Source: Ianthella basta (Eukaryota; Porifera; Demospongiae; Verongiida; Ianthellidae). From it: a DNA stretch of 64,000 nucleotides. Below, in pieces: positions 1-64,000 of this stretch. Location: the NCBI GenBank assembly GCA_964019415.1, contig OZ025874.1:5311092-5375091 (forward strand), in the 5' to 3' direction. The stretch's first letter is position 1. Each line of letters starts with the position of its first letter. A model generated the notes under the pieces. It was given only the letters and a program-made list of their open reading frames with translations, ran no database searches and had not been told where the DNA came from. The position numbers and the translations under genes were made by a program.

Positions 1-91
1 AATCACACCAAAGCACACACAGAAATTTGCAGTCAGCTTTAACTTTGCGTGGCTCCGGGAGAGTCCACAAAGCATTGAAAAGGAGAATACC

Positions 92-482
92 TCACTCCAC
101 CATGCTGCAACCAATGCACGCAAGCCAAAAATGTAAAGCGGTTCGTAGCCGAGCTAGATAAACCATGTACGCGACCCGCACAGTGCACAAATGAGAAACA
201 GCAAGCTCGTGCACTAATTCGTACGCAAAGGTACCCAAACTCACTGCCACAGTGGGAACGCACTGTTTTATGGAGAACAGAAATACGAACAGCGAGCGCA
301 AAGAACCCTCGAAGGCCGAAAACGTCTCAGATGCCTCAATCACTTCACTGGCTTCTTTAGAGTGTTGCTGCAGTGGCTTAACAAAAGGCAAAAACTTCAC
401 AGCACTTGCGAATTCAACAAAACTTGACAGCCGCTCTTCAGAGCTGCCGTCCTGGAAGAAGCCCGCCTTTCGAATAAGAGCC
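92..482 (-). CDS. Unrecognised exon-like ORF (copy 1)
   Basis: On the minus strand an open frame of about 130 codons runs from a possible acceptor (…CGCTAG, about 482) to a stop at 92. The predicted peptide is fairly hydrophobic in its C-terminal half, with an FVEFASAVKFLPFVKPL stretch near its start. Copy 2 has the same frame (31621-32011) with one V-to-I difference. An upstream minus-strand frame around 650-790 could be an earlier exon of the same gene, in a divergent arrangement with the plus-strand anchor exon at 1520. I do not recognise the family, and it is absent from the inverted segment. It could be an intact small gene or part of an inserted element. Confidence 0.3.
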
Positions 483-511
483 TAGACGCGCTAGGCGAGG
501 TATATATCACT

Positions 512-623
512 TATACCACGGCGCTTCGGTGTATATGGATTTTAGACGCACTCGCCCTCGGGCGCTTCGCGCCCGAGGGCAACGTGCGCCTAAAATCCAT
601 TTACACCGAAGCGCCGTGGTATA
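512..623. repeat. 112-bp near-perfect hairpin (copy 1)
   Basis: TATACCACGGCGCTTCGG at the left end is matched by its reverse complement at the right end, and the arms stay complementary to a central CCTCGGGCGCTTCGCGCCCGAGG. Arms are about 55 bp with almost no loop. This is the form expected of a small foldback MITE. An identical copy sits at 32041-32152. The inverted segment lacks it. Confidence 0.85.
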
Positions 624-1107
624 ACTAATACATATACGCCCTCTGCATTATTGGAGATAATTTGTACTGTCTCTGTACTATTTGTGATGTCGTGAAGAGT
701 AGCACTCTGCTCTAGTCCTCCAAGAAAAGCCAGCTGCAGTAGCAAGTCAAAGTTTCTTCTTGGATGAAGAGAGCTTGTAGCGTCGTACGTGTCCGGGAAT
801 AGCTACCCCAAGCTGCTCTATGAGTCTTGCCCGCTAGACCCAACTTCTCACTATCTAACGGGCGAGGAAGAGAATGAAAGAGGCTGTAAGGCTGTCAGGC
901 AGCGACACAGTCCCCAAGGTTGCAGCGAATTTGTAGCGAATGCGGAGACTGAGCTTACGAAGGTGTTCCACGCGACAGAGCAGTTGGGCTAGACTGAGAG
1001 GCATTTGCTACTGCTTCAGGTGCATATAGGCCTGCCATTTCGCCACCGCGCTGAAGCATTCAAACAGGATCCGATAAGAAGCTCCATGGACTGAAGCAAT
1101 GGCTCAA

Positions 1108-1210
1108 AAGTACATAGGAACCTCAAGCAATGAACGCCTTAGAAGTAGCTATACTTTTGAGGCGTTCATTGATTGAGGTATACATAGGAACCTCAATCAA
1201 TGAACGCATG
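1108..1210. promoter_or_regulatory. Direct/inverted repeat cluster upstream of anchor exon
   Basis: The 20-mer-like unit ACATAGGAACCTCAAxCAATGAACGC occurs twice directly and once inverted within 100 bp, starting about 310 bp upstream of the plus-strand ATG at 1520. The cluster is preserved in copy 2 (~32640-32740). In the inverted segment (~54715-54825) the units are also present but shuffled. Its place just upstream of the duplicated first exon makes a regulatory or replication-slippage origin possible. Function is inferred from position only. Confidence 0.45.
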
Positions 1211-1519
1211 CAGATTATCCAGTTACCAAGCACAGAACAAACCAATCGAGAGCAAGACAAGTCAATACAAAGGGCAAAAGTGTGAATAGCAGCTTTTGAT
1301 CGACCGCACAGGCCCCTATCTAATGTGTTGGTCCGGTCCGGAAATTATACGCAGCCCTGCAGAGCAGCAAGCTGAAATTTTTGGCGGTGTGATTTCGGTT
1401 GCCGTCGATTTCGAGCCGAGGGGTGCGAAACTGACTACATCGCCCAAGTGAACTGACTCTTAGCCGACGTTAGGTTACATCCTGTTTCCATATCCGCAGA
1501 ACAAGGTTAGGAATACGGA

Positions 1520-4500
1520 ATGCTATCCGGAGCAAATGATCCGTATGCGAACAGCAGCTCTTCGGCCATGGTCTTCTACGTCCTGGTTATAATCCTATTC
1601 CTGGCTGTCTACGTGTGGTACAGGTGAGAATAACACTACGTACTAACACCTTTGATGGTTAGCAGCCTGGAGTGTGTTGAAGGATTATGATTTTTCATAG
1701 CAAACGCATGTAAGCCAAACCTATAGTAGAGACTGCAGGCTCAAATATGCCTTCAGTTTTGACAATATGTTGGTAGCATTTTCGGATTCACCTACCTTTT
1801 GCGATCTGTATGAGACTTTTTTCATCCAATTCCGTTAGGTAGAAGCTGAATTACAAGCTTCTGAATATTGTTACCGTACGATTTTTTTCTGACACGTAGT
1901 AATAGGAATTACGGTATGTAGAGTGCGGAATCACATTTCGGCGGCATCATATTTCGGCCACTCGTTCTACACAGCCAAACGCATCCAGGGCTTTAAACTT
2001 GGTACATATGGAGGGCACACCAGTGTAACCTGGGGCTGAAAAGAAAAAGCCTACAGCTGTCTTCAATGTCACACTAGACGGTAGAGAACGAAGTGGCCGA
2101 AGTAATATTACTTCGGCCGGAAGGCATCTTACTTCGGCCACCGTCTGTATCTCCACCGAAAGCCATTCGTTTTGGATTTGGATTTCACTGGTGTGGAGCT
2201 ACATCCTTGCCCTACTCACAGTAACATGCAGAGTATAGAGCGTTCGACGGTCGCGCTGTGGTGCTTCGCTATATTGACCCTGGTGGAGGGATCATACTTC
2301 GGCCACCCTGTATGGAGGTCACCATTTCACGGCCGGCGTCCGTATCTCCGCAAAACGCCTTCATTTCGGAGTTAGATTTCACTGACATCTGGCCACATCA
2401 TTGCCCTGCTCACAGAGGCATCTAGGAGTGAGAGGGCTTTTCAATGGCGCGGTAATCCTTCGTGATATGGGGCCGGGTGGGGGGATCACGTTTCGGCCGG
2501 AAAGCATAATAATTATTGGTCTAGCGTCTATATCTCCATTGAATCGCCTTCGTTCTGGATTGGGATTGCACTGATACAAAGCCAAGTCATTGCAGTACTG
2601 ACAAGAGCTTGTAGAGGCAATCCAGAACGAAGGCGATTCAATGGAGATATAGACGCTAGACCAATTATTATGCTTTCCGGCCGAAACGTGATCCCCCCAC
2701 CCGGCCCCATATCACGAAGGATTACCGCGCCATTGAAGAGCCCTCTCACTCCTAGATGCCTCTGTGAGCAGGGCAATGATGTGGCCAGATGTCAGTGAAA
2801 TCTAACTCCGAAATGAAGGCGTTTTGCGGAGATACGGACGCCGGCCGTGAAATGGTGACCTCCATACAGGGTGGCCGAAGTATGATCCCTCCACCATGTA
2901 CCAGGGTCAATATAGCGAAGCACCACAGCGCGACCGTCGAACGCTCTATACTCTGCATGCTACTGTGAGTAGGGCAAGGATGTTACGCCACTGATTACAG
3001 CACTTTCACGTTCCTTCTAATAGCCAGCTGGCTGAAAGGTGGCCCACTACACATTACCATAGAAACTGAGCGCCCATTACTCAAAGCCAGTACTATCAGT
3101 CAACATGAAAGTACTAAGGTCTGATAGATCTGCCAACGATCTTTCGTTTGATATCAAGTTTGCTGAGTTTCGTTTCTTCTGGTACCAGCGGCGAGCTCTT
3201 TAATTTGACATACCACGCGGTATTAGCGAATCGGTCAGACATTTTTGCTGCGATTGCGCAAGACATCTGCAATATCTATCTATAGTAGGGTCAGGCAGAA
3301 ATCGGACGCCAGATCTCAGCCATAAGCAGATCATTTTTCTTGGTTCTTGGTCTATATGCTCAACAGGGGTATGCAACATGGTACACTTGATGAAAGCCAG
3401 AGTGGCGCCCTGCTTCAGAAGTTCTAGCGAAAAATGCAAAGCGTCCGAAGTAATATTACTTCGGACCGAAGGCATGTAACTTCGGACCGTCGCACGTTCA
3501 TCACGAAGAGCAAAGATCTGTCCACTTTACATGACTGTCAAACAGGCACACTCCAGTCCTGGTCACATCCGAAGTTTCGAATGAAATGTATTCGTCGCGA
3601 CGGAGCATGAGGGCTTAGAACCGAAGGCGTTGCGGTCATCAATAATCGGACTAATTTCCATCAACATAAAGCTGCAGATCGCCTTTTCTTCTCTTTTAGT
3701 GCCTTTTCTTCTAAATACATTACCTCATTTTGTGCTTCGTCAGTCCTGGTCACATCCGAAGTTTCGAATGATTCCTAACATTGCTGGAGTATGTACGTAT
3801 ATAGCCTCGTCCCCAGGCCCTTTTTAATTGCGGGGGAAGAAGAAAAGGGCCTGGTACACACTGTTATGATGACGTCACGCTTCCGTAAGATGGCGCGTTT
3901 GTATATCTCGGTGCCAAACGTCCGCGAGACTTCGTACGTGTTGCATTTGCTTGTCGGAGGTTATCCCCAAGCACCCAAATGCCTTGTTCAGCCCAGTGGG
4001 GTCGAAGGGAGACGTTTCAGGAAGCTGTAGTTAGCATCTGGTAATGTCATTCTAAGAAAGCGACGGTCTGCCGTCAGAATTGCCGAACGAAACCCCAGCT
4101 CATCGCAAACACACTGCGCAAGGTCCGCCGACTAGCTACACTTCGCAGCTTACCATCACATTCAATGTCGAAAAAAGGCAGCACCTTGTAGCGAGTGGAA
4201 ATCCCAAACAGTCTCTCGGTAGCCAAAAGTAAACGTCCTCCCGCTCGTACAAGAGAAGAGCGGCAGCCAGCTGCTCGCGTTTCAGTGCGATGTCAGGCAG
4301 TCCGACACAAAAAAGAGAGTATGAATGCGCCTTCACTGAATCCGCCCTTGAACGTTATACGGATAATATACTGGCGTGTCAGATTCCGTTCCCCCACTTT
4401 TGGGGGAAAAGTTGCGCAATCGCAACAGTGTACACCAGGCCGTCCTTCCCGCCCACGCTAATTATCGCGGACGGCCTGGGGACGAGGCTAGTGTGTATAC

Positions 4501-4753
4501 AGTGTGGTAGTGTTATGTATGAACTCGTTGTGTTGTAGCTACATATGTAGTTGAGCATGTTTCTCTCCCCATTCCACTCTACAGGAAGCCTCAACCACGT
4601 CTCACCTGCGGACAGCTGCTGCTGCTAATTCTCCTCCTCTTCCTCTTTCTTATCCTGGCCCTATACTTGGCATTGTCATGGCTACATGTCACATGTAACT
4701 CCTGCTCTGGCTTCATGTACTATGTCACCCTCCCATCACGTTGGCTCATTTGA
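1520..4753 (+). CDS. Predicted two-exon small membrane protein with P450-type anchor exon (copy 1)
   Basis: Exon 1 (1520-1623, 34 codons plus 2 nt) ends in CAG with donor GTGAGA. Exon 2 (4585-4753) follows a pyrimidine-rich acceptor (…CCACTCTACAG) and continues the split codon (AG+G) to a TGA. The product would be 90 aa: a serine-rich N-terminus, a hydrophobic helix around residues 17-33, a short basic stretch, then a long leucine-rich helix (about 43-63) and a Cys-containing tail. Exon 1 is a near copy of the signal-anchor exon of the P450 at 54288-54391; exon 2 resembles nothing I know. The intron holds a giant palindrome and a MITE. It converges on the P450 copy ending at 6659. Phase-perfect splicing supports it, but expression is unproven. 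Confidence 0.5.
2095..2118. repeat. 24-bp perfect palindrome
   Basis: The core CCGAAGTAATATTACTTCGG is flanked by GG and CC. The same 20-bp core occurs at 3445-3464 flanked by GT and AC, and both are followed by GAAGGCAT-like sequence, so the two sites are related. Confidence 0.8.
2201..2983. repeat. Giant palindrome, ~365-bp arms (copy 1)
   Basis: Left arm 2201 to ~2562 and right arm ~2617 to 2983 are reverse complements over almost their whole length, with a ~55-bp spacer. The right arm carries an extra 7 nt (near 2896) and the left arm an extra 3 nt (near 2513). Apparent ORFs here are mirror images of each other and are not genes. The arms contain repeated TTCGGCC / GGCCGAA motifs. Confidence 0.92.
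3443..3466. repeat. 24-bp perfect palindrome, second site
   Basis: Shares the 20-bp core of the palindrome at 2095-2118. It is also present in copy 2 (~34963-34986) and, with one variant flank, in the inverted segment near 53996-54020. Confidence 0.8.
3802..4490. mobile_element. MITE with 9-bp target duplication (copy 1)
   Basis: The element begins TAGCCTCGTCCCCAGGCC and ends with the exact reverse complement. Each end also folds into a subterminal hairpin (AGGCC…GGCCT). Flanks are GTACGTATA (3793-3801) and GTGTGTATA (4491-4499), a 9-bp target duplication with two differences. A 9-bp duplication is typical of Mutator-like elements. There is no transposase ORF, so it is non-autonomous. It lies in the intron of the small membrane protein gene. 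Confidence 0.85.
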
Positions 4754-6658
4754 ACATGTGAGGCGCTTTCTGTGTATTTGGCTGAGTGCGTGACACATTT
4801 GCTGGTGTGACAGTGTTTCTTTCATTCTGTAAACTCTTGGGTAGAGATCCCTACCTAATACTGCTGGTATTGTACTTTCATAACAAACACATTTCTTCCT
4901 GCCCATCGAGACTAGCTTTAGTGCACATGTGGTTATGATATGCATTCCCTATTTAACTGATGTCTTTTGCTTCATTTGATGAACTTCTCATTTGCAACTC
5001 TTCAGAGTAAGCAAGTATTTACGTGTTTATAGCGGATCTTATGCAACAGCATCTCCTCTTCACCTCATGCCAGTCCACTCTTATAGTCCAAGATTTATGT
5101 TGCTGCTCCAAATGTCAGCGAGTTACAGCCTTAAGTACTGCCAGCATACAGATCAATTTGCCTTTGTTGTGTTCTCCTGTGGAAGCAAAACTGAATACAC
5201 ACCATGACCGCTGTTGGCACATTAGACTGGAAGGGCTGGCTGGTCAATATTTTTCAGCATTCATCATGCCAACATGGCACATTGTGTGTGGTGCATGTGA
5301 TTCAGACGGTGATAATGCTGTACACTATCAATTTGCTGTCTTTCTGTACAGGACTACTACCCGTCACATATTCAAGTACTTTCACAAGTTAGAAGTATTA
5401 GATAATCAGCTGGTTTTGTAGCATTAGCAAATTATTAACGTCTTTAACATACCAGGCTATTGGAATAGTGTATTTTACCATAGTTGTGTACTGCTTTGGG
5501 TGCACTGTAGAGTTTGGTGTAAATTTATAATGTAGTTGTATTATTATCTGAACTGTCAGTAGAAATGTTTAGCATTAGTTTTGTTGTGCGTCAGAGTGGA
5601 ATTGAGAGAACGCGCAATTTAATAATTATTAATCCTGTACTTATGGGGTGCCAAAGGCATCCCTATATTGCATGTTTTCACTTTTAGGTATTTGTATGGC
5701 TTTGATCTTCACTTAATTTGATCCTCGCCATAACAAGCGATAGTGGTGGCTGCCTACAACAATAACATTCTTAGACAGATTCATCTGTATAATATCTCTC
5801 ATAACCTTGTCCATAAAGACGTCAGATAGGTATGGGGAAGGTACGTACACACCCCTGTCTCGAGAGCATACCTTGCCTTACTATCAACCTACACATCAGA
5901 TGTTTTGTTTGCCATGCACTCATATACATGCACCTCACTGCCACAAAGTTTTATTATTATAGTACTGTTATAATTATAGTCAACACTTCAAACACCTTAT
6001 ACCAGCTACAGGGATACTCAGAAGGATGATCTCTCTGTAGTTTGGCACTCATGCCCTACTTGATCTTCTCCTGTGTGGGGGTGGCTTAAATTCCCTCATG
6101 CTTTCTCCACACCGGTCTCCACATATTCATCGGCCTAAAGCTAGTCACGGTCACTTCCTGCCTTTATCAGCATTTCTCCTACGGGCTATATATACCGCAT
6201 ATGCCTGCTGCCTTCCCCCCATTCAGCTTGTCTATAATTATATATATATTCAAAGTTAGCGTGCATGTTAATGACCCGGGTTTTGCATGCATGGAAAGGC
6301 CCTCCTCCTTAAGCTTGTTGCATGGACTGGCTGGTCCCCCTCTTTGCATGGACTGGCCCTCCTTGTTCCAAAGGTTTTTCCACCAGTGGTTTTGCTATAC
6401 CTTACAGGTACACACTGCACTGTCCCTACATTTGCCCTTGTTTTTGGAGGAAACATTTTTACACACCCTTTGACTATAAATGTAACTAGTACATAGCTAT
6501 ATAACAGCAGCATATATTATACATGTATAATAATGACACATACACTTAATACATTGTATATGGCCAGGGTAACTGCATGCAGCTTATATACCAATACCTA
6601 TTATACCTATACTATACTATAGAGCTAGGTACAGTGTTGCCTGAGTACAAATTTCCTT
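4754..6658. other. Gene-free spacer between convergent genes (copy 1)
   Basis: This holds only short, low-complexity or AT-rich ORFs. It separates the stop of the plus-strand membrane protein from the P450 stop and probably contains both 3' UTRs. The counterpart at 36276-38178 is nearly identical. Confidence 0.6.
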
Positions 6659-7379
6659 TTATTCATGATCATCTCTGGCTGTAAACTTCAGTTGGATTGG
6701 GTCCTCTGGCATGAGGCTAATACCAACCACTGTCTTCAATGGGACCTACAATGGCAATGAGGAGATCATTGTCTGCATCATTTCACAAATTATTAAACAC
6801 ATCAATTCACATTTATGTCATATTCTGCTGAGACAGTTATGTCCCCTCTGCATGTAAATACTTGTCAAAGCATGACTGTAATGGTGGCCATGTAGAATGA
6901 TTTCTGCTTTTTCTTATGTGACTAACAGCTGATATCACCATAGTGACCATGTACACTGGTAAAGTATTCATGCATACCTGTGTGTCCACTGTTCTTTCCA
7001 CAATGAAGTTTTGCAAGATTTCAACAACTGCCATTTTGATCACCATCACAGCATATCTGTTTCCAATGCAATTTCTCGGACCTTCACTAAATGGGATGTA
7101 AATGCAAGGTGGACGCTTCTCTATTTCTTCTGGAAGAAATCTAGGTGCAAAGAATTGCAGAGTTGTTATCACATTTGCCTAAAAAGACTGTCTCTGCATA
7201 TATAGAAACACCTGAAAACACACCTATCAGGATCAAACACTTCTGGTTGATGCCACCACTCTGGATTGTAGTGAAGGTAATAGATTGGTATTTCAATAAC
7301 AGCTCCAGCAGGAATGGTGTAGTTTCCCAATCTGGTGTCTGTTGAAATAAGACGAGTAATTCTGTACATTGTTGGTAGG

Positions 7380-7510
7380 TGGAAAATGGGGGGGAGAGGT
7401 GATACACATACTAGAAATAATAAATATTTGGACGAAAAAGGATAAAAACAAGTAAATGCTGCTACACAGTAGAGCATTAACCATGACCCATACATGCAAG
7501 AATGCAGCAC
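7380..7510. repeat. Dispersed foldback-family fragment
   Basis: It contains an ACAGTAGAGCATTAACCAT stretch related to sequences at ~16990-17090, ~20485-20560, ~38940-39020 and ~48825-48910 and to the foldback at 16520-16785. It sits just upstream of a P450 exon, inside the intron. Confidence 0.55.
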
Positions 7511-10013
7511 TGTGTAGCTATATCGGACTTTATGGTAACATCAAAGGAATATGGTGTACGCTAAAGTAGTTATTACCTGGTGATAACTTAGTTATCTCTG
7601 GGTCACCTAATGATAACTAAATATTAAAAAGGTAGGTAATAGTTGTCACCTATTGGTACAACTATCACCTCTTGACCTTTAGTTGTTACCCTGACATGCA
7701 TGGTTGATGTTCCCCTGATGTATCCTTCAGTCATTTGCATGTACAACTCATGCACATCCTTGCCCTGACCCAAGTGATGCTGCCTTGGGTAGTCTTTCTG
7801 GTTGTGCCAGTTGCCCTTTGTGAGCACGGAAGCACTGTTCACTGACTCATGTAGGGCACTCATGTGAGTGTAACACGAATTCAGGAACTGAATAGGGTAC
7901 AGGCCTAATTAGCTAGTATTGTGACAGACAGCTCCAAACTATACATAACACTGATTGGTCGACTTGCACGTAAAGGCAGTGGACAGTGCACACAACAAAA
8001 CTAAGGTAAAGTAGGGGTTCCTGACAACGGGTTTCTTAACACGGCGTGCCACCTATCGCCTGTATGCGAAGGAACAGATTCTGTGTTTGCATGCATTTAG
8101 CGCAGGCGTCAATGTGATGACAGACTGGGTGTCCCTGTATCCTTGTTCCTTCACTTACAGGTGGACAGCAGTGCCCCCTATTTTGAACACCCTATCTTGT
8201 TCTGAACCCCTCTTTACCTTATCTGTTCCTCAAACGCAGCTTGCGGGCGTCTTCAAGCCAGGAATAAAGCTTGACAAGATTCTATGGGAATCTTCTTCTG
8301 AGGTCTGGTGTCTGTTAACTTGAAATACATATTTAGATATGCCTAGACTAACTCATAGTTGTGTTAAATGGTCCAACATACTCAACAGAAACACAACTAT
8401 CAACAAAACTCACAATGCAGGACATTTCAATCCTTGTGCTGAGATGTCCAGCATTTGCACGTTCATTGACAGTTGTGTTCCTGTGCAGTTCATCCTGGCT
8501 TATCATTGGATCTAAATGTAATGTGTTCAAAGCAAACTGAGTGAATATCCCACTAGCATGCAGACGTTATGTCATCCCTACCTGGAAAATGGTGGGTAAA
8601 TCCTTAGTGTTTCCTTCACTACCATATCCAAGTATTCCAGGTCAGTGAGGACATCATACAAAGACGTAACCTAAACATGCAAACAAGGCAACTAGACCTA
8701 AAATACACGCACTTACACTTGACAAATCATTCAGCACATGAATAGTAACATTATAATGAATGTTAATGTTCTGAAAATTCCTTCCAGTTTTGACGAATGG
8801 CCATGCAATATGGTAGAAATTAACGACTTAGCTCAGGTCATCTCAATGACTAAGCTTTGCAGGCCGTCTAAGAACTTAGTTAAACTATTTAGTGTGTTAG
8901 GGACATATAATGGGGATTTACATAAGTTTAGTAGTCATTTCAGAAGTATTTTGCAATTACACGACTATAGAGCATAGTCCCATTAACCCCAACACTAACC
9001 AGTTCTTTCCAAAGTTAAGTCCTTATAGGGATGGCCCAAAGTAAAGATGCTAGAGAGACAGCCAAAGCTGAGATTTTAGGGAGATAGCCTGAGCTAAGTT
9101 GTTAGAGAGATGGATAGCATAGAATGAAAAGGCAGCAAACATCACCAAACGTGACCAGAGGGACTGTTATTCAGAGGGGGGGGAGGGGCTTTGGAGGCTT
9201 GAGTTCCCCTCCTTGGGCCAGATCTGAAATAATGTTCCTCAGCAAAATGCTCTGAGGTATTCATCCAACAGGATTTAATGGCCTAAATCATTTAAGGCGT
9301 AAGCTCAATAGAGTCTGGTGTGGCTGCACAGGGATCTAAATTAAGTTCTTTCTTAATTCTGGCTGCCGGCAGCCATTTCTAGTTTTGTCATATTGTCACT
9401 GTGCAGTAAACAAATAAAGCAGCTGAGCCCCCCATCAAAGGTTGGGCTAAATCTGTCACTGGTTATTGGTGTGACCATGTGACAGCATCATGACTCTTCG
9501 TGATCCACCCCCTGATCTGTAATCTGTATGCCCCCCTGATAGAAGCTGGTTATACAATTCAGATTTAGGTTCATTGAACATGCATGTCCTTGGGCTTCAC
9601 GCTCGGTGTGAATATCCAATAAACCCTCGTTCTCGTTGTATATATATATCAGATGCATACCCACCTCCAAGTGTAAGAGACACAACATGACAACTAACCT
9701 TGTTGTTTTCCAAGCAATTCCTAATCTCCCTCTCCAACTTGCTCTGCACTTCAGGGTTCATGGCAAGTGAGTACAGAACAAAAGCCAAAGTGTGCGATGT
9801 GGTATCAGTACCAGCAAGGAGGAAAGTAACTGTCTGGGCAACTGTTTCATCTGCACTCATTTTCTCATCGGCGTCAATAATTAACTGCAGGATATCTTGA
9901 TGCTGATAAAAGCCACAATGAGAAAACGGGAACCAACAGCATTCACAGTTTAACTATGTTTTAGTCCAGCTCTAGCTAAGCCATAATATGCATTACTACT
10001 GACATGCTATATA

Positions 10014-10117
10014 CAGTGGAACCTGTCTAAGATGGTCACTGTGTTTGGCAGCCACCTCTCTAAAACAGCCAGCCTCCCTGGCCTCAAATAGGCAGCTGTC
10101 TTAGACAGCCTTCACTG
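10014..10117. mobile_element. Mariner-type MITE, TA-flanked (copy 1)
   Basis: It starts CAGTGGAACCTGTCTAAGA and ends with the approximate reverse complement, flanked by TA on both sides. It is 104 bp. In copy 1 the right terminus is damaged (AGACAGCCTT in place of AGACAGGTTT). Confidence 0.75.
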
Positions 10118-10359
10118 TAGTAACTTTACAGCACAGCTAAGACCAACTTGTCTTGGTGACAGAGAAGGACAGAATCTGCAACTGCTATGATCAGACAATT
10201 AGGAAGGACAATTAGGAACAGCCAATAGACCAGTTGCATAATAAGTCACGTGCTGCCCAAACGGGGCACTACTAAAACTCGAGACCATAACAGTGTACAT
10301 ACGTATAGGGCATGGGAGGTGCAAAGAAAAGCGAAATGGCGTCTGAATGAACAGGAACA

Positions 10360-12473
10360 ATGTTGCCAAGCAGTGGTGAAAAGGAAAAAGGCTTACCCGA
10401 CAAGTTGTGGACCGTGAATCAAGTGCGTGACTACTTGCAGAAGCAAAACAGATGACTCACGGGCAGAAAGAACGATCTCCAGTGCCTGTAAGTGCACAGA
10501 CGCAATGATTACGTTGTTGCTGGCTTTTGTTTTCTGTTCTCAATGTGAGGCTCTTGTTTTGTGCTTGCCTTGTTATTCAGTGCCCAGTTTTATCACCAGC
10601 GTCCAGAAGGTATCCCCTCGTTGAGTCGGAAGCGCAAGGGTACTGATGGTGCTACTCCTGCTGCAAAGGAGCCCTGTCCGGAGGTCTGGCCGACATCTGG
10701 CTGGTCTGACCAGCCCGACATACTCCCGGTCGTCACAACGCCAGTGATCCTAGCACAACTTCTGCAAACTGGAAAGGCTATATATGTCCCATGATACAGT
10801 GCAGTTAACGCAGAAGTCTCTTGAGCATGGCCATGAGTTCTTTTTTGGGGGGTATGTGCATGATGTGAAGGTGTGCAAAGCTTGTGCCAAATTTTATGTA
10901 CAGTCAGAATGTTGGGCATCACAGCGTAAGCATGTGGAATATACACAGAAAGTTGTTCTGTCTGAGGTGCAGCAGTTAAATGACCCTGGAATGGAACCCA
11001 AAGAAAAATGAATAACTGCACAGCTGCTTGTAATATATGCTTCTTGTGTTCCTTGTCCTGCTGGAACAAGTGGTGGTCTGTGCCAGCATTTGTTTACACT
11101 ACTCATTCTCTTGCAGCACCATGCACTCACATCTCCACCTGCAGCATCTCTCCCTGGCTCAGATTCGATCACAAGTGGTAAGAAGCTATGAAGACCCCGG
11201 GAGTGAGACATCACGCCAAAGACAATGATGGAGACCATGGTAGAAAATGCCAAGGATCCATCACAAAGGAAAAAAACGCTATAACACGCAGCCTCTATGA
11301 AGCAAGGGGACCAGCAGCCCGGAAGCTATCCAAAGACATCCAGCACCAGCGATCTACCGTATGTCCAGATGCAGTATGGTGAAGCCCTGCTCGGCAGTGT
11401 ACTCTCCTACCAACTTGTTGGTAGTATGGATACATCTAGGGAACAGGTACTGCTTGCTAAGAAGAGAGGAGATCGGTTGGAACGAGCTGCTGAAAAGAAG
11501 AGGAAATTCTTGTCACAATCTAACCATCCATCTTTGTCTTCTTCTTGCCGATGGTCTGAAGAAACCATACAAAAATATCAGAGGTGAGACGCAGAGGGCT
11601 ATGATGTACCAGATGAGGACTATGAGGCATGGCTGAGTTCACTGCCTACAGGGTTACCAACAGAATCAACTGACCTTCACCTCTCTGGTACGAGTGCTTT
11701 ACCTGAAATGGGAGTTGTTCCTTCTGCGGTGCAAGCATCAGATAGCTCCATCCAATTTCTTGTCCTACCACTTGGTTTGCAAATCGATCTCTCAAACGTC
11801 ATTGCATGGGCCACACTCCATCTCCCTTGATGAAGCCCAACGCATCCAACAATCGACTGTAGGACAAGCCTCAAATGCGCGGTGGCTGGAGCTGCATGCA
11901 TGTACTATTGCCTCCTCAAACTTTAAGAAGATTATTAGTCGTCAGTCTGCTTATACCATGGAGCTTTTCAGCTCAATCTTTGAACAGCATGACATTGGTC
12001 ATGTACCAGCCATCCATCATGGGAGAGTGAATGAAAGCCATGCTGCACAGTTGTATTTTGAGATAAAGAATGATGAAGGAAGGCCTGTTGTCATTCAGGA
12101 GTGTGGCTTATGCCTACATCAGGACTACTGACTTCTTGGTGCCCCCCCAGGTCATGTTGTGTATGGTAACTCTACAGATGACTGGCCTGCTGGAGGTGAA
12201 GTGCCCCTACAAGGTGTACACACTTCACAAGGCTGTCAGAGAGGCATGTGACGAATCACAGTTTTGCTGCACGCTGATTGATGGACAGCCACATTTGAAG
12301 ACAACACAAGCACATTATAAGTCCAGGGCCAGATGGCAATCACAGGTTTGCATTGGTGTCACTTTGTAGTTTGGGTGGGCCATGGAGACCTTCATGTCGA
12401 ACGTATCTGCTTTGATCCTGAGAAGTGGGAAGGTGAAATGCTGCCCAAGCTAGTAACTGCCCACCAACAGTAG
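10360..12473 (+). pseudogene. SAP/SWIM/YqaJ-type nuclease ORF of the transposon (copy 1)
   Basis: Across several frames I read, in order, a SAP-like start (LWTVNQVRDYLQKQN, then an in-frame TGA), a SWIM-type zinc motif (CPAGTSGGLCQH), and a YqaJ domain. The YqaJ part has ASNFKKI, HHGRVNESHAA, a GAxPG site and GLLEVKCPYK, the Glu/Lys pair of this nuclease fold. YqaJ is a lambda-exonuclease-like fold found in viral recombinases and in proteins carried by invertebrate DNA elements. Frameshifts and stops make this copy non-functional. Its role in the element (host- or end-processing) is inferred. Confidence 0.65.
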
Positions 12474-12589
12474 TACATGGACCTGTGTACACCACGTTGA
12501 CTTTTGACGAGTTTGGTGACAAAGGTGAGATGCCAAATCACCAGCCTGAGCCTTGTTGTTTTATCCATAGGTCTCTTCATGTGAGAACC

Positions 12590-13443
12590 TCAGCACTCAT
12601 CTGTGTCTGCAATCACCTTACCACGATAGTTCATCAGCAGACAGCAAGCAGTCCAAATTTGGTTGATGGAGCCAGCCATTGAGAGTGAAATCACCCCTTG
12701 CAATAGGTGATATTGCTGCTTTACCTGGCCAATAACTCCTTCAACATCTCTGGCAATGCGCTGTGTTGTGATAACATCCTCTTTCTGGAAGTGACCGGCA
12801 CCTTTAAAAGTAAGAATGTTCAGCAAGATGTTGGGCTTTGCAAGCAAGCCTTGAATGTCAAAGCCACAGTCAGCCATTATTGCTTTACCTTTGGGTACTA
12901 CCTGTAACAGATCAAGGAACCTAGACTTGATTGTCAACTCACAGTCACTGATTGAACCATTGAACAGAGTACTGATAAAAAGAAAGACACCATTTGGGGC
13001 AATACCCACCAGTCCTTTCATTGTAGCATGCGACTTAATAGCATTGTGATTCGGGATCTTTCCTAGCTTGCTCCAGTTAAACTCGGAGTGTATCGTACTC
13101 CAGTGCACACATAGCCACTCTCACCTCAGCTGCCATACCCAACTTCTCTCTCATGGCATGGGGCGAGTCTTGATTGTGGCACTCCAAGCAAATATGGTAC
13201 TGCCTCGCATTTCAGGTGACGTGTTTTTGGCTTGATCTCACCACTTCCTTGTCGCGAACCAGTGGAAAAGTCGGCAGCAGTGAAATGAGCGCAACAGACA
13301 GCTGTAGACGAAGTGATTTTGAAGTGTGGTCCCACATCACGCCTGATAGCCACAAGCCAACGTTTCCTCAGGTCTATGTTCGCCAGAAAGCCATGAAAAG
13401 ACAAGTTGGGACACTTGTCATGATGGTTGTTGCAGTTTAGCAC
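12590..13443 (-). pseudogene. THAP-domain / DDE (HARBI1-like) transposase remnant (copy 1)
   Basis: The N-terminal part (13443-13126) is a THAP zinc finger: CNNHHDKC, a conserved hydrophobic core and CAHF, the C2-CH ligands. After a stop/frame change, 13108-12590 encodes the C-terminal two thirds of a DDE_Tnp_4 (Harbinger) catalytic domain. It includes GLVGIAPNG, the SDCELT aspartate, KGKAIMADCGFDI and the IARDVEGVIGQVKQ helix. The first catalytic aspartate region is missing, so an internal deletion joined the two domains. Harbinger elements normally need this transposase plus a DNA-binding partner. This copy cannot be active. Confidence 0.78.
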
Positions 13444-16400
13444 CCATCAGTGATCACGTGCTGACATTCTGCTACTGACTGGATGAAAGAGGCCACGAAA
13501 GAAGCTGAGCAAGAAGTAGAAACACTTTCCAACAGACCTACTGCAATAATAAAATGGCGCACCCAAAAGGAGCTTGCCCCGTTTGGGCACGCCATTTTAT
13601 TATGCAATCGGTCTATTAGGAAGGACACATGTATCATTACAAATACAGCTAATATTCACATCCCGTCTAGCATGCTGTGTAATCATTTGTTATCCCAGAC
13701 TGTACCAGGTGTGCAGTGCGCACTTCAGTGGCAGACTGCTGACTTCTTCAGCTAATATATGTAGGACATGTCCTTCACCATTGTAGAATTACTGATAAGG
13801 CCAAGCCATTTCATGAAGCACCAAACATGCAACACATGGGTCAATTTGAAACAGAATGTTAACCTTGACTGGAGAGGCTTTTCTGGCATTGATCAGTTCA
13901 GTACTGGAGTCAATGATTCTCAGCATGGCCTTACCAGCTGGGGTTCTGTCTATCATCATTGGTACAATCCTCATGAGCCATGGAAAAGCACCTACAAGTG
14001 TGCAGAGCAAGGTACTTGACAAAACAGCAGCTGCAGAGTGCAGGGTTAGTATGCCCAGCAAATGTCTTTCAGTTTGCAATCCTGATCAGTTTCATCTTCC
14101 ATGTGGAGGTCATCCTGTGTATAACACAGACAGATAAACATGCACTGCTACTAGCTTAACAAAGCAGGGTTACTGATTGAAGTTGTTGTTTGTACAATCC
14201 TTATCTGGCTGTAAACCTTTGCTGTTTCTTAGATTGGGAATTTAGAAATCTTCGAAAATCTTTCATATTTAAACGATGAACAATATTGGCATAAAGTACT
14301 GATCGGTTCTTAAACACATGCGCTTACAGCTCTGGCAGGATAGAAATATGCGCCTAATTATAAAAGGATATGTGCTTAACATACGAAAGAGTATAGAAGT
14401 TACTATTATAAGCAAATGTTATATTAGGATAGCCACCACGTAGTGCAGTACGTGAGTTCTCATTTAAGTGCTATTTTACTAGTTTATAGTCATTATTACA
14501 CTTCAGGCAAATGCTAGGCTACCAGGGAGTCCTTTATGCACCTAATAGAAGGGGTGAACCCCTGAAATCACTAGGCGCCTAACAAATGGGGTTAAAGAAA
14601 TGGTAAAGAAATGTGCACTTAACAGAGAATATGTGCATATAAGGAGGATGTGCTTAACAACTGATCAGTAAGGTAACTGATTTGTGAACTCACTTGCAAC
14701 AATACTGGGCACGGCTATTTGTGCAGGCTTAAAATGCTGAAATATAGCCATAGCATCTCTTGCAAAATTCACTGCACTGGTCTCTTCTCCCTCTTGATCA
14801 CCCAGCAGATTAAGCAACCTCCCAAAGAAAGATGCCGTATTGAGTTCTATAGTGAAATCTTTGCACAGCGGAAGAACATCTATACTTTGTTGATCACATG
14901 ACAATCTTGTCACCTTGTCAACGAGTCTCATGGTACTACTCTTGACAATAAGGCTCTAACTGAAGAATGTGCAAGAATGCAGGTGGACACTATACCATAA
15001 GTTCGTATTCAAATCTACTAACTTGAACAATGTTGCATACAAAAACATGTGAATCTACACACACTAACATGCCAACATGTAAATGCAAGCATACTTGCAT
15101 GCATACATAGTATGTGCATATAGGTGACACACAATGTTACCATTTTTAGCCTTTTGCTTGTGAACATCGGGTTGAGTATCTGTCTATGACACTTCCAGTC
15201 ATCCTCTTGAGCAGACAACAGAGATTCTGTATTACTATTTCGACAAAACCGTAGGATCTTGGCAAAGAACTACAGTGTAAAAGTGCAAGAGACCACATGT
15301 TGCTCACACATCATGAGATAGCTACAATAATAAATCTGAGAAAGCACCACATCCACTATAACCAGTTGTACATAACCTGCAATAACAAATACAAAGCACA
15401 TAATTATGTATAAAAACAAGTATTTTGTAAATGTAGACCTTGAGCGCCGTCATCTTGAATCGCCCAAAATATACATACATACATACTCCATTATGAAATG
15501 AAGCCATAAGAATACCTAAAAGTGAAAACAATATAGGGGCGCCTTCTGTTCACTAATCCAATCAAAATAATCTCCCCTATCTCCTCTTGATGACGTCCAT
15601 GTCACTGCCAACTGACAACAATGCAGGAGCTCAACAGAAGAACTCTCAGGCATCCGTGAACCTTCTTGTTGCACTCCTTCGCCATCTTCCCTTAATCCTA
15701 TTCTGTAGGGAGGCCATTTGACAAGAAATGAAGGAATAGTTCGCAGTGGCAAGTGTGTATTACAGCAGATACAAAATGGCTGTGACGTCGTCATAAAACT
15801 TTCACGCATACTCTGCCCGCAACGTACAGCTACAGGATTTAGAATCACGAGCGAAGCAATTGGTATGCTCTCTGAAATTTAGAATCATTGTTTAGACTCA
15901 TGTTACCATGGCAACACAATCTATATTGCATTCATCACTTTCATACCACACTTACTCTGTTTCTGAAGCTACTGAACTCTTTAGCCAAGACGGTCCTAAT
16001 TAGCTCAGGCTCTGCAATAATAATCACTGCCTGATAGCCAAAATAGAATCTGCATAAGTAACAATAACAGATAATAAATTAGTTAAATAATCAGACAACA
16101 TGGTAGTGATGATGGTGGTTGTCTATATATATGCTGTACTACAAACGAAACTAGTATATAGTCCCTGTACCAGGCTGACACTGGCGAAAAGGGCTACTCA
16201 AGGAAAAGAGTCGGTATATACCATGTGGATCTAACCTTACATCTAAACGAAAGTGCATGTTCCCACAGAAAGTAACTTAAGTACTCTACAGTTTACACAT
16301 TTCGTCAAATTCTCATTCACTTTCTAATTCTTTTCCATCATGCAGCTGTAAGGTAGCCTGGGATAATTCCATTACTAGAGTAAGTCCATCACTAGGGTAC

Positions 16401-16519
16401 AATCTGGACTCTTATTCGCTAACAACAGACTTCAGCACAACTCAAAACCACCACTATACAGACTATTTACTGCACTCTGCAACACGTACTATTTGGGAAT
16501 GAGCGCACCCCTTCTCAAT

Positions 16520-16785
16520 AAACAAGAAAGAATAAAACTTTTACAAAAACTGCTCAAGATGTAGGGCTGGCATAAAAAGTACAGAAACAAGGAAAGGCTA
16601 CTACACACTGGAGCATTCGCCATTGTCCCTACTTTGAAGAGTGCTGCACCATATAGTACTACAATCCTGCCGTAGGGACAATGGTGAATGCTCCAGTGTG
16701 TAGTAGCCTTTCCGTGTTTCTGTACTTTTTATGCCAGCCCTATGTCTTTAGTAGTTTATGTAGAACATTTTATTCTTTCTTGTTT
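16520..16785. repeat. Foldback MITE, ~110-bp arms (copy 1)
   Basis: The left arm (AACAAGAAAGAATAAAA … GGAGCATTCGCCATTGTCC) and the right arm are reverse complements with a ~40-bp centre. The counterpart is at ~47707-47985. It belongs to the dispersed family carrying GGAGCATTxxCCAT and lies in a P450 intron. Confidence 0.75.
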
Positions 16786-16867
16786 CTGCACTTTTTATGG
16801 AGCATAAGCTCGGATATAAGACAGCACGGTAGTGCTGTCTATGTAGGGATGGCAGTGGTTGTTTGAA

Positions 16868-16951
16868 TGCTTGCTTTGCCAAGCGGGGCGGACACTTGCC
16901 ACGACTCCCACCATGTTGCTTGGCCAAGTGGGGCAGATGCTTGCCACGACT
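16868..16951. repeat. 45-bp minisatellite, two units (copy 1)
   Basis: The unit is about 45 bp, with GCTTGCCACGACTCCC and CATGTTGCTTGGCCAAG as its recognisable parts. Copy 2 has three units at ~48375-48491. Confidence 0.6.
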
Positions 16952-17159
16952 TAATAAAATTGACATAATAAATTTTTTTTACTAAAATAGTAAGGATGCA
17001 GGGATGGCATAAAAAGGACAGAAACAAGTAAAGGCCGTTACACGGTGGAGCATTAACCATCGTCCCTACATTCAAGGATGTAAGACAAGGTGCAACTTTC
17101 CAACGGCCATCCCTACATAGACAGCACTACTGTGCTATATTCACAACTTTTACACTACA

Positions 17160-18972
17160 ATGAATATACTGGAATACAAAGGGAAGAAAGCAGCAGAAAA
17201 TGCTAAAACACTGGTAATAAAGGGTAAGTCTCAAAGACAACCGAAGCCAACAGGAATCGTTTTCGATCATCTACACCCGTACAATATGATACCACTTTTG
17301 ACTCTGTTTGACAGTATCCATTTTCCGAATAGTTTTTGTCATTTGTACATATGTGGAAAGTGTAAATGCAGAGAACTTGCTATGGATACAGGCAAAGACG
17401 TTAAATGTAAACCAGGCCCTACTGACAGTTTATTGGATACTCAATTCACCAGTGATGTCACTTCTTAATTAATCACTTGGTGTAAAGTTTCACTCATCAT
17501 GGGATTACCAACAATTAATACTTATTCCAGTTCAAAGTCTACAGTCTAATGAACATCTAATACACTCCACAAGACCATAGATTCCATTTGCCATGACAAT
17601 GTGCATCTAAACAATGATCCTAAATCTCATAAAAGCATCCCAATTGTTTTATGTGATTCTAAATCCCATAGACAGAAGTGGTGGGCAGAGTGCACATGAT
17701 GATAAATCCCATGCATGCACGTTGTGAGAGAAGAGTGTGTGCGAAGTGTATATGACTTCATCACAGCCTTTGAACCAGAAAGAATAGAAGGTACTCATGA
17801 AGTCATGGATGGTCTTATCAACTCAAGCCAGAACATCTAATCCAATGCTGGTGCCACATCTGTAGCTGCTAACAGTGATGAAGACAGACCCCACACACTG
17901 CTGATCGTCCATGCCTGACTACTGAAGATTTTAGTGTCATTTCAGTCAGCCATATGCCGTTTTATATGCACTTGTCGCTGTGAAGCATTCTTTCAGTTTT
18001 TGTCAGATAGTGCCCTACGGAGCAAGGGCAGGTGGCAAAGGAGTGCAATGAGAAAAATCACGTGTGCCAGAGAGCTCTTCTACTGGGCTTCTCATATCAT
18101 CGTTGGCGACCAGTAATGCAGATATCATCAAGAGAAGAGACAACTTTCACTGGGCTAGGGCACAGCCTTGGATCTAGAATACTTACTTTTACATGCTGCC
18201 TAATCACTGTCATCAAGGAAGACGTCATCAAAAACGTCTTGGTCGGCAGATAACTATTACATACACCACACTATACATAATCACATGCATGCATGAGCAG
18301 AAACCCACACCCATGCTCACTCACCCTGTTACAGTCCCATACTTGTCAATCAAATGCTGATATGCCTCTAAACCAAAAGGACCCTAGGTGCAAGATATGA
18401 GCAATAAAATTGGTGACTCAGTGATTCACTAGTTGTTCCTTAATGTGCCATGTGCATGTGAAATGCAGAAGGCATTTGTATCACGAGTGCGAGAATTAAC
18501 TTACGTAAGGTAATAGGTACGGCTAAAAGCTTCCTTTAGGGTACATTGCTTTTGCCTATGTAACTTTACAACCATATAACTAATTGTCTTCAATTGTCAA
18601 GTAAATTTTCTGAAATTCGGGGTCAATCATTAATTGACATTTCCAAAATAAACTAATTGAAAGTCAAACATATCCCCTCAGATGCAGTCAGAGACCTTCA
18701 AGAAAACCCTGTCTAGTTAACTAACCATCTAACTCAGTACCCAACCTATTAAGATCTATTTGTATATATCTACTGACAACATCTCGTGCACAGCTATGTC
18801 AAATGACAATCTCGTGGCCTCCTGCATAACGAAGACAAACTGGCACAGGACTGATGACAAAATCTCACGTTCTCAGTCAATTGAAGTAGGCTCTATAGAG
18901 GAAGTAATCAATCCTCGGACAGATGTATTCTCGGATCGCTGCAAGGCACTCCTAGGGGCCCGTAAGTCATAA
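17160..18972 (+). other. Unrecognised decayed coding stretch in P450 intron (copy 1)
   Basis: Plus-strand open frames at 17160-17468 (102 aa with a Cys-rich CGKCKCRE patch), ~17640-17840, 17934-18116 and 18760-18972 (70 aa) follow one another inside the P450 gene, antisense to it. Copy 2 repeats them (48981-50815) with mixed conservation and several frame changes. It looks like an old transposable-element ORF, but I cannot name the family. Confidence 0.3.
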
Positions 18973-19689
18973 ACATCCAGTTACAGATCAGGCACTAGAT
19001 AGGGGTGGGAGGTATTGGCACATAGTACCTCAGTATTCTTGCTAAGATAATTGCAGTATAACTACATAGCTACCTACTATTTTGACTAAAATGAATTACT
19101 GACATGTAAATCACTGTTACTTACACATATTTGGAAGATCACAACTTCTAAGGCTAAGACAGATGTTGATTTATACTTCATAGCTGCATTTGTGTACACA
19201 GTGAACAATGTTCGCGTGACATTTGAATTAGTGTGACGTCACAAAAATGGCTGCTGTGTGCAAAGGTAAAAATTAATTGCCTACAATTGTACAAAAAAGC
19301 ATTAGAAACGATTGAGAAGCGAACGAATTGTAGCAGAATCAATAATATACCTGATTCGTGATATTTACAAGGGAATACCATGTAACTAACTGGTATTTCG
19401 ATATCTGGTTTTTAGTTATTGTTCGTTGCTATGGCAATGCCAGAAAAATCAAAGGAAAACACTGAGGTATACATCCTCTTAGGATCTCCAGGCTCTTATT
19501 ATTAGCCAATCAGCTTCATGTGCAAAGTTAACTTTATTTTAAAACTAGGTGAATACCCGCCCTTCATTTTTATCTTCATACCACAAAAAGCCTTCTCAAT
19601 GACCACGGCACAGCTGTTTAGTGGAAGCAATGGTGAAATAACTGCTTTGCTAGGTGTAGTATGTGACAATATTGTGAGATTGCAGACTG

Positions 19690-20690
19690 CAATTGCATGT
19701 TCTATAGTGAAATCTTTGCACAGCGGAAGAACATCTATACTTTGTTGATCACATGACAATCTTGTCACCTTGTCAACGAGTCTCATGGTACTCCTCTTGA
19801 CAATAGGCTCTAACTGAAGAATGTGCAAGAATGTAGGTGGACACTATACCATAAGTTTGTATTCAAATCTACTAACTTGAACAATGTTGCATACAAAAAC
19901 ATGTGAATCTACACACACTAACATGCCAACATGTAAATGCAAGCATACTTGCATGCATACATAATATGTGCATATAGGTGACACACAATGTTACCATTTT
20001 TAGCCTTTTGCTTGTGAACATTGGGTTGAGTATTTGTCTATGACACTTCCAGTCATCCTCTTGAGCAGACAACAGAGATTCTGTATTACTATTTCAACAA
20101 AACCGTAGGATCTTGGCAAAGAACTACAGTGTAAAAGTGCAAGAGACCACATGTTACTCACACATCATGAGATAGCTACAATAATAAATCTGAGAAAGCA
20201 CCACATCCACTATAACCAGTTGCGCATAACCTGCAATAACAAATACAAAGCACATAATTATGTATAAAAACAAGTATTTTGTAAAATGTAGACCTTGAGC
20301 GCCGCCATCTTGAATTGCCCACAATATACATACATACTCCATTATGAAATGAAGCCATAAGAATACCTAAAAGTGAAAACAATATAGGGGCGCCTTCTGT
20401 TCACTAACCCAATCAAAATCGTCTCCCCTATCTCCTCTTGATGATGTCCACGTCACTGGCAACTGTTCATCTTCTTCTAACCATCGTCCCTACATTCAAG
20501 GATGTAAGACAAGGTGCAACTTTCTAACGGCCATCCCTACATAGACAGCACTACTGTGCTATATTCACAACTTTTACACTACAATGAATATACTGGAATA
20601 CAAAGGGAAGAAAGCAGCAGAAAATGCTAAAACATTGGTAATAAAGGGTAAGCCTCGAAGACAACCGAAGCCAACAGGAATCGATTGCAG
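19690..20690 (-). repeat. Partial re-duplication of P450 exons inside copy 1
   Basis: 19694-20475 repeats 14840-15620, including the whole C-helix exon (WKCHR, at ~19995-20111) and the first half of the following exon. 20480-20685 repeats 17066-17264. Copy 2 has neither at the corresponding place (~51530-51830) and carries ~290 bp of other sequence there. The unit ATTGCAGACT stands at both borders (~19681 and ~20684). The duplicated exon half lacks the +1 insertion of the main copy, so it preserves the unmutated version. Confidence 0.85.
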
Positions 20691-22218
20691 ACTCTCGAAA
20701 ATGCTGCATAACCTTCTTCCAGCTGCGTGAGGACGTCTTGCTGCAACAAGGAACGCTTTTCTTCATAAATGCTTCAGACAGGAAGAACAAATTCTGCATC
20801 ACTCAATCCAAGCTCTCAAATCAAGCACACATCACACCCAATCACATGCGTAGCCATGGTAACATAGAAGAATGTGATAAACCACATGGTTCACCCTATG
20901 TAAACAATGTTTGACATAACCCACAAGCGCGCCCTCGTAACTCCCCCATCATGAGGCAAAAACACAGGCACTGAAATAGGTATCATTGAAGATGTTTCAC
21001 AAAGCACTATCAATATAATAATAAAAAATGCGACAGTGGACCTTTAATATGATGGGGGGCAAATTACTGTGGCTGGAAACCATGGCTTGCATGACTAAAA
21101 CTCTGTGCTAGAGCGCAAGTTCTGAGTTTCCTCCTCTCGCCTCTTGCCCTTGAGCTGTGAAGTTGGATATCTTTGCCACATGGTATAGCCAGCTCGCAAA
21201 CACTCACTAACATACGGTATGCCAAATTGCACTATATCAGTTTGTCAAACTAATTACCAATTCTGAAGTCACTACACTATAATGACACTTACTTCTCTGA
21301 ACTGTGCCAACTCCTTGTAGTTTCCAAAGAACACCTTGGGAGTAGGTCCTGGGATGTTGTGCCTTTTCAGTACTTGATAAGGCTCATAGATGAAGCTGTC
21401 GAAAGAAAACTTCAGTTTATAAATCAGCTTACAGTACAAGAACTATGGATTCAGCACATGCAATAAGCAGCTCAAACTACATGCATGGCTAGCAAAGCAC
21501 AAAAATACAGCTATCAAAAAGCCAGAATGTGTTGTGATGACGGTAATCTAACCCTCAGGTTTTGATGATAGCACTTAATATTACTTCCAGACTTATTTAC
21601 CATGTAAACAGATCTGCGGCAGCTATAGTATGAGTTCAAATGCTTTCAGATACCACCTGTCATCAAGAAATCCATTGCCTTGTCTAATAACTTGTGGCTA
21701 GATCTAGATGAGTAAAAGATTAAATTTTAATAATAGGGCCAGACTTGAGGGCCCTTACTCTCACAAGTTATTCTGCAAAATACTTAGAGTCTGAAGTTGT
21801 ATTTATTTATTCATACAGACAACATCTGTTTCGGATGGCGGCATGTACACTGCGACACTAGCATGTACATTCACTTTTATATTGTACAAACTTGGGAGCA
21901 CTCAAGTCCTACCCACAGCTGAAGTTTTGAAGAAATCTCTTCTCAATGACAGAGCATCGCATGCTATAACCGGAAGTGGTAGATGCATCAATAATCGGAT
22001 GCATATCTGCACCATATTCCATGCCTTTAAGCACATGTTTGTTTCCGTGTTAACCAAGAAATTGGCTATGGAAAATGCACCACAAAAATAGCAGTGGTAT
22101 GCAAGGTTCATAGTCTGATAGATACTTTTGTTCATAGGGTGAAGTCTCTCTCAAATAATAAAATTATGCAAGGTTTCAGCACTGCTTGAGGTTTTGACTA
22201 AATTGAAAGGGTAATCAC

Positions 22219-22592
22219 TTGGTATTATGCCTGACCTACCAACTACACCAGTATTGGTGTCTCAGTTGGCAGGGGGGCACGAAGCCCTATTGGTTGGCAA
22301 CCAGTGATCGCCTCCCCCCAGTCATCCAACAAAGATGGAAGAGCCATAGCCAGCTGTTTGCCCTGAATGGGGCTCATCAGTGTGGCGTACTGATGGTTGA
22401 TGGTTGGATGACTGGCTGCTTCCGTATCCACCACAAGTTAAACACTTGTGGTTTCAACAGAAACAGACAAGGGAGGCTACAGTCGTCACGACTGAAGCGT
22501 TGTCAAATGGGGTCATCCAGGATACTCTAATATATGACAACACAGTGGAACTGCTGGTAGTGCTTTCACCCCAATTTGAACAACATTGTTAG
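22219..22592 (+). other. Unrecognised ORF pair upstream of P450 exon 2 (copy 1)
   Basis: Two overlapping plus-strand frames (about 100 and 60 codons) are conserved in copy 2 (53334-53707) with several amino-acid changes. The longer frame is rich in Trp and Cys. In copy 2 this lies in intron 1 of the P450, antisense. No family is recognised. Confidence 0.2.
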
Positions 22593-24514
22593 CCACAGCA
22601 GAGCCAAAGGAAGCACAAAATGAGGTAATATAATTAGAAGAAAAGGCACTAAAAGAGAAGAAAAGGCGATCTGCAGCTTTATGTTGATGGAAATTAGTCC
22701 GATTATTGATGACCGCAACGCCTTCGGTTCTAAGCCCTCATGCTCAGTCGCGACAAATACATTTCTGACCATGCTTGGCATCCATGACTGAGATGTGCTC
22801 CTGAGCAGAGTAACATGCACAGGACAGAATAGATTAAAATTAACGCGTCACTAGCAGATGTTTCAATATACTTAACAGTGGCCAGTACAGTGCACGTGTG
22901 CACATGTGCGGATCCACAGTCAATTGTACAGGCAGCATTGATGAAGCACATAGTACATAAATAATCACACACCTGTTTACAAATTCAGAGCAGTCACTTC
23001 ACATGATTGTATCCTACCTGTAGCTTTACTCTGATGGGTTCAGTTAGAGACTCTTCTACTTTCCTAAATTCATCAATTTCACCTTCAGCAACCTGTTTGA
23101 ATGGATTAAACCATCCCAGTGCTTCATCCAGTAGGTCAAAGTACTCCTCCCAAGAGGCAACCCTGTCCAGGTACACATTAAGGCAGTCTGCTGTTTCCTT
23201 CTGCTGACGAACGGCTGAAGAGAAAGTGTCTTGGAGCTCCTTAACTGGTTGGCTATCACCAAAGAGGAAACTGTCAGCAGATTTTTGGAGAGGTGGAAGG
23301 CCCTTCTGTGCTGCTTGTGTCTGAGAGATCATTGTCTGCAATAATTACAAAACATGCAGATGGAGAATACAGAGACTAAAGGCATTTCACATATAAATTT
23401 CTGCTGAATGTCACAGGAGTGAACTGGTGGTTAGGGAACAGAAAGCAGTGCAACTGTTCAGCACATATTCACCTCTAGCTCCTGCTTGAATGCCTCCAAA
23501 TCATCGAGGAAGACCCCAATTGGTCGAGCATTAATCTCAGTCTCCACTCGAGAGCTCAAGTCAATGGCAGACTGGGTGTACTGTCCCAGTCCTTCCCTGA
23601 ACTGAGTCCAAGCATTGTACCTGTTTCCAAGGTCATCTCTCCAGGACTTTGCAGCTGCAGGGAGCTGCTCAGCATCCGCAGTAGCAGTGTCCACTGCCTG
23701 CTGAACTTCAGGCACGATCTACACCATATACAAACAGCAAAAGTGACACAATGTGAGAAAAGTGGAAGTGATGGTACAAATAAGTTCAGACAATTAAGTG
23801 CACATAAGAGGTTGTAACAAGCTTAAGTAGTAATGTGACACACCTACTTTCTATCAGATGGAAAGAGAAGGCTGGAGTAGAATAAAATTTTAAAATTTGT
23901 TCAATGTAAAATAACAAGAATTGATGATATACCGACATTTGTTACCAGGTGGCTAGCTTAACCAGATCACCATAGCCAACGGCATTGCAAAAGGAGACTA
24001 ACCGAATTATAAAAATTCGCTTACTGAGGTTCCACCTTTCTGTGCTGCCTGAACTGCCTTTCTCAAGCTCTTCAAGGCAGTCTGAGTCTGCTGCACCAAT
24101 GACTTACTGTCATCAACCAGTGCTTTGTGTCTCTTTTCCAGCTCAGGCCCAGGCATGGCAGATGGGGAGGGAAGGGATCTGGATGGGAAAAGAAGAAGAA
24201 TGGTTGTAGGGTATGAACACAGTTTTGGTGTTATATCCAGAAATTACCATTAATTTTGACCTCTTGCCTCTGCTGTGGCTAACTGAAAGCAACCGCCCCC
24301 TCTTAACAGTTATTGCTAATACCACTACATTTCCATACATTAGAAATTGGAATTCATCTCAATGATATACAATCATGGTCATACAAATGGACCAATACAC
24401 GAGGTGAAAGAATGCAGGACATCCAGGCCATCACCAACCTCACTCACAGTCCAGTGATTCCCCCAATGAATGCTATAATAAATATATTGTGCTCCTCAAC
24501 AGTTGCCATGAGTC

Positions 24515-25244
24515 TAGCCTCGTCCCCAGGCCCTTCGTGTTAATTGCGGGGGAGGAGAAGAAGGGCCTGGGAGCCACTGTTCCGTGACGCTATACTTCCG
24601 TACCGAAATGGCGCATCGACGGCAGATTGCATAAGGTTCAGTAGACGGCAATGAGTGCGGCCTTTGTAAGGCTTTGCACATGCAGAGTTTGCTTGTCAGA
24701 CGTACGTGTCTCCAAACCGATTGTCCTCGTTGTTCAGCCAAAAGGAACTGAAGGAAGACCTTCCCGGGCGCCTTAGTTGGCTGCAGTTGGTGCCAATCGA
24801 GGATGACAACGATTTGCCGCAGTACGTGTGCAAGCCTAGCAACAGCTCAGTCCATCGAAGAACAATGCTGCCAGACTTACTTCCAGCAAAGTCGAAAAGG
24901 AACGGCAACACTTTGTAGCAGACCGACTTCCCGAAACTAGTCGGTAGCCACAGAAATCCGTCCTTTCGTTGGTAGAGATAACGAATAGCAGTCAGCTGTT
25001 CTTGCTTGAGCGCGATACTAGAAAGTCCAACGTGAGAAAGAGCGTACGACAGAGCGACAGTGAATAGCAGCTAAGCTGTTCTCCGTAAGGTGCACAGTAG
25101 CCGTTGACTTTTATGGATAATATACGTACGTGTCAGTTTCTGTTCCCCTACTTTTGGGGTAAAATTTGCGCATGCGTGAACAGTGTATACGGGCCATCTT
25201 TCCCGCCCACACTAATTATCGCAGACGGCCTGGGGACGAGGCTA
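24515..25244. mobile_element. MITE of the same family in spectrin intron
   Basis: It has the same TAGCCTCGTCCCCAGGCC termini as 3802-4490, but the interior is well diverged. It is flanked by a perfect 9-bp duplication CCATGAGTC (24506-24514 and 25245-25253), which fixes the element ends exactly. It is 730 bp long, non-coding, and lies in the intron between spectrin exons at 27544 and 24141. Confidence 0.92.
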
Positions 25245-25384
25245 CCATGAGTCAGACGTTCCATTTCACATGATACTGTGTGGTGCTATACTTTCTAAGA
25301 TAATCTTTTGGTCAGTCTGTACTAGAAGTAACCTCATAAATTGTTTATGAAAATGATCGTTTCTTGGATAACCATATGGTGGTA

Positions 25385-27392
25385 CACTCAATCCTCCCTC
25401 ATCCAGATGCCCCAGATACGAGCACTTCCCTCTACCAGGCAGCATAAAATCACGGCACTGAATTGCTGAGTCAGTATGAAATGGTGATGGCAGCAGTTCC
25501 CGACAAACAAAAGCAAGCTGTCCTCACTTTGGGGACAAGTTGGAGATTGTGCGCACTCCTGAGAAGGGAAGTTCTCAAAGAGTTGTTGGTGAGAAATTAA
25601 GAGTTTGCAAAATCTACTATCGCTGACATTTGGAAAGATTGCAAGCAGATATCTGACTCTGTCTCTGCCAGCGAGTCACTGGCATTCACTAAAAAGCGCT
25701 GTACCATTCACCACGCCAAATATGACTTGGTGGATGAAGCCTGTTGGAAATTGTTTTGCCAGCAGCGCTCGAAGGGAGCTCCTGTCTCTGGTGTGCTGTT
25801 GCAAGAAAAGTGTGCTCATTCTTCATAAAGCTATATCCTGATGTTGATCCAGAGGACTTCAAAAGCAGCACAGGACGGCTCACGAAGTTCAGTTAACACC
25901 ACGGTATCAAGAAAATCCAGCTACGAGGAGAAATCCTGTCTGCTGATGCATCTGCTGTCGGTCCTTTCTGTGAGGAACTGGAAAAGGTGATCGCTGAAGG
26001 GGGGAACTCACATGACCAGATTTACAATGTGGATGAAACAGGGCTGTAGTGGTACACGACACCTTCGTTCTCCCTGAACTCTAGTGGAGCAATTCGTGCC
26101 GCTAATTTCAATAAGGCCAAAGATCGTGTCTTACCTGTGTGAATGTATCTGGTAGCCATCGTCTGCCATTGGTTTTCATCAGCAACAGCGCTAAGCCCAG
26201 GTGCTTCAAGCACATGAACATGAGCAGCCTGCTTGTACACTATTCTTAGCAATAGAAATCATGGATGGACTGTAACACTTTCAGTGAGTGGTTCCAACAG
26301 CGGTTAGTGCATCTGTAAGAAGGTTTTGTAGCAACAGTGGGCTGGAGAAGAAGGCACTTCTGCTGCTTGATAATGCTCCATTGCATCCCTCATCAGCAAT
26401 GTTGCAGTTGGATGATGGTAAGATTTACACAATGTTCTTGCCACCTAACACCACCACCATCATCTAACCTATGGACCAGGCTGTCATTGACCCATGCAAG
26501 TGTCGTTGCTTGCCCATATCATCTTGGAGAATGAGTCAGCAGATAAGTCTGTCCCTGAAAGTCTAAAGGCCATTACCATGAAAGATGTAGTGTAATGGAT
26601 AGCAGCTGTGTGGGAGAAAGCAAGCATCAGCAGCCTTCGCAAGACCTGGCATAATTTGCTGCCTGAGTCTGATCCTGATAAGGGCATGTCAAATGTCCCT
26701 ACTGATTCACCCAACAACGATGTTGTTCAAACTGCCACTCCACCAGGAAAAGACACACAGGATGCTGTAGCTGAGAGAATGGAAGCAGTACATCAATGAG
26801 CCTGGTCATCAAGTTCTCAATGATGAGATTGTAGCGGTGGTGCTAGAAGGTAAGAAAGACCACCATGAAGAAAGTTCTGATGAGGAAGCTGCTGCCAGTC
26901 CACATGTCACTGCTAGTGAAGTGTTTAATGCTCTGGATGTCACATTGTGTTGGCTTGAGCAAAACAAATGTAGATGCTACTCACCTGCTGCTGGTGAAAA
27001 AGTGGCATGATGAAGCTGCTCAGATGAGGCACTACTGATTGAAGCAAGCTAGCATCTTGTCATACTTTCATACAAAATGCAAAGTCTACATTTTGATTCT
27101 CATGACAATGTGTCTGCCCATGGCATTCACTTGAGTTGCTCACATATGTATTACACTTGCCATTTATTCATGTACAATGCTTTATCTATGCTTTATGCCA
27201 TTTGTATTCATGTAACAAACAGTACAATGCTTTTTATATGAGAAAATAAGAATTCCATGCTGGTACCTAGAATGAGGTACTGTACATGTACATGTGTAAC
27301 ACATGTGATGCATGAGTGTTCTGACTTCTGGTCATATCTGAGTTACAGGCAGTGCCTAGTCCCAAGGTGCCCGGATACGGGAGGATTGAGTG
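25385..27392 (+). mobile_element. Tigger/pogo-type DNA transposon
   Basis: Terminal inverted repeats CACTCAATCCTCCC…ATCC at both ends, flanked by TA (25383-25384 and 27393-27394), define a 2008-bp element. The interior encodes a decayed pogo-family transposase. It lies in a spectrin intron, 140 bp from the MITE at 24515-25244. Confidence 0.85.
25480..26800 (+). pseudogene. Pogo/Tigger transposase, multiply broken
   Basis: In shifting frames the order of parts is correct. First is a pipsqueak/CENP-B-type helix-turn-helix (KLEIVRTPEKGSSQRVVG). Next is the second DNA-binding part (DEACWKLFCQQRSKGAPVSG). Then comes the DDE_1 catalytic domain with NVDETGL, LLDNAPLHP and PPNTTTII-stop-PMDQAVI; the expected Gln before PMDQ is now a stop. 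The catalytic Asp residues are visible, but several stops and shifts rule out function. Confidence 0.85.
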
Positions 27393-28870
27393 TACATGGT
27401 AACAAAGATGACTTCCACCTTAGTACAGAAGGGCCGTGAGTGCTGCCATTTACACACAGACATCTACATACAGTACATGGCTATGATGAGAAGCCACTCT
27501 AAGTACACCTGGAGAAACAACAAAGGAACCACTTTGTACATACCTGTGCTGCTGAACATAGTACTGCAGTTGCCTCAGCCATTCACAAATGCTGCAAAGT
27601 GCCAAGGCATCCCTGGCCTTCTTCACTAGGTGATCATAGTGTGCTCTCAAGTCAGCACACCTCTTGGCAATATAACTCCTGTCTTCCTCCAAGTCACACA
27701 CCTTAGTGAGGTCAGCTGAAGAGAGTAAATGGAGGTATGAACAGGTCAACCAACACAGACACACACATGCACCAACCATGCACAGGACACTGCACAGTGT
27801 TCCAATGTACACACGTCCATACCCTCAAGTGTCTTCAACAGCTCCAGCCTGTCTTTTCCATTCACTAGCTCACTCTGCACAGATTTGATACGTTCTGCCT
27901 TCCCATCTTCCTCACTGCCGCTAAGAGAAGGCATCACTGAAGGAGAAGACAGTAGCTTCTCCTTCTCTTCCATCCACCTTGTGAGTTCAGTGGTGGTAGC
28001 TGCAAAGCTATGCCATAGTGGCAGGGTAGTTTGGCACTGAGCCACTTTGTCTTGAAGGAGCTGCTTCAGATCAGCATGCTGCTGGGAAATGTCCTGCAGT
28101 AAGTTGGTTTTAATCCATCATTAATAGCACTACTATGCACACAGAAGAGAAATGCTACAAACCAGAATTCTGTTCAGATGACAAGCGTATTGAAACTGTG
28201 CTCACACAAGTTCAGGTGTCTCAAGTACCCCATGCTATAGCAATCCTTATTCAGTGGCAATAGTAACCACTCCACTTGTCGTTTACTGATTAATATTTTC
28301 AGGCGTTGCATTGCACTCTATAGTGCTTTTACAAGTTGCAATCAATTTTCGCCACAAACATTAGCCCAGCTTGTACAATCTTTCCTACAGTGCTTCAAAC
28401 TCAGTCAGGTTCAATGTGTGCATGGAATACTGTTTTCCACACTGAAAATGCTCTTATACACTTTGGGACAAGCAAATGGACACAAATTTAGCATAACGGG
28501 TTGAACCAGATGTACAGACTGGACAGCCTAAACTGTGCAGTCTATTCTCCAAACTGAATGTGAGTAGGAAATCTAAGCCATGGACTACTGTGCATAGTAT
28601 GCGATTCTTTGTGAAAATCATAAGCACAGCTCTATGAATGAATTACAGTACATTAATCAGATCAGTGGTTGATAAGGCAGTGCTAGGTCCAGTGACTGTA
28701 CAAGGTGAACTCTGCAAGCATGCTCACCGCAATAGTATCCTTTGCTGGCTTTCTTTCACTTGGTTTGCTGTACTCTACCACAAAGTCCTCACTGTCTCTA
28801 AGCTGCTTGATGGTATCATCATGTGCGCATGCCTCTGCTAGCAGTTCCTTTGCCATGTCTAGTTCTGATT

Positions 28871-29717
28871 GTATATCCCATATCCCATATCACCCCATGG
28901 GTGATGGACTTGTGGAACGAATGAATAGATCCCTTCTGAGCCTTCTTCATAGCCATGTTGACAGGAACAGAGACTGGGAGGAACACCTTCAATTGTCACT
29001 CTTCCTGTATCAGATCACACGTCATGCGACAACTGGACTGTCCCTTTACAAGATTTTGTTTGGAACCAACCCCCCTTCCTTGCAGATTTCCAACATGCCA
29101 GGTGTGGTATATCCTGACCCATCAGAGTATAGTAGCAATCTCAGGAGTAAGGTCCTTGAGCTGAGGGAGTAGGTGGGGGTGAACATTGTAGAAGCAGCTG
29201 ATCTTCAACAGCTGTACTATCACAGCAGTGAAACAGGGTGAGACTTAGGATTGCATGGACAGCAAGTTTTCTCGAACAACCCACAAAGGGTATGCTTGAC
29301 CCTCGTTGGACAGGACCGTGGACCATCACAGGATTGAAGGGGCCCTCAACAATACTTTTGAAAGTTGGCACTACTGAATGTGCAGTGCACATCAATCGGG
29401 TCCGTCACCTCTTGATAGAAGAGGCCTGTGATCAGATAGTGCCAAGTGATTGGCATCCTCCCCTGTTCCACCACCAGGAAGGCACCATGAGATCTGAAGA
29501 CTTGGGGGAGCAGGATTGTTCCCAGACTGAGGAGGCTTCTCTAACTCCTCCGTTGGTCTCAGCAAATCCACGAGAAGGTCCACAGGGTCCTGACTTGGCC
29601 CCCTCTGTGCCTACAGAATCACCAACACCAGTAGCCACTCGTAGAGGTCGCCAAGTGAATCCTGTGCAGCATTACGGGTGGACGTGAGATTTGTGAGACG
29701 AACTTAAAAGGGGGAGG
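28871..29717 (+). pseudogene. Ty3/Gypsy integrase 3' end with polypurine tract
   Basis: The frame from ~28880 to 29172 encodes the end of a Gypsy integrase core and the following region: YHPMGDGLVERMNRSLL, DWEEHLQLSLFLYQ, and TGLSLYKILFGTNPP. A second frame (29238-29687) holds the C-terminal domain (DPRWTGPWTITGLKGPSTI…HINRVRHLL) and tail. A polypurine tract (AAAAGGGGGAGG) follows at ~29707-29717, the usual plus-strand primer beside a 3' LTR. The 5' part of the element is missing, cut at the spectrin junction. Confidence 0.85.
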
Positions 29718-30060
29718 TGTGTAGCATTTCCACCTGATCCTATATGACCTTTCACAATAGTGCATGTGTTGCTTTTGACTGTAACTAATTGTAATGATTC
29801 CCCCCTTCATCTGTACGCAAGCTCAGTTTGGTGCCCTGCCTCATGTTTTTAATTGGTACTGTGAGTTGTTGAGTTATCTGCATAGTGAAGTTGTTCAGTT
29901 CCCTTGTGTTGGAGTTGCCCTGTTCACACTGTGTGGAGGGATCATACTTTGGCAACCCTGAAACATAATTATCATTCTACCTCTGACTTGTCTGCTGTGT
30001 TGACTTGTTTAATTTGTTCTTCAAAATATGATGACAGTAGAAATGTGATTCCTCACTCTA
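29718..30060 (+). mobile_element. Start of a 3' LTR, with an internal insertion
   Basis: The sequence begins TGTGTAGCATTTCC directly after the polypurine tract, as a 3' LTR should. The inverted segment matches to ~29766 and resumes at ~30060, so about 295 bp here is an insertion or was lost there. That block contains GGAGGGATCATACTTTGGC, which resembles a motif in the giant palindrome (GGAGGGATCATACTTCGGC). I cannot locate the LTR end. Confidence 0.55.
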
Positions 30061-30287
30061 CCTCTAGCAAGTGGTCAGTGTAGTTGCAACTATATATATA
30101 ATGGGTTTAGCTAATTTATAAGTATTCTAGAAATCTGTGTAGCTATAAATGTTGCTGCTACGGAAACAACTGTTTGTTCAGCACTTTATTCATGAGAGCA
30201 TGCCTGAACATGGTATATTGCAAAGGAATAGCTGCAAAATGATGAGACTATACTACAGATGAAGCCACCAATAAAATGAGTTGACAA

Positions 30288-30485
30288 TTAAAGAGCATTA
30301 CAAAGTGCATGCATTATACAGGTCCAAAGGGGGTCAGGGTAAGTCCAAAGCTCTGATGGAACATCTATACATGAGTCATGATACCACTCGCTGCAAGTGT
30401 CGCAGCATATCATTCTCTCTGTCTTTGTCGACCTGCACTTGCAGTACACAGGCATGCACTGTCTCAATCCTCTCGTACAGGTAAG
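30288..30485 (-). CDS. PHD-finger exon fragment
   Basis: The minus-strand frame encodes YCKCRSTKTERMICCDTCSE, then WYHDSCIDVPSELW and a final WTC. These supply CxC, CxxC and HxxC, six of the eight ligands of a C4HC3 PHD finger (a histone-tail or chromatin reader). The last CxxC pair would need a following exon, perhaps spliced at GTATAA just after WTC. No start codon or neighbouring exon is identifiable. It lies next to the Gypsy end and has an inverted copy at ~55700-55893. It may be a captured host exon carried by a repeat or part of a larger gene. Confidence 0.55.
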   Translation of the reverse strand, partial: LTCTRGLRQCMPVYCKCRSTKTERMICCDTCSEWYHDSCIDVPSELWTYPDPLWTCIMHALCNAL

Positions 30486-30560
30486 GGGCACTGTGTATAT
30501 GTACAGATACAGGGCACAGTGTGTACGCATGTACAGTTAGGAGGTAGGGGGCACAGCTTA
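30478..30560. repeat. Short version of the GTACA minisatellite
   Basis: About two units of the array found expanded at 55505-55712, in opposite orientation, adjoining the PHD exon. Confidence 0.65.
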
Positions 30561-30737
30561 TGCCAACACTAGTATTCTGAAATGCACCAGATCCATGTGG
30601 TGTGCCTGTTTGGTCTATAACTCTATCATTCATGCAGCAGCCTCCTTCACATGTCCATGTTCAGTATATGTACCATTGTGATGGTGCTACATTGGACCTA
30701 TCTATGTCATAGCACATGCATTCTGGTGCGGTGCATC

Positions 30738-31340
30738 TTATTATAATGGAGCTAGGCCGATTTTTGTCCGCACTAATCTCGGGAACCGTGCGGAGGGTTC
30801 GCAGAAAACGCGGTCGGAATGTCGAAGCGCTATCCGGAGGGTGTCTTCGACTGGGTTTCCCTGCGAAAGCTTGCGAAATGAAGGTTTTGCGCCAACTCGC
30901 CATACGTTACTATAGGACGCCATTTTTGTTTTACGGAGGAAAGCGAAGTAGATTATGGAATTCGCAGCTAATTCCTTTGTTTTTTTTTTTGGATTGGATT
31001 TTAGCTAATTCCTTTGTTACACAACTCCTCCTGGGAAGATGGTGCGACGGCTTCTTTGCTATAGTTATAGCACAATGTAGAAGGCTGTGGGTGATATAAG
31101 CTATATAGCGGAAAGCGCCGTCTTACGCGAGTGAAAGCGGCTCGATGGCGAAAGGATGGGGACAAGTTATGCGGGTTTTAGGCTTGCGCAATGATCTCAG
31201 GATCATAGCTAGGTTTAGAAGTGCTTTGCATCAGAAGCACTGGCATCGGAAGCACCTGCGTTGGGCGCCGGAGCAGAGGAGGGTGCCGAAGGCGCCCTTC
31301 TCTGCTAGTTCAAATAATGATTGATTGATTGATTGATATA
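30738..31340 (+). mobile_element. GC-rich insertion with (GATT)n tail
   Basis: This block is missing from the inverted segment except for its last ~30 bp (TTCAAATAATGATTGATTG). It is CpG-rich and contains an open frame on each strand (127 codons plus, 60 minus). It ends in a simple (GATT)n tail, the form typical of a non-LTR element or SINE. The inverted segment could hold a much more 5'-truncated insertion or a deletion of this one. Family not identified. Confidence 0.4.
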
Positions 31341-32040
31341 TAGTAACATATACCCCGTTGCCATGATTACCGCGCGATAATATATCGCGTAAACAAGCCA
31401 GCCGGGATATAACAGGAGCTAAGAAGCATATATATGCACAGGGGGGCTTAAATCCTGTTATATCCCAGCCCAAATATGGAAGGTGTGAAAGATAACAAGA
31501 AATTGTTTTTGATAACAACGAATGTGTCAAATCACACCAAAGCACACACAGAAATTTGCAGTCAGCTTCAACTTTGCGTGGCTCCGGGAGAGTCCACAAA
31601 GCATTGAAAAGGAGAATACCTCACTCCACCATGCTGCAACCAATGCACGCAAGCCAAAAATGTAAAGCGGTTCGTAGCCGAGCTAGATAAACCATGTACG
31701 CGACCCGCACAGTGCACAAATGAGAAATAGCAAGCTCGTGCACTAATTCGTACGCAAAGGTACCCAAACTCACTGCCACAGTGGGAACGCACTGTTTTAT
31801 GGAGAACAGAAATACGAACAGCGAGCGCAAAGAACCCTCGAAGGCCGAAAACGTCTCAGATGCCTCAATCACTTCACTGGCTTCTTTAGAGTGTTGCTGC
31901 AGTGGCTTAACAAAAGGCAAAAACTTCACAGCACTTGCGAATTCAACAAAACTTGACAGCCGCTCTTCAGAGCTGCCGTCCTGGAAGAAGCCCGCCTTTC
32001 GAATAAGAGCCTAGACGCGCTAGGCGAGGTATATATCACT

Positions 32041-32152
32041 TATACCACGGCGCTTCGGTGTATATGGATTTTAGACGCACTCGCCCTCGGGCGCTTCGCG
32101 CCCGAGGGCAACGTGCGCCTAAAATCCATTTACACCGAAGCGCCGTGGTATA
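32041..32152. repeat. 112-bp near-perfect hairpin (copy 2)
   Basis: Same foldback as at 512-623, conserved in sequence and position within copy 2. Its arms can pair along their whole length. Confidence 0.85.
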
Positions 32153-33048
32153 ACTAATACATATACGCCCTCTGCATTATTGGAGATAATTTGTACTGTC
32201 TCTGTACTATTTGTGATGTCGTGAAGAGTAGCACTCTGCTCTAGTCCTCCAAGAAAAGCCAGCTGCAGTAGCAAGTCAAAGTTTCTTCTTGGATGAAGAG
32301 AGCTTGTAGCGTCGTACGTGTCCGGGAATAGCTACCCCAAGCTGCTCTATGAGTCTTGCCCGCTAGACCCAACTTCTCACTATCTAACGGGCGAGGAAGA
32401 GAATGAAAGAGGCTGTAAGGCTGTCAGGCAGCGACACAGTCCCCAAGGTTGCAGCGAATTTGTAGCGAATGCGGAGACTGAGCTTACGAAGGTGTTCCAC
32501 GCGACAGAGCAGTTGGGCTAGACTGAGAGGCATTTGCTACTGCTTCAGGTGCATATAGGCCTGCCATTTCGCCACCGCGCTGAAGCATTCAAACAGGATC
32601 CGATAAGAAGCTCCATGGACTGAAGCAATGGCTCAAAAGTACATAGGAACCTCAAGCAATGAACGCCTTAGAAGTAGCTATACTTTTGAGGCGTTCATTG
32701 ATTGAGGTATACATAGGAACCTCAATCAATGAACGCATGCAGATTATCCAGTTACCAAGCACAGAACAAACCAATCGAGAGCAAGACAAGTCAATACAAA
32801 GGGCAAAAGTGTGAATAGCAGCTTTTGATCGACCGCACAGGCCCCTATCTAATGTGTTGGTCCGGTCCGGAAATTATACGCAGCCCTGCAGAGCAGCAAG
32901 CTGAAAGTTTTGGCGGTGTGATTTCGGTTGCCGTCGATTTCGAGCCGAGGGGTGCGAAACTGACTACATCGCCCAAGTGAACTGACTCTTAGCCGACGTT
33001 AGGTTACATCCTGTTTCCATATCCGCAGAACAAGGTTAGGAATACGGA

Positions 33049-36000
33049 ATGCTATCCGGAGCAAATGATCCGTATGCGAACAGCAGCTCTTCGGCCATGG
33101 TCTTCTACGTCCTGGTTATAATCCTATTCCTGGCTGTCTACGTGTGGTACAGGTGAGAATAACACGACGTACTAACACCTTTGATGGTTAGCAGCCTGGA
33201 GTGTGTTGAAGGATTATGATTTTTCATAGCAAACGCATGTAAGCCAAACCTATAGTAGAGACTGCAGGCTCAAATATGCCTTCAGTTTTGACAATATGTT
33301 GGTAGCATTTTCGGATTCACCTACCTTTTGCGATCTGTATGAGACTTTTTTCATCCAATTCCGTTAGGTAGAAGCTGAATTACAAGCTTCTGAATATTGT
33401 TACCGTACGATTTTTTTCTGACACGTAGTAATAGGAATTACGGTATGTAGAGTGCGGAATCACATTTCGGCCGGCATCATATTTCGGCCACTCGTTCTAC
33501 ACAGCCAAACGCATCCAGGGCTTTAAACTTGGTACATATGGAGGGCACACCAGTGTAACCTGGGGCTGAAAAGAAAAAGCCTACAGCTGTCTTCAATGTC
33601 ACACTAGACGGTAGAGAACGAAGTGGCCGAAGTAATATTACTTCGGCCGGAAGGCATCTTACTTCGGCCACCGTCTGTATCTCCACCGAAAGCCATTCGT
33701 TTTGGATTTGGATTTCACTGGTGTGGAGCTACATCCTTGCCCTACTCACAGTAACATGCAGAGTATAGAGCGTTCGACGGTCGCGCTGTGGTGCTTCGCT
33801 ATATTGACCCTGGTGGAGGGATCATACTTCGGCCACCCTGTATGGAGGTCACCATTTCACGGCCGGCGTCCGTATCTCCGCAAAACGCCTTCATTTCGGA
33901 GTTAGATTTCACTGACATCTGGCCACATCATTGCCCTGCTCACAGAGGCATCTAGGAGTGAGAGGGCTCTTCAATGGCGCGGTAATCCTTCGTGATATGG
34001 GGCCGGGTGGGGGGATCACGTTTCGGCCGGAAAGCATAATAATTGGTCTAGCGTCTATATCTCCATTGAATCGCCTTCGTTCTGGATTGGGATTGCACTG
34101 ATACAAAGCCAAGTCATTGCAGTACTGACAAGAGCTTGTAGAGGCAATCCAGAACGAAGGCGATTCAATGGAGATATAGACGCTAGACCAATTATTATGC
34201 TTTCCGGCCGAAACGTGATCCCCCCACCCGGCCCCATATCACGAAGGATTACCGCGCCATTGAAGAGCCCTCTCACTCCTAGATGCCTCTGTGAGCAGGG
34301 CAATGATGTGGCCAGATGTCAGTGAAATCTAACTCCGAAATGAAGGCGTTTTGCGGAGATACGGACGCCGGCCGTGAAATGGTGACCTCCATACAGGGTG
34401 GCCGAAGTATGATCCCTCCACCAGGGTCAATATAGCGAAGCACCACAGCGCGACCGTCGAACGCTCTATACTCTGCATGCTACTGTGAGTAGGGCAAGGA
34501 TGTTACGCCACTGATTACAGCACTTTCACGTTCCTTCTAATAGCCAGCTGGCTGAAAGGTGGCCCACTACACATTACCATAGAAACTGAGCGCCCATTAC
34601 TCAAAGCCAGTACTATCAGTCAACATGAAAGTACTAAGGTCTGATAGATCTTCCAACGATCTTTCGTTTGATATCAAGTTTGCTGAGTTTCGTTTCTTCT
34701 GGTACCAGCGGCGAGCTCTTTAATTTGACATACCACGCGGTATTAGCGAATCGGTCAGACATTTTTGCTGCGATTGCGCAAGACATCTGCAATATCTATC
34801 TATAGTAGGGTCAGGCAGAAATCGGACGCCAGATCTCAGCCATAAGCAGATCATTTTTCTTGGTTCTTGGTCTATATGCTCAACAGGGGTATGCAACATG
34901 GTACACTTGATGAAAGCCAGAGTGGCGCCCTGCTTCAGAAGTTCTAGCGAAAAATGCAAAGCGTCCGAAGTAATATTACTTCGGACCGAAGGCATGTAAC
35001 TTCGGACCGTCGCACGTTCATCACGAAGAGCAAAGATCTGTCCACTTTACATGACTGTCAAACAGGCACACTCCAGTCCTGGTCACATCCGAAGTTTCGA
35101 ATGAAATGTATTCGTCGCGACGGAGCATGAGGGCTTAGAACCGAAGGCGTTGCGGTCATCAATAATCGGACTAATTTCCATCAACATAAAGCTGCAGATC
35201 GCCTTTTCTTCTCTTTTAGTGCCTTTTCTTCTAAATACATTACCTCATTTTGTGCTTCGTCAGTCCTGGTCACATCCGAAGTTTCGAATGATTCCTAACA
35301 TTGCTGGAGTATGTACGTATATAGCCTCGTCCCCAGGCCCTTTTTAATTGCGGGGGAAGAAGAAAAGGGCCTGGTACACACTGTTATGATGACGTCACGC
35401 TTCCGTAAGATGGCGCGTTTGTATATCTCGGTGCCAAACGTCCGCGAGACTTCGTACGTGTTGCATTTGCTTGTCGGAGGTTATCCCCAAGCACCCAAAT
35501 GCCTTGTTCAGCCCAGCGGGGTCGAAGGGAGACGTTTCAGGAAGCTGTAGTTAGCATCTGGTAATGTCATTCTAAGAAAGCGACGGTCTGCCGTCAGAAT
35601 TGCCGAACGAAACCCCAGCTCATCGCAAACACACTGCGCAAGGTCCGCCGACTAGCTACACTTCGCAGCTTACCATCACATTCAATGTCGAAAAAAGGCA
35701 GCACCTTGTAGCGAGTGGAAATCCCAAACAGTCTCTCGCTAGCCAAAAGTAAACGTCCTCCCGCTCGTACAAGAGAAGAGCGGCAGCCAGCTGCTCGCGT
35801 TTCAGTGCGATGTCAGGCAGTCCGACACAAAAAAAGAGAGTATGAATGCGCCTTCACTGAATCCGCCCTTGAACGTTATACGGATAATATACTGGCGTGT
35901 CAGATTCCGTTCCCCCACTTTTGGGGGGAAAGGTTGCGCAATCGCAACAGTGTACACCAGGCCGTCCTTCCCGCCCACGCTAATTATCGCGGACGGCCTG

Positions 36001-36275
36001 GGGACGAGGCTAGTGTGTATACAGTGTGGTAGTGTTATGTATGAACTCGTTGTGTTGTAGCTACATATGTAGTTGAGCATGTTTCTCTCCCCATTCCACT
36101 CTACAGGAAGCCTCAACCACGTCTCACCTGCGGACAGCTGCTGCTGCTAATTCTCCTCCTCTTCCTCTTTCTCATCCTGGCCCTATACTTGGCATTGTCA
36201 TGGCTACATGTCACATGTAACTCCTGCTCTGGCTTCATGTACTATGTCACCCTCCCATCACGTGGGCTCATTTGA
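33049..36275 (+). CDS. Predicted two-exon small membrane protein with P450-type anchor exon (copy 2)
   Basis: Copy 2 counterpart of the gene at 1520-4753. Exon 1 is 33049-33152 and exon 2 is 36107-36275, with identical splice sites and phase. Both copies keep the frame. The only coding change I see in exon 2 is a Trp-to-Gly substitution four residues from the end, in the last exposed segment. The gene reads toward the 3' end of the intact P450 (stop at 38179), leaving about 1.9 kb between the stops, so the 3' ends could overlap as antisense transcripts. It may be a new chimeric gene or an unspliced remnant of the duplicated P450 5' end. Confidence 0.5.
33259..34799. mobile_element. 1.54-kb insertion flanked by 9-bp repeats (copy 2)
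   Basis: Same insertion as in copy 1, with CTATAGTAG at 33250-33258 and 34800-34808. It is slightly shorter because the palindrome lacks two small insertions found in copy 1. Confidence 0.6.
33731..34503. repeat. Giant palindrome, ~365-bp arms (copy 2)
   Basis: Counterpart of 2201-2983. The two indels that distinguish the arms in copy 1 are absent here, so the arms are more nearly perfect complements than in copy 1. Confidence 0.92.
35322..36012. mobile_element. MITE with 9-bp target duplication (copy 2)
   Basis: Copy 2 version of the element at 3802-4490, with the same ends and flanks and a few single-base indels inside. Confidence 0.85.
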
Positions 36276-38178
36276 ACATGTGAGGCGCTTTCTGTGTATT
36301 TGGCTGAGTGCGTGACACATTTGCTGGTGTGACAGTGTTTCTTTCATTCTGTAAACTCTTGGGTAGAGATCCCTACCTAATACTGCTGGTATTGTACTTT
36401 CATAACAAACACATTTCTTCCTGCCCATCGAGACTAGCTTTAGTGCACATGTGGTTATGATATGCATTCCCTATTTAACTGATGTCTTTTGCTTCATTTG
36501 ATGAACTTCTCATTTGCAACTCTTCAGAGTAAGCAAGTATTTACGTGTTTATAGCGGATCTTATGCAACAGCATCTCCTCTTCACCTCATGCCAGTCCAC
36601 TCTTATAGTCCAAGATTTATGTTGCTGCTCCAAATGTCAGCGAGTTACAGCCTTAAGTACTGCCAGCATACAGATCAATTTGCCTTTGTTGTGTTCTCCT
36701 GTGGAAGCAAAACTGAATACACACCATGACCGCTGTTGGCACATTAGACTGGAAGGGCTGGCTGGTCAATATTTTTCAGCATTCATCATGCCAACATGGC
36801 ACATTGTGTGTGGTGCATGTGATTCAGACGGTGATAATGCCGTACACTATCAATTTGCTGTCTTTCTGTACAGGACTACTACCCGTCACATATTCAAGTA
36901 CTTTCACAAGTTAGAAGTATTAGATAATCAGCTGGTTTTGTAGCATTAGCAAATTATTAACGTCTTTAACATACCAGGCTATTGGAATAGTGTATTTTAC
37001 CATAGTTGTGTACTGCTTTGGGTGCACTGTAGAGTTTAGTGTTAAATTTATAATGTAGTTGTATTATTATCTGAACTGTCAGTAGAAATGTTTGGCATTA
37101 GTTTTGTTGTGCGTCAGAGTGGAATTGAGAGAACGCGCAATTTAATAATTATTAATCCTGTACTTATGGGGTGCCAAAGGCATCCCTATATTGCATGTTT
37201 TCACTTTTAGGTATTTGTATGGCTTTGATCTTCACTTAATTTGATCCTCGCCATAACAAGCGATAGTGGTGGCTGCCTACAACAATAACATTCTTAGACA
37301 GATTCATCTGTATATCTCTCATAACCTTGTCCATAAAGACGTCAGATAGGTATGGGGAAGGTACGTACACACCCCTGTCTCGAGAGCATACCTTGCCTTA
37401 CTATCAACCTACACATCAGATGTTTTGTTTGCCATGCACTCATATACATGCACCTCACTGCCACAAAGTTTTATTATTATAGTACTGTTATAATTATAGT
37501 CAACACTTCAAACACCTTATACCAGCTACAGAGATACTCAGAAGGATGATCTCTCTGTAGTTTGGCACTCATGCCCTACTTGATCTTCTCCTGTGTGGGG
37601 GTGGCTTAAATTCCCTCATGCTTTCTCCACACCGGTCTCCACATATTCATCAGCCTAAAGCTAGTCACGGTCACTTCCTGCCTTTATCAGCATTTCTCCT
37701 ACGGGCTATATATACCGCATATGCCTGCTGCCTTCCCCCCATTCAGCTTGTCTATAATTATATATATATTCAAAGTTAGCGTGCATGTTAATGACCCGGG
37801 TTTTGCATGCATGGAAAGGCCCTCCTCCTTAAGCTTGTTGCATGGACTGGCTGGTCCCCCTCTTTGCATGGACTGGCCCTCCTTGTTCCAAAGGTTTTTC
37901 CACCAGTGGTTTTGCTATACCTTGCAGGTACACACTGCACTGTCCCTACATTTGCCCTTGTTTTTGGAGGAAACATTTTTACACACCCTTTGACTATAAA
38001 TGTAACTAGTACATAGCTATATAACAGCAGCATATATTATACATGTATAATAATGACACATACACTTAATACATTGTATATGGCCAGGGTAACTGCATGC
38101 AGCTTATATACCAATACCTATTATACCTATACTATACTATAGAGCTAGGTACAGTGTTGCCTGAGTACAAATTTCCTT

Positions 38179-41100
38179 TTATTCATGATCATCTCTGGCT
38201 GTAAACTTCAGTTGGATTGGGTCCTCTGGCATGAGGCTAATACCAACCACTGTCTTCAATGGGACCTACAATGGCAATGAGGAGATCATTGTCTGCATCA
38301 TTTCACAAATTATTAAACACATCAATTCACATTTATGTCATATTCTGCTGAGACAGTTATGTCCCCTCTGCATGTAAATACTTGTCAAAGCATGACTGTA
38401 ATGGTGGCCATGTAGAATGATTTCTGCTTTTTCTTATGTGACTAACAGCTGATATCACCATAGTGACCATGTACACTGGTAAAGTATTCATGCATACCTG
38501 TGTGTCCACTGTTCTTTCCACAATGAAGTTTTGCAAGATTTCAACAACTGCCATTTTGATCACCATCACAGCATATCTGTTTCCAATGCAATTTCTCGGA
38601 CCTTCACTAAATGGGATGTAAGTGCAAGGTGGACGCTTCTCTATTTCTTCTGGAAGAAATCTAGGTGCAAAGAATTGCAGAGTTATCACATTTGCCTAAA
38701 AAGACTGTCTCTGCATATATAGAAACACCTGAAAACACACCTATCAGGATCAAACACTTCTGGTTGATGCCACCACTCTGGATTGTAGTGAAGGTAATAG
38801 ATTGGTATTTCAATAACAGCTCCAGCAGGAATGGTGTAGTTTCCCAATCTGGTGTCTGTTGAAATAAGACGAGTAATTCTGTACATTGTTGGTAGGTGGA
38901 AAATGGGGGGGAGAGGTGATACACATACTAGAAATAATAAAAATTTGCACAAAAAAGAATAAAAACAAGTAAAGGCTGTTACACAGTAGAGCATTAACCA
39001 TGACCCATACATGCAAGAATGCAGCACTGTGTATATCGGACTTGATGGTAACATCAAAGGAATATGGTGTACGCTAAAGTAGTTAATACCTGGCGATAAC
39101 TTAGTTATTATCGGGTCACCTAATGATAACTAAATATTAAAAAGGTAGGTAATAGTTGTCACCTATTGGTACAACTATCACCTCTTGACCTTTAGTTGTT
39201 ACCCTGACATGCATGGTTGATGTTCCCCTGATGTATCCTTCAGTCATTTGCATGTACAACTCATGCACATCCTTGCCCTGACCCAAGTGATGCTACCTTG
39301 GGTAGTCTTTCTGGTTGTGCCAGTTGCCCTTTGTGAGCACGGAAGCACTGTTCACTGACTCATGTAGGGCACTCATGTGAGTGTAACACGAATTCAGGAA
39401 CTGAATAGGATACAGGCCTAATTAGCTAGTATTGTGACAGACAGCTCCAAACTATACATAACACTGATTGGTCGACTTGCGCGTAAAGGCAGTGGACAGT
39501 GCACACAACAAAACTAAGGTAAAGTAGGGGTTCCTGACAACGGGTTTCTTAACACGGCGTGCCACCTATCGCCTGTACGCGAAGGAACAGATTCTGTGTT
39601 TGCACGCTTTTAGCGCAGGCGTCAATGTGATGACAGACTGGGTGTTCCTGTATCCTTGTTCCTTCACTTACAGGTGGACAGCAGTGCCCCCTATTTTGAA
39701 CACCCTATCTTGTTCTGAACCCCTCTTTACCTTATCTGTTCCTCAAACGCAGCTTGCAGGCGTCTTCAAGCCAGGAATAATACTTGACAAGATTCTATGG
39801 GAATCTTCTTCTGAGGTCTGGTGTCTGTTACTGTAACTTGAAATACATGTTTCAATATGCCTAGACTAACTCATAGTTGTGTTAAATGGTCCAACATACT
39901 CAACAGAAACACAGCTATCAACAAAACTCACAATGCAGGACATTTCAATCCTTGTGCTGAGATGTCCTGCAGTTGCACTTTCATTGACAGTTGTGTTCCT
40001 GTGCAGTTCATCCTGGCTTATCATTGGATATAAATGTAATGTGTTCAAAGCAAACTGAGCGAATATCCCACTAGCATGCAGACGTTATGTCACCCCTACC
40101 TGGAAAATGGTGGGTAAATCCTTAGTGTTTCCTTCACTACCATATCCAAGTATTCCAGGTCAGTGAGGACATCATACAAAGACGTAACCTAAAAAGGCAA
40201 AAAAGGCAACTAGATCTAAAATACATGCATTTACGCTTGACAAATCATTTAGCACATGAATAGTAACATTATAACGAATGTTAATGTTCTGAAAATTCCC
40301 TTCCAGTTTTGACGAATGGCCATGCAATATGGTAGAAATTAATGACTTAGCTCAGGTCATCTCAATGAGGCGTCTAAGAACTTAGCTAAATTATTTAGTG
40401 TGTTAGGGACATATAATGGGGATTCCTCAGCAAAATGCTCTAAGGTATTCATCCAACAGGATTTAATGGCCTAAATCATTTAAGGCGTAAGCTTAATATA
40501 TAATAGAGTTGGTGTGGCTGCACAGGGATCTAAACTAAGTTCTTTCTTAATTCTGGCTGCCGGCAGCCATTTCTAATTTCGTCATATACTGTGCAGTAAA
40601 CAAATAAAGCAGCTGAGCCCCCCATCAAAGGTTGGGCTAAATCTGTCACTGGTTATTGGTGTGACCATGTGACAGCATCATGATTCTTCGTGATCCGCCC
40701 CCTGATCTGTAATCCATATGCCCCCCTGATAGAAGCTGGTTATACAATTCAGATTCAGGTTCATCGAACATGCATGTCCTTGGGCTTCACGCTCGGTGTG
40801 AATATCCAATAAACCCTCGTCCTCGTTGTATATATATCAGATGCATACCCACCTCCAAGTGTAAGAGACACAACATGACAACTCACCTTGTTGTTTTCCA
40901 AGCAATTCCTAATCTCCCTCTCCAACTTGCTCTGCACTTCAGGGTTCATGGCAAGTGAGTACAGAACAAAAGCCAAAGTGTGTGATGTGGTATCGGTACC
41001 AGCAAGGAGGAAAGTAACTGTCTGGGCAACTGTCTCATCTGCACTCATTTTCTCATCGGCGTCAATAATTAACTGCAGGATATCTTGATGCTGATAAAAG

Positions 41101-44100
41101 CCACAATGAGAAAACGGGAACCAACAGCATTCACAGTTTAACTATGTTTTAGTCCAGCTCTAGCTAAGCCATAATATGCATTACTACTGACATACTATAT
41201 ACAGTGGAACCTGTCTAAGATGGTCACTGTGTTTGGCAGCCACCTCTCTAAAACAGCCAGCCTCCCTGGCCTCAAATAGGCAGCTATCTTAGACAGGTTT
41301 CACTGTAGTAACTTTACAGCACAGCTAAGACCAACTTGTCTTGGTGACAGAGAAGGACAGAATCTGCAACTGCTACGATCAGACAATTAGGAAGGACAAT
41401 TAGGAACAGCCAATAGACCAGTTGCATAATAAGTCACGTGCTGCCCAAACGGGGCACTACTAAAACTCGAGACCATAACAGTGTACGTACGTATAGGGCA
41501 TGTGAGGTGCAAAGAAAAGCGAAATGGCGTCTGAATGAACAGGAACAATGTTGCCAAGCAGTGGTGAAAAGGAAAAAGGCTTACCCGACAAGTTGTGGAC
41601 CGTGAATCAAGTGCGTGACTACTTGCAGAAGCAAAACAGATGACTCACGGGCAGAAAGAACGATCTCCAGTGCCTATAAGTGCACAGACGCAATGATTAC
41701 GTTGTTGCTGGCTTTTGTTTTCTGTTCTCAATGTGAGGCTCTTGTTTTGTGCTTACCTAGTTATGCAGTGCCCAGTTTTATCACCAGCGTCCAGAAGGTA
41801 TCCCCTCGTCGCGTCAGAAGCGCAAGGGTACTGATGGTGCTACTCTTGCTGCAAAGGAAACCTGGTCTGGCCAACATCTGGCTGGTCTGGCCAGCCCAAC
41901 ATTCTCCCGGCCGTCATGACGCCGGTGATCCTAGCACAACTTCTGCAAACTGGAAAGGCTATATATGTCCCGTGATACAGTGCAGTTGACGCAGAAGTCT
42001 CTTGAGCATGGCCATGAGTTCTTTTTTGGGGGGTATGTGCATGATGTGAAGGTATGCAAAGCCTGTGCCAAATTTTATGTACAGTCAGAATGTTGGGAAT
42101 CACAGCATGTGGAATATGCACAGAAAGTTGTTCTGTCTGAGGTGCAGCAGTTAAACGGCCCTGGAATGGAACCCAAAGAAAAATGAATAACTGCACAGCT
42201 GCTTGTAATATATGCTTCTTGTTCCTTGTTATGCTGGAACAAGTGGTGGTCTGTGCCAGCATGTGTTTACACTACTCATTCTCTTGCAGCACCATGCACT
42301 CACATCTCCACCTGCAGCATCTCTCCCTGGCTCAGATTCGATCACAAGTGGTAAGAAGCTATGGGGACCCCGGGAGCGAGACATCACACCAAGGACAATG
42401 ATGGAAACCATGGTAGAAAAAGCCAAGGATCCATTGCAGAGAAAGAAAAGCGCTATAACATGCAGCCTCTATGAAGCAAGGAGACCAGCCACCCGGAAGC
42501 TATCCAAAGACAACATTGGTGCACACAAAGAAGACTGCCGTATGCGACCAATGTTACCGTCCAGCACCAGCGATCTACCATATGTCCAGACGCAGTATGG
42601 TGAAGCCCTGCTTGGCAGTGTATTGTCCCATCAACTCGTTGGTAGTATGGATACATCTAGGGAACAGGTACTGCATGCTAAGAGGAGAGGAGATCGGTTG
42701 GAATGAGCTGCTGAAAAGAAGAGGAAATTCTTGTCACAATCTAACCATCCATCTTTGTCTTCTTCTTGCCAATGGTCTGAAGAAATCATACAAAAATATC
42801 AGAGGCGAGACGCAGAGGGCTATGATGTACCAGATGAGGACTATGAGACGTGGCTGAGTTCACTGCCTACAGGGGTACGAACAGAATGAACTGACCTTCA
42901 CCTCTCTGGTACGAGTGCTTTACCTGAAATGGGAGTAGTTCCTTTTGCGGTGCAAGCATCAGATAACTCCATCCAATTCCCGGTCCTACCACTTGTTTGC
43001 AAATCAATCGCTGAGACGTCATTGCACGGGCCACACTCCATCTCCCTTGACGAAGCCCAACACATCCAACAATCGACTGTAGGACAAGCTTCAAATGTAC
43101 AGTGGCTGGAGCTGCATGCATGCACTATTATCTCCTTGAACTTTAAGAAGATTATTAGTCGTCAGTCTGCTTATACCATGGAGTTTTTCAGCTCAATCTT
43201 CGAACAGCATGACATTGGTCATGTACCAGCCATCCATCACGGGAGAGTGAATGAAAGCCATGCTGCACAGTTGTATTTTGAGATAAAGAATGATGAAGGA
43301 AGCCTGTTGTCATTCAGGAGTGTGGCTTATGCCTACATCAGGAGTACTGACTTCTTGGTGCCTCCCCAGATCGTATTGTGTACGATAACTCTACAGATGA
43401 CTGTTTTGGCCTGCTAGAGGTGAAGTGCCCTTACAAGGTGTACACACTTCACAAGACTGTTGGGAGGCATGTGATGATTCAGTTTTGCTGCATGCTGATT
43501 GATGGACAGCCACATTTGAAGACAACACAAGTACATTATCATCAAGTCCAGGGCCAGATGGCAATCACAAGTTTGCATTGGTGTCACTTTGTAGTTTGGG
43601 TGGGCCATGGAGACCTTCATGTTGAACGTATCTGCTTTAAACCTGAGATGTGGAAAGGTGAAATGCTGCCCAAGCTAGTAACTGCCCACCAACAGTAGTA
43701 CATGGACCTGTGTACACCACGTTGACTTTTGACATGTTTGGTGACAAAGGTGGGATTTCAAATCACAAGCCTGAGCCGTGTTTTCTCCGTGGGTCTCTTC
43801 ATCTGGGAACCTCAGCACTCATCTGTGTCTGCAATCACCTTACCACGATAGTTTGTCAGCAGACAGCAAGCAGTCCAAATTTGGTTGATGGAGTCAGCCA
43901 TTGAGAGTGGAATCACCCCTTGCAATAGGTGATATTGCTGCTTTACCTGGCCAATAACTCCTTCAACATCTCTGGCAATGCGCTGTGTTGTGATAACATC
44001 CTCTTTCTGGAAGTGGCCGGCACCTTTAAAAGTAAGAATGTTCAGCAGGATGTCGTGCTTTGCAAGCAAGTCTTGAATGTCAAAGCCACAGTCAGCCATT

Positions 44101-47100
44101 ATTGCTTTACCTTTGGGTACTACCTGTAACAGATCAAGGAACCTAGACTTGATTGTCAACTCACAGTCACTGATTGAACCTTTGAACAGAGTACTGATAA
44201 AAGAAAGGCACCATTTGGGGCAATACCCACCAGTCCTTTCATCGTAGCATGCGACTTAATAGCATTGTGATTTCGGGATCTTTCCTAGCTTGCTCCAGTT
44301 CAACTTGGAGTGTATCATACTCCAGTGCACACATAGCCACTCTCACCTCAGCTGCCACACCCAACAAACTTCTCTCTCATGGCATGGGGCGAGTCTTGAC
44401 CGTGGCACTCCAAGCAAATAGGGTACTGCCTCGCATTTCAGGTGACGTTTTTTGACTTGATCCCCCACTTCCTTGTCGCGAACCAGTGGAAAAGTCGGCA
44501 GCAGTGAAATGAGCGCAACAGACAGCTGTAGACAAAGTATTTTGAAGTGTTGTCCCACATCACGCCTGATAGCCACAAGCCAACGTTTCCTCAGGTCTAT
44601 GTTCGCCGGAAAGCCATGAAAAGACAAGTTGGGACACTTGTCATGATGGTTGTTGCAGTTTAGCACCCATCAGTGATCACGTGCTGACATTCTGCTACTG
44701 ACTGGATGAAAGAGGCCACGAAACAAGCTGAGCAAGAAGTACATAGAAACACTTTCCAACAGACCCACTGCAACAATAAAATGGCACACCCAAAAGGAGC
44801 TTGCCCCGTTTGGGCGCGCCATTTTATTATGCAATCGGTCTATTAGGAAGGACACATGTATCATTACAAATACAGCTAATATTCACACCCCATCTAGCAT
44901 GCTGTGTAATCACTTGTTATCCCAGACTGTACCAGGTGTGCAGTGCGCACTTCAGTGGCTGACTTCAGCTATTACATGTAGGACATGTCCTTCACCATTG
45001 TAGAGTTACTATGATAAGGCCAAGCCATTTCATGAAGCACCAAACATGCAACACATGGGTCAATTTGAAACAGAATGTTAACCTTGACTGGAGAGGCTTT
45101 TCTGGCATTGATCAGTTCAGTACTGGAGTCAATGATTCTCAGCATGGCTTTACCAGCTGGGGTTCTGTCTATCATCATTGGTACAATCCTCATGAGCCAT
45201 GGAAAAGCACCTACAAGTGTGCAGAGTAAGGTACGTACTTGACAAAACAGCAGCTGCAGAGTGCAGGGTTAGTATGCCCAGCAAATGTCTATCAATTTGC
45301 AATCCTGATCAGTTTCATCTCCCATGTGGAGGTCATCCTGTGTATAACACAGACAGATAAATATGCACTGCTACTAGCTTAACAAAGCAGGGTTACTGAA
45401 GTTGTTTGTACAATCCTTATCTGGCTGTAAACCTTTGCTGTTTCTTAGACTGGGAATTAAGGAATCTTCAAAAATCCTTCATATTTAGACGATGAACAAT
45501 ATTGGCATAAAGTACTGATCGGTTCTTAAGCGCATGCGCTTACAGCTCTGGCAGGATAGAAATATGTGCGTAATAAAAGGATATGTGCTTAACATACGAA
45601 AGAGTATAGAAGTTACTATTATAAGCAAATGTTATATTAGGATGGCCACCATGTAGTGTAGTACGTGAGTTCTCATTTAAGTGCTATTTTACTAGTTATA
45701 GTCATTATTACACTTCAGGCAAAGGCTAGGCTACCAGGGAGTCTTTTTATGCACCTAATAGAAGGGGTGAACCTAGGCACCTATCAAATGGGGTTAAAGA
45801 AATGGTAAAGAAATGTGCACTTAACAGAGGATATGTGCATATAAGGAGGATGTGCTTAACAACTGATCAGTACGGTAACTGATTTGTGAACTCACTTGCA
45901 ACAATATTGGGCACAGCTATTTGTGCAGGCTTAAAATGCTGAAATATAGCCATAGCATCTCTTGCAAAATTCACTGCACTGGTCTCTTCTCCCTCTTGAT
46001 CACCCAGCAGATTAAGCAACCTCCCAAAGAAAGATGCCGTATTGAGTTCTATAGTGAAATCTTTGCACAGCGGAAGAACATCTATACTTTGTTGATCACA
46101 TGACAATCTTGTCACCTTGTCAATGAGTCTCATGGTACTCCTCTTGACAATAGGCTCTAACTGAAGAATGTGCAAGAATGCAGGTGGACACTATACCATA
46201 AGTTTGTATTCAAATCTACTAACTTGAACAATGTTGCATACAAAACATGTGAATCTACACACACTAACATGCCAACATGTAAATGCAAGCATACTTGCAT
46301 GCATACATAGTATGTGCATATAGGTGACACACAATGTTACCATTTTTAGCCTTTTGCTTGTGAACATCGGGTTGAGTATCTGTCTATGACACTTCCAGTC
46401 ATCCTCTTGAGCAGACAACAGAGATTCTGTATTACTATTTCGACAAAACCGTAGGATCTTGGCAAAGAACTACAGTGTAAAAGTGCAAGAGACCACATGT
46501 TACTCACACATCATGAGATAGCTACAATAATAAATCTGAGAAAGCACCACATCCACTATAACCAGTTGCACATAACCGCAATAACAAATACAAAGCACAT
46601 AATTATGTATAAAAACAAGCTTTTGTAAAATGTAGACCTTGAGCGCCGCCATCTTGAATCGCCCAAAATATACATACATACATACTCCATTATGAAATGA
46701 AGCCATAAGAATACCTAAAAGTGAAAACAATATAGGGGTGCCTTCTGTTCACTAATCCAATCAAAATCGTCTCCCCTATCTCCTCTTGATGATGCCCACG
46801 TCACTGGCAACTGACAACGAACAGAAAAACTCTTAGGCATTCATGAACCTTCTCGTTGCACTCCTCTGCCATCTGCCCTTAACCCTATTCTGTAGGGAGG
46901 CCATTTGACAAGAAATGAAGGAATAGTTTGCAGTGGCAAGTGTGTATTACAGCAGATACAAAATGGCTGTGACGTCGTCATAAAACTTTCACGCATACTC
47001 TGCCCGCAACGTACAGCTACAGGATTTAGAATCACGAGCGAAGCAATTGGTATGCTCTCTGAAATTTAGAATCATTGTTTAGACTCATGTTACCATGGAA

Positions 47101-50100
47101 ACAGAATCTATATTGCATTAATCACTTTCATACCACACTTACTCTGTTTCTGAAGCTACTGAACTCTTTAGCCAAGACGGTCCTAATTAGCTCAGGCTCT
47201 GCAATAACAATCACTGCCTGATAGCCAAAATAGAATCTGCATAAGTAACAATAACAGATAATAAATTAGTTAAATAATCAGACAACATGGTAATGATGAT
47301 GGTGGTTGTCTGTATGCTGTAATACAAACGAAACTAGTATATAGTCCCTGTACCAGGCTGAAACTGGCGAAAAGGGCTACTCAAGGAAAAGAGTCGGTAT
47401 ATACCACGTGGATCTAACCTTACATTTAAACGAAAGTGCATGTTCCCACAGAAAGTAACTTAAGTACTCTACAGTTTATACATTTCGCCAAATTCTCATT
47501 CACTTTCTAATTCTTCTCCATCATGCAGCTGTAAGGTAGCCTGGGATAATTCCATTACTAGAGTAAGTCCATCACTAGGGTACAATCTGGACTCTTATTT
47601 GTTGACAACAGACTTTAGCACAACTCAAAACCACCAGTATACAGACTATTTACTGCACTCTGCAACACATACTATTTGGGAATGATCGAGTGCACCCCTT
47701 CTCAATAAACAAGAAAGAATAAAACTTTTACAAAAACTGCTAAAGATGTAGGGTTGGCATAAAAAGTACAGAAACAAGAAAAGGCTACTACACACTGGAG
47801 CATTCACCATTGTCCCTACATTGAAGAGTGCTGCACCATATAGTACTACAATCTTGCCATAGGAACAATGGTGAATGCTCCACTGTGTAGTAGCCTTTCA
47901 GTGTTTCTGTACTTTTTATGCCAGCCCTATGTCTTTAGTAGTTTATGTAGAAAATTTTATTCTTTCTTGTTTCTGCACTTTTTATGGAACATAAGCTCGG
48001 ATACAAGACAGCATGGTAGTGCTGTCTATGTAGGGATGGCAGTGGTTGTTTGAATGCTGTAATACAAACAAACTACTCCTGAATAGGACTGAAAACTGGC
48101 AAACAAAGCTTACCATGAGGAAGTGGAGACTGAACATTGCATATAGCTAACCTTACTTCCCAACGAAGGTGCGCCTACATGTAGAGAGTGCCCTCAACTT
48201 TTCCAGTGTTTCATCATCATCTTCTTCTTCTTTGACAGCCGTAGCGCACAAACCAAAGGGACCATGAGAATACTTCTTGCACCATATTGCATCATTTTTG
48301 GCTGGCTGCATTCCTTTGTAGGTTAGTAGGTGACGCAATTTAGTGCGGAAGACAGCGCTTGCCCTAACTACCGCCGTGTTGCTTTGCCAAGCGGGGCGGA
48401 CGCTTGCCACGACTCCCTCCATGTTGCTTGGTGAAGTAGGGCAGATGCTTGCCACGACTCCCGCCATGTTGCTTGGCCAAGCAGGGCAGACGCCATTTTT
48501 AAATTACATAATTAAACTGGATGAAACCGGCGTGACTGGTGAAATAGTGAGCAGCTGGGTACAGCTTCTGGAGGCACCTTCTTCCATTGTTTTGCACCAC
48601 AGTGGAATTCTTCACCTTGCTCTACCACTTAGTGTGGCATTTGGCTTGTGGAATGAATTATTTACAATGTCAATACAATTTCTTAAATGCAAATTGCAGC
48701 TAATTCTATCAGGAGCTACACAAGAAGTTAAAATAGCTATATCGTGCATCTTAGCTCATGCTCCAAATTAAGTGCAGAAACTAGACATAATAAAATTTTT
48801 TTACAAAAATAGTAAGGATGCAGGGATGGCATAAAAAGGACAGAAACAAGTAAAGGCTGTTACACAGTGGAGCATTAACCATCGTCCCTACATTCAAGGA
48901 TGTAAGACAAGGTGCAACTTTCTAACGGCCATCCCTACATAGACAGCACTACTGTGCTATATTCACAACTTTTACACTACAATGAATATACTGGAATACA
49001 AAGGGAAGAAAGCAGCAGAAAATGCTAAAACATTGGTAATAAAGGGTAAGCCTTGAAGACAACCGAAGCCAACAGGAATCGTTTTCGATCATCTACACCC
49101 GTACAATACAATACTACTTTTGACTCTGTTTGAAAGTATCCATTTTCCGAATAGTTTTTGTCATTTGTACATAAGTAGAAAGTGTAAATGCAGAGAACTT
49201 GCTATGGATACAGGCAAAGACGTTAAATGTAAACTAGGCCCTACTGACAGTTTATTGGATGCTCAATTCACTAGTGATGTCACTTCTTAATTAATCACTT
49301 GGTGTAAAGTTTCACTCATCATGGGATTACCAACAATTAATACTTATTCCAGTTCAAAGTCTACAGTCTAATGAACACCTAATACACTCCACAAGACCAT
49401 AGATTCCATTTGCCATGACAATGTGCATCTAAACAATGATCCTAAATCTCATAAAAGCATCCCAATTGTTTTATATGTGATTCTAAATCCCATAGACAGA
49501 AGTGGTGGGCAGAGTGCACATGATGATAAATCCCATGCATGCACGTTGAGAGAAAGGTGTGTGCGAAGTGTATATGACTTCATCACAGCCTTTGAACCAG
49601 AAAGAATAGAAGGTACTCATGAAGTCACGGATGGTCTTATCAACTTAAGCCAGAACATCTAATCCAATGCTGGTGGCACATCTGTATATAGCTGTTTTTA
49701 ATGGTGATGAAGACAGACCCCACACACTGCTGATCGTCCATGCCTGACTGCTGAAGATTTTTAAGGTCATTTCAGTCAGCCATATGCCATTTTATATGAA
49801 CTTGTCGCAGTGAAGCATTCCTTCAGTTTTTGTCAGATAGTGCCCTACAGAGCAAGGGCAGGTGGCGAAGAAGTGCAATGAGAAAGCTCACATGTGCCAG
49901 AGAGCTCTTCTTCTGGGCTTCTCATATCATCGTTGGCAACCAGTAATGCAGATATCATCAAGAGAAGAGACAATTTTCACTGGGCTAGGGAACAGCCTTG
50001 GATCTAGAATACTTACTTTTACATGCTGCCTAATCGCTGTCATCAAGGAAGACGTCATCAGAAACGTCTTGGCCAGCAAATAACTATTACATACACCACC

Positions 50101-53100
50101 CTATACGTAATCACATGCATGCATGAGCAGAAACCCACACCCACACACCCATACTCACTCACCCTGTTACAGTCCCATACTTGGCAATCAAATGCTGATA
50201 TGCCTCTAAACCAAATGGACCCTGCAAGATATGAGCAATAACATTGGTGACTCAGTGATTCACTAGTTGTCCCTTAGTGTGCCATGTGCATGTGGAATGC
50301 AGAAGGCATTTGTATCACGAGTGCGAGAATTAACTTTAGGTAGTAGGTATGGCTAAAAGCTTCCTTTAGGGTACATTGCTTTTGCCTATGTAACTTTACA
50401 ACCATATAACTAATTGTTTTCATGATTACAAATATGATTGTCAAGTAAATTTCCTGAAATTTGGGGTCAATCATTAATTGACATATCCAAAATAAATTAA
50501 TTGAAAGTCAAAAATATCCCCTCAGATGCAGTCAGAGACTTCAAGAAAACCCTATCTAGTTAACTAGTCGTCTAACTCAGTACCCAACCTTTTAAGATCT
50601 ATTTGTATATATCTACTGACAATATCTCGTGCACAGCTATGTCATATGACAATCTTGTGGCCTCCTGCATAACAAATACAAACTGGCACAAGACTGATGA
50701 CAAAATCTCATGTTCTCAGTCAATTGAAGTAGGCTCTATAGAGGAAGTAATCAATCCTCGGACAGATGTATTCTCGGATCGCTGCAAGGCACTCCTAGGG
50801 GCCTGTAAGTCATAAACATCCAGTTACAGATCAGGCACTAGATAGGGGTGGGAGGTATTGGCACATAGTACCTCAGTATTCTTGCTAAGATAATTGCAGT
50901 ATAACTACATAGCTACCTACTATTTTGACTAAAATGAATTACTGACATGTAAATTACTGTTACATATATTTGGAAGATCACAACTTCTAAGGCTAAGACA
51001 GATGTTGATTTATACTTCATAGCTGCATTTGTGTACACAGCGAACAATGTTCGCGTGACATTTGAATTAGTGTGACGTCACAAAAATGGCTGCTGTGTGC
51101 AAAGGTAAAAATTAAATTGCCTACAATTGTACAAAAAAGCATTAGAAACGATTGAGAAGCGAACGAATTGTAGCAGAATCAATAATATACCTGATTCGTG
51201 ATATTTACAAGGGAATACCATGTAACTAACTGGTATTTTGATATCTGGTTTTTAGTTATTGTTCGTTGCTATGGCAATGCCAGAAAAATCAAAGGAAAAC
51301 ACTGAGGTATACATCCTCTTAGGATCTCCAGGCTCTTATTATTAGCCAATCAGCTTCATGTGCAAAGTTAACTTTATTTTAAAACTAGGTGAATACCCAC
51401 CCTTCATTTTTATCTTCATACCACAAAAAGCCTTCTCAATGACCACGGCACAGCTGTTTAGTGGAAGCAATGGTGAAATAACTGCTTTGCTAGGTGTAGT
51501 ATGTGACAATATTGTGACTTCTTGCTGAAACGTCATAATTCTATTGGACAGGCCAGGCCCGTCGGAAGAAATTTCCAAGTGCTGCGGCCATAATAATATT
51601 ACACATTTGCGCGAGCCAGCCATGTTTTGATGACATCATAGGTTGTAATCAAAACATGGCTGACTTTCATTGAACAGTGTGACGGCAGGCAACTACCAAC
51701 AGTTTCCTTTGCCATCTTCTAAGAATTAAATAAAGCTGCAAAGGAAGAAAAGGAGGGAGCTCAAAAAGTGGTGAGGCCTAAGCCGCACCAGCCGCACCGG
51801 TTCCGACGGCCTTGCAGGCTGCATAACCTTCTTCAAGCTGCGTGAGGACGTCTTGCTGCAACAAAGAACGCTTTTCTTCATAAATGCTTCAGACAGGAAG
51901 AACAAATTCTGCATCACTCAATCCAAGCTCTCAAATCAAGCACACATCACACCCAATTACATGCATAGCCATGGTAACATAGAAGAATGTGATTAACCAC
52001 ATGGTTCACCCTATGTAAACAATGTTTGACATAACCCACAAGCGCGCCCTCGTAACTCCCCCATCATGAGGCAAAAACACAGGCACTGAAATAGGTATTA
52101 TTGAAGATGTTTCACAAAGCACTATCAATATAATAATAAAAAATGCGACAGTGGACCTTTAATATGATGGGGGGCAAATTACTGTGGCTAGAAACCGTGG
52201 CTTGCGTGACTAAAACTCTGTGCTAGAGCGCAAGTTCTGAGTTTCCTCCTCTCGCCTCTTGCTCTTGAGCTGTGAAGTTGGATATCTTTGCCACATGGTA
52301 TAGTCAGCTCGCAAACGCTTACTAACATACGGTATGCCAAATTGCACTATATCAGTTTGTCAAACTAAATACCAATTCTGAAGTCACTACACTATAATGA
52401 CACTTACTTCTCTGAACTGTGCCAACTCCTTGTAGTTTCCAAAGAACACCTTGGGAGTAGGTCCTGGGATGTTGTGCCTTTTCAGTACTTGATAAGGCTC
52501 ATAGATGAAGCTGTCGAAAGAAAACTTCAGTTCATAAATCAGCTTACAGTACAAGACCTATGGATTCAGCACATGCAATAAGCAGCTCAAACTACATGCA
52601 TGGCTAGCAAAGCACAAGAATACAGCTATCAAAAAGCCAGAATGTGTTGTGATGACGGCAATCTAACCCTCAGGTTTTGATGATAGCACTTAATATTACT
52701 TCCAGACTTATTTACCATGTAAACAGATCTGCGGCAGCTATAGTATGAGTTCAAATGCTTTCAGATACCACGTGTCATCAAGAAATCCATTGCCTTGTCT
52801 AATAACTTGTGGCTAGATCTAGATGAGTAAAAGATTAAAGTTTAATAATAGGGCCAGACTTGAGGGCCCTTACTCTCACAAGTTATTCTGCAAAATACTT
52901 AGAGTCTGAAGTTGTATTTATTCATTCATACAGACAACATCCGTTTCGGATGGCGGCACGTACACTGCGACACTAGCATGTACATTCACTTTTATATTGT
53001 ACAAACTTGGGTGCACTCAAGTCCTACCCACAGCTGAAGCTTTGAAGAAATCTCTTCTCAACGACAGAGCATCGCATGCTATAACCGGAAGTGGTAGATG

Positions 53101-54391
53101 CATCAATAATTGGATGCATATCTGCACCATTTTCCGTGCCTTTAAGCACACGTTTGTTTCCGTGTTAACCAAAAAATTGGCTATGGAAAATGCACCACAA
53201 AAATAGCAGTGGTATGCAAGTTTCATAGTCTGATAGATACTTTTGTTCATAGGGTGAAGTCTCTCTCAAATAATAAAATTATGCAAGGTTTCAGCACTGC
53301 TTGAGGTTTTGACTAAATTGAAAGGGTAATCACTTGGTATTATGCCTGACCTACCAACTACACCAGTATTGGTGTCTCAGTTGGCAGGGGGGCACGAAGC
53401 CCTATTGGTTGGCAACCAGTGATCGCCTCCCCCAGTCATCCAACAAAGATGGAAGAGCCATAGCCAGCTGTTTCGCCCTAACTGGGGCTCATCAGTGTGG
53501 CGTACTGATGGTTGATGGTTGGATGACTGGCTGCTTCTGTATCCACCACAAGTTAAACACTTGTGGTTTCAACAGAAACAGACAAGGGCGGCTACAGTCG
53601 TCACGACTGAAGTGTTATCAAATGGGGTCATCCAGGATACTCTAATATATGACAACACAGTGGAAGTGCTGGTAGTGCTTTCACCCCAATTTGAACGACA
53701 TTGTTAGCCACAGCAGAGCCAAAGGAAGCACAAAATGAGGTAATATATTTAGAAGAAAAGGCACTAAAAGAGAAGAAAAGGCGATCTGCAGCTTTATGTT
53801 GATGGAAATTAGTCCGATTATTGATGACCGCAACGCCTTCGGTTCTAAGCCCTCATGCTCAGTCGCGACGAATACATTTCATTCGAAACTTCGGATGTGA
53901 CCAGGACTGGAGTGTGCCTGTTTGACAGTCATGTAAGGTGGACAGATCTTTGCTCTTCATGATGAACGTGCGACGGTCCGAAGTTACATGCCTTCGGTCG
54001 GAAGTAATATTACTTCGGACGCTTTGCATTTTTCGCTAGAACTTCTGAAGGAGGGCGCCACTCTGGCTTTAATCAAGTGTACCATGTTGCATACCCCTGT
54101 TGAGCATATAGACCAAGAACCAAGAAAAATGATCTGCTTATGGCTGAGATCTGGCGTCCGATTTCTGCCTGACCCTACGGCCTACTATAGGTTTGGCTTA
54201 CATGCGTTTGCTATGAAAAATCATAATCGTTCAACACACTCCAGGCTGCTAACCATCAAAGGTGTTAGTACGTCGTGTTATTCTCACCTGTACCACACGT
54301 AGAGCGCCAGCAATAGGATTATAACCAGGACGTAGAAGAGCATGGCCGAAGAGCTGCTGTTCGCATACGGATCATTTGCTCCGGATAGCAT
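38179..54391 (-). CDS. Cytochrome P450, CYP3-clan-like, complete 12-exon gene (copy 2)
   Basis: A haem-thiolate monooxygenase anchored in the ER membrane. Exons: 54288-54391, 52408-52510, 50163-50221, 47143-47236, 46341-46457, 45896-46160, 45083-45210, 40887-41090, 40100-40188, 38741-38878, 38498-38660, 38179-38265. All have GT-AG borders, phases agree, and the total is 1551 nt (516 aa). Features: N-terminal anchor helix about 17-33; PGPT hinge 50-53; C-helix W141/R145; I-helix AGTDTT 320-325 with the oxygen-activating Thr; ExxR E378/R381; PDRF 432-435; haem loop F451-G460 with Cys458. Length and spacing match the CYP3 family (FxNR and EDEEW-like spacing around the C-helix). Substrate cannot be predicted. 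Intron 7 contains a 3.4-kb Harbinger-like element. Exon 1 lies in the inverted segment and is the least certain link, supported by exact phase (AG+C). Confidence 0.85.
41202..41305. mobile_element. Mariner-type MITE, TA-flanked (copy 2)
   Basis: Same element as 10014-10117, with both termini in better condition (CAGTGGAACCTGTCTAAGA and its near-exact complement) and TA on each side. Confidence 0.8.
41548..43698 (+). pseudogene. SAP/SWIM/YqaJ-type nuclease ORF of the transposon (copy 2)
   Basis: It has the same domain order as the copy 1 ORF and is less damaged. One frame stays open for 164 codons (42212-42706) through the SWIM motif (AGTSGGLCQHVF) and the following basic linker. The next open frame (42929-43417) covers the N-terminal YqaJ motifs. 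The GLLEVKCPYK motif follows in another frame near 43420. The stop replacing a codon in the SAP region is shared with copy 1, so that lesion predates the duplication. Confidence 0.65.
43812..44666 (-). pseudogene. THAP-domain / DDE (HARBI1-like) transposase remnant (copy 2)
   Basis: Counterpart of 12590-13443. The THAP part is frameshifted within its second half, and the DDE part (44159-43812) is open over 115 codons from the SDCELT region onward. It shares the same internal deletion. Confidence 0.75.
47707..47985. repeat. Foldback MITE, ~110-bp arms (copy 2)
   Basis: Copy 2 counterpart of 16520-16785. It has the same arms, with scattered substitutions between the two copies. Confidence 0.72.
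48153..48467 (-). other. Unrecognised ORF in copy 2-specific block
   Basis: A 104-codon minus-strand frame contains an acidic run (KEEEDDDETLEKL). Its N-terminal part overlaps the 45-bp minisatellite, so it is probably not translated as such. A plus-strand frame at ~48490-48770 follows. Neither is present as a unit in copy 1. Confidence 0.2.
48375..48491. repeat. 45-bp minisatellite, about three units (copy 2)
   Basis: Units carry TTGCTTxGCCAAGCGGGGC and GCTTGCCACGACTCCC. The array is one unit longer than in copy 1 and lies in a block (~48060-48790) that copy 1 mostly lacks. Confidence 0.65.
54172..54192. other. Empty site / possible excision footprint
   Basis: On the minus strand the sequence reads CTATAGTAG, then GCC, then GTAGGGTCAGG. 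Copies 1 and 2 have a 1.55-kb insert between two CTATAGTAG repeats at this point. The extra GCCGTAG looks like part of a second target copy left behind by excision. Alternatively it is the ancestral unoccupied site. Confidence 0.55.
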
Positions 54392-54850
54392 TCCGTATTC
54401 CTAACCTTGTTCTGCAGGATATGGAAACAGGATGTAAACGACGCCATAACATAACGTCGGCTAAGAGTCAGTTCACTTAGGTGATGTAGTCAGTTTCGCA
54501 CCCCTCGGCTCGAAATCGACGGCAACCGAAATCACACCGCCAAATATTTCAGCTTGCTGCTCTGCAGGGCTGTGCATAATTTCCGGACCGGACCAACACA
54601 TTAGATAGGGGCCTGTGCGGTCGATCAAAAGCTGCTACTCACACTTTTGCCCTTTGTATTGACTTGTCTTGCTCTCGATTGGTTTGTTCTGTGCTTGGTA
54701 ACTGGATAATCTGCAGGCGTTCATTGATTGAGGTTCCTATGTATACCTCAATCAATGAACGCCTCAAAAGTGTAGCTACTTTTAAGGCGTTCATTTATTG
54801 AGGTTCCTATGTACTTTTGAGCCATTGCTTCAGTCCATGGAGCTTCTTAT
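54392..54850 (-). promoter_or_regulatory. Probable P450 upstream region
   Basis: This lies immediately upstream (minus strand) of the predicted start at 54391. It contains the shuffled ACATAGGAACCTCAA repeat cluster. The matching sequence, in plus orientation, precedes the anchor exons at 1520 and 33049. I see no clear TATA box at a convincing distance, so the assignment rests on position. Confidence 0.4.
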
Positions 54851-55504
54851 CCTGTTTGAATGCTTCAGCGCGGTGGCGAGATCGCAGGCCTATATGCATC
54901 TGAAGCAGTAGCAAATACCTCTCAGTCTGGCCCAACTGCTCTGTCGCGTGGAAAACCTTCGTAAGCTCAGTCTCCGCATTCGCTACAAATTCGCTGCAAC
55001 CTTTGGGACTGTGTCACTGCCTGACAGCCTTACAGCCTCTTTCATTCTCTTCCTCGCCCGTTCGATAATGAGAAGTTGGGTCTAGCGGGCAAGACTCATA
55101 GAGCAGCTTGGGTAGCCATTCTCGGACACGTACGACGCTACAAGCTCTCTTCATTCAAGAAGAAACTTTGTATTGCTACTGCAGCTGGCTTTTCTTGGAG
55201 GACTAGAGTGCTACTCTTCACGACATCACTAATAGTGCAGAGACAGTATAAATTATCTCCAATAATGCAGAGGGCGTATATATCAATCAATCAATCAATC
55301 AATCAATCATTATTTGAATGCACCGCACCAGAATGCATGTGCTAGGACATAGATAGGTCCAATGTAGCACCATCACAATGGTACATATACTGAACATGGA
55401 CATGTGAAGGAGGCTGCTGCATGAATGATAGAGTTATAGACCAAACAGGCACACCACATGGATCTGATGCATTTCAGAATACTAGTGTTGGCATAAGCTG
55501 TGCC

Positions 55505-55712
55505 CCCTACCTGTACATATGTACACATGTACGTATACTGTGCCCCCTAACTGTACATGCGTACACACTGTGCCCCTTACCTGTACATACTTACACATGC
55601 AGTGCCTCCTACCTGTACATACTTACACATACAGTACCCCCTACCTGTACATACATACACACTGTGCCCTGTATCTGTACATATACACAGTGCCCCTTAC
55701 CTGTACAAGAGG
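55505..55712. repeat. Minisatellite of ~35-40-bp units, expanded
   Basis: Units of the form CTGTACATACxTACACAx followed by CAGTGCCCCCTAC repeat about five to six times here. The corresponding array at ~30478-30560 has only about two units. Open frames across it are artefacts of the repeat. Confidence 0.75.
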
Positions 55713-55893
55713 ATTGAGACAGTGCTTGCCTGTGTACTGCAAGTGCAGGTCGACAAAGACAGAGAGAATGATATGCTGTGACACTTGCAGCAAGTGGTAT
55801 CATGACTCATGTATAGATGTTCCATCACAGCTTTGGACTTACCCTGACCCCGTTTGGACCTGTATAATGCATGCACTTTGTAATGCTCTTTAA
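55700..55893 (+). CDS. PHD-finger exon fragment, inverted copy
   Basis: Same PHD exon as 30288-30485 with conservative changes (SEW to SKW, SEL to SQL, PLW to PVW) and all visible Cys/His ligands kept. Retention of the zinc ligands across two diverged copies hints at past constraint on the protein sequence. Confidence 0.55.
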
Positions 55894-56161
55894 TTGTCAA
55901 CTCATTTTATTGGTGGCTTCATCTGTAGTATAGTTTCATCATTTTGCAGTTATTCCTTTGCAATATACCATGTTCAGGCATGCTCTCATGAATAAAGTGC
56001 TGAACAAACAGTTGTTTCTATGTTATGTATATAGCTACACAGATTTCTATATAGAATACTTAGCTAAACCTCAGTGACCAGTTGCAACCACACTGACCAC
56101 TTGCTAGAGGTACATGCACTACTGTGAAAGGTCATATAGGGTCAGGTGGAAATGCTACACA

Positions 56162-57090
56162 CCTCCCCTTTTAAGTTCGTCTCACAAATCTCACTAATCT
56201 CACGTCCACCCGTAATGCTGCACAGGATTCACTTGGCGACCTCTACGAGTGGCTACTGGTGTTGGTGATTCTGTAGGCACAGAGGGGGCCAAGTCGGGAC
56301 CCTGTGGACCTTCTCGTGGATTTGCTGAGACCAACGGAGGAGTTAGAGAAGCCTCCTCAGTCAGGGAACAATCCTGCTCCCCCAAGTCTTCAGATCTCAT
56401 GGTGCCCTCCTGGTGGTGGAACAGGGGAGGATGCCAATCACTTGGCACTGTCTGATCATAGGCCCCTTCTGTCAGGAGGTGACAGACCCGATTGATGTGC
56501 AATGCACGTTCAGTAGTGCCAACTTTCAAAAGTATTGTTGAGGGCCCCTTCAATCCTGTGATGGTCCACGGTCCTGTCCAACAAGGGTCAAGCATACCCT
56601 TTGTGGGTTGTTCGAGAAAACTTCCTAAGCAATCCTAAGTCTCACCCTGTTTCACTGCTGTGATAGTACAGCTGTTGAAGATCAGCTGCTTCTACAATGT
56701 TCACCCCCACCTACTCCCTCAGCTCAAGGATCTTACTCCTGAGATTGCTACTATACTCTAATGGATCAGGATATACCACACCTGGCATGTTGGAAATCTG
56801 CAAGGAAGGGGGGTTGGTTCCAAACAAAATCTTGTAAAGGGGCAGTCCAGTTGTCGCATGACGTGTGGTCTGATACAGGAAGAGTGACAATTGAAGGTGT
56901 TCCTCCCAGTCTCTGTTCCTGTCAACATGGCTGCGAAGAAGGCTCAGAAGGGATCTATTCATTCGTTCCATCACCCATGGGGTGATATGGGGTGGTGCGT
57001 GATTCTTCACATCAAAGGCCTGACACAAGCTGCTGAAGATCTGACTTTCATAAGAGATATGGATGGTTCTCACTCTAGCTAGTTCAAGAA
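56162..57090 (-). pseudogene. Ty3/Gypsy integrase 3' end, inverted copy
   Basis: Minus-strand counterpart of 28871-29717. It extends about 80 codons further upstream (FESQIFSS-like integrase core). An 8-nt deletion after MGDG shifts the frame. The C-terminal tail (56595-56200) is open over 131 codons. The polypurine tract and LTR start (TGTGTAGC, reading down from 56161) are conserved. Confidence 0.82.
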
Positions 57091-58265
57091 ATAACAGATA
57101 GCGCTTCTCCCAAAAGATAATAACTTCACATGTGTAATATGAAGAATACAGAGCACTTACTTTTCAGCAGGTCATGAAGTCCTTCGCCAGACGTAGGAAG
57201 CTACAGGCCCTGAGGTCAGGCATAAATGCCAAGTGGGCCGTCCGCATATCCGTTCACACACTGTCCACCGTCCATGCGGACCATCAGCAAAACAGAATGT
57301 ACCCCCGTTGCTGAATGATGTACTTTAATTGATAAGGACAAGTCGGCATTTGAGACTCTCAACCGCACTCTCCCTATATACAGTAGCTATACAAATGCAC
57401 ATGCCTGCTATGCTTCTAGATGATACAGGTTCACTGCACATGTGCTCATGTGCAAATTATTAGTTTGCCAATGGGTAAAACCTATCATTGCTACTGTACT
57501 ACCAGTCACGTGCACCTGCATATATTTGAGACATCCTGCAATAAACCAGCACTGGCTGTGTTGCAGAGGTGCACTTGTTTGGTACCACCACTGGCTATAT
57601 ATATTTTATGGTAAGCACAAAAACATATCATTATAGGACCATGTGTTAGATAGAGTTTCCCGTGAATATGTTACGCGCACACATATGAGGTGCTGCCCAT
57701 TGAAGCCAATGAGGAGGAGCAGCAAAACACCACACATGGTGGCCAGGAAGACACTGCAGATGTTGGCCAGGAAGTGATTATAATATTTACTAACAGAGTC
57801 TGTATGAATGATTCCCCAAGCTCCTTTAAGAGCTCATGCATAGGCAGCACACGTATGCTAAGCTCATTCCAAATCTGATAAACTAATCGGCCATTGCTGG
57901 CGGTCAGGACAACTCAGTGAGTGGGAGGTAGGTCTGACATTCACCTTACATGTACACACATTATCAGTCAGGAAGCATCATCATGTGGCTCACTGTAGAA
58001 GCATACCAAGTGTGCATGCTTGCAATTGGGATGACAGCTAGCTGTATGAGGGAAGCCATGGTTTCCCAGTAGCGTATATGACTGTATGAAACCATACAGG
58101 GTTAAGACCTGCTGAGTGCCCTATTCATACACCCATACCTTTTTACAGTTAGTCACACTCTGCATGTGGCAGTTGGCATAAGTGTACTTAGGCAGTTGCT
58201 AGACCTGTACAGAGCAGGAGTACATGAACAGATACAAGTGGAGAGGGCCAAAGCTTTGAATCCTA
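57091..58265. other. Gene-free spacer
   Basis: No ORF here shows a recognisable domain or splice structure. It marks the border between the duplicated region and the single-copy right end and may include the 5' UTR and promoter of the GPCR. Confidence 0.5.
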
Positions 58266-59333
58266 TTGAAAGCTGTGTCAACAAATTTTGTCCAACCTCA
58301 ACTCCACAATAATATGGCCAACTGCAGCGATTGCTTCCCTGAGAACATGACTGATTCTGAAACTCCCTTAACATTTGCAACTATTCCTCTACTTGTGTTC
58401 AATCTACTGATGCTGCTTGGAGTGCTCCTGCCTGTGACAGTTGGGGATGCTCTTGTTCTTATAGCTTTGGGCAGGAACAAGAAGATACCAATCCAGATTC
58501 GTGTAACTCTTCAGAGCATCCTACTGGGTTGCTTCATTGCCATTATAGCCCTGTCTTTCCTGCATGTCACTGCAGTAGTGTTGACAACTACCAACCTATC
58601 AGCACCCCCTAGGGAAGTCTGCTCCTTTACCTTCTGGCTATTATCAGTTGGCCGAGTTGTGAGGTTTGTGTTCATAGCTACATTCTCTGTTGTTGTGTTT
58701 GTGATGGTCCTCAAAGGAGTTAAAGCTGTACATCTGAAAGGGCTACTTATAGCAAGCATAGCTCTTTGGGTGATTGTATCACTACTTGCCGCCCCGGTGT
58801 TGTCACAGTCAGTTGTGGGTGCTGCCTACATTGGTGGGGCGGTATGCTTTCCCACCCCCCAAGAAAATATAACCATCAGAGACTTAAACAGAGCTTACAT
58901 TGGAACATGGATTATTATTTTTGGAGCATTCCCTTTAATCATTACAACTTTCATGACTCTCGCAACCTTCTGCTACATCAAAAAGCACAAGGTCAGCAAT
59001 GAGGCAAAGGGCAACAGGCTCTTCCTAAAGGCTATGACAAAACTAGCACTTTTCCTGGTACTAGGCAACTCATTGAACTTCCTTGGGCAGGCCATTCCTC
59101 CTGCGGTTGTCATTGCACTTGACTCGCCCTCCAGCGACTTGATCTATGTAGCTTTGGCCTTGTTCAACCTTTCCCAGTATCCAACACCAATTCTCATGTT
59201 AGTGTATATCAACTCCATACCAAGGGACATCAAGGCACTATTGCTACAATGCTGCTGCCGAAAGAGAAGGAACAGGTCTCCCTCAAAGACAACCTTCCAT
59301 GTAGCATCCACAGACCAAACTCTGGATCAGTAA
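58266..59333 (+). CDS. Intronless rhodopsin-like seven-transmembrane receptor
   Basis: A single 355-codon frame encodes a plasma-membrane GPCR. There are seven hydrophobic helices at about 36-68, 80-107, 120-150, 158-180, 211-238, 256-283 and 292-316. N-glycosylation sites lie before helix 1 (N19, N27) and in loops (N110, N201). Cys119 at the top of helix 3 and Cys194 in the second extracellular loop fit the conserved disulphide. Helix 7 has NLSQYP in place of the canonical NPxxY, and helix 3 ends without a DRY motif. The tail has a CCC cluster (329-331), a likely palmitoylation site, and a basic stretch. Met17 (58314) is an alternative start that would leave an N-terminus of normal length. 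The ligand cannot be inferred. Confidence 0.85.
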   Translation: MKAVSTNFVQPQLHNNMANCSDCFPENMTDSETPLTFATIPLLVFNLLMLLGVLLPVTVGDALVLIALGRNKKIPIQIRVTLQSILLGCFIAIIALSFLHVTAVVLTTTNLSAPPREVCSFTFWLLSVGRVVRFVFIATFSVVVFVMVLKGVKAVHLKGLLIASIALWVIVSLLAAPVLSQSVVGAAYIGGAVCFPTPQENITIRDLNRAYIGTWIIIFGAFPLIITTFMTLATFCYIKKHKVSNEAKGNRLFLKAMTKLALFLVLGNSLNFLGQAIPPAVVIALDSPSSDLIYVALALFNLSQYPTPILMLVYINSIPRDIKALLLQCCCRKRRNRSPSKTTFHVASTDQTLDQ

Positions 59334-60321
59334 ACTAAACTTTTCTCTGAAATCAAACTGAGCTGAGTTGTGCTATAATTATTTCTGAGTTAAATAATAA
59401 TTATTACTGTATATGTGAGGAGGAGATTTTGCTATTGTTGAATGAGAATGAGTAAATAATTACATGAAATTAATGGATGATCCTATTGCAGCATGGAATA
59501 GTTTACATCAATCTGCATGAAGTTGGAAATCCTTAATCAACAGTAATTTAATTAAGGCTTATTGGGACAAGCGAAGCGAAGCGTCATTGATCACCAACAT
59601 GTCCCTATATGCATACTCCGGCTCACCCCCACAATGTTTTATATTCGTCTAGTCTATTTACTTCAGTGTGCATATGGCAATGACCATGCATGCTATACAC
59701 ACACAGCATGATGTCATATTGCAGCATGCATACATGGTACATATACCAGTGTTTCATAGACAGCTGGCTTCACATCTATGAAATGAAGCAGGAAACAATA
59801 TACCATAATATTATGTAATGTAATAACATATACATGCAAGACCGACTCTATTATAGAGAAGCACTAACTGGCTGTACATTACTTCAAAGCATCTGTTTAA
59901 ATTGACCGTGCAAACCATACTTCAGTTAGGGACAGCCAGGCATGCAATGGAGCAAGAAGGGTCATGCATGGTTGGCTTGTGTAAACATCCATTTCATTAG
60001 TCTTGTGAGGGGGCCTACTCTGTATTATATAGAATGCACTAACTGCATGGACATGTGTGCATCTGTATTATAGTTGGTGGCCATGGCCATTGGTACATGT
60101 ACTTCTTCTGAATGCCGCATTCAAATGCACATCTGTACTACGAAATTGAGCACCAGTAATACTCACTACAAGTAATACAGTTAAAAAAGGGATCTGCAGC
60201 TACTCTCATACAAGAAAAATGCTATTGCTTCTCCAGCTAACAAGTTCAACATCTGCTAGTTCTAATGAACATTTCACAGCTACATTGAAAGAAGGAGTAC
60301 ACTACGGGTTTGTGATTAATG
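59334..60321. other. Intergenic spacer between convergent GPCR and filamin
   Basis: AT-rich, with no supported ORF. It should hold the 3' UTRs of the plus-strand GPCR and the minus-strand filamin gene. I see no clear repeat element. Confidence 0.5.
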
Positions 60322-63300
60322 TCAAACACTCTCGTCTCTTCCTGAAGCACGGACTTGCACCTTAAAAGGTGAGCCAGGGATGTGTGTGTCTGCCCATAGT
60401 ACTGCTATGGTGTACTCCCCAGGACGGCAAGGGAGGAAGCCAGCCTCAACAGATCTCTTCTCCCCTGAGATCCACTTTGTTTTAGCCGGTACTGGTCCAT
60501 TTGGCCCGGTCACCTCCACCACCAGAGTACCAGCTCCTGCTCCCTTAGTGTCCACCGTGAAGTCACATTTGCGGCCTGCTACTCCCTCTGTTAAACCAGC
60601 CCCACTGGCCTTCACATTGCCAGGGACAGGTGGTTCAAAAACACGAACTTTGAATGGACTGCCAAGGACCTCTTTCCCTTCCCAACAGCAGTGCACCGTA
60701 AAGTTGCCTGGTTTTGGAGGGTCAAATGTACCTCTAAACAAGCCCTCTTCTGTGACACTGATCTTCCCAGTTACAGCTTCATGCTCAGTGTAGGCAGTCA
60801 CTGTCAGAGCTGCATCACTGGGCACATCCAAAATGTCAAAAGAAACGGGATAGCCGTACACAACATCCTGGATGCTATGTTTGTCCACACAGATTTTGGG
60901 CAAGGCAGATGGGGGGTGTGCAGTAACTGTGAAGGGTGATCCTGGGATGTGTTCACTGTTGTAGATCACCTCAATCTTATGTTCACCTTGAAATTGGGGA
61001 AAGTATTTGAATTCATACACTCCTTCTTTATGTTGATATACAGATGGAAACACCCTCTCAGATTCACCCTGTATCGTAACCTTTAGGTCTCCTTCAGTGC
61101 AGTCTGTGAAGACCACAAACTGGCTCTCCTTATTTACCTCTGCAAATTGCAGGCCATCTCCCTCAGCTCGGCAGGCAGAGGCATCTGGCTGATCTGAGAG
61201 CACCAACTGAAAGGGTGACCTGGGAATGTGTGCGCCATCGTACTTGATACTCACCAGGTACTCAGGAATTTCTTGTTTAGGCTCAAAGCACATCCAGTAA
61301 GTGGTGTCTCTAACGGCCTCCACATCACATGGGATGTCCAACTTTCCTGGCATGCTTAGCACTTCAGCAGTCAGTGTACCTTCCCCTGATCCTTTGGTGT
61401 CTACCATAAAGTACATTTTGCCATCTTCCATTGGTTGGTCTTCTTCCACCAAACAGCACCTGGATGCATCACCACACTTCACGAATGAAACAGAGAAGGG
61501 GCTCCCATACACAGGATGTTCACCATGAGTTACTGATATCTTGTGATTGCCCTCTGCGGTTGGAGTGATACTTGTCAGGAAAGTGTCACTGCCCAGTTCA
61601 CGAACATTCACAGTGGCAGCTGACTGGGGATCAGCATTAACAGTGAGCTTCCCCTCTCCAACTTCCTTACAAAGTGTTTTGAATTGGTATGGCTTACCAA
61701 TGTAAAATGGCACCACTGACAAATCTACACCAATTTTCACCAATTCATGATGAAAATTTACAAGCAATGGGCTCTCCTCCAGTGGCGTGTCATTCCACTG
61801 AACTTCAAGGCGGTACTCTCCTGGCTTGGTAGGTGCACATTGTACACTCTGCACTCCATAGTTATCACTGTCTTCAATTGTAATGACTGCCTCTGCAGGA
61901 CCTTGAGCAATCACTTCTAGTGTACCAGGGCCTGCTCCGAAGGTGTTGACACGAAATGTGCATGGCTGGCTCATCTCAAAGGGCTTTGACAAAGCCGTGA
62001 TGTCCTCAGGGATGATACACACTTTGCCCTGGTCTCCTTCCTTTGTCTGCTGGAAGCTCAGCACTCCTAGTCCCTCTTCATCTGCACTTTCTGTCTGTAG
62101 AGCCATTGAAGTTTGCGACTCAGGAAAAATATACTTCTCTTCCTTGGTAACTACATCTTCAGGAGTTGGTTCCTTTGAGTAAACAGGCTCCAACACTGCA
62201 GCTGGCACTCGAATACAATATGGAGACCCTTCTACATGACTCCCATTCACGAAAACAGACACAGTGTAGTCATCCTCAAAAAAGGGGGTAAAAAGAACAG
62301 ATTTCCTATTCAATTTGTCTTGAATAACTGTTATGGGAGCATCACCAGTACGTTCACCAATGGCAAGAGCAGAAAGTGTATCATTTGGGTCATCAAACAC
62401 TCCCAGGTGCATTGGCTGGCCAAGTTCTACATCCCCTAGCTCAAAATCTTTGCCATGAACTGCTTCTACTGAGAAAGGCACCTTGCGAACAGGTTTTCCT
62501 CCCCACAACAGATAGATCTCATGAAAGCCAATAGCTGTAGGTATGAAGGTGCCTGTGAAAGTGCTATCCTTATTGTCCACAAGCTCCAGTTGTGACTTCC
62601 TGCTTGGATCAGAGGGACCTTCACTCCTTGCCAGAAGATCACCAGACCCAGCTTCTGTGCAATCCACGGAGAACTTCAGAGGTTTGTCGACAGCACATCG
62701 AACATTGTCCAGACCATTCACCACCACTTTTCGCACATGTGGTGGCCCAAGCACAATCACCTCAAATGGGCTACCCTTGATTGGCTTCTTCTGGCAGTGA
62801 ATGTGAACATCATGCACACCAGGGCTCTTTGGAACAAAGGTGCAGCGATAGCACCCAGCAAACACCGGATCCCCTGTCACTTTGAGCTGCAGTTTCTTCC
62901 TACTTGTCTGGTGCACTACATAACCACTGATGTGTGTTGGAACTGGACTGGCTAAAGTGTACCTGACAGTCACTGGGCCCCAAGGGTACACTGGACGACT
63001 ACGCTGATCCACTGAAAAAGTGATGGGTGAGTCTGGTACAGCCTCTCCACTCCATAGGACACTGTTCTTGTGTTCACCAGGCGCAGTGGGAATGTAGACA
63101 ACTTTATAGCTGGTTTCACTCTCAGAAGGAGGGGTGATCTTCACTGTCGATGACTGAGTGGACACTGATGGGCCTTCACACTTCACGGTCAGCTCCCCAG
63201 ATCCTGCCTTAGTGGCATCCACATAGTACACTATTTCTTCACGAGTGAGCAGTTTGTCCTCCTCAGAAGGTAGACCATGAATTCTGCACTTTGAGGCCAC

Positions 63301-64000
63301 TGGCGGGGGATATTCATAGCAGACAATGAATGGTGATCCTGGGATGTGCTCCTTCCCGTCTTTAATCTCCAGTGTATATAGGTCTGGCCGTGTAGGGTTA
63401 ATTGAAACCAAGTGGTCTCCATCAGAATTTCTTGTCAGTTTTGTAGGGATCTTGCCGACTCTTTCTCCTCTGCAACTGGCCTTAATGGCAGTATGGACCT
63501 CCTTATCTTCTTTTTCAACTTCAATGCGCAGTGGAGTGCCTGGGACAAAGACTGGATAGGATTCAGGCAAGGCTTCAGTTTTTTGCTCACTGCTCTCCTC
63601 ATCATCATAGAGTTCAGCAAATCCTTCAGGTATATATGAGGCTTCAACGTCCGGAGCCTCTTCCATGTCAAATACCTCCTCTACCTCCTCCTCTTTTTCC
63701 ACTACTGCCACAACTGGTACACTGAAGGGAGAATCTGGAATAGGTTCATTGCTGAAGGTCACATCCATCTTGAATATCCCTGGGTTGCTAGCCTCAAATA
63801 CTGCAGTGTAGTGACCTGGCTGTTCCTCAGTCACAGTAACCTCTACAGGACCACCTTCCTCACTACTTGCCTCACACTTTACTTGTAGGTCTCCATCGCC
63901 AGCCTCTGATGCATCAATGTAAGTGTGCACAGGACCAATTCCCTCAGCACATGGGTGTGGACCATCTACTTTAACCCTTGAGGCATCTGGCTGGTTCAGA
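60322..64000 (-). CDS. Filamin-like actin cross-linker, C-terminal part (5' end outside window)
   Basis: An uninterrupted minus-strand frame from the window edge to TGA at 60322 (about 1225 codons) encodes about 12 immunoglobulin-like filamin repeats of ~95 aa. Each closes with a SPF-type strand (IPDSPFSV, IPGSPFIV, IKGSPFEV, IPRSPFQL, IPGSPFTV, VLGSPFKV, IPGSPFKV) and most have the DxxxAGxGxL motif. Filamins cross-link actin and bind membrane receptors through these repeats. A strongly acidic linker (EKEEEVEEVFDMEE…DDEESSEQ) lies between the first two repeats in the window, and a second linker precedes the seventh. The last repeat ends nine residues before the stop, as expected if it is the dimerisation repeat. 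The actin-binding CH domains would lie upstream, beyond 64000. A single exon of this size is unusual for vertebrate filamins. Confidence 0.93.
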   Translation of the reverse strand, partial: LNQPDASRVKVDGPHPCAEGIGPVHTYIDASEAGDGDLQVKCEASSEEGGPVEVTVTEEQPGHYTAVFEASNPGIFKMDVTFSNEPIPDSPFSVPVVAVVEKEEEVEEVFDMEEAPDVEASYIPEGFAELYDDEESSEQKTEALPESYPVFVPGTPLRIEVEKEDKEVHTAIKASCRGERVGKIPTKLTRNSDGDHLVSINPTRPDLYTLEIKDGKEHIPGSPFIVCYEYPPPVASKCRIHGLPSEEDKLLTREEIVYYVDATKAGSGELTVKCEGPSVSTQSSTVKITPPSESETSYKVVYIPTAPGEHKNSVLWSGEAVPDSPITFSVDQRSRPVYPWGPVTVRYTLASPVPTHISGYVVHQTSRKKLQLKVTGDPVFAGCYRCTFVPKSPGVHDVHIHCQKKPIKGSPFEVIVLGPPHVRKVVVNGLDNVRCAVDKPLKFSVDCTEAGSGDLLARSEGPSDPSRKSQLELVDNKDSTFTGTFIPTAIGFHEIYLLWGGKPVRKVPFSVEAVHGKDFELGDVELGQPMHLGVFDDPNDTLSALAIGERTGDAPITVIQDKLNRKSVLFTPFFEDDYTVSVFVNGSHVEGSPYCIRVPAAVLEPVYSKEPTPEDVVTKEEKYIFPESQTSMALQTESADEEGLGVLSFQQTKEGDQGKVCIIPEDITALSKPFEMSQPCTFRVNTFGAGPGTLEVIAQGPAEAVITIEDSDNYGVQSVQCAPTKPGEYRLEVQWNDTPLEESPLLVNFHHELVKIGVDLSVVPFYIGKPYQFKTLCKEVGEGKLTVNADPQSAATVNVRELGSDTFLTSITPTAEGNHKISVTHGEHPVYGSPFSVSFVKCGDASRCCLVEEDQPMEDGKMYFMVDTKGSGEGTLTAEVLSMPGKLDIPCDVEAVRDTTYWMCFEPKQEIPEYLVSIKYDGAHIPRSPFQLVLSDQPDASACRAEGDGLQFAEVNKESQFVVFTDCTEGDLKVTIQGESERVFPSVYQHKEGVYEFKYFPQFQGEHKIEVIYNSEHIPGSPFTVTAHPPSALPKICVDKHSIQDVVYGYPVSFDILDVPSDAALTVTAYTEHEAVTGKISVTEEGLFRGTFDPPKPGNFTVHCCWEGKEVLGSPFKVRVFEPPVPGNVKASGAGLTEGVAGRKCDFTVDTKGAGAGTLVVEVTGPNGPVPAKTKWISGEKRSVEAGFLPCRPGEYTIAVLWADTHIPGSPFKVQVRASGRDESV

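Follow-up and report, generated by a model that had tools for sequence, protein, structure and literature searches.

An inverted, probably detached first-exon fragment of a CYP3-like P450 gene and the probably fortuitous reading frame joined to it in phase

Detritus (solo) exons of P450 clusters are lone P450 exons that lie beside a P450 gene and stem from partial duplication. The locus described here likewise has a lone P450 exon next to a P450 gene, and differs in that the exon is inverted and retains its 5' flank. Partial duplicates with recruitment of flanking sequence form an established class, to which fog-2 of C. elegans and Hun of Drosophila, whose new part is about 33 aa, are assigned (PMC3449122). 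The first-pass annotation knew of no described counterpart, and for the kind of event this statement fails. The likeness to fog-2 and Hun lies in a duplicated 5' gene part, a breakpoint inside the gene and a unique terminal part taken from the flank; both are named genes with reported roles, whereas the structure here is a prediction from the sequence of the window, the window being the whole 64-kb stretch of DNA analysed. Young adjacent inverted duplicates of C. elegans with unique exonic sequence in one copy are described as well (PMC2728529). They share with our locus the adjacency, the inverted orientation and the unique exonic sequence in one copy, but the arms here are diverged by about 1.5-4% and carry insertions. 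Hybrid transcripts that join CYP3A43 exon 1 to exons of CYP3A4 or CYP3A5 are reported in PMC1890557. Both cases have a CYP3 exon 1 that meets exons not its own at canonical splice sites; in the CYP3A43 hybrids these exons come from other P450 genes, whereas our join is a prediction. A literature search for an inverted-repeat P450 chimera gave no match, which is weak evidence. The 5' part of the parent is common to both loci (632-1729 and 3285-3738) and the breakpoint lies in intron 1. If spliced as predicted, the structure would belong to the class of partial duplicates with recruitment, and its expression would make it a very young example of a membrane protein newly derived from the promoter and targeting exon of an enzyme. 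For now it mainly illustrates how readily an orphaned exon that has a good donor is taken for part of an in-phase "chimeric gene".

The minus strand of the window carries a spliced P450 gene in two copies, with the following features:

54288-54391, minus strand: exon 1 linked to the P450 (right arm), in phase with exon 2 of the gene
52510-52408, minus strand: P450 exon 2 of copy 2, start placed at 52510 by its acceptor, carries the IPGPTP block
38179-52510, minus strand: predicted CYP3-like P450 body, copy 2, nine exon blocks after exon 1, some middle exons unplaced
6659-22765, minus strand: P450 body, copy 1, with matches to the nine exon blocks of copy 2

The stop codons are at 6659-6661 (copy 1) and 38179-38181 (copy 2). 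Three of the ten ORFs scanned match PF00067 above cut-off, two of them being tandem copies of one exon. The translations contain AGTDTT, ETLR and FSEGPRNCIG stretches, which we take to be P450 motifs. For an incomplete query assembled from 10 exon blocks, CYP3A4, 3A7 and 3A5 account for the best 14 of 361 matches to solved relatives. The predicted parent is therefore a cytochrome P450 of the CYP3-like class, CYP3A proteins being its nearest solved relatives. Exon 1 is assigned to this gene because it joins exon 2, with its IPGPTP block, in phase. On the strand of the P450 it occurs once in the window (54391). Homology of the copy-1 gene to copy 2 stops within intron 1, at 22765 (region 22610-22900), and an own-strand exon 1 for copy 1 is absent from the stretch searched. 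A pattern for alternative first exons (ATG, 20-59 codons, phase 2, strict donor), beyond whose reach lie other kinds of first exon, gave 0 candidates upstream of copy 1 in 22766-31529. Among ATG exons of 20-59 codons across the window, the three exon-1 copies alone combine a phase-2 donor with a 15-residue hydropathy of at least 2. Copy 1 may lack a promoter; alternatively, 22765 may mark an assembly join.

Two further features lie inside the copy-1 gene. In segment 19699-20465, which is 97% identical to 14844-15614, P450 exon block x5 occurs a second time, accompanied by x6 in part (at 19.7-20.1 kb); copy 2 has a single such block. A P450 intron contains an ORF for a DDE_Tnp_4 transposase at 12590-13120 (minus strand; PF13359, E 1.4e-25), with a counterpart in copy 2 at 43812-44255.

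The exon-1 copies on the plus strand, at 1520 and 33049, sit past the 3' ends of the P450 genes within longer inverted arms. Self-comparison of the window aligns 632-1729 and 3285-3738 with the reverse of 55281-54182 and 54178-53725; the tandem copies of these left-arm pieces, 32161-33258 and 34805-35258, reverse-match the right arm too, and pieces of 28884-30736 reverse-match 56991-55318. The duplicated fragment consists of:

632-1519, plus strand: duplicated P450 5' flank (promoter side) in the left arm, about 0.9 kb
1520-1623, plus strand: duplicated P450 exon 1, 34 codons and 2 nt, phase-2 donor CAG/GTGAGA

It also carries part of P450 intron 1. Exon 1, with its canonical donor, encodes an anchor-like hydrophobic helix and is identical to 54288-54391 (minus strand) at 100 of 104 nt; three changes are non-synonymous and one is synonymous, and the three replaced residues remain hydrophobic (V/L, F/L, V/L). 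Compared with the flank of the P450, the copy at 632-1519 (888 nt) has 30 substitutions and 24 indel columns. Over 632-1729 against 55281-54182 on the opposite strand the identity is 94.6%. The inverted duplication of the P450 5' end exceeds chance, and the initial proposal that exon 1 and its promoter side were duplicated in opposite orientation at the 3' flank of the P450 is borne out by the exon match and by the arms. The arms are diverged by about 1.5-4% through substitution and by large insertions, whereas the tandem units differ by about 0.2% in this region; the arms have therefore not exchanged recently. On this ground we rejected an invertible P450, a reading under which the gene would keep a first exon after the arms recombine.

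Downstream of the donor, the predicted intron is a patchwork:

1624-4584, plus strand: predicted intron, with P450 intron-1 remnants 1624-1729 and 3285-3738, split, then insertions
1730-3279, no strand assigned: insertion that is not in the right arm, contains palindrome 2193-2991
3583-3740, no strand assigned: 156-nt P450 intron-1 segment and GT, between the two copies of a 30-31-nt direct repeat
3802-4490, no strand assigned: element whose terminal inverted repeats, 18 nt each, are 3802-3819 and 4473-4490

The P450 intron remnant is interrupted after 1729. The motif CTATAGTAG at 1721-1729 is repeated at 3280-3288, and we infer that this repeat at the edges of the insertion is a target-site duplication; the right arm has one CTATAGTAG followed by a few extra bases, GCCGTA. 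The direct repeats that bracket the 156-nt segment, 3553-3583 and 3741-3770, are found in the left arm only, and the edge of the segment is the point where the homology of the copy-1 P450 to copy 2 ends. Segment and repeats are read as the probable scar of a rearrangement. The element with terminal inverted repeats has a partial relative at 24515-25244, within which a minus-strand ORF, 24696-25070, resembles by eye the start of a RecQ-type helicase; Pfam returned no match to this ORF at E 0.01.

The first-pass annotation had proposed that exon 1 is followed by an acceptor and an exon that carries the split codon to a stop. Both are present, with acceptor CTCTACAG/G at 4584/4585, and the arrangement recurs in copy 2:

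4585-4753, plus strand: putative terminal exon, completes the split codon AG/G (Arg), 55 further codons, TGA
33049-36275, plus strand: copy-2 counterpart of the structure, 33049-33152 joined to 36107-36275, also a 90-aa ORF

Joining 1520-1623 to 4585-4753 gives an in-phase ORF of 90 aa with two hydrophobic segments and its stop codon at 4751-4753. PF00067 is absent among the matches of the product at E up to 1; the predicted protein has the anchor exon only and is without the P450 catalytic domain. Five Pfam rows (E 0.0024 to 0.11), all below curated cut-offs and overlapping the hydrophobic segments, were rejected as matches of composition. In a prokaryotic contig collection 588 pattern matches gave 0 confirmed relatives of the 90 aa, which says little as the collection is prokaryotic. 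Within the window, at E up to 0.01, 4493-5010 matches just itself and its tandem copy.

How often such a join arises by chance was estimated with an ad hoc pyrimidine/AG score, used in place of a published splice model and with thresholds set after the site had been seen. There are 8548 AGs on the two strands together, and behind 7.9% of them the required phase stays open for at least 55 codons. The stretch from exon 1 to the P450 stop has 18 acceptors with a score of at least 14.5, three of which open at least 55 codons: 4585 (55), 5006 (66) and 6227 (81). The same score was applied to 1000 first-order Markov samples of 1624-6661 (shuffles) and to 48 real, half-overlapping 5-kb tiles from both strands, whose counts are inflated because the target and its tandem copy are among them. 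A score of at least 14.5 together with at least 55 codons turns up in 61.5% of the shuffles and in 30 tiles out of 48; requiring a hydrophobic helix in addition lowers this to 15.3% and 12 of 48. At a score of at least 13.5 the figures are 82.1% and 38 of 48 for at least 55 codons, and 39.6% and 24 of 48 for at least 40 codons with a hydrophobic helix. Since shuffles and tiles often yield the same, the 90-aa ORF and its hydrophobicity are unremarkable. The full score of 18.5 with at least 55 codons, the helix not being required, is found in 1.1% of shuffles and 8 of 48 tiles. The acceptor at 4584 is very strong: its score is reached by 12 of the 8548 AGs, including the target, its tandem copy and one P450 acceptor (40188), and the best AGs near the nine P450 block starts range from 13.5 to 18.5 on the same scale. 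The in-phase join is unusual just in acceptor strength, as judged post hoc by a home-made score.

We consider it probable that the structure is a detached promoter/exon-1 fragment of the P450, possibly transcribed, with a fortuitous 3' exon. The matches of the arms show that a segment spanning the P450 5' flank, its exon 1 and the first part of intron 1 was duplicated in inverted orientation past the 3' end of the gene; the P450 was probably the source of the copy, and repair or template switching the likely mechanism. The intron remnant has gained two insertions, and the unit as a whole, about 31 kb, now stands in tandem. The promoter, if it works, would drive a transcript toward, and antisense into, the 3' end of the P450. 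A strong acceptor arisen by chance at 4584 may lead some of this RNA to be spliced there, and the resulting ORF is most likely fortuitous, without selection as a protein.

A possible reading, though one we doubt, is that some of the layout, and chiefly the tandem unit, stems from an assembly artefact in which two haplotypes, each with one inverted fragment, were joined. The unit, about 31 kb long, is seen in self-comparison as matches in pieces between 1-22765 and 31530-53880, and its identity is a mosaic: 99.6-99.9% per kb in the first 7 kb, mostly 94-98% further on, and 99.3% at 19 kb. This pattern suggests conversion, recombination or joined haplotypes, and the unit junction at 22765 lies in sequence repeated by the arms. 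A joined pair of haplotypes leaves the inverted arms unexplained, with their large insertions and substitutions of about 1.5-4%. The artefact and any reading of the fragment can hold together. The intactness of the structure in copy 2, put forward originally in its favour, stands as an observation and loses its value as independent support: the units are about 99.8% identical around the exon-1 fragment and the putative terminal exon, and the two copies of the chimeric structure are not independent because both come from one tandem duplication.

It is unlikely, in our estimate, that the locus is a genuine young gene in which the P450 promoter and anchor exon are spliced to a recruited exon to encode a 90-aa two-helix membrane protein. 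The canonical donor, the very strong acceptor and an in-phase ORF in both copies speak for it, as do the hydropathy peaks of the two segments (2.54 and 3.29 over 19 residues) and the roughly 0.9 kb of P450 5' flank that accompanies exon 1. Against this, chance accounts for the length and phase of the ORF, and the hydrophobicity of exon 2 tracks a pyrimidine-rich tract (66% pyrimidine over the exon, 71% C+T at 4606-4680), in which codons with a central T encode Leu, Phe and Ile. The two insertions that split the predicted intron weaken the gene reading as well. Codon preference in exon 2 (55 codons, training set of 790 codons) is ambiguous: among stop-free stretches it ranks at the 78th percentile for raw codon score and at the 94th for synonymous choice, the latter arguing against a fortuitous exon. 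The comparison of the tandem copies, suggested at the outset, yields too few changes for power. Substitutions amount to 0.20% in 1-1519 and again in the intron, 0.31% in 4754-6661, 0 of 104 nt in exon 1 and 2 of 169 nt (1.18%) in exon 2, where one is silent and one changes W to G. With these changes and with the three replacements and one silent change of exon 1 relative to the P450 copy, no sign of constraint on the predicted ORF is visible, at a power kept low by the small number of substitutions; that the three replaced residues remain hydrophobic speaks against a fortuitous frame. Of the two-helix protein gene initially proposed, the in-phase join survives, but it lies within chance except in acceptor strength, and constraint is not apparent.

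The position of candidate polyadenylation hexamers bears on both the young gene and the detached fragment. The predicted intron, 1624-4584, is free of AATAAA and ATTAAA on the plus strand, so a transcript has room to reach exon 2, a point against a fortuitous exon. These two hexamers are also absent from the plus strand between 4753 and 6791, which weighs against the young gene, as none occurs within 2 kb downstream. The first ones after 4753 are at 6792, 7419, 7623 and 8263, all within the P450 gene, and with the nearest about 2 kb past the stop a transcript would enter the P450 gene first. This fits the idea that the inverted promoter yields RNA antisense to the P450 3' region and so affects expression of the P450, exon 2 being irrelevant; the roughly 890 bp of P450 5' flank facing the 3' end of the gene on the opposite strand points the same way. 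We rate such a role as rather improbable, and it can hold together with the detached fragment as preferred explanation. Similarly improbable is the combined proposal of a new, translated gene for a two-helix membrane microprotein, founded by the duplicated P450 promoter and anchor exon with a recruited pyrimidine-rich flank as its last exon, convergent with its parent P450 and perhaps regulating it by antisense.

That the left exon 1 would be ancestral, the original first exon of a different small gene, and would have been captured by the copy-2 P450 through recombination in the shared 156-nt segment, is highly improbable: the 30-31-nt repeat confined to the left arm and the divergence of copy 1 at the edge of the segment would agree with capture, but exon 1 fits a P450 anchor in phase with P450 exon 2, and the one pattern searched upstream of copy 1 revealed no alternative first exon.

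The window has other coding features outside the fragment and the P450. A single-frame ORF of 357 aa at 58260-59333 looks by eye like a multi-pass receptor, with no Pfam match at E 0.01. A spectrin-repeat match has an E of 1.2e-6, just below the Pfam cut-off; with this match and the spliced P450 the window has a eukaryotic look. The right arm contains an ORF with a PHD finger at 55486-55893 (PF00628, above cut-off), preceded by a repeat-rich stretch, and arm sequence near this ORF, scanned as its left-arm copy 29232-29687, weakly resembles a retroelement integrase, below cut-off.
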